From assembly GCF_021134715.1 (NCBI RefSeq), contig NC_060026.1, positions 930,001-994,000 of the forward strand: DNA of 64,000 bases, in the 5' to 3' direction. This DNA is from Daphnia pulex (taxonomy: Eukaryota; Arthropoda; Branchiopoda; Diplostraca; Daphniidae). Positions 1 through 64,000 of the stretch are shown here, piece by piece (within the stretch, counting starts at the first letter, position 1; the number at the start of each line of letters is the position of its first letter). Below the pieces are notes generated by a model. The model was given only the letters and a program-made list of their open reading frames with translations, did not search any database and was not told the DNA's origin. Position numbers and translations under genes: made by a program.

Positions 1-118
1 AAATAGACCCCTTGAATTTTGTTTTTTTAGACCATCGAAATCTCAGAGGGATCTCCTGTTATTACAACATTCCAAATATAAGACCATAGTTTTTGTTAAC
101 GAAATACTAATATTTTAC

Positions 119-784
119 TTTTTCTCGGAAATAGTACTCATCATCCTCCACTGATTGAGGTCCCAGCCATTCAACTTGACCGACACTAGTAAGGCACGTC
201 AAATTGAAAGTCGATCCACTTTGGAAAATGTGAATTTTATTTTCCTGATCCTGAATCCGTCCGTGAAATCGCCCATCGTCGTGTTGGCTCGAATCTGGAA
301 AACATATACAAAGTAAGTTCAAGTAAAACAATTAATCATCGACAAAATTTTAATTGTTTACTGGCTACGATCAAGGTGGCGTTGCTTGTTGACTGGCTGA
401 CATCGTTCGAATCTCGACACTGGTAGATGCCCGAAGCTTCTTTCGGGACTGCAGTCCACCGGATGCGACTGACGACAGACGCAATGAAAGTGAAACCGAT
501 ATCCTGAAAACGGTTTGTTATATTCAATATCTTTTCGGCTCCTACAATTTAAAAGAAAAGAACTGTTTAGAAACTATTATCTCATTCCTCTAAACGAAAT
601 TTAGTGAATTTACCTGGTGGGAGGCGATTGTGGTCGAGTTCAACTAATGCACCGTTGGATATCCATCGCCAAGATAAAACCACGGGCAGCCCAGCTCTTT
701 CTCCCGGCTCAGCACGGCATTCTATTTCGAGTCGATTGCCCAGTTTGACTCGACGAGTCAACAGTGTCACTTTGACTCCACCAC
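119..784 (-). CDS. Ig-domain exons of a receptor-tyrosine-kinase-like gene (partial)
   Basis: Three exons read on the minus strand (614..784, 362..541, 119..294). They join in phase through GT-AG introns, and the gene runs off the left edge. The first exon carries an Ig strand pair with Cys in LEIECRAEPGE and Trp in LSWRWIS. The second ends in the Ig hallmark SGIYQCRDSN. The third starts another Ig domain with FNLTC and VEWLG. No stop codon falls inside the exons. Degenerate copies lie at 4.9-5.3 kb and 10.0-10.6 kb, followed by kinase catalytic-loop exons, so I infer the extracellular part of an RTK of the VEGFR/PDGFR type. That assignment rests on Ig plus kinase order only. This is the best preserved of the copies; neither a start codon nor a kinase exon is attached to it, so it may be a living partial gene or a recent pseudogene. 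Confidence 0.55.
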
Positions 785-1439
785 CTGAGAATGTCAGCTT
801 TTATTACGCAAGGTAGGAAAAAATTTGACTATTACCTAGTAGTGGCTGGCAACAGTTTCCCAGTAAGATAGATATCAGTACCACCTCTGATAGTGATAGG
901 AGATTCATTTTCAGTTGCCTGACTGCCAAAGTTGTTTTTCAATTTTTCGTAACATTCACACTCGAGAAAACAACAGTTGAATGCGATACAGTTCCAAAAT
1001 TAGGATCAAAGTTTTGAGTTGATCTGTTAGACTTGTGAGAAACAAATGCCCCGCCTTGCAGGTTCCATAATTTTCGGTGAATGGAGCCTTTCTGGCCCGT
1101 TTCGAGTGATCGCGGTTCGAGATTACATTTCCTCGATAATGTCTACGACCACAGGGTTGGTAAAATTGGAAATAACGTAGCAGAAAGAGTGTGCCAGTAT
1201 CACTTCCGCTGCGAGCTGGCTTCCTTAAAATAAGTAATGGACCCGGCCAGGCCCCCTCAAATTAGTCACAGTGTTAGAAAGCTAATAGTCAATTAATGAT
1301 GATGACTAATTGCGTATTAGGGCATCACTATTTTTGTTTCGGGGGTGGGGGAGAACAAGAATCACATTTTTGCTATTAAACAGTTCATTACTCTGAGTCG
1401 AAATATTGAATAACAAGCTTCCGCTCCTTTTTCACGCAA

Positions 1440-1815
1440 GGGATCGACTATCCTTAGACTTAACCGCGATACTGAAATTTAAACGTAGGCACTGCGTCCC
1501 CTTTAAATGTTAAAATAAAAGTCCCTTTGCCCCAGGCTTTGCTATAATGATCAATGAAATCAGCAGTTATGATTTGTGGCGTAATAAATAGTGTGCGTAT
1601 GTAACCTAATCCACTCATACAATTTTAAAACTCTCAACAAGCTCTTGTTTTTTTTCTGATTTGAATTAGTACTTAACAGTTGAAATCCTCGTGAATGGTT
1701 ACACCGAATTCGATTCAAATGAGGCGCTCAATTGACTTGAATCGAGGGCAAATCATGTTTCGAAAAACATTCTTCCTCGTACAATTCTGCGTAACCAAAA
1801 CAGGTTTATTTAAAC
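1440..1815 (+). repeat. NACHT-family upstream element, copy 1 (diverged)
   Basis: This stretch shares long runs with 6280-6560, 27535-27995, 31760-32180 and 46110-46600. Shared pieces are a segment with a CCGCGATACTGAAA-like core and a later segment containing CTCGTGAA, CCGAATTCGATTCAAA and ATTCTTCCTCGTACAATTC. In the best copies the element sits directly upstream (5') of minus-strand NACHT-family genes or fragments. Here the adjacent gene is gone. Confidence 0.55.
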
Positions 1816-2579
1816 AACGTTAATGTTGACTAGTTATACACATACGTTGCCATCGTTGGGCAATTTAAAAGAACCACCTTCGTTTCGTCGGTTTGGCCAT
1901 GGATGATGACTAATGGTTTGGTTAAAAATATTCCAACCGCTAAAGCGATGGGATAATGATGTTGTTTAGGATTTGCTTGACGGATTCCGAAATTATTCGT
2001 AACCTTTTTACTTTGTCCCCTCTGTTTCCATTGCATATTTGCATCTCAAAATCCATTTGTTTCAATCAAGTAAAGTATTTACGCGGCTCGTCTTCAGACA
2101 AGATCAACATTTGTTGTTGGCAAAGGATTTCTTGGTACTAAGACAAAGAACTAGACATTATTTTTTTTTTCGAAACTATGATTAAACTGGAATCATTTGT
2201 CTTGCATTTTTTGTTTTATGCATGCGACCGAACATGTCATGGATAGACGGCGTCCCAATTCGTCAAACTAATAGCTTTTATAACAATAACTGTCGCTTTT
2301 TTAATCCATCCGACGATGAGGATGATTGACGTTTTATTCCATTGATTTTATCGAATGTTTATTTTGCAAGACGGATCGTTTCAGTGGTGTTCCGTTTCCC
2401 TCGACTTTACGAGCAATCAGAACGGCCACTTTTCAGTAGCCTATGTTACATGTTCGTTGTCACGCAAGACGACGCAAGATGTCGACCGTGTTATATTTAA
2501 TGTATTAAATCTATTTTTTTTTTAAATTTAATCTCCATAAGTTATATTTAACATTCCTGTTTAGTTGAAAGAGAAAGAA

Positions 2580-3260
2580 TAATCGTTTCTCTACAATATG
2601 AACAGTTTCACATGTAACTGTTTTTAGGGTAAAACCAGTTTTTCATGAGCGCTGTGCACGAAATGACGTCCAAATAGGGGCCGTGTTTTCTCGTTACAGT
2701 TCCTGTTAATTGCCAAATCGTAATTTAATCAATCAAATGGAAAAACGGCTCAGCTAATTGCCATTATTTACTCAAAATCGTCGAAATGATGGCGGACTTT
2801 TCAAACGTTTCTTCGAAATTGCGAAAGTGTTCCAGAATCGCGAAACTTTTCGAAAACAAACAAACCAAAATGCTGGTGATCATGGTGTCGATATGAATCA
2901 TATCCTCCGGCTTCAAAACTTTCGTTAAGCTCTCTTCCTATATTAAGAAATTATCGAGAGTCCTATTGCTCTCAAATGACTGGGCAGCTTCTGGATATTT
3001 ACCAAATGTGAACTATATCCTTGTCTCCAGAGAATGAGATCCTCCACCAGGTTAAACCTTAAGACGCTGTCAATCGGGAAATATTTGTAGTTGAATCCGC
3101 AATCGTCGTGGAGATCCACAATGCCTCCGCCGCATAGGTTCATCAACTTCCTTTTCGAAGTTTTCGGTGAATTCACTAAAAATGACGCATCTCCAAAAAG
3201 TTTTAGAGCTCAAAATTGATTTGAAATTCCGACGGGGTCTGTGCAATTTGAATTTTAAAA
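2580..3260 (-). pseudogene. Conserved unknown exon of the tandem array, copy A
   Basis: The open stretch 2943..3176 reads on the minus strand as a conserved peptide around GGGIVDLHDDCGFNYKYF and LVEDLILWRQGYSSHLV. Near-identical peptides occur at 7609..7812 (same strand) and 15493..15702 (opposite strand). Conservation extends across flanking non-coding sequence, including a segment around 2630-2700 and the ATGATGGCGGACTTTTC stretch. I do not recognise the domain. Its place between a signal-peptide-like exon and Ig exons suggests an N-terminal extracellular exon of the RTK-like gene family. It lacks a convincing own start and is probably part of a broken gene. Confidence 0.45.
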
Positions 3261-3556
3261 CTGTCTATTAGGGTGTGTGTTTACCTTTTTCCATCATCCG
3301 GAGCTTTTTTAAAATATAGAATAACGAATATTGTTTAGGCCTAACACGTCGCTAAGCTTGTTATCCTCCTGACGCAATACTTTCACAGCGATGATTTAAA
3401 AAAAAATCCGGGTTCGTCTATTAGTGATGGAGCACAACAAAGGGGTAACTGTTTCTAGTCGAAGACTCGTTGACAATGGGTTGAACTGCAACATTTGGCA
3501 AGTGCTGTCATAGTTGCAGAAATAAGGCTAACGTCAAAATGTATCGATGCGGGTGT

Positions 3557-3800
3557 TTAATTAGTATCCTTCCAAATTTTGGCAACCCTCGAAACCGACA
3601 GGTGCAGTCCGTAAAATCGAACTCCGATTCTTGTTTTTTTTTTCTCCTTCAAGGGGTCGTGACCAAAAAAAAACCAGATTTCCAAGCCACCGCAAGAAGC
3701 GACAGCAGCAATATTAAGGACTGCACCATTTTCGTTGGTGGCTATAACGGCGAGCTTTTCCACGTAAATCCACGATTTTCGGCAGAAGTCATGGGCAAAG
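3557..3800 (-). pseudogene. Degenerate signal-peptide exon of the array, copy A
   Basis: The minus strand is about 70% alike to the better copy at 8258..8515 but carries an internal deletion that removes part of the segment after the hydrophobic core. The upstream part (GCTGTCGCTTTGCCCATGAC on the minus strand) matches well. The reading frame is changed after the deletion, so it is unlikely to encode a working leader. Confidence 0.35.
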
Positions 3801-4590
3801 CGACAGCAATATATGGGCAGTCGAACGCTATATCGATTGCCAATTTTAAATCTTGTAGATCGTTCTCTAAATAGAAAATGAACAAGAGCAAATTTTCTTC
3901 TTCGTTTGTAAGCTGATCAGGGCATGAGTCTCCACTTTTCTATCAATGTCAAATTATGCAGAAATGTCGGATAATATGTGACAAATAATTCCTACACGAG
4001 CCACTAGTTCGCTTCTCCAGTCGACTCAAGGCGGCACGTGCCATAGAAAAATGAAATTCTTTTTGAAAAATGAGCAACTTTTTTTAAATTTTATTTATTT
4101 TTTTCGTCACAGCTCATTTTTGCGACAGGTGTAACAGCTATGTAATAAAATTCCTTGCGGCGGTGAAACGAGACGGGTTCACCACGAAAAATGTTGAGAC
4201 TGCTTTCTGACTAGACGCCAACCTTATTATTATGCTGATGTCGTCATTTCATTTTTCGGTAGTTGTTTGCTTATATTTTCACAATTTCGATATGACTATA
4301 TTCAGATCGCATGTTTTGAACATGCTGACGCGGTTCCCTCTCTTCGACTGGTTACCGTGCCTTTGATTGATTGACTTTTCCCATAATCTATAGAGCATTT
4401 CGTGGAAATATCATGCTATTAAGTGACCGACAAAGAACTTGTCCCGACTACCAGTTGACATGAATAATTCAAGTCGAAAGAAACCTTTGGGATTGACGGA
4501 ATGAAAATATGGACAAACAAAATTAGACCAGAAAGAAACAAAACAAAAACAAAACAGGAAAACTAATCAATTTTTGTTACTGTGAAAAGT

Positions 4591-4788
4591 TCAGCCAAAA
4601 TAAGCAAGGCTGCGAAAATATGCGTATCCATATTCTCGGCTGTTTACGACGATGCTCACAACGTTGTCACCCGCCAGCAGGACATGTTGAGCCGACAAAT
4701 CTCCCTGCAACAACTGGGTGAAAATAATTCCCAAGGAGATCACCGAAGCATTTTTAAGGTAAAAAAACCTTTCGTTTAGTCGTTTCAA
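4591..4788 (-). pseudogene. RTK-like kinase catalytic-loop exon, copy A/B boundary
   Basis: The minus strand reads ISLGIIFTQLLQGDLSAQHVL, aligning with the RTK catalytic loop HRDLAARNVLL. The HRD aspartate is kept, but His-Arg is replaced by Gln-Gly and the Arg of AARN is lost. A DFG motif does not follow in frame. The sister copy at 9252..9482 has HGDLAARHVLL, closer to the family. It lies directly downstream of Ig fragments, the expected order of an RTK gene read on the minus strand. I call it a decayed exon. Confidence 0.5.
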
Positions 4789-4879
4789 AGGTAATTTCGC
4801 ACATCATTTTCTAGGACCATGCAATCAAGTCGTGAGTCTAAACGACCGGACTTAGAGACCGGTCGGAGTCGGGACTACG

Positions 4880-5330
4880 CACAACCAGACAATCAAGGTT
4901 GTGTTGCTTGCCAACTGGCTGGCATCGTTCGTAGCTCATCCCCCGAAGCTTCTTTTGGATCTGCCGTCCACCGGATGCGACTGACGACAGACGCAATGAA
5001 AGTGAAACCGATATCCTGAAAACGGTTTGTTATATTCAATATCTTTTCGGCTCCTACAATTTAAAAGAAAAGAACTGTTTAGGCTGGAAGAATCTAACTA
5101 TTATCTCATTTCCCTAAATGTAATTTAGTGAATTTAACTGATGGGAGGCGATTATATATGGTAGAGTTCAACGACTACACCATTGGATATCCATCGCGTT
5201 GAAAAAACGACGGGCAGCCGGGCTCAGCACGGCATTCTATTTCGAGTCGATTGCCAAGTTCCACTCCACGAGTTAACAGTGTCGCTTTGACTCCACCAGC
5301 TGTCACAATGTCAACATTTATTTCACGCAA
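4880..5330 (-). pseudogene. Broken Ig exons, copy B
   Basis: Homologous to 362..784. The first Ig exon (about 5130-5300) has lost a block at the AEPGE segment. The second exon (4880-5045) has lost the part coding the YQC Ig cysteine: GIYQCRDS is replaced by sequence reading GDELR. The Ig fold cannot form as written, so this is a pseudogene copy about 4.5 kb from copy A. Confidence 0.5.
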
Positions 5331-5984
5331 GGTAGGAAACATTTCAATTTTTACCTATAGTAGTGGCTTGCAACAGTTTCAGGGACCAGTTTCCAGTTTC
5401 AAAGGAGGCACTTTCCCCGTGCAAGTAGCTATTCGTTTGATTTGATAGTGTAGGGGAAAATCCGCGATGGTCGCTCGACTTTTACAAATTTTTTAATTCT
5501 TTTTAAAAGTGTTTCACGTGATCCCGTTCGGTCTCCTCACTTTCCTTTTTTTTCTTGTCTTTGGTCTGGTTCCGATGCCTAGTGCAAAAACTTGGCGAGA
5601 ACACAAGAATAATTTTTTTTTTCTTATTTGGCCGCGTCAACGGCTGCGGAAAAAGCCGGGAATTGCACTATTTCAAAAACTGAACAAAGTGTCTAATCGT
5701 GTCTCGCCATTCAAGAAGTCTGTGATAAGAAGTGATTACGGAACACGGGGCTGTATAAAAAGGTTGCCAAATTTAATAGTAATAATGAAAAGGGTTTTGG
5801 ATAATGGGATAAGCTAATCAAGAGCTTTTTTTGAGGTTTTGAGTAGTTACATATTACTTTCACAACTTTATGCTGTCAGTTGAATAGAAATGAGTTGTAT
5901 GACCATCCCATTTTCAGTAACTTAGTTGTGGATTCTTTAAAATTTTTACAAAAACTTTTGGTTACTTTTGGTTTTGTTTTTGTT

Positions 5985-6180
5985 ATTCAGGTCAACCCCG
6001 TTTGATGTTGCATCCACAGGTGTCGAGGATCGAACGTGTTTACGAGGATGACCTTCATTCAGTTTCCAACCTGACATCTCTAATTGGACCCCACCGTCTT
6101 GTACCTCATCTGATTTAATTCTCTGCAAATGAAACCTGGAAATGCTCTGCGACATGAAAGGTAGGGCGCAAACTCTCACT
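5985..6180. repeat. Dispersed repeat R2, copy 1
   Basis: Related sequence occurs at 18337-18555, 20460-20600 (truncated) and 30045-30270. Shared cores are TTTGATGTTG, CACGAGGATGACCTTC, CAGTTTCC and ACATCTCTAATTGGAC, closing with AAAGGTAGGGC. The block starts after a polypyrimidine-AG and ends at AAAG/GTAGG, so it could be an exon duplicated with its splice sites. No copy has a long open frame in a consistent phase. Confidence 0.45.
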
Positions 6181-6279
6181 ATTTCCGGGTTTTATTTTTG
6201 GTGGTCGATAAAAGTTTATTACTGTTGAATGAGGCGAGGCATTTGAATAACAAGCTCCCGCTTCTCCAACCTTTTTCAC

Positions 6280-6560
6280 CCCAGGCACTGAACGACATCT
6301 AGTGTCGACTGCTCCTTTTCCTTTAGTGTACCGTGATACTGAATTTTGAACGTAGGCGGTGCAGCGTTCCTGGTTATGTTCTGTAGCGTGATAAATAGTG
6401 CAGGTAGTACATAACCTGATCCACTTATCCGTCATTTAAAAACTCTTATCAATCTCTTTTCTTCTTCTGATTTGAAATTAGTGTTTAACAGTTTAAATCC
6501 TCGTGAACGGTTATGCACCGAATTCGATTCAAAACGAGACGCGCAAATAACCGAATTATG
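6280..6560 (+). repeat. NACHT-family upstream element, copy 2
   Basis: Contains GAACGACATCTAGTGTCGAC, a GATACTGAATTTTGAACGTAGGCGG segment, and the later CTCGTGAACGGTT / CCGAATTCGATTCAAA segment. These are shared in the same order with the copies at 27.5, 31.8 and 46.1 kb. No intact gene is attached. Confidence 0.55.
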
Positions 6561-7199
6561 TGTTGACCTTGTTGTTAATTATAGTTGTCAATTCATTGCC
6601 ATCGTTTGGCAATTTCAACACCCAGAACAGGGAAGATGATCGAACTGATCATTCTCGTATTTTTCATGCCAAGATATTATTTTAAAATCGAACCACTGAT
6701 CCCAATCACTTCGTGCACCCATAGCTCACCGAAATAATCGTGCGAAATAAATAGCTACCGGTTGAATTTCTGGAGGAGAGTGCCCAGCAAACCTTACAAA
6801 CGCTCGTGACCCTTCGTTATGATGGTTTGGCTATCGCATGCGCTAAACCTATTGCAACCGCTTTGTCTTTTATTTTCTTCTTTCAATAAAGCTATGAGAT
6901 GATCTTGTTCTACAGGATTCGCCAGACGGGATTCCCAAACTATTCGGAACATTTTTACTTTCTCCCCGACGACGATTCGCATTTTCTATTTGTTTTTGTG
7001 GAATGTTTATCTCGCTAGAAGAAGTTCAAACCGTTTCAGCTTTTTGGTAGCCTATATTACCTTATTATAACCTTATCAAGTTAGTTGCCCCGCAAGATAG
7101 AACGCCGTGACGCTTTGATCAGTTAGAACCGTGTCATCCTCTGTAAACTTTTCTGTTTTTTTTTCTCACCTTCATTGGTTATATTTAATATTCCTGTTT

Positions 7200-7880
7200 A
7201 ATTGAATGAGATCGAAAAATCGTTTTTCAATAACACGAACAGTTTCACATGCAACTGTTTTTAGGGTAAAACCAGTTTTTCATGAGCGATGTGCACGAAT
7301 TGACGTCCAAATAGGGGCCGTGTTTTCTTGCTACAGTTCCTGTTAATTGCCAAATCATAATTTAATCAATCAAATGGAAAAACTTAGCTTAGCTAATTGC
7401 CATCATTTACTCAAAATCGTCGAAATGATGGCGGACTTTTCAAACGTTTCCTCGAAATTGCGAAAGTGTTCCAGGATCGCGAAACTTTTAGAAAACAAAC
7501 AAAATAAAATGCTGGTGATCATGGTGTCGATATGAATCATATCCTCTGGCTTCAACACTTTTGTTAAGCTTTCTTCCTATATTAAGAAATTATCGAGAGT
7601 CTTATTATTCAAATGATTATGCAAAGTCTTTTATTTACCAAGTGTGAACTATATCCTTGTCTCCAGAGAACGAGATCCTCCACCAGGTTAAATCTCAAGA
7701 CGCTGTCAATCGGGAAATATTTGTAGTTGAATCCGCAATCGACGTGGAGATCCACAATGCCTCCGCCGGATAGACTCATCAACTTCCTTTTCGAAGTTTT
7801 CGGTGAATTCACTAAATATTCACGTCTCAGAAAAAGTTTTAGAGCTCCAAGTTGATTTGAAAGTTCCTAATGGGAAGGGC
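7200..7880 (-). pseudogene. Conserved unknown exon of the tandem array, copy B
   Basis: Direct copy of 2580-3260, offset about 4.63 kb. The minus-strand open stretch 7609..7812 keeps GGGIVDLHVDCGFNYKYF and LVEDLVLWRQGYSSHLV. The 5' flanking sequence with ATGATGGCGGACTTTTCAA is also kept. The flanks are as well conserved as the coding part, which argues for a recent segmental duplication rather than selection on the exon alone. Confidence 0.45.
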
Positions 7881-8257
7881 TAAAATTTGGTTACCTTTTT
7901 CCATTATCGGGAGCTTATTCTGGATATAAGTGCGTGTATTGTAGCCTACTTTTTCTCCTACTGTCTTTCTGACGCACTACTTTCGAAACGATGATTTTAA
8001 AATCCGGGTTCGTTTATTTTAGTGTTGGAGCGCAATGAAAGGGGTAACTGTTTCTCGCCGAAGACTCGTTGAAAATGGATTGAACATTTGGCAGTTGCAA
8101 GTCATGGTTGCAGGAATAAGGTTAATGTAAAAATGTACCAAGGGTTTCTTTTAATTTCTACCCTTCCAAAGTTCTGCAACCCTCGCAATCCAGACGTGTA
8201 GAACTTCAATCAATCAATGAATGTAACTCCAATTAGTTCTCGAATCTTGTTTTGATT

Positions 8258-8515
8258 TTATTCTTGACTAAAAAAAAGGGTTGTGACCAAAACTGACTTC
8301 TTATCCGACTTATCATTGCCGTTCCAATGTATTTGGACACGTCTTCCAAAATCCAGATCGCCAAGCGATTGCGAGTAGCAACAAGTCAACAACAACATTA
8401 GGACTGCACACGGTGGTGATAACGGTGAGATTTTCGACGTAAATCCACGATTTTCTACAAAAGTCATTGGCAAACACACAGCTGTAGCTACACTGCTACA
8501 CACATTCGACAGCAA
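8258..8515 (-). pseudogene. Signal-peptide-like exon of the array, copy B
   Basis: The minus strand contains a hydrophobic stretch (CAVLMLLLTCCYSQSLGDLD) that looks like a signal peptide with a plausible cleavage region, followed by GRRVQIHWNGNDKSDKK. Related but frame-broken sequence lies at 3557-3800 and, for the tail, at 16850-16920 and 28640-28700. Its place at the 5' side of the unknown exon and Ig exons on the minus strand fits the first coding exon of a secreted or membrane receptor. No intact gene follows. Confidence 0.4.
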
Positions 8516-9251
8516 TGGGGAAGTCGAATGTTATATAATTATATATCGATTGTACTTATATGAACCCTATAGATCGTTCTCGAAAAGCAGATGATTACGC
8601 GCAAATGTTCCTCTTCGTTTGTAACCTGATCGGCGAGTAACTGTCGTGATGTTCTTCTCAATGTATAATTAATTGCGGGATATCTTTTCTATCAATGGCA
8701 AACAATGCAAAAGTTGCTCTGCTTAGTATTCCGACACGAGTCACTAGTTCGCTTCTCCAGTCGACTCAAGGTGACGCGTGCCACAGAAAAATGAAATTCT
8801 TTTATTGAAAAAAAATGAGCAGTTTTTTTTCGTCACAGCTCATTTTTGCGACATGTGTTACTAACAGATTCTATAAATAAAAATTCCTTGCGGCGTTGAA
8901 ACGAGACGAGTTCACCACGAAAAATGTTGAGCTTTTCAGACTACAGATGCCAACCTTATTACTATGCTGAAATTCATTTTTGGTGTTGCGAAGTAACAAT
9001 TCAGACTTCATACCTTTGAATGCGACGCAATTCGATCTCTCTTTGACTGGTTAACGTCTTTGATTGATTGACTTTTTCCATAATTTCTATATAGCATGGG
9101 CGAATCGTGTTAAATATGTGACCGGGAAAGAACTTGTCCCGACTACTTGCTGTCATGAATAATTCAAGTCGAAAGAAACAACAATTTTTGGATTGACTGA
9201 ATGAAAATATAGAAAAACAAAATTAGACTAGAAAAAAACAAAACAGGAAAA

Positions 9252-9482
9252 CTAATCAATTTTGTTGTATTGAAAACAGCAGAAATAACCAAGACAGCGA
9301 AAATATGCATTTCCATATTCCCGGCTGTTTACGACGATGTTCACAATCTTGTCGTCAGCCAGCAGGACATGTCGAGCCGCCAAATCTCCGTGCAACAACT
9401 GGGCGAAAATAATTCTCAAGGAGATCACCGAAGAATTTTTAAGGTAAAAAAAAACCTTTCGTTTAGCCGTTCCAAAGTTCAT
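9252..9482 (-). pseudogene. RTK-like kinase catalytic-loop exon, copy C
   Basis: The minus strand reads LLHGDLAARHVLLADDKIV, a near match to the RTK catalytic loop HRDLAARNVLL. The catalytic Asp and the DLAAR signature are retained; HRD is changed to HGD and the metal-binding Asn to His. The following DFG is not in frame. About 80% identical to 4591..4788, 4.69 kb away. An isolated kinase exon like this cannot be functional alone. Confidence 0.5.
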
Positions 9483-10019
9483 TTATGTTTTGCTTTTTCT
9501 ATAGGTGGGAGTTGATTCCTGGATCAACACTTTGATCCGGGCACTTCGCCGAAGAGTTGTTCACACCTCGTGTAATAGTTCGCAAGGGATATCAAACGCA
9601 ACGGTTTGAAGAGAAGGTAGTTAAGGTCTGGTCAGAGTGGGAAGAATTTTTTGGGACAAGGTTATTGGAGATTACAAGTCAAAAATTCAAGGTGAGGTGG
9701 TAATATTTCAAATGTATTTTGACAGGTGGGTTTTTTCTGACTCTTGATGAAACCTCGCGCCGGTAAAACAGACCACAGCAAGTACCACTTAAACTCCAAC
9801 CTTTTTCGCGCCAGTGAACGTTACTGAACGACATCTAGTGTCGACCATTCATTTATTTTAACACGATACCGAAAATCCTTGCTCCTTGCCCTGCTCAAAC
9901 GGTCACGAATCGAAGGGTGAGTCTTTAATCATTTGTGTTATAACATTTCCTTATGACTTTCAACTAACTATCGCAACTTTGACGTAAAAAAAAATTGACG
10001 GTGTGTCTTCTCTCGCCGC

Positions 10020-10590
10020 TCTGGAAAATGTGAACTTTATTTTCCTGATCCTGAATTCGTCCGTGATAGTGTGCCTATCATCATGTTGGATCGAAGCTGG
10101 AAAACATATAACGTAAGTTCAAAAATAAAATTTAAACAACGACAGATATAGAATTGTTTACTGGATACAATCAAGGTGGTGTTGCTTGCCGACTGGCTGA
10201 CATCGTTCGAATCTCGACACTGGTAGATGCCCGAAGCTTCTTTTGGCACTGCAGTCCACCGCATGTGACTGACGACAGACGCAATGAAAGTGAAACCGAT
10301 ATCCTGAAAACGGTTTGTTATATTCAATATCTTTTCGGCTCCTAAAATTGAAAAGAAAAGCACAATTTTAGAGTGGAAGAATCTTAACTATTATCTCATT
10401 TCCCTGACATAGTTGAAAACAACGACTGCACCGTTGGATATCCATCGCCAAGAGAAAACTACGGGCAGCCCGGCTCCCTCTCCCGGCTCAGCACGACAAT
10501 CTTTTTGGAATTGATAGCCAAGTTCCACTCTACTAGTTAACTGTGTCGTTTGACCCCACCACCCTCCACCACCTGCGAATGTCAACATTT
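10020..10590 (-). pseudogene. Ig exons, copy C
   Basis: The middle Ig exon (about 10160-10345) is intact, with NITNRFQDIGFTFIASVVS and GIYQCRDSNDVSQSASN. The upstream exon (10391-10588) has lost the canonical LEIEC segment, reading FQKDC instead. The downstream exon (10020-10112) is out of frame relative to copy A after ATCCAACATGATGAT. Mixed preservation within one copy indicates loss of constraint. Confidence 0.5.
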
Positions 10591-10768
10591 ATTTCACGCA
10601 AGGTAGGAACAATTTCGTTTTTTACAAGTGGTGTCTGGAAACATTTTCCGAGTAAGACTATTATTATCAGTACCACATCTGATAGGAAAAGCTTTTCAGT
10701 TTATTGGCAACCAAAGTTGTTTTTCAATTTTTCATAACAGAACTGGTCTACATTAGAAAATCGAGACG

Positions 10769-11308
10769 TTAAAGTCGATACATTTCAATCATTTTGATCA
10801 AAACTTTAAGTTGATCCCGTTGGCTTTTGAGAAACAAATGCCCACCTTGCAGGTCCCATAGAAATATCCGAACCGTTTGATCTTTGCAGTTGTCAGTTTT
10901 TTTTCCCCGGTCTCTTTGTGAATGGCCTGCAGGTGTTTTTATCTTGTCGGATTGACACTCGTCGACTCGATACCGGAAAATCAAATCTTTATTCAATGTC
11001 CCACCTTCTTCCTCCTTTTCGCTTACTCATTTTGAACTTGTAACCGGTCCGAATCCCGCTCCATCCGTCGTTTCAATACGACCATCTTTCGGTTTTTTCT
11101 TGTTCCCTGTATCGGTGTATTGGTCGCAGACGTGATGCGGGATTGCGCAGTTTCCTTTTGAGCAACAGGTTTTTCCCGTTTCTATGCCTAAATCTGGATG
11201 CCATTCATCTGAATTTGTTACCCCTCCATCTTTTGGTTTGATGAGCGGGAACCGCTGCTGACTCGGCAGCTGATAGTTCACTGTGCATTGAAGTAGATAG
11301 GGCCTCAT
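10769..11308 (-). pseudogene. NACHT-family N-terminal fragment (heavily decayed)
   Basis: The minus strand reads DGAGFGPVTSS, then after a frame change KEEEGGTLNKDLIFRYRVDE, then AGHSQRDRGKK. This parallels the start of the intact family member at 27.1 kb (RGLGAGYKFELSKEKEDEGG, DLIFRYEV, QAKHKENEGEK). At least two frame breaks separate the pieces. The NACHT and repeat regions are absent. Confidence 0.5.
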
Positions 11309-11309
11309 T

Positions 11310-12825
11310 AAACGAGATGCATAGCTTATCTTGTTAAATAAGAAGATGCAAATGGAATTATCTTTTTTTTTCTGTCTGTCCTGGAAAACGTGACCCAGTG
11401 AACAACTAATTTGACTAACATTACATTGAGGGTCTTAGTGCCATTCGGTTTGTGCAATGAGAGAAGGTAAATAATAATTAGCCGATCAGAGTGGAAGATA
11501 AGCTATTTGTACACGATGAGTAGAAGAAGAACTTGATAAATAGCCGCAAATAGTTATCCGTTGAATTTCTCAAGAGGATTGCAAAACACACTAAATCAAA
11601 TCCCTCCCGAAAATCATAATCAAGATAATCAAGAAACTTGTTTCATCCAGGCCTCCACAAAATTATTTGTTTTCTTTTTCTTTTCTTTATTTTTTTCCCC
11701 CTTTTTTGTCTTCGTTTTGTTTGTCCATATTTTTAATCCGCATCAGTCAATCCGAAATTAAGTGTTTCTTTCGGAGGTCTCTTTCGAGTTTCGACTTGAA
11801 TTAGTCATGCAAGTCAGTAGGTAGTCGGGACAAGTTATTTTCCGGTCACTTATTAACGTGATATTACGTGACATAAATGCTGGAAAAACTTCAATCAAAG
11901 ACGGTATCGCCAGTGGAAGAGAGTGAACCGCGTGTGTTCGAAATGTGTGATCTGAATATAGTGATTTCGAATAATAACAAAATCAAATGAAATGAGACGA
12001 CATCAGCATACTAAAACAAGGCTGGCGTGTAGCCTAAAAAGCTCAACGTCTTTCGTTGTGAACTCGTGCCGTTGTTATTAAGTTGTTGGGGCTGTTGACT
12101 GGGCGCATGTAATGGACGGGGTTTTTTTTTCTCGGAAGTTGAAACTAAGGAGTTATTTTCTTCCAAAGGATTTCGAACGTGTTCAGCGTTCAAAACAAAA
12201 CGCCACGCTTGACCCACGGCGATGGGTCATGAAATAACCCGGGTTGCGTTGTGTCCCGGTTCATGGACGGGCTTAATATTTTTTGTACAAATTATTTGTT
12301 GATGAAATCTTTCGGGTTAAAAGATGCATAATGTGTTTCTCCTTCGGGGAATTTCATTTTATTTTATTTATTTATTTTTTTTTTTTTTTAGTTTGAAGTT
12401 TTATCAGTTCATCACTCAAGGCAGTTGAACTATTGCAATTTTCCATGAAAATTTAGACGGTAGTCACCGAAGAGCTACTCTGCTGTCGATCAAGTGGCCT
12501 GAACTTGTTTCGGAATACCAGAACTTTTGATATCGTAATCTGACATTATAAACAAAATTAGTAGCCTGTTTTTTTTTTCTCAGGACTATGTTGGGCAAGC
12601 CGCCCAAAAAAAGTCTCAAGGGGGGGAAGATTGTAAAAGAAAAGGCAGTTTATCACCTATATAAGGAGGTTGTGTAAATTATTTTCTGTTCATTTTTTTG
12701 TGGTTTCTGCTGTGAAGGGCTGGGTTCGAGTGTCCACACAAAATAATGACTGAGCTCATCGAGTCGCATGCAATCCATGGTCAATTATAGTTTTCATCCG
12801 CTCTTCATCGAAAAAAAAGTTACGG
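11310..12825. other. No gene seen
   Basis: AT-rich sequence with homopolymer tracts (A/T runs near 12130 and 12370-12392). 11800-12000 resembles, in inverted orientation, the region 4250-4480 and 9000-9170 (for example GACAAGTTATTTTCCGGTCACTTATTA against AGTGACCGACAAAGAACTTGTC), so a piece of the array lies here inverted. I see no coding potential. Confidence 0.4.
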
Positions 12826-12827
12826 TA

Positions 12828-15266
12828 CAGTGCCGGTCCACTTATGCGACCACTTTGTGCAGCGGTCGTATAATTGGATGGTCGCATAACCGGCCAAATG
12901 AATTAGTAGTAAGTAGAAGGTGATGACTGAATCTTATTAACACTTTGCTTTAAGAAAACCAATTTTATATTTAATACTAAGAACGAGTAGAAAATATTAA
13001 AGACGTAGAATAAAATAGAAGACTAGAATAAAGAGAATAAAGTAGAAGAAATAGATAAGACTAGAAATAATACCAAATGATGAAAACAAACAGAGTTAAA
13101 CATTTTGAATATGGTCACGCAACTTTTTGGCGAGTTCAAGCAGAACGGGGTCATTAATGGGCATACTTATTGCTTCAGAAGCATATTTTAACAAATTGAG
13201 ACGCAATTCCGTTTCGGGATCAGAGATCTGATCGATCGATATCGTGATATCCTCAGTGATTTCCCAATCTCCCTGACTAATGAGATGACTATCACAAGGG
13301 CTGTATGAAATGAAGGATTCTGCAACGGATGCATTTAAAAATTCATCCACCTCCGAAGCTAGCAGCAAATCATCACTTGCAACAATTTCAGGATCATCCT
13401 CGAGACTGATCCACCGTTTAACTAGATGGGCCTCATTGCCGTCAATAAGATCGGAAAAACCAGCTGAAATATGGACATTTGAAATTGCTTCGGTCAATTC
13501 ACGCACAATCGATTCAACCTGCTTATAATTGGTTGGTCGAGGTTCAGGTGTCGAAGGCTGGGGCAAATGCGAAAGGCATTTAGAATGACGCCAACAATTT
13601 ATAATGGTAGATGCGGAAAGATTGTCCCATGATTGGCGAATAATCTGGCCTGCGTCTAAAATATTCGCTGGACAACCTAGATTGAGACCTTTTCTTCCTT
13701 GTTTTGCTTGACTGGCTAACTGTTGCATGCGTTCAATGTCTTCATACGCCTCGATGAACTTCGATAGCATCAACTTTTTATAATTGATCTTAACAGCGGA
13801 AATGATTCCCTGATCTAGAGGCTGATGAACGGATGTCGAATTGGGTGGAAAGAAAAAGATCGAAACCTGAAAGAAGGGAAAATGTTTTAGAAATCAAAGA
13901 ACAGAATGCCTAAAGAGAGAAAAATGTAACTTTACCTGCCCCGTAGGATCTATACAATTCACATCATGACCCGAGAAGTTATCCATAACAAGAGCAACGG
14001 GTTCGTCTGTCCAGGCACGAACGGCGGGCAAAAAAATATTTCCCCACCAGTGTCGGTAGATAGCCGAATCAACCCAAGCATTTTTTTGATGAATGTAAGG
14101 GACTGGGCAAGGAGAATCACGGAAGCAGTGAGGTTTCGCTGCCGTACCGACAATCAGAGGTTCAATTTTGCAGCTCCCTTAAAAATATAAAGTTGAATGG
14201 TAACAATGTACATCCATCGAAATAGAATGAAATTTAACTTACCATCAACATTGACGCACAACACAAGCGTAACACGATCTTTGGCCTTCAAAGATTTGGT
14301 CCCCCTAACTGTTTTGCGGCTCTCGTTGTAAGCCAGATAAGTTCGCGCAGGCATTGCACGGTAAAAAAGTCCTGTCTCGTCCATGTTAAAAATGTTTTTC
14401 AATTGATAATTGGCCAACTGAACACGCAAGTCACGCATAGCCGGTTCAATAGCACCCACATCTACATCGCCAGCCTCTCCGTACAGGCGGATGCTCGCAC
14501 CAATTTCATAGCGCCTTCTCCAGTTTCGGAACCAACCATCAGATGCGGAAAAACCAGAAATCCCACGAAGTTCAGCTTCACGTAACGCACGAGCTTGAAT
14601 ATGTGCACGTGAAATCGACAAAGGTTTGCACCGAAACTTTGGGTTGCGCATCTCTAAAAACCAATCGTAAACTGCATCGTCAAGTTCCTTATTTTCTGAC
14701 ATATTCTTCGTAACCTTGGCCGACAATTTCAAATCACCACTATCAACGCCTAACAAAATTTCTTCTTGGTTCTTTCCAATCTGTTGCACTTGGGTCTTTG
14801 AAATGCCAAACTCGATCGCAATTTTACGTTGGGAATTACCACTCTTTAACATATCAATCACTTTTAGTTTATCCTTTACAGTTAGCGGAGCTCTCACTTT
14901 TTTCATTTTAAACGCGTCAGTTGGTTTCACACTAAGACAATTGTTTCGTGGGTCTACATTTTCTTTTGTTTTTCCCATTTTTGCGAGCAAGAGATCTGGT
15001 GTTCAGCTTGAGACATCAGAAAAACGACTGACGTAATACATCTTTGTTCGAAAAAGTCGAACCCTTTTCCCATAATGAAGGTCAATGACGCTTAAAAAAA
15101 CAAAAGACCTCGAAAATGGATTAAATTAATCCAAGTGGCGGCATGTTTAGCGGCAGAACAGTTTGAACTAGGGGAATCTCGCGCCAGAAAGTTGTGCAAG
15201 CAAAAGGGTGGTCGTATACCTGGATTGGTCGTATGAGCAGGCGGTCTGATAAGTGGACCGGCACTG
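12828..15266. mobile_element. Complete Tigger/pogo-type DNA transposon
   Basis: The element starts CAGTGCCGGTCCACTTAT and ends with its exact reverse complement, giving 18-bp perfect terminal inverted repeats. It is flanked on both sides by TA (12826-12827 and 15267-15268), the target-site duplication typical of Tc1/mariner-pogo elements. Subterminal GGTCGTAT/GTCGCATA motifs occur several times at each end and are likely transposase-binding sites. Length is 2,439 bp. It encodes one transposase on the minus strand with an unbroken frame across three exons, so the copy looks young and perhaps active. Confidence 0.93.
13096..14990 (-). CDS. Tigger/pogo-family transposase (CENP-B-like), three exons
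   Basis: Exons 14243..14990, 13936..14177 and 13096..13866 join in phase through two short GT-AG introns (65 and 69 nt) to give about 586 residues. An alternative start four codons later (MGKTKENVDP) is equally likely. The N-terminus holds a CENP-B/psq-type helix-turn-helix (LTVKDKLKVIDMLKSG, IAIEFGISKTQVQQI), then a Tc5-type second HTH with GFSASDGWFRNWRRRYEI. The DDE_1 catalytic core shows its three acidic residues: first in IFNMDETGLFYRAMP, second in ALVMDNFSGHDV, third in PPNSTSVHQPLDQGII. The family cuts and pastes DNA at TA sites. All catalytic residues are present and no stop interrupts the spliced frame. The acidic tail is usual for the family. Confidence 0.9.
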
Positions 15267-15489
15267 TACCTCTTTATTGTGCATCACTAATGGACGAACT
15301 TGGATTTTAAAAATCATCGCTTTTTTAAGTATTGTGCCAGGAGGATTACCAGCAGCTATTTATACGTGTTAGGCCTACCATATACTCGAACTTTCAATAA
15401 GGAAACCTCCAGATCATGGAAAAAAGTAACACCCCAAAATTGTTGGCCACCCGTCGGCCTTAAAAAATCAATTTGGAGCTCTAAATACT

Positions 15490-16080
15490 TGATTGAAATT
15501 GTGTTGTTTATATATAGTTAGTTCACCGAAATCTTGGAAACGGAAGTCGGTGAGCCTATCGGGCGGATGCCTTGTGGATCTCCACGTCGAATGCGGATTC
15601 AAGTCCAAAAATTTCCCGATTGACAGCGTCTTGAGGTTCAACCTGGTGGAGGATCTCATTCTCTGGAGACAAGGATACAGTTCACACTTGGTAAAAGATT
15701 AAGAAGCTCCTCAATCATTTTGATTATATGTCGACTCTCGATAATCTCTTGACAGGAAGAAACCTTAACGAACGTTTTGAAACCGCAAGATATGATTAAT
15801 ATCGACACCATGATCTCCGGCATTTTGGTTTGTTTGTTTTCGAAAAGTTTCGCGATCCTGGAACACTTTCGCAATTTCGAAGAAACGTTTGAAAAATCCG
15901 CCATCATTTCGACGATTTTAAGTACGATGGCATTAGCTAAGCTGTTTTTTTTTCTTCCATTAGATTGTTTACATTTTGATTTGACAATTGACAGGAACTT
16001 TAGCGAGAAAGCACGGCCCCTATTTGGACGTCATTTCGTGTACGTCGCTCATGAAAAACTGGTTTTATCCTAATAAAAGT
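15490..16080 (+). pseudogene. Inverted copy of the array's unknown exon (copy C)
   Basis: Plus-strand counterpart of 2580-3260 and 7200-7880. The peptide at 15493..15702 keeps SGGCLVDLHVECGFKSKNF and LVEDLILWRQGYSSHLV. Beyond it come the GAAACGTTTGAAAAATCCGCCATCATTTCGACG stretch in pieces and the CGGCCCCTATTTGGACGTCATT segment, all reverse-complemented relative to the other copies. It follows immediately after the Tigger element. No open gene is attached. Confidence 0.5.
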
Positions 16081-18995
16081 TAGTTGTAAAACTGTTATCA
16101 ATTGATTATTTAAAAAAAAACGACTTTTTATGTCGTTCATTTCAACAGAAATGTCAACAACAAAAAACTGAAAGATGAGAAAAGTGATGGAGGATGACTT
16201 GGTTAGGCTAGAAATAGACTACCGAAGAGTGGCCGACCTGATTTCGTTCGCGTTGAGGGCGAGGGGCCGAGGGGTTCACCACACAAATTTTAAGCTTATC
16301 TAGATGCACGTGATTTAAGCAATTTATACGCAAGCCAGTTTTTCGTACAACAAAAACATGAGTTGTGAACCCCTCGGTTGAGAGCGGTTGACAGAAATGA
16401 ACACCACTGGAACGATTTGAATTTCGGTATATAAAGATGATAAAATAAAGCGATAAAATTCTTGTGCAATAATAAATCAATGTGAAAATGCGAACCATTC
16501 GACCAAATCGGCTTGAATCAGAAAAAGTGTGGTAGTTGATTAGGTTGGTGAAATTGGACGCCGACTACATTAATACTCGATCGTATGTAAAACACCAAAT
16601 GAACGAAAGACTAGATTCTAGTTTTATTCATACTTTTCATTTTCTCTATTTTATTAAAGGTATTCTCTCTTTATAGCTGCAGGAATAAGGTTAATAGACA
16701 AAATATGGGGGCGGTCGTGAAATTAGTATTCTTCCACAAAGTTCGGCTACCCGCGGAACCCACACGCGCGCCACAGCACGCAGTTCCAGGAATCTAGCTC
16801 CAATTAGGTTAGGTTCTTGTTGGCCCCCCCCCTGCTATTACAAGGAGTTGTGACCAAAACTATACCTTATACCCGACTTGTCAGTGCTGTTTCAAAGTGT
16901 ATTTGGACACGTCTAGTTAGCCTATTTAGAATGTTTGATGACTTGTTTCCAAATTACTATTCAGATGGCATATACTTTAAACGTGGCGCCGGCGTCAATC
17001 GCGGTTCCATCTCTTCTACACTGATTACCGCCTCTGACTGATTGACTTTCCCCAAAAATCTACGTCCTGCGTTTCATGGGAAAACCACGTTAATCGGAAA
17101 ACCACGGACCGGAGAAGATATAACATTTCCCGACTCCCTTCTGACTAGCATGAATAAATCAAGTCGAAAGAAACATTTCAACTTTGGATGAGCTAATACG
17201 GAATGAAAATGCGATACACGAATCTAGACAAGACATTCAAAGAAAACGAATAAATGATGTTCATTTTCATCCTTGGAAGGATTGAGTTCACCAGGCTGAA
17301 TCGCCGAAGGTTTACGGGTCTTTAGTACAAAAGCAGGTAGAATTGGCTCCTCCTATACTACAAGTTACCTGCACTGAAAATCCAGAGAATGTTTAAAAAA
17401 AAAAAAAAAAAAAAAACAGACATCTGATTGTGTCAAATATTCCTTTTTCCGCTGTACTGAAAATTGAACGCTGGCGGCGCGTTACACAGTGATGATCGAC
17501 TTTTCCAAATCTTTTAAAATTGAGTTTCACGTGATCTCATTAGGTCTCCTATTTTGTTGTTGTCTGTTGTCTAATTCTGTTGCAGCAATGGATATTTTTT
17601 AAACTTGGCGGGGAGAATGGAAGAGGAGAACAAGAATCATAAATTTTATCTGGCAGCGGTGCCGATGGCTGCGCGAATAAAACCGGTAAAATCACAACGA
17701 CAAAAAAAATGTGCAAACAAAATGTCTAATCGTGTCTCGTCATACTGGCAATATGTGATAAAAAGTGTTTGTGAAACACGATATTAAAGGTATTTACAAG
17801 TTTAAAAGTCCTTAATGAAAAGATTTTTGGATAATGGGATAACTTTGATTATTGGTTTGAGTTTTGACCTTGGGTTTTGATTGAGAAAGGAATAAAGTAC
17901 ACCTCTACTCAATGCATGTTCACTCAATCTCATTTCATGTTTCCCTTTAATTTGTTTAACATGTATTTTCATTCTTCCCTTTCTCTCATGTGCAGATGTG
18001 ATATCTGTGATATCTGATCAACACCATCTATCTACGTTAGCCACTAAGGCCAGTTTTGCTAGTGTCTGTAGCAAGTGCCATCAGCAGCTTCCTCAGATCC
18101 CTCAATTGGGTATTTATTATTAATCATTTTAACTGTCAGGTATTTGAAGTAATGATACTGATACATAGCTGCAGTAGCTTAACTAAAAATTTCACATGCT
18201 CTTATTTTCGAGGTTTTGAGGTGTTACATTTTACTTTTCTAACTTTTTCTAGTTGCCAGGCAATTATGTAGTTATATGTACACCACCTCCTAAAACTTTA
18301 TGAAACTTAATTTTTTTGTTTTGTTTCTGTTATGCAGGTGAACCTTATTTGATGTTGTGTCCACTGGTGTCGGCCGACTCATCCCTTCCTCACCTTTCTT
18401 TACATTCTCGTGTACGTTCATGTGAGTGTGGACGTATTCACGAGGATGACCTTCCTCCAGTTTCCTATCCGACATCTCTAATTGGACTGATTTGATTATC
18501 TGCGAATGGAAACCTGAAATGCTCGGCGGCATCAAGCAGCCTTAAAGGTAGGGCACGATTAAAACTAACTATTTTTCATTATTTATGTTAGTCGTCGATA
18601 AAAGTTAATTAACAGAAAAGATATTAAATGACTTTTTTGTCATATTTGACATTGATATTGATTGACCATTTTCTACTTATGAGTTATAACTTCCTTCCCT
18701 GGTATTGATAATCAGTTATTTATTTAAAATGCGAACAAATTTTTAACTCCCAGCAGTTGTATTGACCATCACCATCATTTGAAAAAGACAATATTGCGTT
18801 TAACAATAAAGGTGCGTTCAACCCTGGCAGAAACGCAGTGTGTCGTACCTCTACGTAGCAATTCTGCCAGTGTGAACGCACCTTGTAAAATTTAAATGAT
18901 TCGTCATTTTGAAAGATTAAGAAGAAATCGTTCTGATATATCTGATATATCTCTTCTGAACTTGTAAATACCAACGGTTTTTTCCCCGAGAGCAA
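16066..18995. repeat. Segmental duplication, copy 1
   Basis: About 2.9 kb collinear with 28090-30650. Matching landmarks in order: CCTAATAAAA followed by an A-run and ACGACTTTT; GGCCGACCTGATTTCGTT; CTGCAGGAATAAGGTTAATAGACAAAATAT; TTCTTCCACAAAGTTCGGCTACCC; TTTAGAATGTTT.ATGACTTGTTTCC; GGTCTCCTATTTTGTTGTTGTCTGTTGTC; the R2 repeat; and the hairpin element at 18809. No coding frame is maintained in both copies. The right end enters the 3' region of a NACHT-family fragment in each copy. Confidence 0.7.
18809..18884. repeat. Short hairpin (MITE-like), copy 1
   Basis: AAGGTGCGTTCA...TGGCAGAA is mirrored by TTCTGCCA...TGAACGCACCTT, giving an inverted repeat of about 76 bp with arms of about 24 bp. 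The same hairpin, with the same flanks (GACAATATTGCGTTT.ACAAT), recurs at 30505-30580, so it predates the segmental duplication. It could be a small non-autonomous element or form a structured RNA. Confidence 0.7.
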
Positions 18996-19556
18996 ATTTT
19001 AAAATGTCATGTTGTTCTTTCACTTCTTCCAGTTGGATCTTCTTGAATTGCTTTTTATTAACGTCCCAATTGGTGCACACGATGCAATCGCTAACATCGT
19101 CGCCTCTTTCCCTCATCTTGCAATACGAAAGAAATATTTCCTGAGACTAAACTGGCCATTACCCTTGGGGTTGAGTAAATCATGGGCTGTGATTTTTCTA
19201 TTATTTTCGTTCTCTTTGTGTTTGGCCTGAAGGTAGTGATATCCCCAGTGTTTCCCTGCTGGTATTTCGTCTGGGATGTCGTAACGGAAATCACGTCGTC
19301 AAACTTACCGCCTAGATCTTGTACGTTTTCCTTTCCTAGTTCAAACTTGTAACCAGCACCGAGACCCCGAATGCAAAGCAACGTCAACAATTTTGATTTA
19401 AATTTCAAACCGTGGGCTCCATCGCGCGCTTTCTTGTTGCCTTTGCTGCTGTCCGTGCTGGACGGCGTCGTGCTGCCTCTGCTGGATTTTGTGTCGTCAG
19501 CCACGGGTGCTGTCCGTCTGTCACTTGCTTGCTTTTCGAGTTTTCGGCCATTTATT
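18890..19556 (-). pseudogene. NACHT-family N-terminal pseudogene
   Basis: The minus strand starts MAENSK at about 19553 and changes frame. It then reads AHGLKFKSKLLTLLCIRGLG, GAGYKFELGKENVQDLGGKF and DDVI, matching the nuclease-like N-terminus of the 27.1-kb gene (residues 52-92). A second frame break follows. Another frame then continues with a lysine-rich QAKHKEN-like segment, then RGDDVSDCIVCTNWDVNKKQ and HDILKFALGEKTVG, matching RGDDIHDCIICTNIG and EDILKFDAPEKTAH. The NACHT and repeat parts are missing. An upstream element copy (19940-20140) still sits 5' of it. At least two frame breaks make it a pseudogene. Confidence 0.75.
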
Positions 19557-19939
19557 TGCTATTCAGTTGACAGAGAATCGGTTTTCTTTCAGTTGGCAGT
19601 GCACTGTAATAAAAAATAGTAATATACAGCATGAATGATGTCATGCAGATTTTTGACATTTGTTCTATTTTTACAGACATTTGTTCGAGTTTTAACAAGG
19701 TTTTAGTTTAGAGTAATAATGAATAATGAAGGATAAATAAAAAGATAACATTTTCCTAACCTTGAACAATCCGTCATGTGTTCTCAACTGAATTTATGTT
19801 CACAATTAATCTTACGGTTGTACTGTAGAATAATACTTGAAATCTTATTGGAAACCACGAAAAGTCTTGTCAACTGTCAAATTTGTTTCACTCTTCTGCT
19901 TGTAGAGCAGCCGAAGGCAAAGTCCCGCTGTGTTGGTTT

Positions 19940-20145
19940 TTCTTTCACGAAGTGAACGCAACCGAACGACATCTACTGCCGAAAATTTCGTTAATGTACC
20001 GCGGTACTGAAAGTTGAACGCAGGCGGCGCAGGGATCACGATTTTCATTTTTCATTTTCTTAATTTTTTACTACGGTGCCTTGCCTTGGGGTTTGCTTAA
20101 ACGATCACGAGACGTAGCGTGATTTTTCATTCATCCCTGTGTTGT
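19940..20145 (+). repeat. NACHT-family upstream element, copy 3 (short)
   Basis: Contains GAACGCAACCGAACGACATCTACTGCCGAAAATTTCGTTAATGTACCGCGGTACTGAAAGTTGAACGCAGGCGGCGCAG in broken form with high identity to 46110-46210, then CGATCACGAGACGTAGCGTGA. The distal half of the element is missing; a fragment of the array's Ig exons (20280-20470) follows instead. Confidence 0.6.
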
Positions 20146-20279
20146 TATACCAGCACTCTTAAATTACTGTTGGATCGAACTATTCTAAATCCGACATTAT
20201 TTCTTTTTGCTAATGTAATTACGTTAAACGGTCTAAAATCACACGAAAGGGTGAGTTTTCAATCACTTTTGTCAAAACA

Positions 20280-20600
20280 TTTTGTTATAAAATGTGAACT
20301 TGATTTTCCTGATCTTGAATTCGTCCGTGATAGTGTGCCCATCGTCATGTTGGCTCGAAGCTGGAAAACATGCAACCAATAGAAAAATTAAACATACAGA
20401 ATTACAATTTTTTTTTTTTACTGGATACAATCAAGGTAGTGTTGCTTGTTGACCGGCTGATATCGTTCGGGCGACTCATTTCTTCCTCACCTTTCTTTAC
20501 ATTCTCGTGTGCGTTCATGTGAGTGTGGACGTATATTCACGAGGATGACCTTCCTCCAGTTTCCCACCTGACACCTCTAATACCTGGAAATTTTCGGCGG
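20280..20600. pseudogene. Ig-exon fragment (copy D) joined to truncated R2 repeat
   Basis: 20285-20375 matches the Ig exon end at 10025-10112 (TGATTTTCCTGATCTTGAATTCGTCCGTGATAGTGTGCCCATC region), and 20425-20470 matches the start of the next Ig exon (CTGGATACAATCAAGGT.GTGTTGCTTG). At about 20470 the sequence switches abruptly into the R2 repeat (CTCACCTTTCTTTACATTCTCG). This marks a rearrangement breakpoint between two duplicated blocks. Confidence 0.5.
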
Positions 20601-20693
20601 CAAAAACCAGACTTTCAAATTTGTTATGTTAGAACCGAAATTGATCTTTACTCTCTAGTTCCTTCTAAGCGTTTCTTTTTACCATCTGTTATT

Positions 20694-20699
20694 TTTATT
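20694..20699 (-). terminator. Candidate polyadenylation signal of the NACHT gene
   Basis: Plus-strand TTTATT is AATAAA on the minus strand, about 125 nt after the stop codon at 20824. Position and spacing fit a 3' end, but A/T-rich sequence gives many chance matches. Confidence 0.4.
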
Positions 20700-20823
20700 C
20701 AATGCGGGAGGAAAATTTTTAAACTCTGGGCATGACAAATTGTATTGCTCATCATTTGAATGAGAAATTCAGAAATGCAGTTAATAGTAATAATGGGATA
20801 CACAGCCAGTAAAAAAGATTTTG

Positions 20824-23292
20824 TCATTTTTCTTGATGGAGGTAGTATTTGTTGATCCAATCTCCGTCACCGGCAATCTTGAACCATTCTTCCAAGAATT
20901 TATCGACTTGACATTGAACCTCTTTTCGATCTTCGTCAGACAAATACTTGAGCATCGTCTCCAGTAACTTTTCCCCTCCTTTCAGTGCACGATCAAATAT
21001 AACGGGTCTTTTACCATTGTCGTGGAGCACCAACTCCTTCACGGCATTTGGGCCGAGTTTCTCTGAAAAGCGTTTCATAAAAAGGTCCATTTTTGCAATG
21101 TCGTCGGTTTCGTGGTCTTCCCAATGTTTATCTAGTAGCTCGGCCCATATGCTAAAAAACCTTTTCCTTGGTGGCATGCTGGACTCGCGAGAACCGTTAA
21201 TGTTGATTTGAGTGATTTTAATTGAAGGGATAACAAAATGAACTGTTGTTATAAAGTGAACAAATTGTTGAAGTTGATTATCATTGCTGTAATCGAGGAG
21301 ATAGGTTAAGGTATTCAATGTATAGGTTAAGGTATTCAATGTTGAGCGACAAGTCGGTAAACGATAACTATGAAAATAGGTTGTGGGATCCTTAAAAACT
21401 CGATCTATCAATTCGGGTGCGTTTATTTTCACGAATAGTTGAATTTCTTCTTTGATTTCGAATGGAAAAATTTCCATCCGGGCATCGATATCCCACCCCC
21501 ACAACACAGCTTTGAATAGCGAAGGCATTTCATCAATTTGGTGAAGCAACATTGTTTTCACGGCTTCTCGACCTAAAATGTCAACTTTCTCCGACACGAG
21601 TTTCAATATTTCTTGAATCTTTTCTTCTTTGTAACAACATTGGAATACGTTACTCCATACACTTTTTCGTTCTTCGCCTATGTTACGCAAGGAAGTGACA
21701 ATATTGACAAATTCCTTTAGATGAAATTCGCTGCCGTAATTCAAATAATGTCGCAAAATATTGATAAAATAACATGTGTCACTGAATAATCTATATTTTT
21801 GTTTAAAGTAATCCATGATGTTCGAAGCGAAAAATGTGTCCATTGGAGGTGCGTTATTCTTCCATTGCTGTTTCACTTCCTCTTGGCTTTGGTCCGACAA
21901 ATAGGTTAGCATGCCTTTAACAACGTCTAGTGGCAATTGAATCACGATAGGGCCCTTGTCATCTTCGTGAAGTAAAAGCTTTTTCAGAAAACTGGCACTC
22001 AAGTGTTTAAAACAATCGAAGAACGAAAGAATTATTCGATTGTCCGAGATGGAAGATTCGATGATGTACATTAAAAAATCCCCCCAATAACTGTTTCTTG
22101 GCAGCAGTTGGTCTTGTTTGAGAATGGTGGAGCTTTCCATTTGTTCACCCTTGTTTGAAGAAGTAATAGTTTCAACGAACTCTTCGAGTTGGTCTTTTTT
22201 GAACTGTTTTAATAGGTGATTTGATAACAGACAATATCCGGTGAAAAATCCACTTTTTTTATTGAAAAGTTTTTCCGTAAAATCATCAACTCCTTTAAGT
22301 AGCAAAAGTCCTTGAAGATTTTCGACGTCGATGTAGTGTAGGGATCTTGGTGTTTCATGATTGTGAAAAACTAAATCGTACAAATCTGTGTAATCCTTCA
22401 CATTGTCGTCTCCCATCACGACGATCTTTACCATTGCGTTGAATAATTCTTTTGTTCTACATATGTCAAAAAATGAAACAGAATTTCTTGGGAGATGACG
22501 AAGTATTTGTAATAGTTTTTTTTGCCCAAGTTCTTTCTTGAGACCTTCCAGAATCTTTTGAAACATTTGAATATTTTTAGAATAAATTGCGTCGAAAATT
22601 GCGTCGAAAAGCGCACGAATTACGAATCCCCCTTCGTCTATCAAGTGTTTTTCTAGTGTGTTGCCGGGGAGAACTTGTTTTAAGAAGGCCAACATCTTGT
22701 GATAGATTTCCTTGTGGCCACAGGCGGCAGCCACATAGAATGGCGTGAAACCATATTCATCCCATGCCATGACTTCATTTATTACTTGATCGGCAACATT
22801 TTTGTGCTCCGGATCATTTAAATTTTGGCTAATATTTTTTAACATTTCCTCGATTGCTTCCGTGTTTCCGTGGAAGGCTGCATCGTGAAGGCGAGTCATG
22901 CAATAAGAATCATGTTCTAGAAGTATTATGTTCAGATCCATTCCTGTCACGTCTTCTTCCACTAGCGTAAGAGGAATATAAGTTTTCTGAAAAGCTGTTG
23001 GCTCTAGCATAAGGACTGTGCATTGCATTAGTATCAGAACATTGTTTCTTTCTAGTTCATACAAAACTGCTAGCGCCTTTTCAATTCGTCCACCAATAAA
23101 ATGTTTTTGGTAGTAAAAGGATCCCATAAGCAAGTTCGCAAATTTATAATCGTTGGAATAGGCAATTGATCGAGACAGCAGTCCCAAAAATATTTCAAGA
23201 TGACTCTCGTATTTTTCATTGAAAATAAAAAAGGTCAACATAGGTTGAATATTCAACTCGTTATAAAAAAAAATAATTTTCAAAAGCCTCAC
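20824..23292 (-). CDS. Ankyrin/helical-repeat C-terminal part of the NACHT protein (822 codons)
   Basis: This frame overlaps the end of the NACHT frame by 32 nt and is shifted against it at the T9 run 23265-23273. Its first residues are probably not a real start: removing one T fuses FENYFF to YNELNIQPML and gives one continuous protein. Residues about 131-205 hold two ankyrin-type repeats (TRLHDAAFHGNTEAIEEML; YGFTPFYVAAACGHKEI). The rest is long alpha-helical repeats in which LxLHxxxxxPxxFxxAL followed by MLxYLSDxxxxEV recurs at least three times: LLLHEDDKGPIVI, MLLHQIDEMPSLF, LVLHDNGKRPVIF. In NLR-like proteins the C-terminal repeats sense the ligand, so this is the likely sensor. A partial copy lies at 30.6-31.75 kb. 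The stop is at 20824-20826. Confidence 0.8.
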   Translation of the reverse strand: MRLLKIIFFYNELNIQPMLTFFIFNEKYESHLEIFLGLLSRSIAYSNDYKFANLLMGSFYYQKHFIGGRIEKALAVLYELERNNVLILMQCTVLMLEPTAFQKTYIPLTLVEEDVTGMDLNIILLEHDSYCMTRLHDAAFHGNTEAIEEMLKNISQNLNDPEHKNVADQVINEVMAWDEYGFTPFYVAAACGHKEIYHKMLAFLKQVLPGNTLEKHLIDEGGFVIRALFDAIFDAIYSKNIQMFQKILEGLKKELGQKKLLQILRHLPRNSVSFFDICRTKELFNAMVKIVVMGDDNVKDYTDLYDLVFHNHETPRSLHYIDVENLQGLLLLKGVDDFTEKLFNKKSGFFTGYCLLSNHLLKQFKKDQLEEFVETITSSNKGEQMESSTILKQDQLLPRNSYWGDFLMYIIESSISDNRIILSFFDCFKHLSASFLKKLLLHEDDKGPIVIQLPLDVVKGMLTYLSDQSQEEVKQQWKNNAPPMDTFFASNIMDYFKQKYRLFSDTCYFINILRHYLNYGSEFHLKEFVNIVTSLRNIGEERKSVWSNVFQCCYKEEKIQEILKLVSEKVDILGREAVKTMLLHQIDEMPSLFKAVLWGWDIDARMEIFPFEIKEEIQLFVKINAPELIDRVFKDPTTYFHSYRLPTCRSTLNTLTYTLNTLTYLLDYSNDNQLQQFVHFITTVHFVIPSIKITQININGSRESSMPPRKRFFSIWAELLDKHWEDHETDDIAKMDLFMKRFSEKLGPNAVKELVLHDNGKRPVIFDRALKGGEKLLETMLKYLSDEDRKEVQCQVDKFLEEWFKIAGDGDWINKYYLHQEK

Positions 23293-26200
23293 GTTGATTT
23301 GTCATAAACTGCAACAAGTGGTGGACAGTTTTTTGTTGTTCTTCGCCATTCCACTGAGAATATTCCAAATTACTTGCAAAGAAAAACTGCAGAGATTCTG
23401 ACATATCTCTACCCTCATCAAAGTTCAAGTAATTGATAAATCGTTGAAAACATCGACACTCAACTTTGAAAAAATGTGTGAAATTCAAAACTTCGATAAA
23501 AACGAACATGACGGCTTGAACAAGTTTTCCATCCAAAGTTGCGTCGAGACAATCGCACAATAATGTGAAGATCATCGTGTTCCCAGTCGAAAGAGAAAAA
23601 AGAAGTGCGTTTTCACGAATGAACATTTGGCCTTTAATTGGGCCTTGACGAAGAATGTGAATGTAAAGATGTTCCGCAAATGTCTTCAGTCTGTCTGGTA
23701 AATCGCGTTTAATAATTCTTTTCCGCCATTCATCGTCGTCGTCAACCAATTCTTTCAACATGCCATTGAAAAATACTTGGACGCCATTGTACTCCCGTTT
23801 CACCAGGATTGTGCTCACAATAAATGTTGAGGCAGACTTATCATCGAGCAACTTGTTGTGTCGTTTGTCATCAAGGAGAAACCCATTGAATAAATATCTG
23901 GCGAATAAATACTCAGCGTAGGTGCGATGCAAGAATTGCTGGGTAACATTTGTTGTATCATTTTCTCTGTTTTCGATTGTCAATCCGAAACTCAGACTAT
24001 TCATGGCGATTATCTTTTCGTCAGCAGTTTCGTCATCACTTGACTGATGAGATAACTGAGGTGGCCACAAGATGTCGACGATCTTTTGATCTTCCACAAT
24101 CGTTTTAATGGCCAATTGTGTCAGGTGACTCTCGACGTCTTTGATCAAACGATTAATGGCGTCAGTCACAATTTTGTTTTCAATTGATGATGGTGCTTTA
24201 GCTTTCTCTTCACGAAAAACTTTCCGTTTCGTTTCCATTAAACGATTGAAGAGACTAATTAAATCGAATTTCTTACCGTCAAGTAAATCAGAAATTTCCG
24301 ACTCACGAGGCTCTTCTTTAACTTCAGCACAATTTGATGTTATGAATTCTTTAACATTTGACTGGAAGCATTCGGCTAGAATTTTGCATTGCAACGGGAT
24401 TCCGATAAAAGACTTTTCTTCGTCTTTCAGAGTTTCCGACACTTGTTTGACTAACGATTTGGCAAATTGTTGAAGGGGTTTCTCAATATCTCCTGATAAA
24501 TTTAATTCTTTTACCCAATATGAGGTAAGATGTTTGATTTGATCTTCTTCCGTAAAGTTTTCCAACCTATAAGCCAATTGGGATAACTGGAATTGTAACT
24601 CGTCCAGCATGTGCGGTCGGGTTGTGACATACAGCTGGATTAATCTGTCTTTAGTTATAGACTTCATCCATTCAATAGCGCCTTTTTGACACAGTTCGTT
24701 GATTTCGTCGAATCCGTCAAACATGACTACGATTCGATCTCCCGTCTCCAACCGTTTTCTCAATAACGACCGAGAAAATGAACTTTTGTGATCGACGACG
24801 TATAATCGATTAATAATTAAATCAACCACATCCAAGTCCGTTATTTGATCCAGTTTCAAGACAGCTTCGTAGTCAACTAAATTAATTCTGATTACCCAGT
24901 GGTCCGGATGTGCAATCTTTATTTGCTTATAATAGTATGAGAGAAGAGTAGACTTTCCGGTTCCGGCTACTCCGGAAATTATGACAATTGACTTTTCATT
25001 TCCTTTTTCCTTCAAATTCATCAAATCAATGTCCTCGACAGGTTTACCGGTAGAAGACGCTTGATTAGTAATACCATTCATGATTTTCTTCCATATTTCT
25101 TTTCGTTTTTCCGTTTCGACGAGGACGAGCCATTCGATGTGGCCATCTGAACTGATTCTGCATTCCCCGCCAAGTTCAAACTGATTTTCAAACGGAAATC
25201 GCAATGTCCTCTTGACGTACAGCGATTGCTCAAAGGTTGACGTGCTGAAGGAAGGGATTTTCACTTCGTTCTCTGCTAATAACAATTCATTTGTAGAACT
25301 GAAATTGATCAACTCTTCCGGTTTGTCACCGACAAGGTCTCTTACTTTCACATTTTTCCCTTGAAAGGAAACGATTCTCGACAAAATTCTTTTTTGGAAG
25401 TTGTCACTTAAATCGGTGTACTTGATTTCGTCTTTTATCCCTGCTGTTGATTCATCGCGACTAATTATTATTATAAAATTGTTATCTTCCGCTTTACCTT
25501 CTGGAAATACATTTTCGTGATTTTGGACCGATGCTTCATTATCACAAACGACGACGAGAAAATGATGAGAATATTTTTGTAATTTCAAAATATTCTTCCA
25601 CTTATCTTCCTCGTCTTGTGAAAGACTAGACGGTGTTATTAAGCAATTCCCTTGGCAAATCCCTTTCTGTTTCAATTCCTGCAGTAAATTCTCAATCGCC
25701 GAAATTACTTTGACTGCCGTAAGTTGCGGCGAAGGTGTGGCAATCCGCTGGATTTTTTCCCTTCCGGGAGTATCCATTAAATGTCTCAATTTCTCCTCCA
25801 TCACTTTAATCGCATCGTCATTGAATCCCACCTTCTTATCTAGTTGTTCCTTGTATTGTTTTGAAACATTTTTTAATAAAATGTTCTTTGCTACTTCTGA
25901 TGTCAGCCAAAAATTGGCGTGCTGTCCTATAAACGCTTTTGAAATTCCGTCAAATATTTGCGTCGTTTGATCTTCGCACTTGTCGTTTGGATAATATTTG
26001 CTCACGTCTTTAGTTTCAATAATGTTCTCGAATTTCTCTTCGCTAGGCATATCGACGACAAAAATCAACTTATCAAAGAAATTGTCGACGTCTTCCTCTG
26101 TGATTTTTCCTGGTAGCGGATTCTTGATAGCCGATTGGCCTTTTCCAAAATTGTTGCTCAATTTAAACTTCCAGTCTTTCCAGCTGTCGTTTACACCTAA

Positions 26201-27121
26201 CTCGCAGATCGTTTGACGCAATTTTCTAGCACCTTCTGAAAGATTCACTTCACCCACGAAATCCTGGTGGAATTTCTTTGCGGTACAATCGATGACGTGT
26301 TCATCGACCAAAGCGTCGTGGTAGCTGCTGAGCATTCCAGTACGAATTTGTGTCGTTTTATTATTCGTAGCGCAATCTTTGAGTTCTTTTGCCAGCAGTT
26401 GGACGGGGGACCATTCCTCCTTCAACTGTTTATGCCAATCGTTATTGTTAATTTTTAGTTTGTAATGGGCTGTTTTCTCTGGTGCATCGAACTTTAAAAT
26501 ATCTTCCGACTGGTTATTAATGGACACCAACTCGATTCCAACCTCCTTTAGACTGTTCTCGTCGAAGCCGATATTGGTGCAGATTATGCAATCGTGAATG
26601 TCGTCACCCCTGGCTCTTATCTTGTAAAAAGAATGAAAATATTTCGTTAAATTGAAATCGCCCTTGGGGTTATAATCACGAAGGTGATTTTTGGGAAACG
26701 AGTCACTGGACTCTCCTTTGCGCTTGCAACCAAGGAGGTGATCTGCCGTGATTTTCTCTCCTTCGTTCTCCTTGTGTTTAGCCTGCACGTATCGATATCG
26801 CCAATGTTTACCCGCAGGTGTCGTGTCAGGAACTTCATAGCGGAAAATCAAATCTTCCAGTTTCCCGCCTTCGTCCTCCTTTTCTTTACTCAATTCAAAC
26901 TTGTAACCGGCACCCAGTCCGCGGACACAAAATAGCGCCAACAGTTTGGATTCAAACCTCAAACCGTGGGTGTTATCGGGCATCTTTTTTCCCCTTATCT
27001 CCTTGTTGGCCGTTGGCGATGAATGCGTAAATGACGAGGCAGATGCGTTACTGGATTGCACAACAATTGCATTATCAGCAACAGGCGTTAGTCCGTCACT
27101 ATGCACCAATTCCGACGCCAT
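23261..27121 (-). CDS. Nuclease-like plus NACHT ATPase protein, N-terminal 1,286 codons
   Basis: A single open exon starts at MASELVHSDG. Residues about 50-160 form a domain with GLRFESKLL (Glu57), LEDLIFRYE (Asp90) and YVQAKHKEN (Gln113-x-Lys115). This is the Glu / Asp / (E,Q)xK pattern of PD-(D/E)XK nucleases, in an arrangement recalling the bacterial Cap4-type effector nuclease; that similarity is inference. Residues about 160-700 are not recognised. A NACHT ATPase follows: Walker A GVAGTGKST near 716-724, Walker B IVVMFDGFDEI near 797-806, and the post-NACHT signature FLHRTYAEYLFARYLF near 1062-1077. NACHT proteins are oligomerising switches of innate immunity. The frame ends at a stop directly after a T9 run. 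The downstream frame continues the protein, so the true product is probably about 2,098 residues (see 20824..23292). Four decayed relatives lie in this window. Confidence 0.85.
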   Translation of the reverse strand: MASELVHSDGLTPVADNAIVVQSSNASASSFTHSSPTANKEIRGKKMPDNTHGLRFESKLLALFCVRGLGAGYKFELSKEKEDEGGKLEDLIFRYEVPDTTPAGKHWRYRYVQAKHKENEGEKITADHLLGCKRKGESSDSFPKNHLRDYNPKGDFNLTKYFHSFYKIRARGDDIHDCIICTNIGFDENSLKEVGIELVSINNQSEDILKFDAPEKTAHYKLKINNNDWHKQLKEEWSPVQLLAKELKDCATNNKTTQIRTGMLSSYHDALVDEHVIDCTAKKFHQDFVGEVNLSEGARKLRQTICELGVNDSWKDWKFKLSNNFGKGQSAIKNPLPGKITEEDVDNFFDKLIFVVDMPSEEKFENIIETKDVSKYYPNDKCEDQTTQIFDGISKAFIGQHANFWLTSEVAKNILLKNVSKQYKEQLDKKVGFNDDAIKVMEEKLRHLMDTPGREKIQRIATPSPQLTAVKVISAIENLLQELKQKGICQGNCLITPSSLSQDEEDKWKNILKLQKYSHHFLVVVCDNEASVQNHENVFPEGKAEDNNFIIIISRDESTAGIKDEIKYTDLSDNFQKRILSRIVSFQGKNVKVRDLVGDKPEELINFSSTNELLLAENEVKIPSFSTSTFEQSLYVKRTLRFPFENQFELGGECRISSDGHIEWLVLVETEKRKEIWKKIMNGITNQASSTGKPVEDIDLMNLKEKGNEKSIVIISGVAGTGKSTLLSYYYKQIKIAHPDHWVIRINLVDYEAVLKLDQITDLDVVDLIINRLYVVDHKSSFSRSLLRKRLETGDRIVVMFDGFDEINELCQKGAIEWMKSITKDRLIQLYVTTRPHMLDELQFQLSQLAYRLENFTEEDQIKHLTSYWVKELNLSGDIEKPLQQFAKSLVKQVSETLKDEEKSFIGIPLQCKILAECFQSNVKEFITSNCAEVKEEPRESEISDLLDGKKFDLISLFNRLMETKRKVFREEKAKAPSSIENKIVTDAINRLIKDVESHLTQLAIKTIVEDQKIVDILWPPQLSHQSSDDETADEKIIAMNSLSFGLTIENRENDTTNVTQQFLHRTYAEYLFARYLFNGFLLDDKRHNKLLDDKSASTFIVSTILVKREYNGVQVFFNGMLKELVDDDDEWRKRIIKRDLPDRLKTFAEHLYIHILRQGPIKGQMFIRENALLFSLSTGNTMIFTLLCDCLDATLDGKLVQAVMFVFIEVLNFTHFFKVECRCFQRFINYLNFDEGRDMSESLQFFFASNLEYSQWNGEEQQKTVHHLLQFMTNQREAFENYFFL
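23265..23273 (-). other. T9 run at the frameshift between the two halves of the NACHT gene
   Basis: On the minus strand the sequence is GAAAATTA, nine T, ATAACGAG. With nine T the frame hits TTA-TAA. With eight T it runs straight into the 822-codon frame. It is the only break in about 6.3 kb. Confidence 0.8.
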
Positions 27122-27534
27122 TTATATGAAATGTTTGTTTTACCTTTTTTTTTCCGCCGTGTGGTTTGTTGGATTCGTTACCCACACCCTTCACAGTTCA
27201 CAGTATAGTTCATATTGAAGTATACAAATATCGCACAACCGGAATGATAATATTTTCTCGAAAGAGTCGTCAAATGAAAATAACTCAATTTGCTGTCGCA
27301 CCTGGAAAAAGTGGAACGGAAAAACTGTACGTGACTGTCGGTGCACACTTGATTTGACTGTAACGTTTCGCTAGGAATTTGAACCTGCAGCTCGGCAGTT
27401 TATTGCGATTGTGACAGACAAACTGATTAAACTCCATAAGCCTCCCCTCAGGCTTTCAAAATAAGATAAAAACTCTGGTGAGACTTGATAGCAGGTGAAT
27501 GCGAGTGTCTTGTTTTTCATGCAAGTGGCTGCAA
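27122..27534. promoter_or_regulatory. Immediate 5' region of the NACHT gene
   Basis: About 410 bp between the start codon at 27121 and the conserved upstream element. I see no clear TATA box or initiator. The region likely holds the 5' UTR and the core promoter; 27140-27150 has a T-rich tract. Confidence 0.3.
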
Positions 27535-27995
27535 CTCAAACGAAATCTAGTGCCGACAATTTCTTTATTATTTCACCGCGATGCTGAAAGTTGAACGCAG
27601 GCGGCGCAGTGATCAAAACAAAAATGGTATTCATTTTGAAATACAAAAGATATACTTTGCTTTATATTAGGCTTTGCTAGAACGATCACGAAAAGTAGCG
27701 TGAGTCATCAATCATTCCTGTGATCCGACATGGGCTGCGATCCTCTAGCGTGATATGCAAATTGCAAGCGCATAAACAGCGTAATTAATTTACGCATTCA
27801 AATCACTGCCCAATCCACTTCTTGAATTATTTCCTATTTTGATTTGAATTATTTAGAAGTTAATTCCTCGTGAACCGTTAAACCGAATTCTATTCAAACG
27901 AGACGTGAAGTTGACCGAATTTCCTGTCAAATTTTCCAACATTCTTCCTCGGACAATTCCGCGTAATTAATCGCTAACAGCTTTCTATAACCAAA
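27535..27995 (+). repeat. NACHT-family upstream element, copy 4 (attached to the long gene)
   Basis: Two conserved halves are present: CTCAAACGAAATCTAGTGCCGACAATTTC to GAACGCAGGCGGCGCAGTGATCA, then CACGAAAAGTAGCGTGAGTCATCAATCATTCCTGTGATCCGACATGGGCTG through ATAAACAGCGTAATTAATTTACGCA to CTCGTGAACCGTTAAACCGAATTCTATTCAAACGAGA. The same order and spacing recur at 31760-32180 and 46110-46600, always 5' of a minus-strand family member. A conserved promoter or regulatory region duplicated along with the genes is the simplest reading. Confidence 0.65.
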
Positions 27996-28089
27996 CGTTA
28001 TGTACCGTAGTTAGTCTGTATATGTAGACTCCTGCAATCGTTTAGCTCACTTCCTAAAAATAAGTAATGAACCCCTATAATAATAAGTA

Positions 28090-30650
28090 ATTTATCCTAA
28101 TAAAATTTGATTGTGAAACGGTTCGTATATCAACCGATTAAAAAAGAACGACTTTTCTATCTCGTTCATTTCAACTGAAATATAAAAAAAAAAACAGAGA
28201 TTAGAAAAGTTATGGAGGATGACTTGATTTGAACTGATCGAACCTTCACGCCACTCATCTTGCGTGACAACCGGTGGCAACGAACTTGCAATAGGCTAAC
28301 GAAATGTGGCCGACCTGATTTCGTTTCGTTGAGGGCGTTGGGTTCGCAACTAAAAAAAAAAATTACGAAAAATTATTACGCAAATTGTGCCAAATTTTCG
28401 TACAACCAAAACATGAGTGATTGAGTGAACCCCCATCGGTTGAGAGAAATGAACACCACTGGAATTATAGATATTCTCTCTTTATAGCTGCAGGAATAAG
28501 GTTAATAGACAAAATATAGGGGCGGTCGTGTAATTAGTATTCTTCCACAAAGTTCGGCTACCCACGGAACCCACACGCGCGCCACAGGTCTGATTCTTGT
28601 CTTTTTTTTTTTTTTTTTTGCCTGCTACAAGGAGTTGTGACCAGAACTACCTTATCTGACTTGTCAGTGCTGTTTCAATGTGTATTTGGACACGTCTTAG
28701 TTAGCCTATTTAGAATGTTTTATGACTTGTTTCCAAATTACTATTCAGATCGCATATACTTTAAACGTGACGCCGGCGTCACGTACGGATCCCTCTCTTC
28801 TACACTGATTACCATCTCTGATTAATTGACTTTCCCCAAAAATCTACTACGTCCAGCGTTTCATGGAAAACCCACGTTGATCGGGAAACCACGGACCGGA
28901 GAAGATATTGTAGCATGTCCCGACTCTCTTCTGACTGGCATGAATAAATCAAGTCGAAAGAAACATTAACTTTAGGTGAGCTGATGCGGCGTGTTACATA
29001 TAGAGGGAGATGCATTTTCAATTGTTACGCAGCGACAGATGTTATTTAACTTCGGCATTTATTTTAGTGTCAAAATAAAAAGATTCTTGATTGAAGCGAT
29101 GACCTCAGGCTGCCTCAGGTAAACGCGACTCTTTCTCTTCTCCACAAATAGCTATTCGTTCGAGTAGAATGTGTAGGTGGGAAATCCGTCCGAATCGTTT
29201 GTTTCTTTTCAAAAAGTTTCACGTGATCTCGTTTGGTCTCCTATTTTGTTGTTGTCTGTTGTCTGATTCTGATTCGTTTTGGAAATTTTTTAAACTTGGC
29301 GGGAAGAATGGGAGAGGAGAAACAAGAATCATATATTTTATCTGGCAGCGGTGTCAATGGCTGCCCACACAAAAAATAAACCCGGCAAAATCACAACAGA
29401 AAAATGTGAAAAACAAAAAAGGTCTTAACTTGTCTCGTGTGTCGTCATACAAGTGGTCTGTGATAACAATGTTTATGAAACATGATGATTTATAAAAGGT
29501 ATATTTATAATTTTAAAAGGTGTAATGAAACAAGTTTTGGTAAAATGCTATAAGATTGATTATTGGTTTGACCTTGGGTTTTACTTTTGCTTGAAAGCAA
29601 GCACCTAAAGTAGTACACCTCTAGTGACTAGAGTCTAGACGATGCATGTTCAGTCAATCTCATTTTATGTTTGTCTTCAATTTTTTTACAATCTACCATT
29701 TCTTTTTTCTTTTCTGTGCAGATTTGATATTGAGCAAATTACAAACACCATCTGCGTTAGCAACTGAGGCCAGGTTTGCTTGTGTCCAGATCAACCTATC
29801 AGCAGCAGCAGCTGCAGAACCCTTAATTGGGTATGTTTTAATTTTTATTTTCACTCTCAGGCCTGCATGTTAAGGAATGATTTGGTTACATAGCTGCAGT
29901 AGCTTATCTAAAAATTTCACATGTTTGTTCCTGACGTTATGAGCTCTTTACATCTTACTTTTCTCACTTTTTGTAAATATCCAGTTATATGTGCCACCCT
30001 TAAAATTTATCAAAACTAAATTTTAGTTTTGTTTTTGTTATGTAGGTAAACCCCATTTAATGTTGGATCCACCAGTGTCGGCCGACCCATCTCTTCCTCA
30101 CCTTTATTTTACATTCTCGTGTACGTTCATGTGAGTGTGGACGTATTCACGAGGATGACCTTCCTCCAGTTTCCTTTGACCTTCCAACTGACAACTCTAA
30201 CTGGACCGATTTCATTATCTGCGAATGAAATGTGGAAATGCTCGGCGGCAACAACCAGCCTTAAAGGTAGGGCACGATCAAACCTAACTATTTATCACTA
30301 TTTGTATTGGTGGTCGAAAACAGTTCTTTACCAGGAAAGATTTTAAATGACTTTTTTTGTATAAGTTCGTATAAGTTCCTTCCCTGGTAAAAGTTCATTT
30401 TTTTCTTTTACAATCAGTTATTTATTTAAAATGCGAGCAAATTTTTAACTCCCAGCAGTTTTATTCACCATAATTTGAAAAAGACAATATTGCGTTTGAC
30501 AATAAAGGTGCGTTTAACATTGGCAGAAACGCATCGTGTCGTACCTTAACATAGCACTTCTACCAGTGTGAACGCACCTTGCAAAATTTAAATGATTCGT
30601 CATTTTGAAAGATTTAGAAGAAATCGTTGTTATTTTGATTCAATCCTCGT
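28090..30650. repeat. Segmental duplication, copy 2
   Basis: Collinear with 16066-18995 (landmarks given there), about 12 kb away and in the same orientation. Differences are small indels and length changes in A/T runs (T run 28601-28619 against C run near 16828). It contains the R2 repeat at 30045-30270 and the hairpin at 30505-30580. Confidence 0.7.
30505..30580. repeat. Short hairpin (MITE-like), copy 2
   Basis: AAGGTGCGTTTA...TGGCAGAA faces TTCTACCA...TGAACGCACCTT, the same inverted repeat as 18809-18884. Two changes weaken the arms. Confidence 0.65.
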
Positions 30651-31750
30651 CGTCTTGGGGGATCTTGTACGTTTCGTCCAAGAATTTATCGACTTGACGT
30701 TGAACCTTTTTTTGATCTTTTGTGTGCAAATAGTTGAGCAACGTTTCCAGCATCTATTCCTCTCCTCTCAGTGCAAAATAAAATACGACGAGTAATTCGC
30801 CGTCTTTGTGGAGCACCAACTCTTTCACGGCATTTGGGCCCAGTTTCTCTGACACCATTTTCATAAAATTTTTTTATTTTTGTCTCTCGTCTTCGTCTCT
30901 CTCTGCCAGTCATGGGTAAAAATTTCAGCCCATCACATGCTCCCCTCATGCTCTTTCTTCTGACCGCCCACACGTATTGAAGTGATTTTCTTCACAAAAC
31001 TTTGAAGTTTTTTCTCATTGCTACAACTTAGAAAAAACGTGAAATCGTTTCTTGTAATGTCCCCCGATATTTATCGTCGTATGGCGTCTTCTCTCTTTGT
31101 TATGAGCACGAGCGAAATCGACTGTAGTCTCGGCACAAGCCCACACAAGCCCCCATCTTTTCGTGCATTGTTTTTAGAGTAATAGTTTGAACAAACTTTT
31201 CTCGTTGATCTTTTGTAAAATGTTTTAGGAAGTGTCTTGGTATCAAGTCATAACCACGAGAAAGACCCTTAGTAACTACAGCATGTTTCGTAAAATCCAC
31301 CACGCCTACTAAAACCCTTGAAAATTTTCAGCGTCGATGGACCAGAGGGTAAATAGATCCATCTATTTCAAATCGAAATCGTTTAGAGACCGATTCCTAC
31401 AAATCTGTGCTATCCCCAACGTTATCATCCCTCATCACGACAATCTTTACAATTGCGTTGAAAAATTCTTTCGTTTTGCATCTCTCTAAAACTGATCTAA
31501 TGGAATGTCGCTTTTGTTCTGGATTTAGCATTTGGAGGAGTCCCTTTTGCCCAATACTTTCTTGACAGCTTTGAGAATCAATTGAAACATTTGAATATTT
31601 TCAGAATCAATAGCGTCGGAAAGCGCACGATACACGAATTCCTTTTCGTCTATCAAGTGTTTTGCTAGTGTGTCGTCCAAGGGAGAACTTGTTTTAAGAA
31701 GGCCAGCTTCTTGTGATAATACGACGAGAGTGGCTTTTTTTTCAAGCAAG
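30640..31750 (-). pseudogene. NACHT-family C-terminal pseudogene
   Basis: The minus strand holds, in order, pieces of the 822-codon frame. First is LAKHLIDEKEFVYRALSDAI with SENIQMFQLILKAVKK (intact gene: LEKHLIDEGGFVIRALFDAI). Then VDFTKHAVVTKG and LKHFTKDQREKFVQTIT (intact: KQFKKDQLEEFVETIT). Last is KMVSEKLGPNAVKELVLHKD and VQRQVDKFLDE (intact: SEKLGPNAVKELVLHDN; VQCQVDKFLEE). The pieces are in different frames and a long middle section is deleted. An upstream element copy begins directly 5' at 31760, so the N-terminal nuclease and NACHT parts were deleted. Confidence 0.8.
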
Positions 31751-31759
31751 TGGCTGAGC

Positions 31760-32185
31760 TAAAATGACAGCTAGTGCCGAAAATTTCTTAATTTTACCGT
31801 GATTCGGAAAGTTGAACCAGTTGAACGCAGGCGGCGCAGTGATCACGTTATTTATTTCAGAATACTTTAAATACAAAAAGTACTTTGCTCTAGGCTGCTT
31901 AAACGAGCACGAGACGTAGCGTGAGTCTTCAATCATTCCTGTGATCCGAACGACATGGGCTGCTATCCTCTATAGCGTGATATGCAGTGTATAAACAGCG
32001 TAATTAATTTACGCACTGAAATTATTGCCGAATCCACTTCTTGAATTATTTCCTATTCTGATTTGAACTATTTGGCAGTTAAAATCCTTGTGAACGTTTA
32101 AACCGAATCCGATTAAAACAAGACATGAAGTTGACCGAATTTCGTGTCCTTCGAATTCTACCTCGTACAATTCCGCGTAACTAAT
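31760..32185 (+). repeat. NACHT-family upstream element, copy 5
   Basis: Starts GACAGCTAGTGCCGAAAATTTC, passes through GAACGCAGGCGGCGCAGTGATCACG, AACGAGCACGAGACGTAGCGTGAGTCTTCAATCATTCCTGTGATCC and TAAACAGCGTAATTAATTTACGCACTGAAAT, and ends at AATTCCGCGTAACTAATATA. It abuts the C-terminal pseudogene 30640-31750. Confidence 0.65.
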
Positions 32186-32337
32186 ATATAACAAAACGTT
32201 ATATAATTAGTTTTATGCATCTAATTTGTATCCAGGACCCTCTTGGAAACCAAGAGGGAATAACTACTACTATGCGATTGTATTATAGGCATTGTATTAT
32301 CAGGTTCCAAAATTGAGTGTTGAAATTATTGTTTGAT

Positions 32338-32506
32338 AAGGGGTTGCCGACTCTTTTTTCAAGTGAACCAAGAGAAAAATTTCCCCGATTTTCTCCTTAT
32401 ATTTCCCAATTTTCCTCATTTTTATCCAAAATGTTTCCCAAATTTCCCCGATTTTTCTCCGATTTCCCATCGACTGAACCAGGGGAAAATGAGTCGGCAA
32501 CCCCTT
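32338..32506. mobile_element. MITE-like element with 16-bp terminal inverted repeats
   Basis: AAGGGGTTGCCGACTC at 32338-32353 is the exact reverse complement of GAGTCGGCAACCCCTT at 32491-32506. The 137-bp interior is made of degenerate short direct repeats of the type TTTCCCC-GATTTTCTCC, so one strand is strongly C/T-rich. TTGAT occurs on both flanks (before 32338 and after 32507), a possible target-site duplication. It ends 11 bp from the stop codon of the large gene and so falls in that gene's 3' UTR or beyond its poly(A) site. Confidence 0.65.
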
Positions 32507-32516
32507 GTTGATTTTA

Positions 32517-35500
32517 TTATTTGTAAATTTTGTATTTGTATTTGATTAATATTTCCTCTTCTTCCAAATAATCTGTGAGTTTTCTTTTTCCAGTCACACT
32601 TTTCTTCTGTGTTGCTGAACAGTTGCCGTTAATGAAAATATTTCCAATGAGTCCGTAAGAAGGGTTTTGCTTTGAAAGCAATTCGTCGAGCCACTTGAAG
32701 CAGAGAAGGCTTCGTCGCAATTGCAACATGGCTTTCTTGATGACTTCGTCTTTGTAGGTCGATTTGATTTCGCCTACTTCGATGTGTACGGAGGAATTTG
32801 CACGCGAAATCTTTACTGGATCATCCATGGTTAAAACTCCGGGCGGTGGGAAAGATAACAAATCGGTTTTACCTTTAATGCTCTGATACAATGCGAGAAG
32901 GAAAATTGGACCGGAAGGTTTATAATAATCGTCCCAGTTACTGATCGGGACTGACAGGTAGTTTTGGAGCGCTCCGCCTTTATAGAATTTAACAACGCTA
33001 TATTCCATTTCCCCCTCTTGATGGAGAAAAGATAATTTTTTTATTTGCTCGTTCAGTCCCGGTTCATTTTTTAGATGATTCTTCGCTTCTTCATAATACC
33101 AATTTAAAAATTCTTTCTCGGTGTTTTCGGTTATGAGATGGTCGACGACACGTTTACAACTTTGGAATGTGTTCGTTTCCGTCCAGTCCTCATCTTGAGC
33201 TTCGCCGTAGCATTTGACTAGTTGGTGTAATGAAGAAATGTTGCGAGCTTCTCCTCTTTCGTTTGATCGCAAATTAGAGCGGATAGCCGATTCGATCAGA
33301 TTACCTAACTTTTCTTGGGCGTTTCCTGTACTTTTTTTAAGTTCTTCCATAGTCTTATTTATTAGTTTAAATTTTTTGTCACAATGATTGCAACATTCCA
33401 CCTCTTTTTTAAGTCTTGTCTTGTCGTTTTTATCGTCGTCCTTATCGTGCGCATCTGGGGTTTTCCCTTCGACCACCTGTAAATGGTTAAATAAAACCCT
33501 TTTGATTGTTTATTCTAGAATTGAATTGAAGTCATCCATGAACAATAATTTACCTCATCTATGTTTTCAAAAGAAGTTCCACAAGATACAGTAGGTTTGG
33601 AAACTTTTCCTCTTTCAATGTCTTGACTTGTACTACTTGACTTCTGCGACGAATCGTCGTTACCATCTTGCGTTGGTTGGACGTGTTTTCTGTATTCTTG
33701 ACTCGTTGCAAATGGGGGGAACAAAGTCTCTAGTTCCTTAACGACAGTTTCAAGTGAAATTCGTTTTTCCGGTTCTGTGTCGATCATGTCACCAATCAAC
33801 TCGTAAACTTTACTCTCCTCATGGTTTGACGCCTGCATGGCTTTTAACGGAAGAAAACGGTTTTCTATTATTTGATCTAGGTCAAATATTTTATTCAAAA
33901 CTTACTTTCAAGCTCGACAGGGTTTTGTTCCACAACAATGTTCCATCGAATGGTGTCATCCTCTTCCCCATAAGGATGAATCCCTCTCGTTAGAAAGTAG
34001 AAGAAAAGGCATCCAAGTGACCACGTATCGCTCGCGATGCTAAAGACGTTGACTGGCTTTTTCCCATCATCGTCGCTATCAGCATCGAAATGATCGAAAT
34101 ATTCCAAAATTTCCGGTGCCATCCAATCGGCAGCGCCGCCTTTGTTGTCATGTCCAATCGAAAATGTTCCTGTGTCAGTCGTAGCCTCACACGAGCCGAA
34201 TTTTGCAATCATCAATCGAACGGGCTCTGACGTTGAAATAAAAACGCTGGAAGGTTTGATGTTCAGGTGGGCGAATTGCTTGCCGTGAATGTACAGTAAA
34301 CCTCTGGCCATCTGCTTCAGGGCTTCGTCGTCACTTGGCATTTTCCCTCTGTAAATGCGGTCGCAAAAGTCATCGACGGTACCAGCGGCCAAATCAAAGA
34401 CGTAAAATCTGTTTTTAAAAAATTCGTTAGTAAACTATCTGCATTTGAACAATCAAACCAACTGACCGAAAATCGACATTTTGCGTGACTTGCAAAAGTT
34501 TGATGACGTTGGGATGATCGAATCTACAAAGAATTTTTTCTTCCTTTTCCTGGAATTCGATTTTGTCAGTTGGAACTCGCTTGATGGCAACTTGTTTTTC
34601 ATTGAAGAAACCACGGAAAACTGCACCGAAATTTCCCGAGCATATCATATTTTTTCTATTATCGAGCATTCTTATTAGATCGCCTAGTGCTTGGTCGAGA
34701 TGATATCCACCAACCATTAGACCACCTCCGACAGCAATGCTGGCCAACGGCTGGCTGACAGTCTTAGGCGACCATTTGTTTTCGTAGATGATGTGTTGAT
34801 CGAACCCTACCAGACCGAAGATGTCGAGGTCGGCCGAGATGTTGTCCATGCCTTTCAGTGTGAGGATTTCATGTTCACTTAAGTCTAATTCTGTTGGAAA
34901 TAATTCCATTATCTGCTCGGCTTTTCTGGTCAATTCAGATTTCATGTTTTCGACAACTTTCTTGTAAAAACGCTCCCCCATTTCGACGGCAAAATGATCG
35001 GTAGTCGATGCAGATGGCAACTGCAGATTTGCGATTTCCAACTCCGATCGAAATTGCTTTAGGCACTCCACCGTTACGTGGACCATACGAATTTTTAATG
35101 TAAAGTCTTCCAAATGTTCAGTAGGAATGGTGGGCTTCTGTTTGTCTGGTTCGAGTGTTGCTTCCCGTAATACGACTTGTTTCACTTCGGAAACCCATTT
35201 TTCACCTTTTTCAAACCAATCTGTTTTGAGTTTTTCCATTTTCTCTTTGACCAAACGTTTGATATCTTCATGATTATGCGACTGCCAAACCTTAATGAGC
35301 GTTTCCTTCATTTGTGTCGTGTTGCTGTCGACAGTTTCATTAATTGTCTCGATGAGATTGCCAACAAGATTTCTGTAACGATGGTTGAGTTTACTTTTAG
35401 TTGTTGCTACGATTCTGACATTCTGATTTTCTGTCAGAATTGTATTTTGTTCGTTAAAGCTTCTGGGAGGAGATGACGTTTGATTCATGGATTTTCTGGA

Positions 35501-38500
35501 TTTTAATAATTTCCAAATAGTGCTCATCTTTTCAAAGGGAGCTGGGTTCCCCACGAGATTCATGATACTTTGACGACGGTAGTCGGACCACGTCGATTTG
35601 TTGCGTAACAAGAAAGTCTCGATGCCATTGAACAAAGAAGCTGTACCTTTCGTAACGAGAAAATTGACGCCACACAGGCTCGGTACATCACCTAGACCTA
35701 ATGCTTTGTCGAGATGATATCCACCAACCATTAGACCACCTCCAACTACAATGCTGATCAACGCCTGGCTGAAAGCCGTAAACGACAATTTGTTTTTGTA
35801 GATGATGTGATTGTCGAACCCTACCAGACCGAATAAGAAGAGTTCAGTCGAGACATTGTCCATGCCTTTCTTTGTGTGGATTTCACGTTCGATGAAGTCG
35901 AGAGAGAAATCGTCGGGGGATTTGGTAGGAACGTAGAGAGCTTGGCGACTTCTCAGATACTTCATAAGGCATTCACGTTCCGCCTTGTCTTCGGTAATTT
36001 TTTCGATCGCTTGTTTGAGATCAACGTCGTCTCTCACTCGAGCACCGGCGATGACGTGAGCCGCCATCAAATCGGCCAACAGGTTTCGATGAGGATTCAG
36101 TGGTAGCAGTTCGATAGCTTTGAGTAATTCAGAATCTTCTTCCGACTTAAGCCATTGCCGTATGACGATTTCGATTGCGAAATTCCTCCCCAACAGACCC
36201 ATGACTGCGTCTTCATAAGCGGGACATTGTGGGTAGCAGAACTCCTGGCCGTTGTAGTCTGGGGCGAGATATCCTTGTCGATCGATTATTTTCTGATTTT
36301 CCAATTCAGCCAAAATATTTTTGCGTTCAACTGGATCGATATGGATGCCACGCAAGTCGTCTTCCATTAACTGGTACTGGCATTTTGTTATTGCATTGAA
36401 TTCTTTGAGTTGGGTTAGGTTCAGGCGACCCATTTTGTTGAGCTCGAATGTTTTCTTCCTGCGACGATAGTCATTTTCCTTTAGAATATCTTTGACGTAC
36501 TTTTCCCGAAACACAATTTTCTTTTTCATTTCTTCCGCTGTGTAAGGCATTGGGCTAATAAAGAAAACGTAATCTTTGGATGTAAAGTCGATTATCAACT
36601 TCTCTTTTCGATCAAGTTTAGGTTCAATGTCGCACTCTGATTCGTCCATGATGACAAAATCGATTGCATCTTTCAAAACTCTTTTTTTGACCATGTTCTT
36701 CCAAAAAGATTTTCTGGTGCAGGAAATTTCAATTTCTTTTTTTATTTCCTTCTCAATCTTTTTTTCATCCCATGTTGGATTGGATACTTTATAAAAAACA
36801 GACGACAGATTTTCTTCCAGCGACGTTGGTTTGTCAACGTTATGGATGATGGCTACATGCTGGATAGCAGCTTTTTTATTCGGAACAGTTTCGTCATCGT
36901 TTAACTTTGGCTGGACGATGCAATCGGTTTTCAGTTGTTCAAACAATGTGTCCACTTTTTGGCCATCGATTCCGGCTTGTTCCAGATCGGAAGCGGAGCA
37001 GTAATGACTGCCCAGCAGGGTCCTGATGGAATTGATATAATGGCCTAAGAGATTTGCGATGTTGACTTTTTGCTGATTGTAGGCATTGGTGACGCAGAAT
37101 GAATGTCTTTGACTGAGATTTTGGTTGATTTTGCGATAAAAAGACATTTGCATGCGAATGTGCTCGTTCAAAATCGTTTCACTGCTTCGTAACATCTTTT
37201 TTATAATACAAGTTTGCTTATTTTCCCCTTTCTTTTCTTTGATGGTGAGAAATGCGAGATAATAGGGAGCGACAGGATAGAAGAAGGCGTCGCTTGATTG
37301 AACTAGTTTTTCTAAAAGGCTTGCGGAATTCTTCCTTGCTTCCGCTTTTTTGTTTGGTCCAGTGATGACTTGTGGCAAAACCTTGGCGAAATTTATTCCC
37401 CACTTTTTTTGTGCTAAATGTTTGGCCAGAGCAACAGAACGGCCAGGTAGCATCCAGCTAATGTCGCTCGGGGATTCAGAAAGTTGCAGTTTGTTTATTA
37501 AACTGGCCTTGAGATATTCTGTGTGATTAAACATTTTCACATCATCCGTTTCATCAAGCCACAAGGCCCATTGGTCCAGTGCGCTGTGACACATAAGTCG
37601 GATCTCTACATCTTCCTTGTCTCTCATTTGATTCTTCAGATCGGCGTACTTTTTCGAGAAAATGTCAAAACATCTAATTTGATTTTTTGTGCTCTTGCAA
37701 TCTTCTTGCAGTCGAGCGATTCTCTGCAATTCTTCTCGGTGACACTCATCTTTCATGCTAAAAAACTTTGCAACAGACAATTCAGTGTCTGTACTGTGCT
37801 CTTGTGTTTCTTTTGTTTTCATCCCGTCATGGCATTGGAAGAGGATGAGAATTCCACTGCCGGGTGCTCCATTTCTTCCCGAACGGCCCATTGCTTGCAT
37901 GAAGATTCTTTCGTTCAGCGGCAAGTAGGTCATGCAAATGTGGAGACCTCCATTTTTGAGTAATTCGTCGCTGATTTTGATGTCCGTTCCCCTTCCGGCC
38001 AAATTGGTGGCGATGATGACGTGGCCGATTTCCAATTGTTTGGCTTCAAAAGTGAATTGCTCGTAATCACGGGTATAACGATGAACCTTTTTGTTTGCAA
38101 TCAGTTGTGGGAGATTAATTTTCAGGTGATTATGAATGACGTTGACGTCTTTGATGGTTTGGCAAAATATGACGATAGAACGGGCCTCTTCCTCGTTCGG
38201 AGTAAGAACCGTCTCTCGTATTTCATTGATGATGGAAGACAGCCAACTCTCCTTTGTCTTTAAAACCTTGGGCGTTTTGAAACGGAAGCGTTTTGAAAAG
38301 GCCGTTGGGATGGAAACGTAGTCACAATAGTAGGAATTCATCATATAATTTCGCTCCTTTTGGGATCCCAGCGTTCCTGACACACCGGCTAACCTTGCGT
38401 ATTTGTTTATGTACACCTCGTTGGAAATGAAAACAGCTTTTAGACTCTGCGGCGTTAATTTGCAGCCTTCCTTTAACTGGAGGAATTGGTGCAGGGCTCC

Positions 38501-41500
38501 ATCCCACTGGGACGTGGTTTGGTCCGTTCCGGTGTCAGGATCGATGATAATCACTTGGGGGTTTAAATCCGGACTTGTGTCTGTTCGATCTTGATCGATG
38601 ACGTAGTCCTCGTCTTGTTTCAGTTCCAAAGCCCGTAAGGCGTTGGCCAGCCAAGTGTCCAAATGTCGATCGACAAAGGCCAGCAGGTGCTCGGGGATTC
38701 GGATGTGACGCTCGCGCTCGATGACTTTGCGAAAGAAGAAGATCAATTTTGGATTTAGGACTGGATTATCTTTACAATCGATCTTGTTTTCTTCCACGTT
38801 CTTAATCAGCAAACGTCCATATGGGTCAATAATTCTGGCCTGAATGAGGTAATGCCACAGCTCATTCTGTTCCGTTGGTTTATCTTTCAATGGGGCGTGA
38901 ATTGTCTCCAAATCTTTCTTACCGATCGCACCGTAGAGATCGTAGAGGACTTGTGATTTGATGACATCCAATTGGACGGATGTTTGAATTCTTTCCCAAA
39001 TGAACACGTACAAAGACTCGAGCATTTCCATTCCGGGTATGTCGTGCGAGAGGTAAAGGATGTTGCTGCCGCGATCGAGCAACATGCAGTCTAACTCGTC
39101 AACGATGATGAAATCCAGCTTACGATCCCCGCGAATATTGAGACCATAGAAGGTGTGCAACAAGTAGTCACGCTGGAAATTGGCCAGTTCTCCGTAGACG
39201 ACGTCCGCGTTGTACGCCTTGACGCGATCGTCTTGTGATTGGCTGCAGTTATTGGCCACTCCCACTTTAAAAAACTCGTAGAGTTCCCTCAGACCACCGT
39301 CGTCCTTAGACAAGGTGGAGTCACGTAGGGCTAGCACGTCGTTACTCGTGACAACGTCAACTTTCTGTCCGGAAAGAGCGCAGAAAATGGCCACGCCCGC
39401 GACGATCAACGACTTTCCTTCGCCAGTCGATACCTGGACGAGGATATTGTTCTCAGTCTGAAATTCTTTGAGCAAAAACATGATGGCCACTCGCTGTGTG
39501 TCGCGCAGTGTAAACCCCATCACGAGTTCGACGACACTGTCGTAGACGTGGAGATATTCGGCCAACAAAAACGACGATTCGCTTCCCTCCACTTCTATTT
39601 GTCTTGTGTCCCATTTTCTAGAGTAAAATTTTTTCATGTTATCTTTAAGTGTTTTAATCAGTTCATTTAATCGTTCTCCGGTTTTCTTTTTTGTTTTTTC
39701 GTTTTTTTGTTTTTGTTTTAAGTTTCGTTGTTCCAAATGTATCATGTTGTTTTTGATTTTATGAAAGATATTAGAAAATTGTTGATCAAATCTCTCTTCT
39801 ACTGGTTTTCTCTGCTCTTCTTCTTCTACTATGGACATTATCGTTTCCCAGTTTCTCTCTTTCATTGATTCTGTCGAATTCGTGCACGGATAGAGAGTCT
39901 TTCTCAGTTTATCTACTAACTCGGGTAGCTCCTTGATGTCTACAAGTTCGGTGTCGTAAATCTTTTCTCCTTTTTGGTATTCCAACTCCAGCAGCAAATA
40001 GACGGCCTCTTTCATTAGTGTCTCCAATTCTCCATGACGTAATAGATCTCCTGCATTCAATTGATTTACTTTTTTCTCCCATATTTTGCTTCTTAACTCG
40101 TACAGCCAGTCGTTTAGTGGAAGTTGACTCAGAAGTTCAATCGGGAGTTGATCGACGTTCTCTGAGCCTATTTCATCTGATTCGGATTTTACCGGTAACA
40201 TTTTCAAGATCTGTTCCATCGTGCTGAAAGTGCAATCACCGAAATCAGTTGCCATGATGAGACTGTTTCGTATTAGGGCCATTGTTTGATCGTCTAGATT
40301 TTTTAGACTCGCCAGTATTTCTTCCTTCCAAACGCTTCTGTTCTTCGGCAGTTCCGTCAGCCGCTCTTCCATTTCCAGCAAAAGGAATTCATATTTCCAG
40401 TCTTTTGGATCAGTACATTTCGAAACTATGTAAAGGTAGAAAACGGGACTAACATTTCTTTTGTTGTACTCCAACACCCTTTCAGTTAATAAGCGAATAT
40501 CAGGTGCAAGTTGCTCTAGTTGTCTTTGAATCGCCGCATCATTTTTCTCTCCTTCTGCTGTTGGTAATTGATCGAAATGCTTTTCCAACAAAAGTTGAGA
40601 CAATTTATCGGGTGTGACACCGTCTTCTGGATTCAGCATGTCAATAGATGCGATGAGATCGTGATGGTTCCATTTTGTCAACAGGCCATTCAAAGTAGAA
40701 AAAGAATTGGTTTGCTGCGTGACAGACTGTAACAAGTCCATTGGTAATTGATTGCAAAACTGGTGGAGGCTGTCATTGGCTTTTAGTCGTTGCCATTCAC
40801 CATCACCTTTGTACAGGACAAAGTGATTTTGTTTTAAAGAAGAGTTAGGATTAAAAGTTATTTTGTGCTTGAATGACGACGAATCATTTTGGTCTTCGTA
40901 GACGTAAATTGTTATGTGGAGGACTTCAGCTAGAAATTCCACTTCGGGCAAGTCCAATTCACCTAAAGATGACTGTATGAAACAGACGTATTCTTCTGAT
41001 AGTTCTGGTGGTTGTAGCCAATCGAATTGGCTCTCATCGTCATTCTGTTGTCTGCATGTCAAGAATTCCTTCTTCCTGGCGCTGGCGTAGGGAAAGGCTT
41101 TGCCATCATTTTGTCGCAGCACAAAATTCCTGACGGCGATCATTTGATTGGCCTCGTTTTCTTTGTTGTGAAAGAAATCGACAATTTGTTGCCGAAACTT
41201 GTTCGTATCTGCACATACGTACAATCCGGCTGAATTCATTCTTCCCAAAATGCTGTGCAGGGCGCTGTCATTTCCGTTAACCGTTGGTAAGAGATCGAGA
41301 CAGGTGATTTTAGACGAAAGATGCTGGAAGTGCAAGTCCACTGCTGGTCGGCACCCTCTTTGCCCCACAGTGAAAGAGCTGAGCGAATTTTGAACCTTAG
41401 TTGTTCTTGATGCCGATGGCTTGACGTAACATTGTCTGAATTCTTCTCGCTGTTGACTCCGTTGGCATGACAAACGATGAAGTTGGGCCTCTTTCTCGTC

Positions 41501-42067
41501 AATCTGTCGGATCAATTTGTCAATTTGGTCGTCAGTGAGGTCCTTTCGATACCGGGATAATATTTGATTGGTCAGTGACGACTTAAAATGTTGGAAATAA
41601 CTGGGAACAAGGATGGCGAAACGGGGAGTCGTTTTGAACAGAGACGGCTGACCGAGTATCAGTTCGAGATATTGAGACTTGCACCAGTCCCGCAGCTTTG
41701 ATTCAGCTGTTAATTTGTGATGAATGTCTTCGAAGGAATTGATGGGTTTCAGCTGCTGTAATAACTCGGATGTTTGGGTGTTGAAATCGAACGATTTCTC
41801 CAGATCAGTAAAAGCCTTTTCAAAACACGCGCGAAACCACATTTCCAAGACAATTTTGACGTATTGCCTCTCAACCCAAGTGGTTTCCAAACAAGAGATT
41901 TGACGTCCTACAATTGACTCGATGTGATTGACGGCATCTTCGTAAAATTTCGTTTCGACGTCAGCATTCAGTTCGTTAACAACCCATTTTTTCATTTCTT
42001 CCGCGGCATGTTGTTCAGTGTAACGGTCTGATGGCGTCATGCCAGGACTTGTATCTGCTGCAGCCAT
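32517..42067 (-). CDS. Giant OTU-like / SecA-type ATPase / pseudokinase / nuclease-like protein
   Basis: Exons 34467..42067, 34408..33906, 33876..33554 and 33476..32517 give about 3,128 residues from MAAADTSPGM. Residues about 250-420 resemble an OTU domain (NGNDSALHSILG; NHFVLYKG), but the catalytic Cys position is Ser. Residues about 850-1420 are a SecA-type motor: Walker A VSTGEGKS (near 880), VDELDCMLLD (989), QWDGALHQFLQLKEG and LAGVSGTLGS (1226), ATNLAGRGTDIKI (1359), MQAMGRSGRNGAPGSG (1395). A 60-residue module with VGGGLMVGGYHLD occurs twice (about 2065-2125 and 2405-2465). A kinase domain follows: SGNFGAVFRG, VAIKRV, then HLNIKPSS for HRDIKPSN and AKFGS for DFG, so it is a pseudokinase of IRE1/RNase L type (DWMAPEIL, LGCLFFYFLTRGIHPYG). 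The last exon holds HIEVGEIKST near 3040, an ExK nuclease-like motif. I know no named homologue with this whole architecture. The frame near 33877-33905 needs checking. Confidence 0.8.
33877..33905 (-). other. 29-nt mini-intron or one-base frameshift in the large gene
   Basis: GTAAGT at 33905 and CTAG at 33877 would bound an intron of only 29 nt that keeps phase; a second AG gives 41 nt. Alternatively one extra T in the TTTT at 33894-33897 restores the frame without splicing and reads ELESKFLNKIFDLDQIIENR. One of these must hold for the kinase domain to continue. Confidence 0.6.
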
Positions 42068-42599
42068 TGTGGTTTATCTAATAGAATATACCTCCAACTG
42101 GTAAAGGCAAGTGAGACTGTCAGAGTGAGAACATGAAAACAAAAATTTGTTATCCTATTGCTAGTCGTTGTTATTATTTCAATAGCATTTAAATTAGCGA
42201 AATGTATCACTAACTACTTAACTAGAGCTTCAATCTTTAAAACCGTGTAAGTGCAAAAAGTGTTTGATAGCTGTGACCAACCAACTCCCAATGCGACACT
42301 AGTTGGAATATTTAAACTGTAAATGACGTCGTTTTGAAATGGATAAAACAAAGTAAAAAAAAATAAATAAAAAATTTTGCTGTTAATATTACCATCAACC
42401 GATTTCCATAGCTTCGTGATTGGAGTTGGAGAGTTTCAGCGACAGGACTTTGTCGACTATAGATCAAAGGTTCTTTTTTCCTCTCCTTCTTTTGATGGCT
42501 TTATTTACATCAATAATAAAAAAAAAAGGTTGCGCAGGCGATCAGAACGAGACGATGTTATCGGAGCCCTGCAGCTGCTAATATTATTCGTTGAAATGC

Positions 42600-43600
42600 T
42601 TTCAACGCTTGAAAATTCCAGACGAGAGCAATAAAGCAACTAAAGTTGGAGTCGTTAAACTTTGTTACACTATTCGGATTGTGGCGTTGGGAGTGTCGAA
42701 CGAGAAATAGACGAAACTTATTGAGTAGCCTGAGTCTCTAATTAAACCAAAACTTTGAGTTAAGTAAATGTTTAAATGTTATATACCGAAGCAGAAAATG
42801 ATTTTTACTACAGACTACAGACTAAATAATGCATGTAATAATTTCAACTTTATTTTGGGAAAGAAAATGAACTTTACCGAATTTTGGCAGGAGTTAAAGA
42901 GTCGTGAAGGTTTGCTGATTCGATTGCAAAAAAACGCACTTTGAAACTTAAATTCCAATTTCACTTGTGTAAAGAGCAGCAACGTCTTTTCTGGGTGGGT
43001 GTTGAGTAAACACTGGTGGTTTCAGTTTCTTCTTTCTTTTTTATAAAAGCGCCACATTGAATCTTGGCTCTTTTTCTTATCTGCAACATCCTGCCACAGG
43101 CGCCAGTCATAAAATTCTCTCCGCGCTTCTACCATAGAAACTGCAAAAATGCGGGTAAACAACTGTGGCCTTGACGTTTAGTTATAAAAACCCTACGTCT
43201 ATTTATAAAACTGGGGACTGGACGATCCATGAAGGTAGAAGAAGAATCTATGTTTGGGTCGGGCGAATGTACTGGCGTACAACAGTTTAATAGTTCTTTT
43301 TTTTCTGTTTGTTTTTTCCCTTTTGAACGCGACTGTTTCTTATAGAACGAATGTCCATGGTCAATGTACAATTCCAATCGTATTCGTCAACAGATTCACT
43401 TAACATATCTCTTAGAGAAATTTACTATGCAAAAATAAATAACAAAAAATCTAAATTTGAATTGTCGAATAATCGATTATACAAGCCACGATTTAGAAAT
43501 CCTGTCTGCTGCTTGAAATGGCTTGTCTAGCTTATATCAACTTTTGTTGGACGAGTCGTTTCTCTTTTAAGGTGACTTAAAAGGGTATCCTTAAAAGGGT
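42600..43600. repeat. Tandem duplication 5' of the large gene, unit 1
   Basis: Collinear with 43615-44830: TTCCAGACGAGAGCAA, AGAAATAGACGA.ACTTATTG, TTTTGGGAAAGAAAAT.AACTT, AGCAGCAACGTCTTTTCTGGG.GGGTGTTGAG, TGGCTCTTTTTCTTAT, ATGAAGGTAGAAGAA, TTATAGAAC.AATGTCCA.GGTCAAT, AATAATCGATTATA. No open reading frame is conserved, so this is duplicated non-coding sequence in the likely promoter-distal region of the gene starting at 42067. Confidence 0.7.
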
Positions 43601-43614
43601 ATTTTCTTATTCTT

Positions 43615-44830
43615 GAATATTCCAGACGAGAGCAACATAGCAAGAAGTGGGCGCCGTTCAACTCAACTCGGTTAGACTAGTCTGGCTAGTGGCCTTGGGA
43701 GTGGGCAACAAGAAATAGACGAGACTTATTGCATAACCAAAGTCCCTAACAAAACTTAACCTTTAAGTGAAGTAAATGTTTGAATGTTACCGCAAGAAGC
43801 AGGGAAATGATTTTACTAGAATAGAATAGCGAAATAAATCATGTAGTAATAGTTTCACCTTCATTTTGGGAAAGAAAATTAACTTGAAAGATTTCACTTA
43901 CCAAATTTGGGCAGGGGTTAAATTGTCTTGACGGTTTGCTGATTTAATTGCAAAACAGACGCACTTTGAAACTTGAATTCCAATTTCGCTTGTGTTATGA
44001 GCAGCAACGTCTTTTCTGGGCGGGTGTTGAGCAAACACTGGTACTGGTTTCAGTTTCAGACATCGCCTTTTTAGCGCTACATTGAATTTTGGCTCTTTTT
44101 CTTATCCGCGACATCCTGCCGCAGGCCATAGCGATAATAATGATAATATAAATATCGAACGCTCTCCGAACTTCTCTACAATAAAAAACTGCTAAAATGC
44201 GTGAATACGCGTGAAAACCGGTGTAAACTGCTGTGATCTAGACGTTTCTTTCTAAAAATTCAGCGTTTATTAAACTATTAATAAACTAGGGACTAAAGTC
44301 AGACGATTCATGAAGGTAGAAGAAAAATATATGTCTGAGTTGGGCGCTCATGTACTGGCCTACAAACACGAAACAGTTCAATAATTAGGGAGCCCTTGTC
44401 AAAGGAAACAAACCTTTTTTAAAAAGAGAAAGTTATTGACAGTCAGCTTTGGTTTTGGATGGTGAGCGAACCGCGAGATGGTGCGGTTCACGTTAATTGA
44501 ATATATGAATCTATACGTTTTTTTTTTCTGTTCACCCCCCCCCCCCATGTTTTACACGATTGCTTCTTATAGAACCAATGTCCAAGGTCAATAAATAATT
44601 CCAATCGAATTTGACAATAGATTCACTTACACATCTCTTTGAGAAATTTATTACGCAAGAAAAAATAACAAATGAATTCTCGAATAATCGATTATATGAG
44701 CCTCGATTTAGAAATCCTGTGTGCTGTTTGAAATTGCTTGTCTATAGCTTATATCAACTTTGGTTGGAAGAGTCGTTTTTCTTTGAAGGGTACTTCGTTG
44801 TTCGACTATACCTTTCCCTCGCATGATGAT
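43615..44830. repeat. Tandem duplication 5' of the large gene, unit 2
   Basis: Second unit of the duplication. It is about 200 bp longer because of an insertion around 44370-44540 that includes a C13 run near 44536-44548. It keeps the GGTTTCAGTTTC and AATAATCGATTATA motifs of unit 1. Confidence 0.7.
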
Positions 44831-44929
44831 AAATAGGAAATTCTAATTCTAAAGATTCACCGACAATATGCATTTGAAGACAAACTTATCTCAATAGTCA
44901 TCTCAATAGATTCAAATAGTGGGATATAT

Positions 44930-45400
44930 CGCGCGCACGCATTTCTGTTGCTTTTGTTGTCTGTGCTGGATTTTGTGCCGTCAGTCACGATAAAATTGAT
45001 AAATTACTTTTTTAATATGGTAAAATAATAGCTCCAACCCTGAAGTTCATAAATCGCTGTATGCGTAAATATTACATTTTCCTACTGAAACCTCGCAATT
45101 AAATTACCATTTCCACTAGCCATTGAGAAAATCTTGAAGGCATCCAGTGGCGTTGATATTTACGTATCAATTCACAATGGAATTGAGGTTTGCATATATG
45201 GAAGTAGCTGGATAACTCCATTTGGGATTCCCTTATTTTTTTTTTCGTTCTCTTGTTATCTATGTTATACGCTTGCAGGTATCGATACCGCCATAATTTC
45301 ATGTTGGTTATTTCATACTGGAAAATAAAATTTTCCAGTTTCCTTCCTTCTCTCAGTTTGAATTTGTAACCGGCTAATAAGACAAAAACGCGTCAACAGT
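44930..45400 (-). pseudogene. NACHT-family N-terminal fragment (decayed)
   Basis: The minus strand reads MKLWRYRYLQAYNIDNKRTK against the intact KHWRYRYVQAKHKENEGEK, preceded by sequence matching ENFIFQYE (intact LEDLIFRYE). The key lysine of QAK is lost (QAY). 44930-44995 matches the leader of the pseudogene at 19.45 kb (TGCTGGATTTTGTG.CGTCAG). Frame breaks separate the pieces. Confidence 0.6.
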
Positions 45401-46105
45401 TTCTATCGGATCAGAACTTTTGATCAACAAACAGTTTTCCTTTTCATATTAGTCAATGTTGTGACGTTATATAGCTAAGTATACTGTAGTATAGTATAAG
45501 TAAGCATATACATCGTGGATACCATTGACGTGATATTTTTTAATGTGGTGTGTGACTTTGTTGAGCAAAGACCCATTACTAACAGAGAGGTAAAGCACAC
45601 GAAAACTCATTTTCGTTTGGTGCTATCTATAGCTCAAAAGGAAAGCGAGCCTGCTGCCCCAATAAGGCGTCACTTGATTTCGTAACACCGGTCAGCCAAA
45701 AAAAAATGGCGGGAAAAATACCGAGACGGCCAACGTGAGCGTGATTATATGAAGAGGACTATACTATGAATAGACTTAAAAAATTTTCAAGGGATTTCCA
45801 ACTACAGTGCATTATACAAATGAGAGAGAGTTAAAAACGATATAGTAGTAATGATGGGGAAATAGAATTTCACACTCTCAAAATACATGTCCCAGACCAT
45901 TGGAATTTTGTCTTGGCCAAAGTCATAGTTGGGGTATTAAAGATTAAACTTTAAAAGGGTTATTTTGTTCTAACCTTGATGATTAATCCGTCGTGTTTTC
46001 TCGAAACTGAATCTATGTAGAATCCTAATTGAAATCTTCAAAGTCTTGCCAACTGCACGTCGAATTTGTTTCACTTTTCAACTGGTTAATGATCAGGCAA
46101 TGACG
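45400..46105. other. No gene seen
   Basis: AT-rich, with a short TATAGTATAGTAT-type simple repeat near 45480-45500. Part of 45960-46080 matches 19735-19885 (TAACCTTGA...AATCCGTC.TGTTTTCTCAACTGAAT), i.e. the 5' region of the NACHT-family pseudogene there. Confidence 0.4.
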
Positions 46106-46109
46106 GTTT

Positions 46110-46605
46110 TTTTTCTTTCACGCACGTGAACGCAACTGAACGCCATCTACTGCCTAAACTTTCGTTAATGTACCGTGGTACTAAAAGTTGAATGCAGGCG
46201 GCGCAGTGATCACGTTATTCATTTTTTTTAAATACTTTGCCTTTGGCTTTGGGTTTTGCTTAAACGATCACGAAACGTAGCGTGAGTCTTCAATCATTCC
46301 TGTGATCCGACATGGGCTGCTGTCCTCTAGCGTGATGTGCAAGCGCATAAACAGCGTAATTAATTTACGCACTGAAATCCCAAATCCAACTTTTAAATTT
46401 TTTCCTATTTTGATTTGAATTATTTAGCAGTTAAATTCCTCGTGAACCGTTCAACCGAATTCGATTCAAACAAAACTTGCAGTTGACCGAATTTCGCGTC
46501 GACTTATACCAACATTCTTCCTCGTACAATTCCGCGTTACCAATCGCAACAGGTTTATTCCGGTTTATTCAACAAAACGTTATATAATTAGTCTAGTATG
46601 TAGAC
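46110..46605 (+). repeat. NACHT-family upstream element, copy 6
   Basis: Well-preserved full-length copy: GTGAACGCAACTGAACGCCATCTACTGCC, GTACTAAAAGTTGAATGCAGGCGGCGCAGTGATCACG, ACGATCACGAAACGTAGCGTGAGTCTTCAATCATTCCTGTGATCCGACATGGGCTG, GCATAAACAGCGTAATTAATTTACGCACTGAAAT, CGTGAACCGTTCAACCGAATTCGATTCAAA and ATTCTTCCTCGTACAATTCCGCG. It lies 5' of the decayed fragment at 44.9-45.4 kb. Confidence 0.65.
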
Positions 46606-46609
46606 ACTG

Positions 46610-49600
46610 CGTTCGTTTGGCAAACGCAACATGCAGAATAACAAGAAGATCGCCAGGCTGATATCCAAAGGTTGATAGCCGGTCATTATTAATCGCTCAA
46701 CCCAGTTATCTGCACGTCCAAAGAACCGTATATTTAACCAGAAAACAAACTTGTTTGAACGCTTCATGCGAAAAAATAACTGCAGCTTTTAAAATTTTCA
46801 AAAAAAAACAAGATGAAGCTGAGAGAGGTCAGAAGATTTATCTCAAAAGTTCATCTCTTCTTAACGGTCGTGTTTTCTTTTTAAGTTTTTTTGTTTTTTA
46901 AAAAGAAATCACGGAGCCGTGACTCTCCATCAGTCTCTGCACGTAGTGAAATATTATATAAGTACGTGCTGTCGGTGAAAGCGAGTGAATAAATTTAAAC
47001 AAAAAAAAAATCATATGGGAAATGAAACCCAACTTTTTTTATAATATCTGTCGTGTCTCACGATTTTTTAAAATAACACGCGGGAAAGAAAAAAAATAAC
47101 CCGCACTGTACGTACACCACCGGTGTATACCTTATTTCAATTACCTGTCGAAATGTTTTTGAAAACGAGCGCGGCAAATTCAAAATTTGATAGTATAATA
47201 CATAAATCTTGTCGGCGTGCACAGCTCCCGTCAAGTCAAGTCGAGTAAAAAAAAAAGAGAAACTGAGCTGTGAATAAATTGCAAATGATTCTCTTGGAAA
47301 TATAAGAAGAGGTGACGAGGTTAATGAATCATAACCGAGCGGAAATTGCCAACCCCAAGAGAAAGAAAAGACGAGTGCCACGACAAAAACACGTCACGCT
47401 CACGAATCTTTCAAAAAAGGAATTTTCTCTCTCTCTCCCTCCCTCCCCCCTTAGAGAGATAAGCCATTTATCCTTAGATGACGCCACAAGAGCAATAGAA
47501 ACTGTTACAAGCAATTGAACATTCAGCGCTTTATTTTCTTCTTTAGAGAGAAAGAAATCCCATCGAATTTTGGTTAAATAAAAAGAACCGGGAACGAACT
47601 CTACACCGCAATCTCAACGACCGTATCCTCCCAGCTGTTGGCTCCCGCTAATGACACCCTAATCATCAACAATAACGTAGCCTATACTATATACACCTTC
47701 TACCAAGTTCTGTTTAAGTCATTAGAGCTCAGAGATAACCCCATTGTCTATTATTCATCACCACCGTGTAATCAGGGCACTGTGTTACATCTGCAGGTGA
47801 TTCTCTTGTTTCTCTTGTAACACCTGGAAAAAAAAAAAAAAAAACTGTGAATCAAATTGTCAACTTTCTGGTTTAATTCTTTTTATTTATTTATTTTTTA
47901 TTTTTAAAAGAAAATCAAGTCGTTCCAGAATTCCAGGTATTTTTTCACGGAGGAGGTGGGGCTGGCGGCAATGTACAGAGAATTTGTTATCAGCAACTTT
48001 CTATCGAGATCGATGTACACGTTGAAGAAAGAAGAAATAATCAAATTATTCGAGAAGATGATTTTCTCCAAGACTGATGGCGTCCGGCGTTCCGCTTCAC
48101 GAGGTGAAAGTTAATTCGTCTCCCCTTATTGCGTAATCATAATCAAATGATGTTCTTTTTTTTCTTTTTGTTCTCTTTTCCCTTTTTCTTTCATCGTGAT
48201 TCGCATACTGACCGGTCGACTAGTCATCATCAAACCAGCTGGTTTTACTTTCAATCAAGAAAAAGCGGATGATGATCACGTCCGATTCTTCTTATTTTTA
48301 GAAAATTTAAAAAAAAACTACACGAGAAAGTCTTTTTGATAAGAAAATTCACGAAATTCTTTTTCTTTCTCCTTGTGTATGCAAATCACTCAACCCCTTT
48401 TTTTATTTGCATCAAACTTTTTTTTATTTAAACAACTAAACAGAGCGTCAAGTTCCACGTGGTGTGACGAACAATAACAGCCGTAAGAAGGTGAGAGACT
48501 CTCGAGTGTCACTGATATTTACACACACACGCCAAAGTGTTTTTTGGTTGTTGAAATGCTCTGCACGCGTGTAAATATAAGTTTGAAAAAAAAAGAGAGA
48601 GCTATGACCTGAACGCTCATCCATGGTGAGAGAACAATGGCCTTGGCATCATCAGCTGTTTTCCCTTTTTCGGTACAAGTTTAGTTAGTACATATCTATT
48701 TGGTTCGTCTGTTCGTCCCGATTGAGAGTCTAACGTGAAAAACCAGTCGAGGGCGTTGCAGAAAATAGGGGCGGGTCCCTATTTGATTATTAGACATACT
48801 CTTTTCCACGTATTATTTCCAACGAAAGAATAAACGCACGTGCTGGCTGCTGCTGCTAGCCGATCGCCTCGAGAGATCTTATCCCGGCCACCATTTTGTT
48901 TCTGGCTCCGCAGGGGAGAGGAGGAAGAAAACGATCGGCCCTAAGAATTTTCTCAGTCGCCGTTGATCTGATCAACCGATCGGTTGTGTACGTTCGTCAT
49001 TCTCCCATTACAAATTTTTTGGTTTTTTGAAGGTAGTGGTGGTGAGTGAGTCATCGACGTGTGACGTCACTTTTTCGCGATCGAGAGTTTATTTTCGCCG
49101 AAAAAATGAAAGTCAAGAACCAAGTGAATTATTAGTTTCGGTGTGGTTTTGTCAACAAGTGAATTTCGTATACTTTCACTGGTGTGTGTTATTAGCATCA
49201 CCGGGGGTTTTTCTTCTTCTCCTGTGAGCAAATCGGTTAAAAGGAAAACGTTGTTTCCAGGTGTCGATTTTTCGTGAAAAGTATACGAGTGTCGCCATTG
49301 AATTCGACCGAGTGGAAAACTGTTGAAATCATTTCAAACAAAACCGGTTTTTTTATAAAACTTCCTTTTTTGGAAAAATTCGTCTGCCAGATATAATAAT
49401 AAATTATTATGTCGACTGGAACAAAGTTGACAATCATGTAGACGTCGTTGGCCTTTTTTCTTTTGTGTTTGTGTGTGTCGGACGCCCGGATGTCTGAACC
49501 GCATGGCGTTTGACACGTCTTGTTGCCTCCGACAATGGATGCCCTTTCCGCTGGATGGAGAAACCGTTAGGCATTTAGAGAGGTCCAACAAGCCATGCAA

Positions 49601-50029
49601 ACAGGTGAAAGGTCGCCGTCTCTTGTGTACATATCTATAGCCTCTGGAGGACCCTAACACTTGGTGTAAAGGTTACCAACAACGTCATTCGGCTACCAGT
49701 TCCCGGTCTAGTCGCAACGTTCGTTTGTTTTTTGTGTGTGTGGTGTCCATTCCCTCCGTCACGACTCGGCTGACATCTCAAGAACACACACAGCTGGCGT
49801 CATCCTGGATTGTTGTGTAATAAAGAAAAAGATGCGCCCAGTAGCTTTAATTTGATAGCGGCCTTGAAAGTCACCGCGTTCGTGCCGGTTAGATTGCCAG
49901 TGGACAACAATCGAAGGTCTTACCGATACTGTCCAGCAACCCGCGGATACATTGACTTTGAATAAATCAAACAGTCGCCCCCAATAGAAGCAGAAGAAGA
50001 AGAAGAAGGAAATTGTTTGGTTCGTGTGG
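46610..50029. other. Intergenic region before the CDR2-like gene
   Basis: No supported gene. Low-complexity tracts: A run near 47829-47844, CT-rich 47427-47452, ATTT-rich 47880-47905. 48840-49440 is less A/T-rich and may hold upstream promoter and 5' UTR sequence of the CDR2-like gene. Short open frames here show no recognisable domain. Confidence 0.4.
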
Positions 50030-50156
50030 ATGGCGTTCAATTTAGCCGAAACGAGTGCCACTTTGACCGCCGCCGTCAGTGTAGCCGAGAGCAAACAAAC
50101 CGGACTGAGCCATGAAGAATTCCTAAACGAGTGGAACTGGTGTTGGATTGCTCAGG
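50030..50156 (+). CDS. Candidate alternative first coding exon of the CDR2-like gene
   Basis: ATGGCGTTCAATTTAGCC opens a 42-codon frame ending LNEWNWCWIAQ, with a GGGTAAAA donor after one base of the next codon. That phase (1) is the same as that of the exon at 51114..51261, and both would join to the 51360 exon giving Q-DVEAAAELG. This implies two promoters with different N-termini. The predicted exon has ordinary codon use and no repeat similarity, but transcription is not proven. Confidence 0.5.
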
Positions 50157-50908
50157 GTAAAAATATTTTGTTTATCTCAACTCTCAATCTTTTCTTCTTC
50201 TTTTATTATTATTTTTATTATTTTTATTATTTTGACTCGGAAATGACCGACTTCCGTTCACGGTGAGACACGCCCGACATCAACTCCATTTATTTTTAAG
50301 TTTTATTTTTATTTAAAAATAAGAACTAAATAAAGAATTGGGTTGTATTTATTTATTTAAGACGGTGGGGGGAAGAAACGATCAGTCAATCGTGACGTGA
50401 AAGAAAAAAAATCCCCCGAACGAGATAACAAAACTTTCACTGCAACCTGAATTCTTTTTTCAACGTTCAAACTTTTTCATTTGGAATATCACAGTCACGA
50501 TTCTTTTTTTCTTTATAAGATTGAAAAACCCTGTAATGCGTAAAATCAGCAAAAGCGTTTAAAATGGGCGGGACTTATGAATCTGGATGAGTAAATTATA
50601 AATTTTTTTGACTTCACGCGGGACCACCATCAAAGTTGTTTTTCTGTCGCCACTTGGGAACCGAAATAAAATTTAAAACAAAAAAGGCTTGGGAAAACTG
50701 TCGAGTGGCGCCACCGCTGCGACCATTTCGAACGAACGAAAAAAAGAAACAGCACCGGCAACAGAAACAACAAACTCCCGAGAGCTCTGCTCGTTCAGTA
50801 GAGAGAAAACTCGGTCGGAACTCGGTTGAGAGCGGATCCACCAGTTGTGGCATTGACTTGACGTCACTGCGTGCGGCCGGCCGTGCTCTGTGTGTGTGTG
50901 TGTACACG

Positions 50909-50913
50909 TCAGT
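50909..50913 (+). promoter_or_regulatory. Possible initiator (TCAGT)
   Basis: TCAGT matches the arthropod initiator and lies about 200 nt before the ATG at 51114, after a (TG)n tract. No good DPE is seen at +28. Weak evidence. Confidence 0.25.
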
Positions 50914-51113
50914 TAATAAAATTAAGTCACTCTCGGCTTAACTCGTTGATTGTTTTGCGTGTTTTCTATATCTCCCCTACAACCATTTTCGTGAAGTTTT
51001 TATTTTATTTTATCCCGAAAAAAGTGACTGGTGATTTGGTCGATTTTCAGTGCGTGTCCGTTTTTGAGTTGAATTTCGAGAGAGAGAAAGATCCGGTTTG
51101 TTAACGTTTTTCA

Positions 51114-54100
51114 ATGTCGCGGGATGAGGTGAACAAATCGACCGCCAATCAGCAACAACAACCCAATCATTTACCTAATCGTTTGTATTACGATTCCGGA
51201 CAGAATTCGATGGAGTACTGGGATTATTCGGTTGAAATCGAATGTCTCAAAGGCCCTCAAGGTTTTTCAATTACTCCCCCCGCATTCGTTGTTATTTCAT
51301 TAGATTGATTTGACGTTGATTTGTTAATCATTTAAAATTGTTTTTTGAAATAAAAACAGATGTGGAAGCGGCAGCGGAACTTGGACGGACGCTACTGGAG
51401 CGCAACCGCGAACTGGAATCGACTGTCCGTCAGCAACAGGCCGTCATCGACGACCAAACGCAAGAAATGGAGGTAATGAAAATTAAACATATGTAACATC
51501 ACGAGAATTAAGAAAAATATTTCTAGACGCCATTAACCGTTGCGCCCCTTTCGCGTTTCCCGCGCGCCCTTCCGCTTTTCCAAGTTTGTTCCGTTTGTTT
51601 TTTGTTCAGCCGGGAGGTCGCCATTTTTTTTAAAAAGAAATTTTTATTCTCGTAAAAAAGTTAACGAAATTCTTTTTTACAAAATTTACGACGGCCGCGC
51701 CAAACAAAAATATCTTCAAAGTTGGTCATAAAAATGTTTTAACGTAAGTCCCGCGCCAAAATATATATTCAAATAAATAGACCAGAGCAAAACGACTCGG
51801 CAGGAAACGGCCCATCAACATTTTTAAAAAGGCGAGGGAAATAATTCTGATAACATCAGTCACGTGACGACGGAAGTTGTCGTCGCCATCTCGGGAAAAA
51901 CTAAAAAAAGAAAATCGTGAATTTTCGTGTATTAGATCATCCGGTGCAGTGTGATAAATGATGCAGAAAAACGGGGGGGAAACGTTGTTGGTGGGATTGT
52001 ACAAGTTGGTGGTCAAAAAATAGAAGAAGAGACAAATCGTGGGTGAAAAAAAAGATAAAAATCCTTTTTCTTTTTCTTTGGCAGTTCGACGTAACGGAAC
52101 AAACCAGCCGCTCTTCTGTATAGCACACACCACCCCGTTAGAATAATGAAAGAGTCTTTATAATACCCCCCCCAAAAAAAGGGCTGAAAATAACATAACA
52201 TAAGGAACCGTCACCTTTTTTCCCGGTCCGCTTGGTCGCTGGAATGTTGTTGTTATTTTTAATAGCCCAGAGAGTCATAACTTCCCAAGAATTTCCCCTT
52301 ATTCTTTCCCTATGATGGACGTCAATCTGTCGATCAACAAAGTGTCAAATTTGTGACTGTAGGCCACCCTGCCTGCGGCTGAATGACATAATCAATGCAA
52401 CCAACCACAAATAACAAACAAACCCCAAAACAGCCAAGCTGAAAATGAATGAATCAACTCTATTTTCTTTTGTATTAAATTTTGTTTTAAATTTTATCTT
52501 TTTGTTTTTCGTCACTATAGTATTTGAGCAAGCAGAACCGTTTGCTACGCCAGGCCACCGAATCCCGATTGAGACTGTGCGAGCAGCTGGAAGCCTCGGT
52601 CGCCGAGTGCGAACGGGCCAAACTGCGATTGCGTCACCAAATCGAAGCGGAACGACAGCGTCACATCACGTAAATATATTTTACCCGCCAATTCAATTTC
52701 CCCGCCATTTTATTAGACAATGTGATTATGTAAAAAAATGTTATCTGGGCCTAGAAATCGTCCGTAATGAAAAAATCCCGTTGACCGAGAAAAAGAAAAA
52801 CAAATTTATTTAAAAAAAAATGGGAGTGTGAGATAATTCCGTTACGGTTGGCAACTTATCGGGGCCTCGTGTCAACGGTCTCCCACACACAGCAACAACA
52901 CGCTCGAAATTATTATAATCCCGACGGCGACATAGTGAGAAACACGCACAACCGTCTCGTCAAAATAAAAAAATCCCGCAATTTTTCTTTTCAAATTTGA
53001 ATTCCAACGGTGGGAAGGTCACCCGAGTTCACGTTTCATTCAAAAATGATTTCAATTATTTCAAAAAAAAACTCCTCCCGAAATGGTTAAGACGTCGGCT
53101 TCTCTCTTTTGTAAAAAAAAGTTGTGATTGATTGAAACACGCCAAGGTTAAAAGACCGGTTAACAGTTATTTAGAAGTGTATAAAGTCATCACAGAATTT
53201 CTGTTTTTCGGTCGGGAAACTTTTTTTTTTAGTCCCGCAACGTTTTTACGAGCTTCTTATATGGTTCGATTTTTGTCCCAAGGTCGAAACATGTCGCCTG
53301 CTGACTGGTAGAATATAATTCTTTTTCGCCGAAATAATAACATCACAACTTTTATTTGAAAAGACGAACGACCAGCGCAGCGTGAAAGAAAAAGCGGTCG
53401 CCGAACTGACCGCATTTCTCTCTCGTTGTAGATTAGAACATTTTGAAATCTACTTGAACCAAAAATTTTGTTTTGCAGTTCTTTTTGGTTTTATTTTACT
53501 GTGTCAAGATCGTTCCTTAAGAGACTCTGTTGCACCACTTTCACGAAACCATCCCGAGCGTGATGTTATACTCGCCCCGCGTGTGTATGTACAATCGAAA
53601 GAGAGAGAGACCAATGTTCTTTTGTTTGTTATGTTCTAATACCTTCAAGACGCCGGCCCGAAATTGTGGAAAAATAATTTGCGGTTGGCCGCATCTTTGG
53701 TTTGTGCCGGATCTGGAATAAAAACAAAACAAAAGAACTATTTGGAATTATAGTTGGGCGACATGTCCGACGATTGTATGTCAATTCTTTATTTGGTGGG
53801 GTTTGAGAAATTTGTCGTTACAGTAACACAGAAAAAAATTCCAACCATTTTTATTCCCAAGTTGTTGTATTGATGATTGCGGTACACGGTCGATTGTCTT
53901 ATTCCGCAGTCGTGCGGATTAGAAGGAGCTAACAAAATTTTTAAATTTCAGTTCCGGTTATTCTCGTCGTTTACTACCCCCTGCTGTTGTTTAATCCGAT
54001 CAATCAGCTCCGCTTTTTATTATTATTAAAAACAAAATGAAAATTTTAGAAATCACGAAAAAATGAGTGGTGAGAAATTTCGATGGTCATTGGAGAAATC

Positions 54101-55038
54101 GATTATAAACCGAAAAATTTGTTTGTTCTTCTTCTGAAATCAGGTTGAAGACCAACATGGAGGCGGCGGAGGAACGGGGCGACGAGTTGCAGCGGCTGCT
54201 GGATGCGTCAAGGGCCGCTGAATCTCAATCGCGGTGCCAACTTCGATTGTTGCAGCAGCAGAGACACCAGCAGCAGCAAATGCTTTTGATGCAGGAAGAA
54301 GAAGAAGAGTCTCATCCGCTGGAAGAGTTTACCGCCGTAATGGGATCCTCATCCGTCCACCAGGAGCATCAACTTCAAGCTTCTTATTGCACCAGCAGCA
54401 GTGCCGCCAGCGGTAATAATAGCCGCCGGATACAAATGGAGGACACGATGACCGTCTGCCGGTTGGTGGACGACCTGGCGGAAGTGGAAGAACGACTCCA
54501 TTTGATGGAAACGGACTGGATGGAGGAGAAACGGAAGCGGATGCAACTGGAAACTGAAGTGATGGCATTGCAACAGGAGAACCAACGACTTCACGAACAC
54601 TCTGCCAGTGGCAACAACAGCAGTCACAGTAGCAGCAGCGCATCCATCGGATGCGATCCGACGTCCCTTTCACCGGCTCCGGCCAGTCTGTCGCTCAGCG
54701 AAGAACTGCTCATCTCGTCGACCAACGATTTCAGTTCGGCTCAGTGGCGAGATGCCTGGGACAATAGCGGACCCATTTCGCTCATCGGATCCGGAATTAT
54801 CGCCAATAAACTTTGCAACAACGAGGACGAAGAACTCTGTTCGGATTCTTCGTCTTCCGGATTCTCGGAAGAAAATCAGCGATCGTCTGTCGCCAAAGCC
54901 ACTCAAACCGACCTGTCCGATCTCCCGACAATTTGCAAAACAATTGCAACAACAACAACAACAACATCGTCCAGCGATTGGGCGGATGTCAGGAGTCTCT
55001 TCCGCGAAATTTTTGCCGTCATCCAGCAAAACATTTGA
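51114..55038 (+). CDS. CDR2 / centrocortin-like coiled-coil protein
   Basis: Exons 51114..51261, 51360..51472, 52521..52669 and 54144..55038 join in phase to 434 residues. The conserved core DVEAAAELGRTLLERNRELE, followed by DDQTQEMEYLSKQNRLLRQ and LCEQLEASVAECERAKLRL, matches the CDR2/CDR2L family (AAELGKTLLDRNTELE in vertebrates). The fly relative is centrocortin, a centrosome-associated coiled-coil protein. Residues about 50-190 are a long coiled coil with Gln-rich stretches. The C-terminal half is Ser-rich and low in structure, ending ADVRSLFREIFAVIQQNI. An acidic WDYSVEIE segment precedes the core, as in the family. The last intron is 1.47 kb. An alternative first exon is proposed at 50030. 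Function in this species is inferred from family only. Confidence 0.85.
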
Positions 55039-55763
55039 ATTCATTCATTAAGAAATCTAAATTTTATTATGTAATAATACTTTGCTACAAGTAGGATATT
55101 AAGTAATAACACAAATTTGTTAAATAGACATTTTATAGTTTTTTTTTTAGTAACTTGATTATTTTATAGTGCCATTTTTTTTACAATTATATCCAGTAAA
55201 AAATTACTCCGTCCCAAATTTTCAATCATTCCAGTGCCTTAATAATTTTTACCATTTTTTTATTAATGACTAAACGAAATTGAAAATTCCCTTCTAAAAA
55301 AATATTAATGTAAATGTCTTTCTCTTTTTCAAGGACTTGGTGCCACTGCAACAAGTCCTCCCATTCGCCAATTCCTTTAATATTTTTATTTTATTTTACA
55401 CCAAGTGTCCTTGTGTGTGTCTGCTGTGTTATAGAACGTACATGTTTTTTGGGCCCTTTATGAAATCTGAGTGATTGTGTGTAACGGAATCTCTCTATTC
55501 ATTGCATTGAAAACTGTACTGACGGGAAACCATTAAAGAAGAAAAAAAGAAAAAGTTTGGCTTTCACGTACTCCATTTATATTAAGGACGAAAGTTCCAC
55601 GTTTCACAGCAGCCGGTGGGATTTGGCCTTTTTTGTTTGCTAGTACAGTTGGCCATCACCTTTGGACTTAATGAGATTAGATAATACGGCGTGACTTCCT
55701 TTCCAGCCAACAGTACACATATCTGAATCCAATTAGTTAACTTGCTGCAGCTTTCGATTCAAG
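55039..55763. other. Intergenic region with candidate 3' end signals
   Basis: 3' region of the CDR2-like gene and 5' region of the next gene. ATTAAA at 55532-55537 or an earlier A/T-rich site may be its poly(A) signal. No coding potential is seen. Confidence 0.35.
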
Positions 55764-57236
<1,473 letters not shown>

Positions 57237-57543
57237 CGACACAGTCTAGACACCCCATTCGAGCTTATAACTAAACATATTTTGTCGTCCATACCTTATT
57301 TCACACACACACTTTTCCTCCCCATTTTAAAACACACAACGCAGTCATCACAATCAACACATACCCACCTGACTTTATAGAGGCCATGAATTTATCTCAA
57401 AAACATCTAAACAATATGTTCTTAGAATCACTTTTTTTCCATTTTGATAGTCTGCAACTTACGTTGGTCAAACTGACTTATCCAAGTAGCTTTAGCTAAG
57501 TGTAATACAAATCATTTGAATGTAAGCGGAAAATGTTTAGAAG

Positions 57544-59659
57544 CTAATCCTTGTCATCAAATTGACCCATCAGGATCGATTTTAAATAGCCTGGAGTGGA
57601 AGATTGTTCATCCGGATGGATGGATGCGTAGTCAAGGCCGTCTGACGTGGCCCCAACTTCCGCCGAAAACTGGTTCAACATGGAAGAAGTTGCCGATGGA
57701 TCGTTGCCGAAATCTCCACCGACCACCATGCACGACTGAGTCAAATGCTCTTCGATGGCTTGACTCAGGGCGTCGCTCAATCTCGGCTGGGCCATTTGTA
57801 ACGTGTGAATTTGTTCCACCTCCTCGGCCGGCTGTTGCTGCTGTTGCTGTTCCTCCTGTTGTTGCTGCTCCTCGATAAATTGGCCAATTTCAGCTACGGC
57901 CGCATCCAGCGATATTTTCTCCACAACTTTACGGTGAGTCTTACGGTGAGCGTAAAAATTGGCAGCCACTCGGAACGCTTTACCGCAAGTGTCACACACG
58001 TACGGCTTCTCTCCCGTCTGACGTAATAACACAATGTGGTCAATTGTGCACGTAATTTCCGAGATTTAAAAGGAAAGCAAAAAAAAAAAAACTAGGAAGA
58101 AATTGTCTACTAGACTCACGTGAATAGACAAATGAACTTTTAAGTCACGTAGGACTTTGAAAGACTTGCTGCAGTGAGGGCAAACGTGTTGGCGTGACGT
58201 GGCGTGAACGTGCTGCCGATGGCTGCTCCTTGCCGAACTGGACGTGAAAGTCTTGCTGCACTGTTTACAGGGGTAAGGTTTCTCTCCCGTCTGTTGGAAC
58301 ACGAACTTATTATATCAAACATGGCTTTAAAAATAAATTGGTCGTGATTATTTTTATCGTGTACATGTCGGCGTGTGTGCGAGGCCATGCTGGACCGCGA
58401 CGTGAAAGACATGAAGCAGATTCCGCAGCTGAACTGCTTGACACCATTGTGCGAATTGAGGTGAAACTGGAGAGCTTGCTTAGTCTTGACTCCTTTGCCA
58501 CAGAGATCGCAAACCTGCCCATAAGAAAAGGTAAATTATAAACGTGAAATTTTAACCAATTAGAAAGATGATAGTAGTTGGGTTTATAATTACGTAAGGT
58601 TTGGAATCCGAGTGGGTCGTTTGGACGTGGGTGGTCAAATTGCCCTTGGCGGAGAATCGTTTCCCGCAGATTTCGCAGGTAAATGCTAAGCGATCGGATT
58701 CGGGCAAATGTGAACGGGACATGTGTGATTTGAGGTGCGAGGCCAACTTGTACTGCTTGCCGCACTCGGTGCACACGTGAGGTCGGCTGTCAGAATGGGC
58801 CACTTTGTGGGCGAGGAGTTTGGAACGATCCTGAAAGACTTTGTCGCAAGACGGGCACTTGTATTCAGACAGGTGAGCCGTCCGGTGTCTCTTGTAGGTG
58901 TGGCTTGACTTGATGACTTTACCACACAATTGGCACGGGAACAAAGGACTGGCTTGGTGCTCTTGTGCATAGTGTTTGGCCACTTGCTTCATGGTCCCTT
59001 TGATTATCTCGTTGCACAGCTGGCAGGGCCAGGTTTGATTGTTTCCGCTCCCAAAGAGGAAAGAGTATATCCCCCGATCATCTCCTTTCTCTATAAATTT
59101 CTTCAGCTGGTCAACTTCTTCAGGCTTGAGAACTCTGCCAATCTTCTGCTCGAGATATTCTAGTGTGAAACGGGACTTTTTATCTGAAGCTAACAGGAGG
59201 TTACTCTCTGCATGAGAGTCATTCACTTCTGTCAGTTTAATTTGTGTTGTCTCTTCGGCAGCCTGAGGTGGTAGTTTCCCATTTACTTGGATAGGTCCAG
59301 AATCTTTGCTGCAATTTTGCCTGTAAAAAGGAATAGTAATTGAGTATTTTGCAAGTAAGTGAAATTTGTGTCATATCTCACCGCTCCTTGACAACTGATT
59401 GAGCTTCCGTGCAGGATCTGACAAACTTCTGCCAATCAGTGATTTTTATTGTGCACTGCTTACAAATGAAATTGGGGGAAATGTCATTCAGTTTTAACTT
59501 AATTCCAATGTTTTTGTGGATAAAACTAAGAGGAATGATATCAGAGATTGCAGACAAGTCGACACAAGAATTGCTCGATTGGCCACAGAGCCGGCATTCA
59601 AGCAACGGTTCCTGGAGACCGTTGCTAATAAAATTAAGGCTCTCTTCTTCTAGATTCAT
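57544..59659 (-). CDS. ZAD-domain C2H2 zinc-finger protein
   Basis: Exons 59382..59659, 58594..59320, 58365..58514, 58120..58290 and 57544..58017 join in phase to 599 residues. The N-terminal zinc-finger-associated domain shows CRLCG and FICKQC Cys pairs at about residues 18-70; ZAD is an arthropod-expanded dimerisation domain. About ten C2H2 fingers follow (for example CQLCGKVIKSSHTYKRHRTAH, CTECGKQYKLASHLKSHMSRSH), the last two preceded by TGEKPY linkers. Introns fall at finger boundaries. The C-terminus is Gln-rich (EEQQQQEEQQQQQQ) and acidic, perhaps an activation region. It is a probable DNA-binding transcription regulator in the nucleus; the target is unknown. The start MNLEEESLNF is chosen because the ZAD follows directly; the open frame extends further upstream without homology. 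Confidence 0.9.
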
Positions 59660-60461
59660 TGTGTCAATTGATAACGCATTTAAACAAAAAATAATAATAA
59701 CAAAAATGGGGAGAAATCGTTTAAGGGACACGCATGAAAACAAAAATAAAAACGTAAACAATACTGAGATGAACGCCATCTGCCGGCTGAGAATTAATCG
59801 CTTGTCGGATTCGATTCCGACAGGAATAGTTTGATTTTGTTACCTAACGAATTGAAAAACGGTCCTTTTATTTACCTGAAACACAAATGCAAAAACGTTA
59901 AAAACGACTGACTAATGTAATTCTGTGTAATAATTCCAGAAGATTGCACAACAACAACAACGACATGTGCCAAAAACCCTGACCTTGGCATGATTACCCA
60001 ACTCATACGAACTCATATTTGATTCTTTAATTTTTTTTAGCTGTCATTTTTAATGTAAGTAAATTCTTCGATTAAATAATACTGTCGATATGGTGTTGTC
60101 TATTTAAGTTAGTGGGTAATTTCCTTTCAAAAGAATTAAAATTGAATGCAAGGACAAAGGTTGGAGGTAGGGGGAGGAAAAATCCATCATGGCCGCCGCT
60201 TCTGCTACATTTTCACTTGGTGAATAGTGACTCATCAGTTGTAGGGGGGCTCTCGAAGTGTGCGGTACTGCGGTTGTCTGATATTATATTTGCTCAACGT
60301 TAGGCTGATTCGGCCATCGGAAATTGGTTTTCATTTCATCTCGTGTTTTAAAAGATTGAAATTTGTTATTATCAACTAACAAGTAATAGTGTGTAGCCTG
60401 CAGAACGAACTAATCAACAATTTCTTCAAAAGTTGCTAACCAGCCCTTAAACTGTTTCGGA
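59660..60461. other. Intergenic region between the zinc-finger and MAM/CUB genes
   Basis: Holds the 5' region of the zinc-finger gene and the 3' flank of the MAM/CUB gene (both minus strand). I see no coding sequence; GGAGGTAGGGGGAGG at 60162-60176 is a purine-rich tract. Confidence 0.35.
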
Positions 60462-62365
60462 TCACCCCATGAAAAGTCGGATCGGTGTCGTATTAAGATT
60501 CCGGGACCGCTGGATTCTGGAATTCACAAAATACGGAACAGCTGGAAGTTGATTGCCAGGATCTTGGTTGCCGGGGTAACCTTTGGCTGTAAACAAGGTA
60601 GGCGATTCCGTTGTCATTCCATCGTATACCTTGTTCGTTTGACACAATTGGTTTGATTCGGTTTGATTATTTTGAATTTTAATTAACGTTTGATAATTAA
60701 GAGTTAAGTTATACCCATAGCGAGTCATAATAAGGCTCCATGCTAAAATCAATTATTTGTATTGTGATTTTCCCAGTTGGCGAGAGAGTGGTGATGTTGT
60801 AGTAGCACGTTTCTTGATTGTAGTAAAAGTTTGGATAATTTGGCGATGAGATTGCCGTGCGTTTCTCTGTGGCTATGTAGGAGCCTCCGCATATAACAGA
60901 TTTAATTTTTTAAACTAAGACTTTTACAACCGGAATGTAAATGTCAACCTGTATAAGATGCACGCCAACCACGATAATTATATTGTGGGGACTGGTCTGA
61001 AAGTTGTTTCATGAGGCACTTCCCGGATTCGCAGAAAATCACTGCTTTAACAATATGACTATGTGTTGCATAGGAACCACCGTTCCATTCATATATCAAT
61101 GGGGAATTCGGCGTGTCTCCGTCGTAAACCTATTTTTTAATTCGAGGTATATTATTAAAAAATAGTTAATAGCCAGAATTATATGTAGACCTTGAGGTTG
61201 TCGTGATAAGGTATATCAATGTCATAAAAGTTAAGCCGAACAATCCCCTGAGCAGTTGGCGCAACGATGACGAAAGAACAATTTTGATTTCCTTCGTAAA
61301 GATACGGATAGCTTGATGACGTTAAGTTAATATTGTTGAACGTTGCCGTAAAGTTACCGCCACAGTCTTGGATTATCATTGAAAGGTAATTATAAATTAT
61401 GATATGGTCAAGATAACAGGTAGCTTTGCGAGCCCCCAACGAAATAATTTTAACAATTAATAACACATATTATTAGGCATCCGAACTAAATACTTCAAGT
61501 TTAAACATCGCTTTAACTGATTCTGATTTTCATCACCTACTGTCGGCGTTGTCGTCGATTCCGTCACGGTGCTATCGATTGTCGTTTGCGATGGATCGGT
61601 CCAGCGGATGTTGTCGATGGCGACAGCATCCACGACGTCCGTGCCGCAATACGCGTAAAATGCCAACTGTCAACGTAATCACTAGAATAAAATCTAATAA
61701 ATTTTGGAAGGTGACGCACTTACAGAGAATTCAGATCCACTGTCGAGTGGAGAGAAACTGACAGGATACGTAACCCAATTTAGATTGTTGATGTCGGAAT
61801 AGTTCCATAAACTTACAAGCAGCCTCTCGTTTCCGTTTTCATTTAGATACAGCTGAGAATTTAAAATCTGGATTATGCTGTAATTCCATTCAATTTCTTA
61901 CTAGAATAATTGTACCTCGAGATTAGTGAACTGGGGCCATTTGGATCTGATCCAAAAGTCAAACGATATGGAAATGTCATTGTAGCTGGAAGGAGGAATT
62001 TGAAATGTTGGACTGCGCAAAACTGCGATGCCGAACGACAAAGTGGCGCCGCGATCGACACGCATGTAATTTCTTCCGGCCGGAGGATTAGGGGCCGGAT
62101 TGTCCAATTCCCATGACGAATTAATGTCCTCAATCTTCCATCGAACTCCGGTCTGCGATGGCGAGTCGTCAGTCCAGAAATTTTGCGACCCAACTTCGAA
62201 ATCGGTGCTCAGATCCGAAAGTTGTTGCGAATTTCTTGGTTTTATTCCGCCGACGCTGTTGTCGCAATCCTTGTGCTGATCCTGACAATATTCACCGGCA
62301 AGTGACAGGTTGTTTAATAAAAGCAACACAACACCGACTGACAGTAGGAAAATGTTTCTTTCCAT
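60462..62365 (-). CDS. Secreted MAM/CUB-domain protein
   Basis: Exons 61916..62365, 61724..61852, 61537..61666, 61191..61366, 60949..61129, 60715..60884 and 60462..60629 join in phase to about 467 residues. MERNIFLLSVGVVLLLLNN is a signal peptide; an upstream in-frame Met at 62386 is possible. Residues about 45-195 resemble a MAM domain (DFEVGSQNFWTDDSP, YCGTDVVDAVAIDNIRW). After a Thr/Ser linker come a CUB domain (DCGGNFTATFNN, NLKVYDGDTPNSP) and a second CUB-like domain (SSPNYPNFYYNQETCYYNI, DSLWVYDGM). Several NxS/T sites fit secretion. No protease domain follows. The junction into the second CUB uses the acceptor GCGGAG/GCTCC, which removes the usual first CUB cysteine; it is the only AG giving an open frame. 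It may act in cuticle, hemolymph or extracellular matrix. Confidence 0.75.
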
Positions 62366-62386
62366 GTTGGTTATAGTAAAAGTCAC

Positions 62387-64000
62387 AGAAATATTTCGCC
62401 AATGAACTAGAGGCGTTGACGTTCGCTACAGGAATGGCAGTTTACATTTAAATTTAGCTGTGTATGCATCTCTGCACATTTCAACACAAGAAAATGTGCT
62501 GATAAAGCGAATTGCGTTTTGTAACAGCCGTTTTAAAAAGCCAGAAAAGCGAAGAATTTATGGTTATTTAGATCTAGATTAGGCCGTTCGTTTGAATTGC
62601 TGTGAGGGATGGAATTTTTAATGCCTCTTATCTACTTCAGTTATTTATGCATCGTTTTGTATTTGAATTTCAAGTTTACTGTCATGCTGTTTCCAAAGTA
62701 TTGGGAATGGTAACGCACCGATTAGTCTTATTACCAACAAGCATGTTGTTATTGTTGTTGTTAGTTGCTGGAAAAAGTGGGTCGATCGGATAAATAAGTT
62801 AGATCGACCCATTTGACTGAAAGTTTCTCAATATTTTTGTGAGCTAATCGATTCTTTTGTTTGGTTTACAGTTGCAACCGATGGACAACACGAATCTTGC
62901 ACTTTTTGTTAATTCTACGGTATTCACGAGGACGTCGTTTTCCACCTAATGTCAACTCTGAAATTCTCTACGGATGATGGAGAGCGATGGAGAGCACCCA
63001 GACGTGTCACCCAGTATTCTCCTAAAAAGGTAGGACCTAGTTAATTTCCTTTCCACTAGAGCTGCATCTTTGTGTTGACAGCATTATTTTAAAAATTTTG
63101 TCCCGACAAGTTTGTTGATATTGAATGCTTTCGGTTTTCTGTCTTCCCACTCGATGGTTTGATACCGGCAGGCTTAGGTTAGGCATTTTGCTCCGTTTGT
63201 CCTTGTCTTGTGCCCTGCCACGACAAGGAATTGATGACTTTTGTAGAGGATTTTAGAGCTGTCACATTATACTTCTACGAATCCGACAGAAGGTGGGCAG
63301 ACACAAGGAACCGCACAGTCTCTTGCTGACGCAATCCCTGAGTATCAACCACTCGATATTTTTTAGAAGTTTGAATTTGATGGCGACTGCCAGTACTGTT
63401 TCTACATACGAGTTCGTTGCGCTTCCACAAATATTCCATTCGTCCGGCCTTATCAAATTTACCGAACATTTTCCTCAGTTCAGGCAACAATTTTCTGAAA
63501 ACTGTTTCGAAATGAGATCCTGGATACTTATTTGCTCAGCCATTTCTGAAATTTAGAGGGACGAACGAGAACTATTTAATGCGCATTTAGTCAGAACTAA
63601 ACGAAGCGCAGAAACCATTTGCTTTTTGGCTGCGAACATTTTTTTAAATTTTTAATGGTCGTCCATTTCGGTGGCTACTTGTTGAGTCTCATACTGGCTG
63701 TACTGCGAAGGCGATGGATCGCAGCAGATTGCACAGATTCCGGATCTAATCCTCTTTGTCTAGTGACGTCAAATTGTTGTTCCTTTGTTCAACATTTTGA
63801 CCGTGCTTGATGAAGCCGCGAATTTTATACTTTTGACATTACAGTTGTTTTCTTAACGGCATTCGATCGGGCGAATAAATCGAGCACGAAATGAATGCGT
63901 TTTTTTTTATTGTTACAGAATCCTTTGAGGAAGAGCAATGCAATTTTGACTATTTTACTGCTTTGTTTTTTTGTTTTTGTTTGTTTTTTTTGTTTTGAAA
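62387..64000. other. No gene seen at the right end
   Basis: AT-rich sequence. TATTCACGAGGACGTCGTTTTCCACC at about 62920-62946 is a weak match to the R2 repeat. Short open frames around 63260-63560 overlap on both strands and have no recognisable domain. T/G-rich low complexity ends the window (63900-64000). Confidence 0.4.

Follow-up and report, generated by a model that had tools for sequence, protein, structure and literature searches.

SecA-type ATPase core, OTU fold, IRE1-like pseudokinase and ExK motif in one open gene of Daphnia pulex

Introduction

What is a SecA-type motor core doing in a nuclear gene of an animal, and to which other domains is it joined? In bacteria and plastids, SecA drives protein export. 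The gene LOC124204625 of Daphnia pulex lies in a stretch of 64,000 nucleotides (the window) that is part of contig C10 (16,340,441 bases) of a 133-Mb genome in 13 contigs. A sequence-only reading of this stretch had described a single protein with an OTU-like fold, a complete SecA-type motor, an IRE1/RNase L-like pseudokinase and a terminal nuclease-like domain, and had regarded SecA as not a standard animal nuclear gene.

SecA-like genes in arthropods are known but barely described, and the fusion is the unusual part. Phage WO has two SecA homologues, placed in its eukaryotic association module, that are nearer to invertebrates than to bacteria; the SecA-domain proteins are named wHa_3920 and wHa_3930 (PMC5062602). 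A "eukaryotic-like secA" module is present in WOHa2 (PMC9203015). SecA-like domains are found in effectors of the endosymbiont Amoebophilus (PMC3482391), and Legionella fallonii has a SecA DEAD-like protein (PMC4256840). A silkworm gene carrying the annotation secA shows differing silk-gland expression (PMC4328555). Other papers concern ordinary Sec export (PMC7397232, PMC11521996). Searches of open-licence PMC papers yielded no description of LOC124204625, of an OTU-SecA pairing or of a SecA-kinase fusion.

Gene Structure and Surroundings

The gene runs on the minus strand from an ATG at 42067 to a TAA ending at 32517, exactly the limits that the sequence-only reading had given (Table 1). Its four exons, once spliced and translated, reproduce the NCBI protein with no letter different, and the three introns (58, 65, and 77 nt) are all of the GT-AG type. 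The best database match carries the name "uncharacterized protein LOC124204625 [Daphnia pulex]" (3116 aa). The kinase N-lobe and the SecA core fall within one stop-free frame of 2546 aa. Taken from the sequence, these data support a single open gene, located on a chromosome of an animal, that combines an OTU fold, a SecA-type ATPase core, an IRE1-like pseudokinase and an ExK motif. A tblastn search with the 2546-aa frame found no second SecA copy elsewhere in the window, and Rfam gave no match.

Table 1. Features of LOC124204625, in window positions and protein residues.
Feature	Position	Residues	Strand	Basis or remark
Whole gene, 3116 aa	32517..42067		-	4 exons; splice product is P0003 / LOC124204625
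Exons	42067-34467, 34408-33906, 33840-33554, 33476-32517		-	
OTU-fold domain	40763..41374	232-435	-	Ser268 in place of the nucleophile Cys; His415 kept
SecA-type ATPase core (NBD1, insert at PPXD position, NBD2)	37832..39547	841-1412	-	Pfam, PDB sequences, profile against canonical SecA, own profile
Duplicated segment, copy A	35697..35890	2060-2124	-	84.6% DNA identity to copy B
Duplicated segment, copy B	34683..34876	2398-2462	-	Directly before the kinase
IRE1-like pseudokinase, three exons	33662..34660	about 2470-2761	-	Pfam, PDB IRE1 1.7e-25, motifs
Last exon, restriction-endonuclease-like motif	32517..33476	2798-3116	-	D3015, E3033-x-K3035, Q3049

The rest of the window holds several other reading frames. 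An NLR-like NACHT frame of 1286 aa (20824-27121; NACHT 7e-9) follows the SecA gene on the same strand at a distance of about 5.4 kb. Its N-terminal part (KLEDLIFRYE..YRYVQAKHKE) contains, by eye, a possible D..QxK nuclease motif, and it overlaps an 822-aa frame with weak ankyrin matches. NACHT homologues occur in arthropods including Daphnia, and NACHT and SecA are both among the eukaryotic-like domains of phage WO (PMC5062602). Also on the minus strand are a frame with Tc5 transposase and CENP-B-type DNA-binding domains (14154-14990) and frames with C2H2 zinc fingers (57544-59226). Between 1 and 32 kb, and again at 42-47 kb, the window is rich in direct and inverted repeats that have diverged to 73-92% identity.

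The SecA-Type Motor Core

The SecA motifs reported from the sequence are all present and in order: VSTGEGKS at residue 879, VDELD at 989, QWDGALHQ at 1187, SGTLGS at 1230, TNLAGRGTD at 1354, and GRSGRNG at 1394. Profile and sequence searches agree with them. Pfam matches SecA_DEAD (7.4e-33) and P-loop_SecA (1.9e-9), with SecA_PP_bind under its cut-off, and SecA chains of the PDB match in a sequence search at 1e-32. These values, like the IRE1 similarity described below (1.7e-25), lie far beyond chance for sequence comparisons. When a profile of nine family members was compared by hhalign with one built from six canonical SecAs, the two aligned over E. coli residues 33-588 (E 8.2e-48). This span corresponds to NBD1 and NBD2 with the insert at the PPXD place between them. 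The two nucleotide-binding domains of canonical SecA, their ATPase motifs and the insert between them are therefore collinear with LOC124204625.

The motor had been called complete. This proved too strong, since the profile alignment reaches no further than E. coli residue 588, where the second nucleotide-binding domain ends, and SecA_SW (scaffold/wing) has no Pfam match at E <= 0.1; by these comparisons neither scaffold/wing nor zinc-binding tail appears to follow NBD2, and what the gene encodes is the core. With 131 bits against 800 bits, it also falls far below the curated SecA cut-offs.

An OTU Fold Without the Nucleophile

Residues 232-435 have the OTU fold, which they share with OTU deubiquitinases including the Wolbachia wMel OTU (6w9r). 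The fold was thus rightly named, but the domain departs from those enzymes at the catalytic cysteine. Among 27 aligned rows, one of them unreadable at this site, the cysteine is present in 0 of 26; 25 have serine and one has asparagine. OTU-profile matches lie at the equivalent relative position in insect and Wolbachia SecA-like proteins. The ubiquitin-cutting activity has apparently been lost. Ubiquitin binding by this pseudo-OTU is a guess, and the catalytic-site histidine is variable too, being kept in 14 of the 27 aligned rows.

The Pseudokinase and the ExK Tail

Behind the SecA part follows a domain with an IRE1-type kinase fold. Its best PDB kinase matches are IRE1 chains (1.7e-25, the match ending at residue 2745), and the A2 profile matches it at 3.6e-30. 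HRD is changed to HLN and DFG to KFG, while the VAIK lysine is present. The identification as an IRE1-like pseudokinase is thereby supported. Residues 2477-2836 (window 33.5-34.6 kb) also match mad6, the PADLOC model of a bacterial defence kinase associated with methylation (E 3.6e-47). The kinase exon has 153 matches genome-wide in D. pulex; the three nearest are on the same chromosome, 415-423 kb off and 70-79% identical, and they likewise lack HRD and DFG.

The last exon carries the residues of a PD-(D/E)XK motif and has 22 database relatives at E <= 0.01. A tail alignment of 23 rows was built from 20 of these relatives (the near-copies P0125 and P0126 were omitted), the window, P0127 and L050. 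In its 22 readable rows the D is present in all 22, the Q in 20 and ExK in 15, so that seven lack ExK. The claim of a terminal nuclease-like domain holds as far as the D..ExK..Q motif goes, and it is from this motif that the domain identity is argued. Restriction-endonuclease families are absent from the Pfam and PDB sequence matches of the tail, except for a weak ERCC4 match of one member (E 0.013), and AlphaFold2 modelled the last exon at pLDDT 42 from an alignment of seven sequences. The tail may possibly be a nucleic-acid-cutting domain. Tox-REase-8, a restriction-endonuclease-like toxin domain of endosymbionts and arthropods, occurs in Daphnia and insects (PMC3482391) and was considered as a possible identity of this tail.

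The order of a kinase followed by a nuclease-like domain, which had been likened to IRE1 and RNase L, stands, and it is also found apart from SecA in other Daphnia. IRE1 and RNase L differ in having a KEN nuclease, whereas LOC124204625 has an ExK motif and dead kinase motifs; KEN was absent from the Pfam matches of the kinase exon, the last exon and the stand-alone relatives. KEN is a HEPN domain, and HEPN has expanded in Daphnia (PMC3710099).

A SecA-Like Family Shared With Intracellular Bacteria

The D. pulex genome has 12 SecA_DEAD matches on nine contigs, one of them with internal stops. Relatives among the 120 listed (of 411) come from insects, Artemia, a nematode, Wolbachia, and Rickettsiales. 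The view that SecA is not a standard animal nuclear gene was therefore half right, given these 12 matches and the relatives in many arthropods. Bacterial contamination is ruled out because the gene has introns, the contig measures 16.3 Mb and the matches are spread across nine contigs.

The SecA genes of D. pulex fall into two classes, the long ones like LOC124204625 (class 1) and L024-L028 (class 2), which match the LOC124204625 protein solely in and just behind the SecA core. A tree was computed from 56 rows and 558 columns; 34 of the 120 listed proteins entered, and L070 and L072 were left out for poor coverage. Canonical SecA is set apart with support of 100/100. Class 1 forms a clade (100/97), and so does class 2 (100/100), which is joined to two bacterial rows (97/91). 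Three Wolbachia rows are nested inside a fork of insects, Artemia, the nematode and Rickettsiales MAGs (99/90). One protein collected as a relative, L061, grouped with canonical SecA. Further bacterial rows belong to Legionellales, Rickettsiales and one MAG of unnamed kind; their order is unsure because several have long branches. The groups were the same with or without the very long row L062 and four further rows. The trees gave no sign of a recent origin from the canonical SecA of Rickettsia or Legionellales, the canonical SecAs standing apart (100/100).

LOC124204625 shares its clade with the giant SecA-like proteins of arthropods and Wolbachia and has the pseudo-OTU in front, as they do. 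The Wolbachia proteins (3438-3952 aa) resemble it in the SecA core (44-45%) and in the position of the pseudo-OTU; they differ in having no pseudokinase or ExK tail among the Pfam domains listed. They may correspond to wHa_3920 and wHa_3930.

Several relatives bear on how such genes moved. P0081 of Artemia franciscana shares 79% identity with a Wolbachia SecA-like protein, and P0115 of Chilo suppressalis 74%, which suggests recent transfer or insertion. L024-L028 (contigs C10, C2, C12, C4, and C8) join a Legionellales MAG and an unnamed bacterium, apart from class 1; two separate entries of SecA-like genes into the D. pulex genome are possible. A 3274-aa frame of a Legionellaceae MAG (L056:4012-13833) pairs the SecA core with a weak Scabin-like match of ADP-ribosyltransferase type (7.9e-5, below cut-off), so the core also sits in differently built giant proteins. 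We infer that the family arose among the proteins of intracellular bacteria and was later exchanged with their hosts.

The Join Between SecA and the Pseudokinase

Pseudokinase and ExK tail form a stand-alone gene in D. carinata, D. sinensis, and D. magna, with proteins of 599-691 aa. Among the closest SecA relatives, similarity breaks off at residue 2397-2400 in P0005-P0008 and P0010 (72-75%), which have 7-52 residues remaining; P0004 (82%) ends at 2392 and P0009 (66%) at 2235. The only one of the 120 relatives listed (of 411) with a kinase in the precomputed Pfam list is LOC124204625 itself. At the join lies the duplicated segment, and the single copy of these closest SecA relatives aligns to both of its copies. 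Residues 2470-3116 found no match in 11 other SecA stretches of D. pulex (L019-L029, each 9.9 kb, L019 ending 0.3 kb behind its SecA gene). A decayed kinase-ExK copy, broken by stops, is present on C5. Judged among the 120 of 411 relatives listed, the fusion looks derived and rare, because the kinase-ExK genes stand alone elsewhere, the relatives end before the kinase and a single one has a kinase. A formerly separate pseudokinase-ExK gene has very probably joined behind the SecA gene, beside a duplicated piece of it.

How much this union matters to the protein can be read in several ways. The fusion may be a recent and nearly neutral read-through, the motor keeping its old job and the tail being a passenger or decaying. 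The position of the join at a duplicated segment, the broken copy on C5 and the single fused relative among 120 listed would all suit this. A tail frame that is fully open, with clean GT-AG introns and its D, ExK, and Q residues intact, speaks against it, and we regard it as possible without being probable. The sequence-only reading proposed, by analogy with the kinase of IRE1 and RNase L, a single sensor machine whose terminal nuclease would be activated by the SecA motor and the pseudokinase; this is doubtful and somewhat less probable. All its parts lie in one open gene, the order of pseudokinase and ExK is kept in other Daphnia and D..ExK..Q is intact. The idea is weakened because three other Daphnia have the tail as a separate gene, and because the closest SecA relatives stop short of it; no other SecA family member among the relatives listed has the tail, KEN is missing and the nuclease fold is putative. 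That two separate genes, or an assembly join, have been read as one is very unlikely: the gene is known from one assembly and kinase-ExK is separate in three other Daphnia species, but the kinase N-lobe shares the stop-free frame of the SecA core, the contig is 16.3 Mb long and the splice sites reproduce the NCBI protein.

Discussion

LOC124204625 very probably belongs, as one of several D. pulex members, to an arthropod family of giant proteins in which a pseudo-OTU precedes a SecA-type ATPase core and a long C-terminal part. These proteins fall into one clade with those of Wolbachia and other intracellular bacteria, far from canonical SecA, and in this member a pseudokinase-ExK gene has been joined on. 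As a whole, identity and working mechanism together, this explanation is about evenly balanced between holding and failing.

The likeliest mechanism is put forward with low confidence. The motor core, with all ATPase motifs present and the canonical scaffold and tail lacking, would work in the cytosol, using ATP to grip a polypeptide and perhaps to thread it. The dead OTU would provide the surface on which a partner docks, plausibly ubiquitin or a ubiquitin-like tag. The pseudokinase would hold or pair the terminal nuclease-like domain and so bring motor and effector to the same target. The setting would be host-symbiont or host-parasite conflict. The SecA motor usually occurs without the tail, so the tail says little on the function of the family. 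Slightly more doubtful still is the broader proposal that arthropods and their intracellular bacteria exchange a hitherto undescribed class of ATP-driven, tag-guided protein-threading machines built of pseudo-OTU and SecA core, one of which D. pulex may have armed with a pseudokinase-held nuclease; it would then be an animal immune effector with a motor of the SecA superfamily.

What is rare is the fusion, and likewise the pairing of a dead OTU with a SecA core; animal SecA-like genes as such are not. The SecA core is here a multi-copy nuclear gene family in an animal, tied to Wolbachia and other intracellular bacteria, and it is paired with an OTU fold whose nucleophile is missing from every readable row. 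This raises the question of what task a SecA motor has in animal cells without a Sec channel, and the local fusion shows the kind of effector that can be attached to it.
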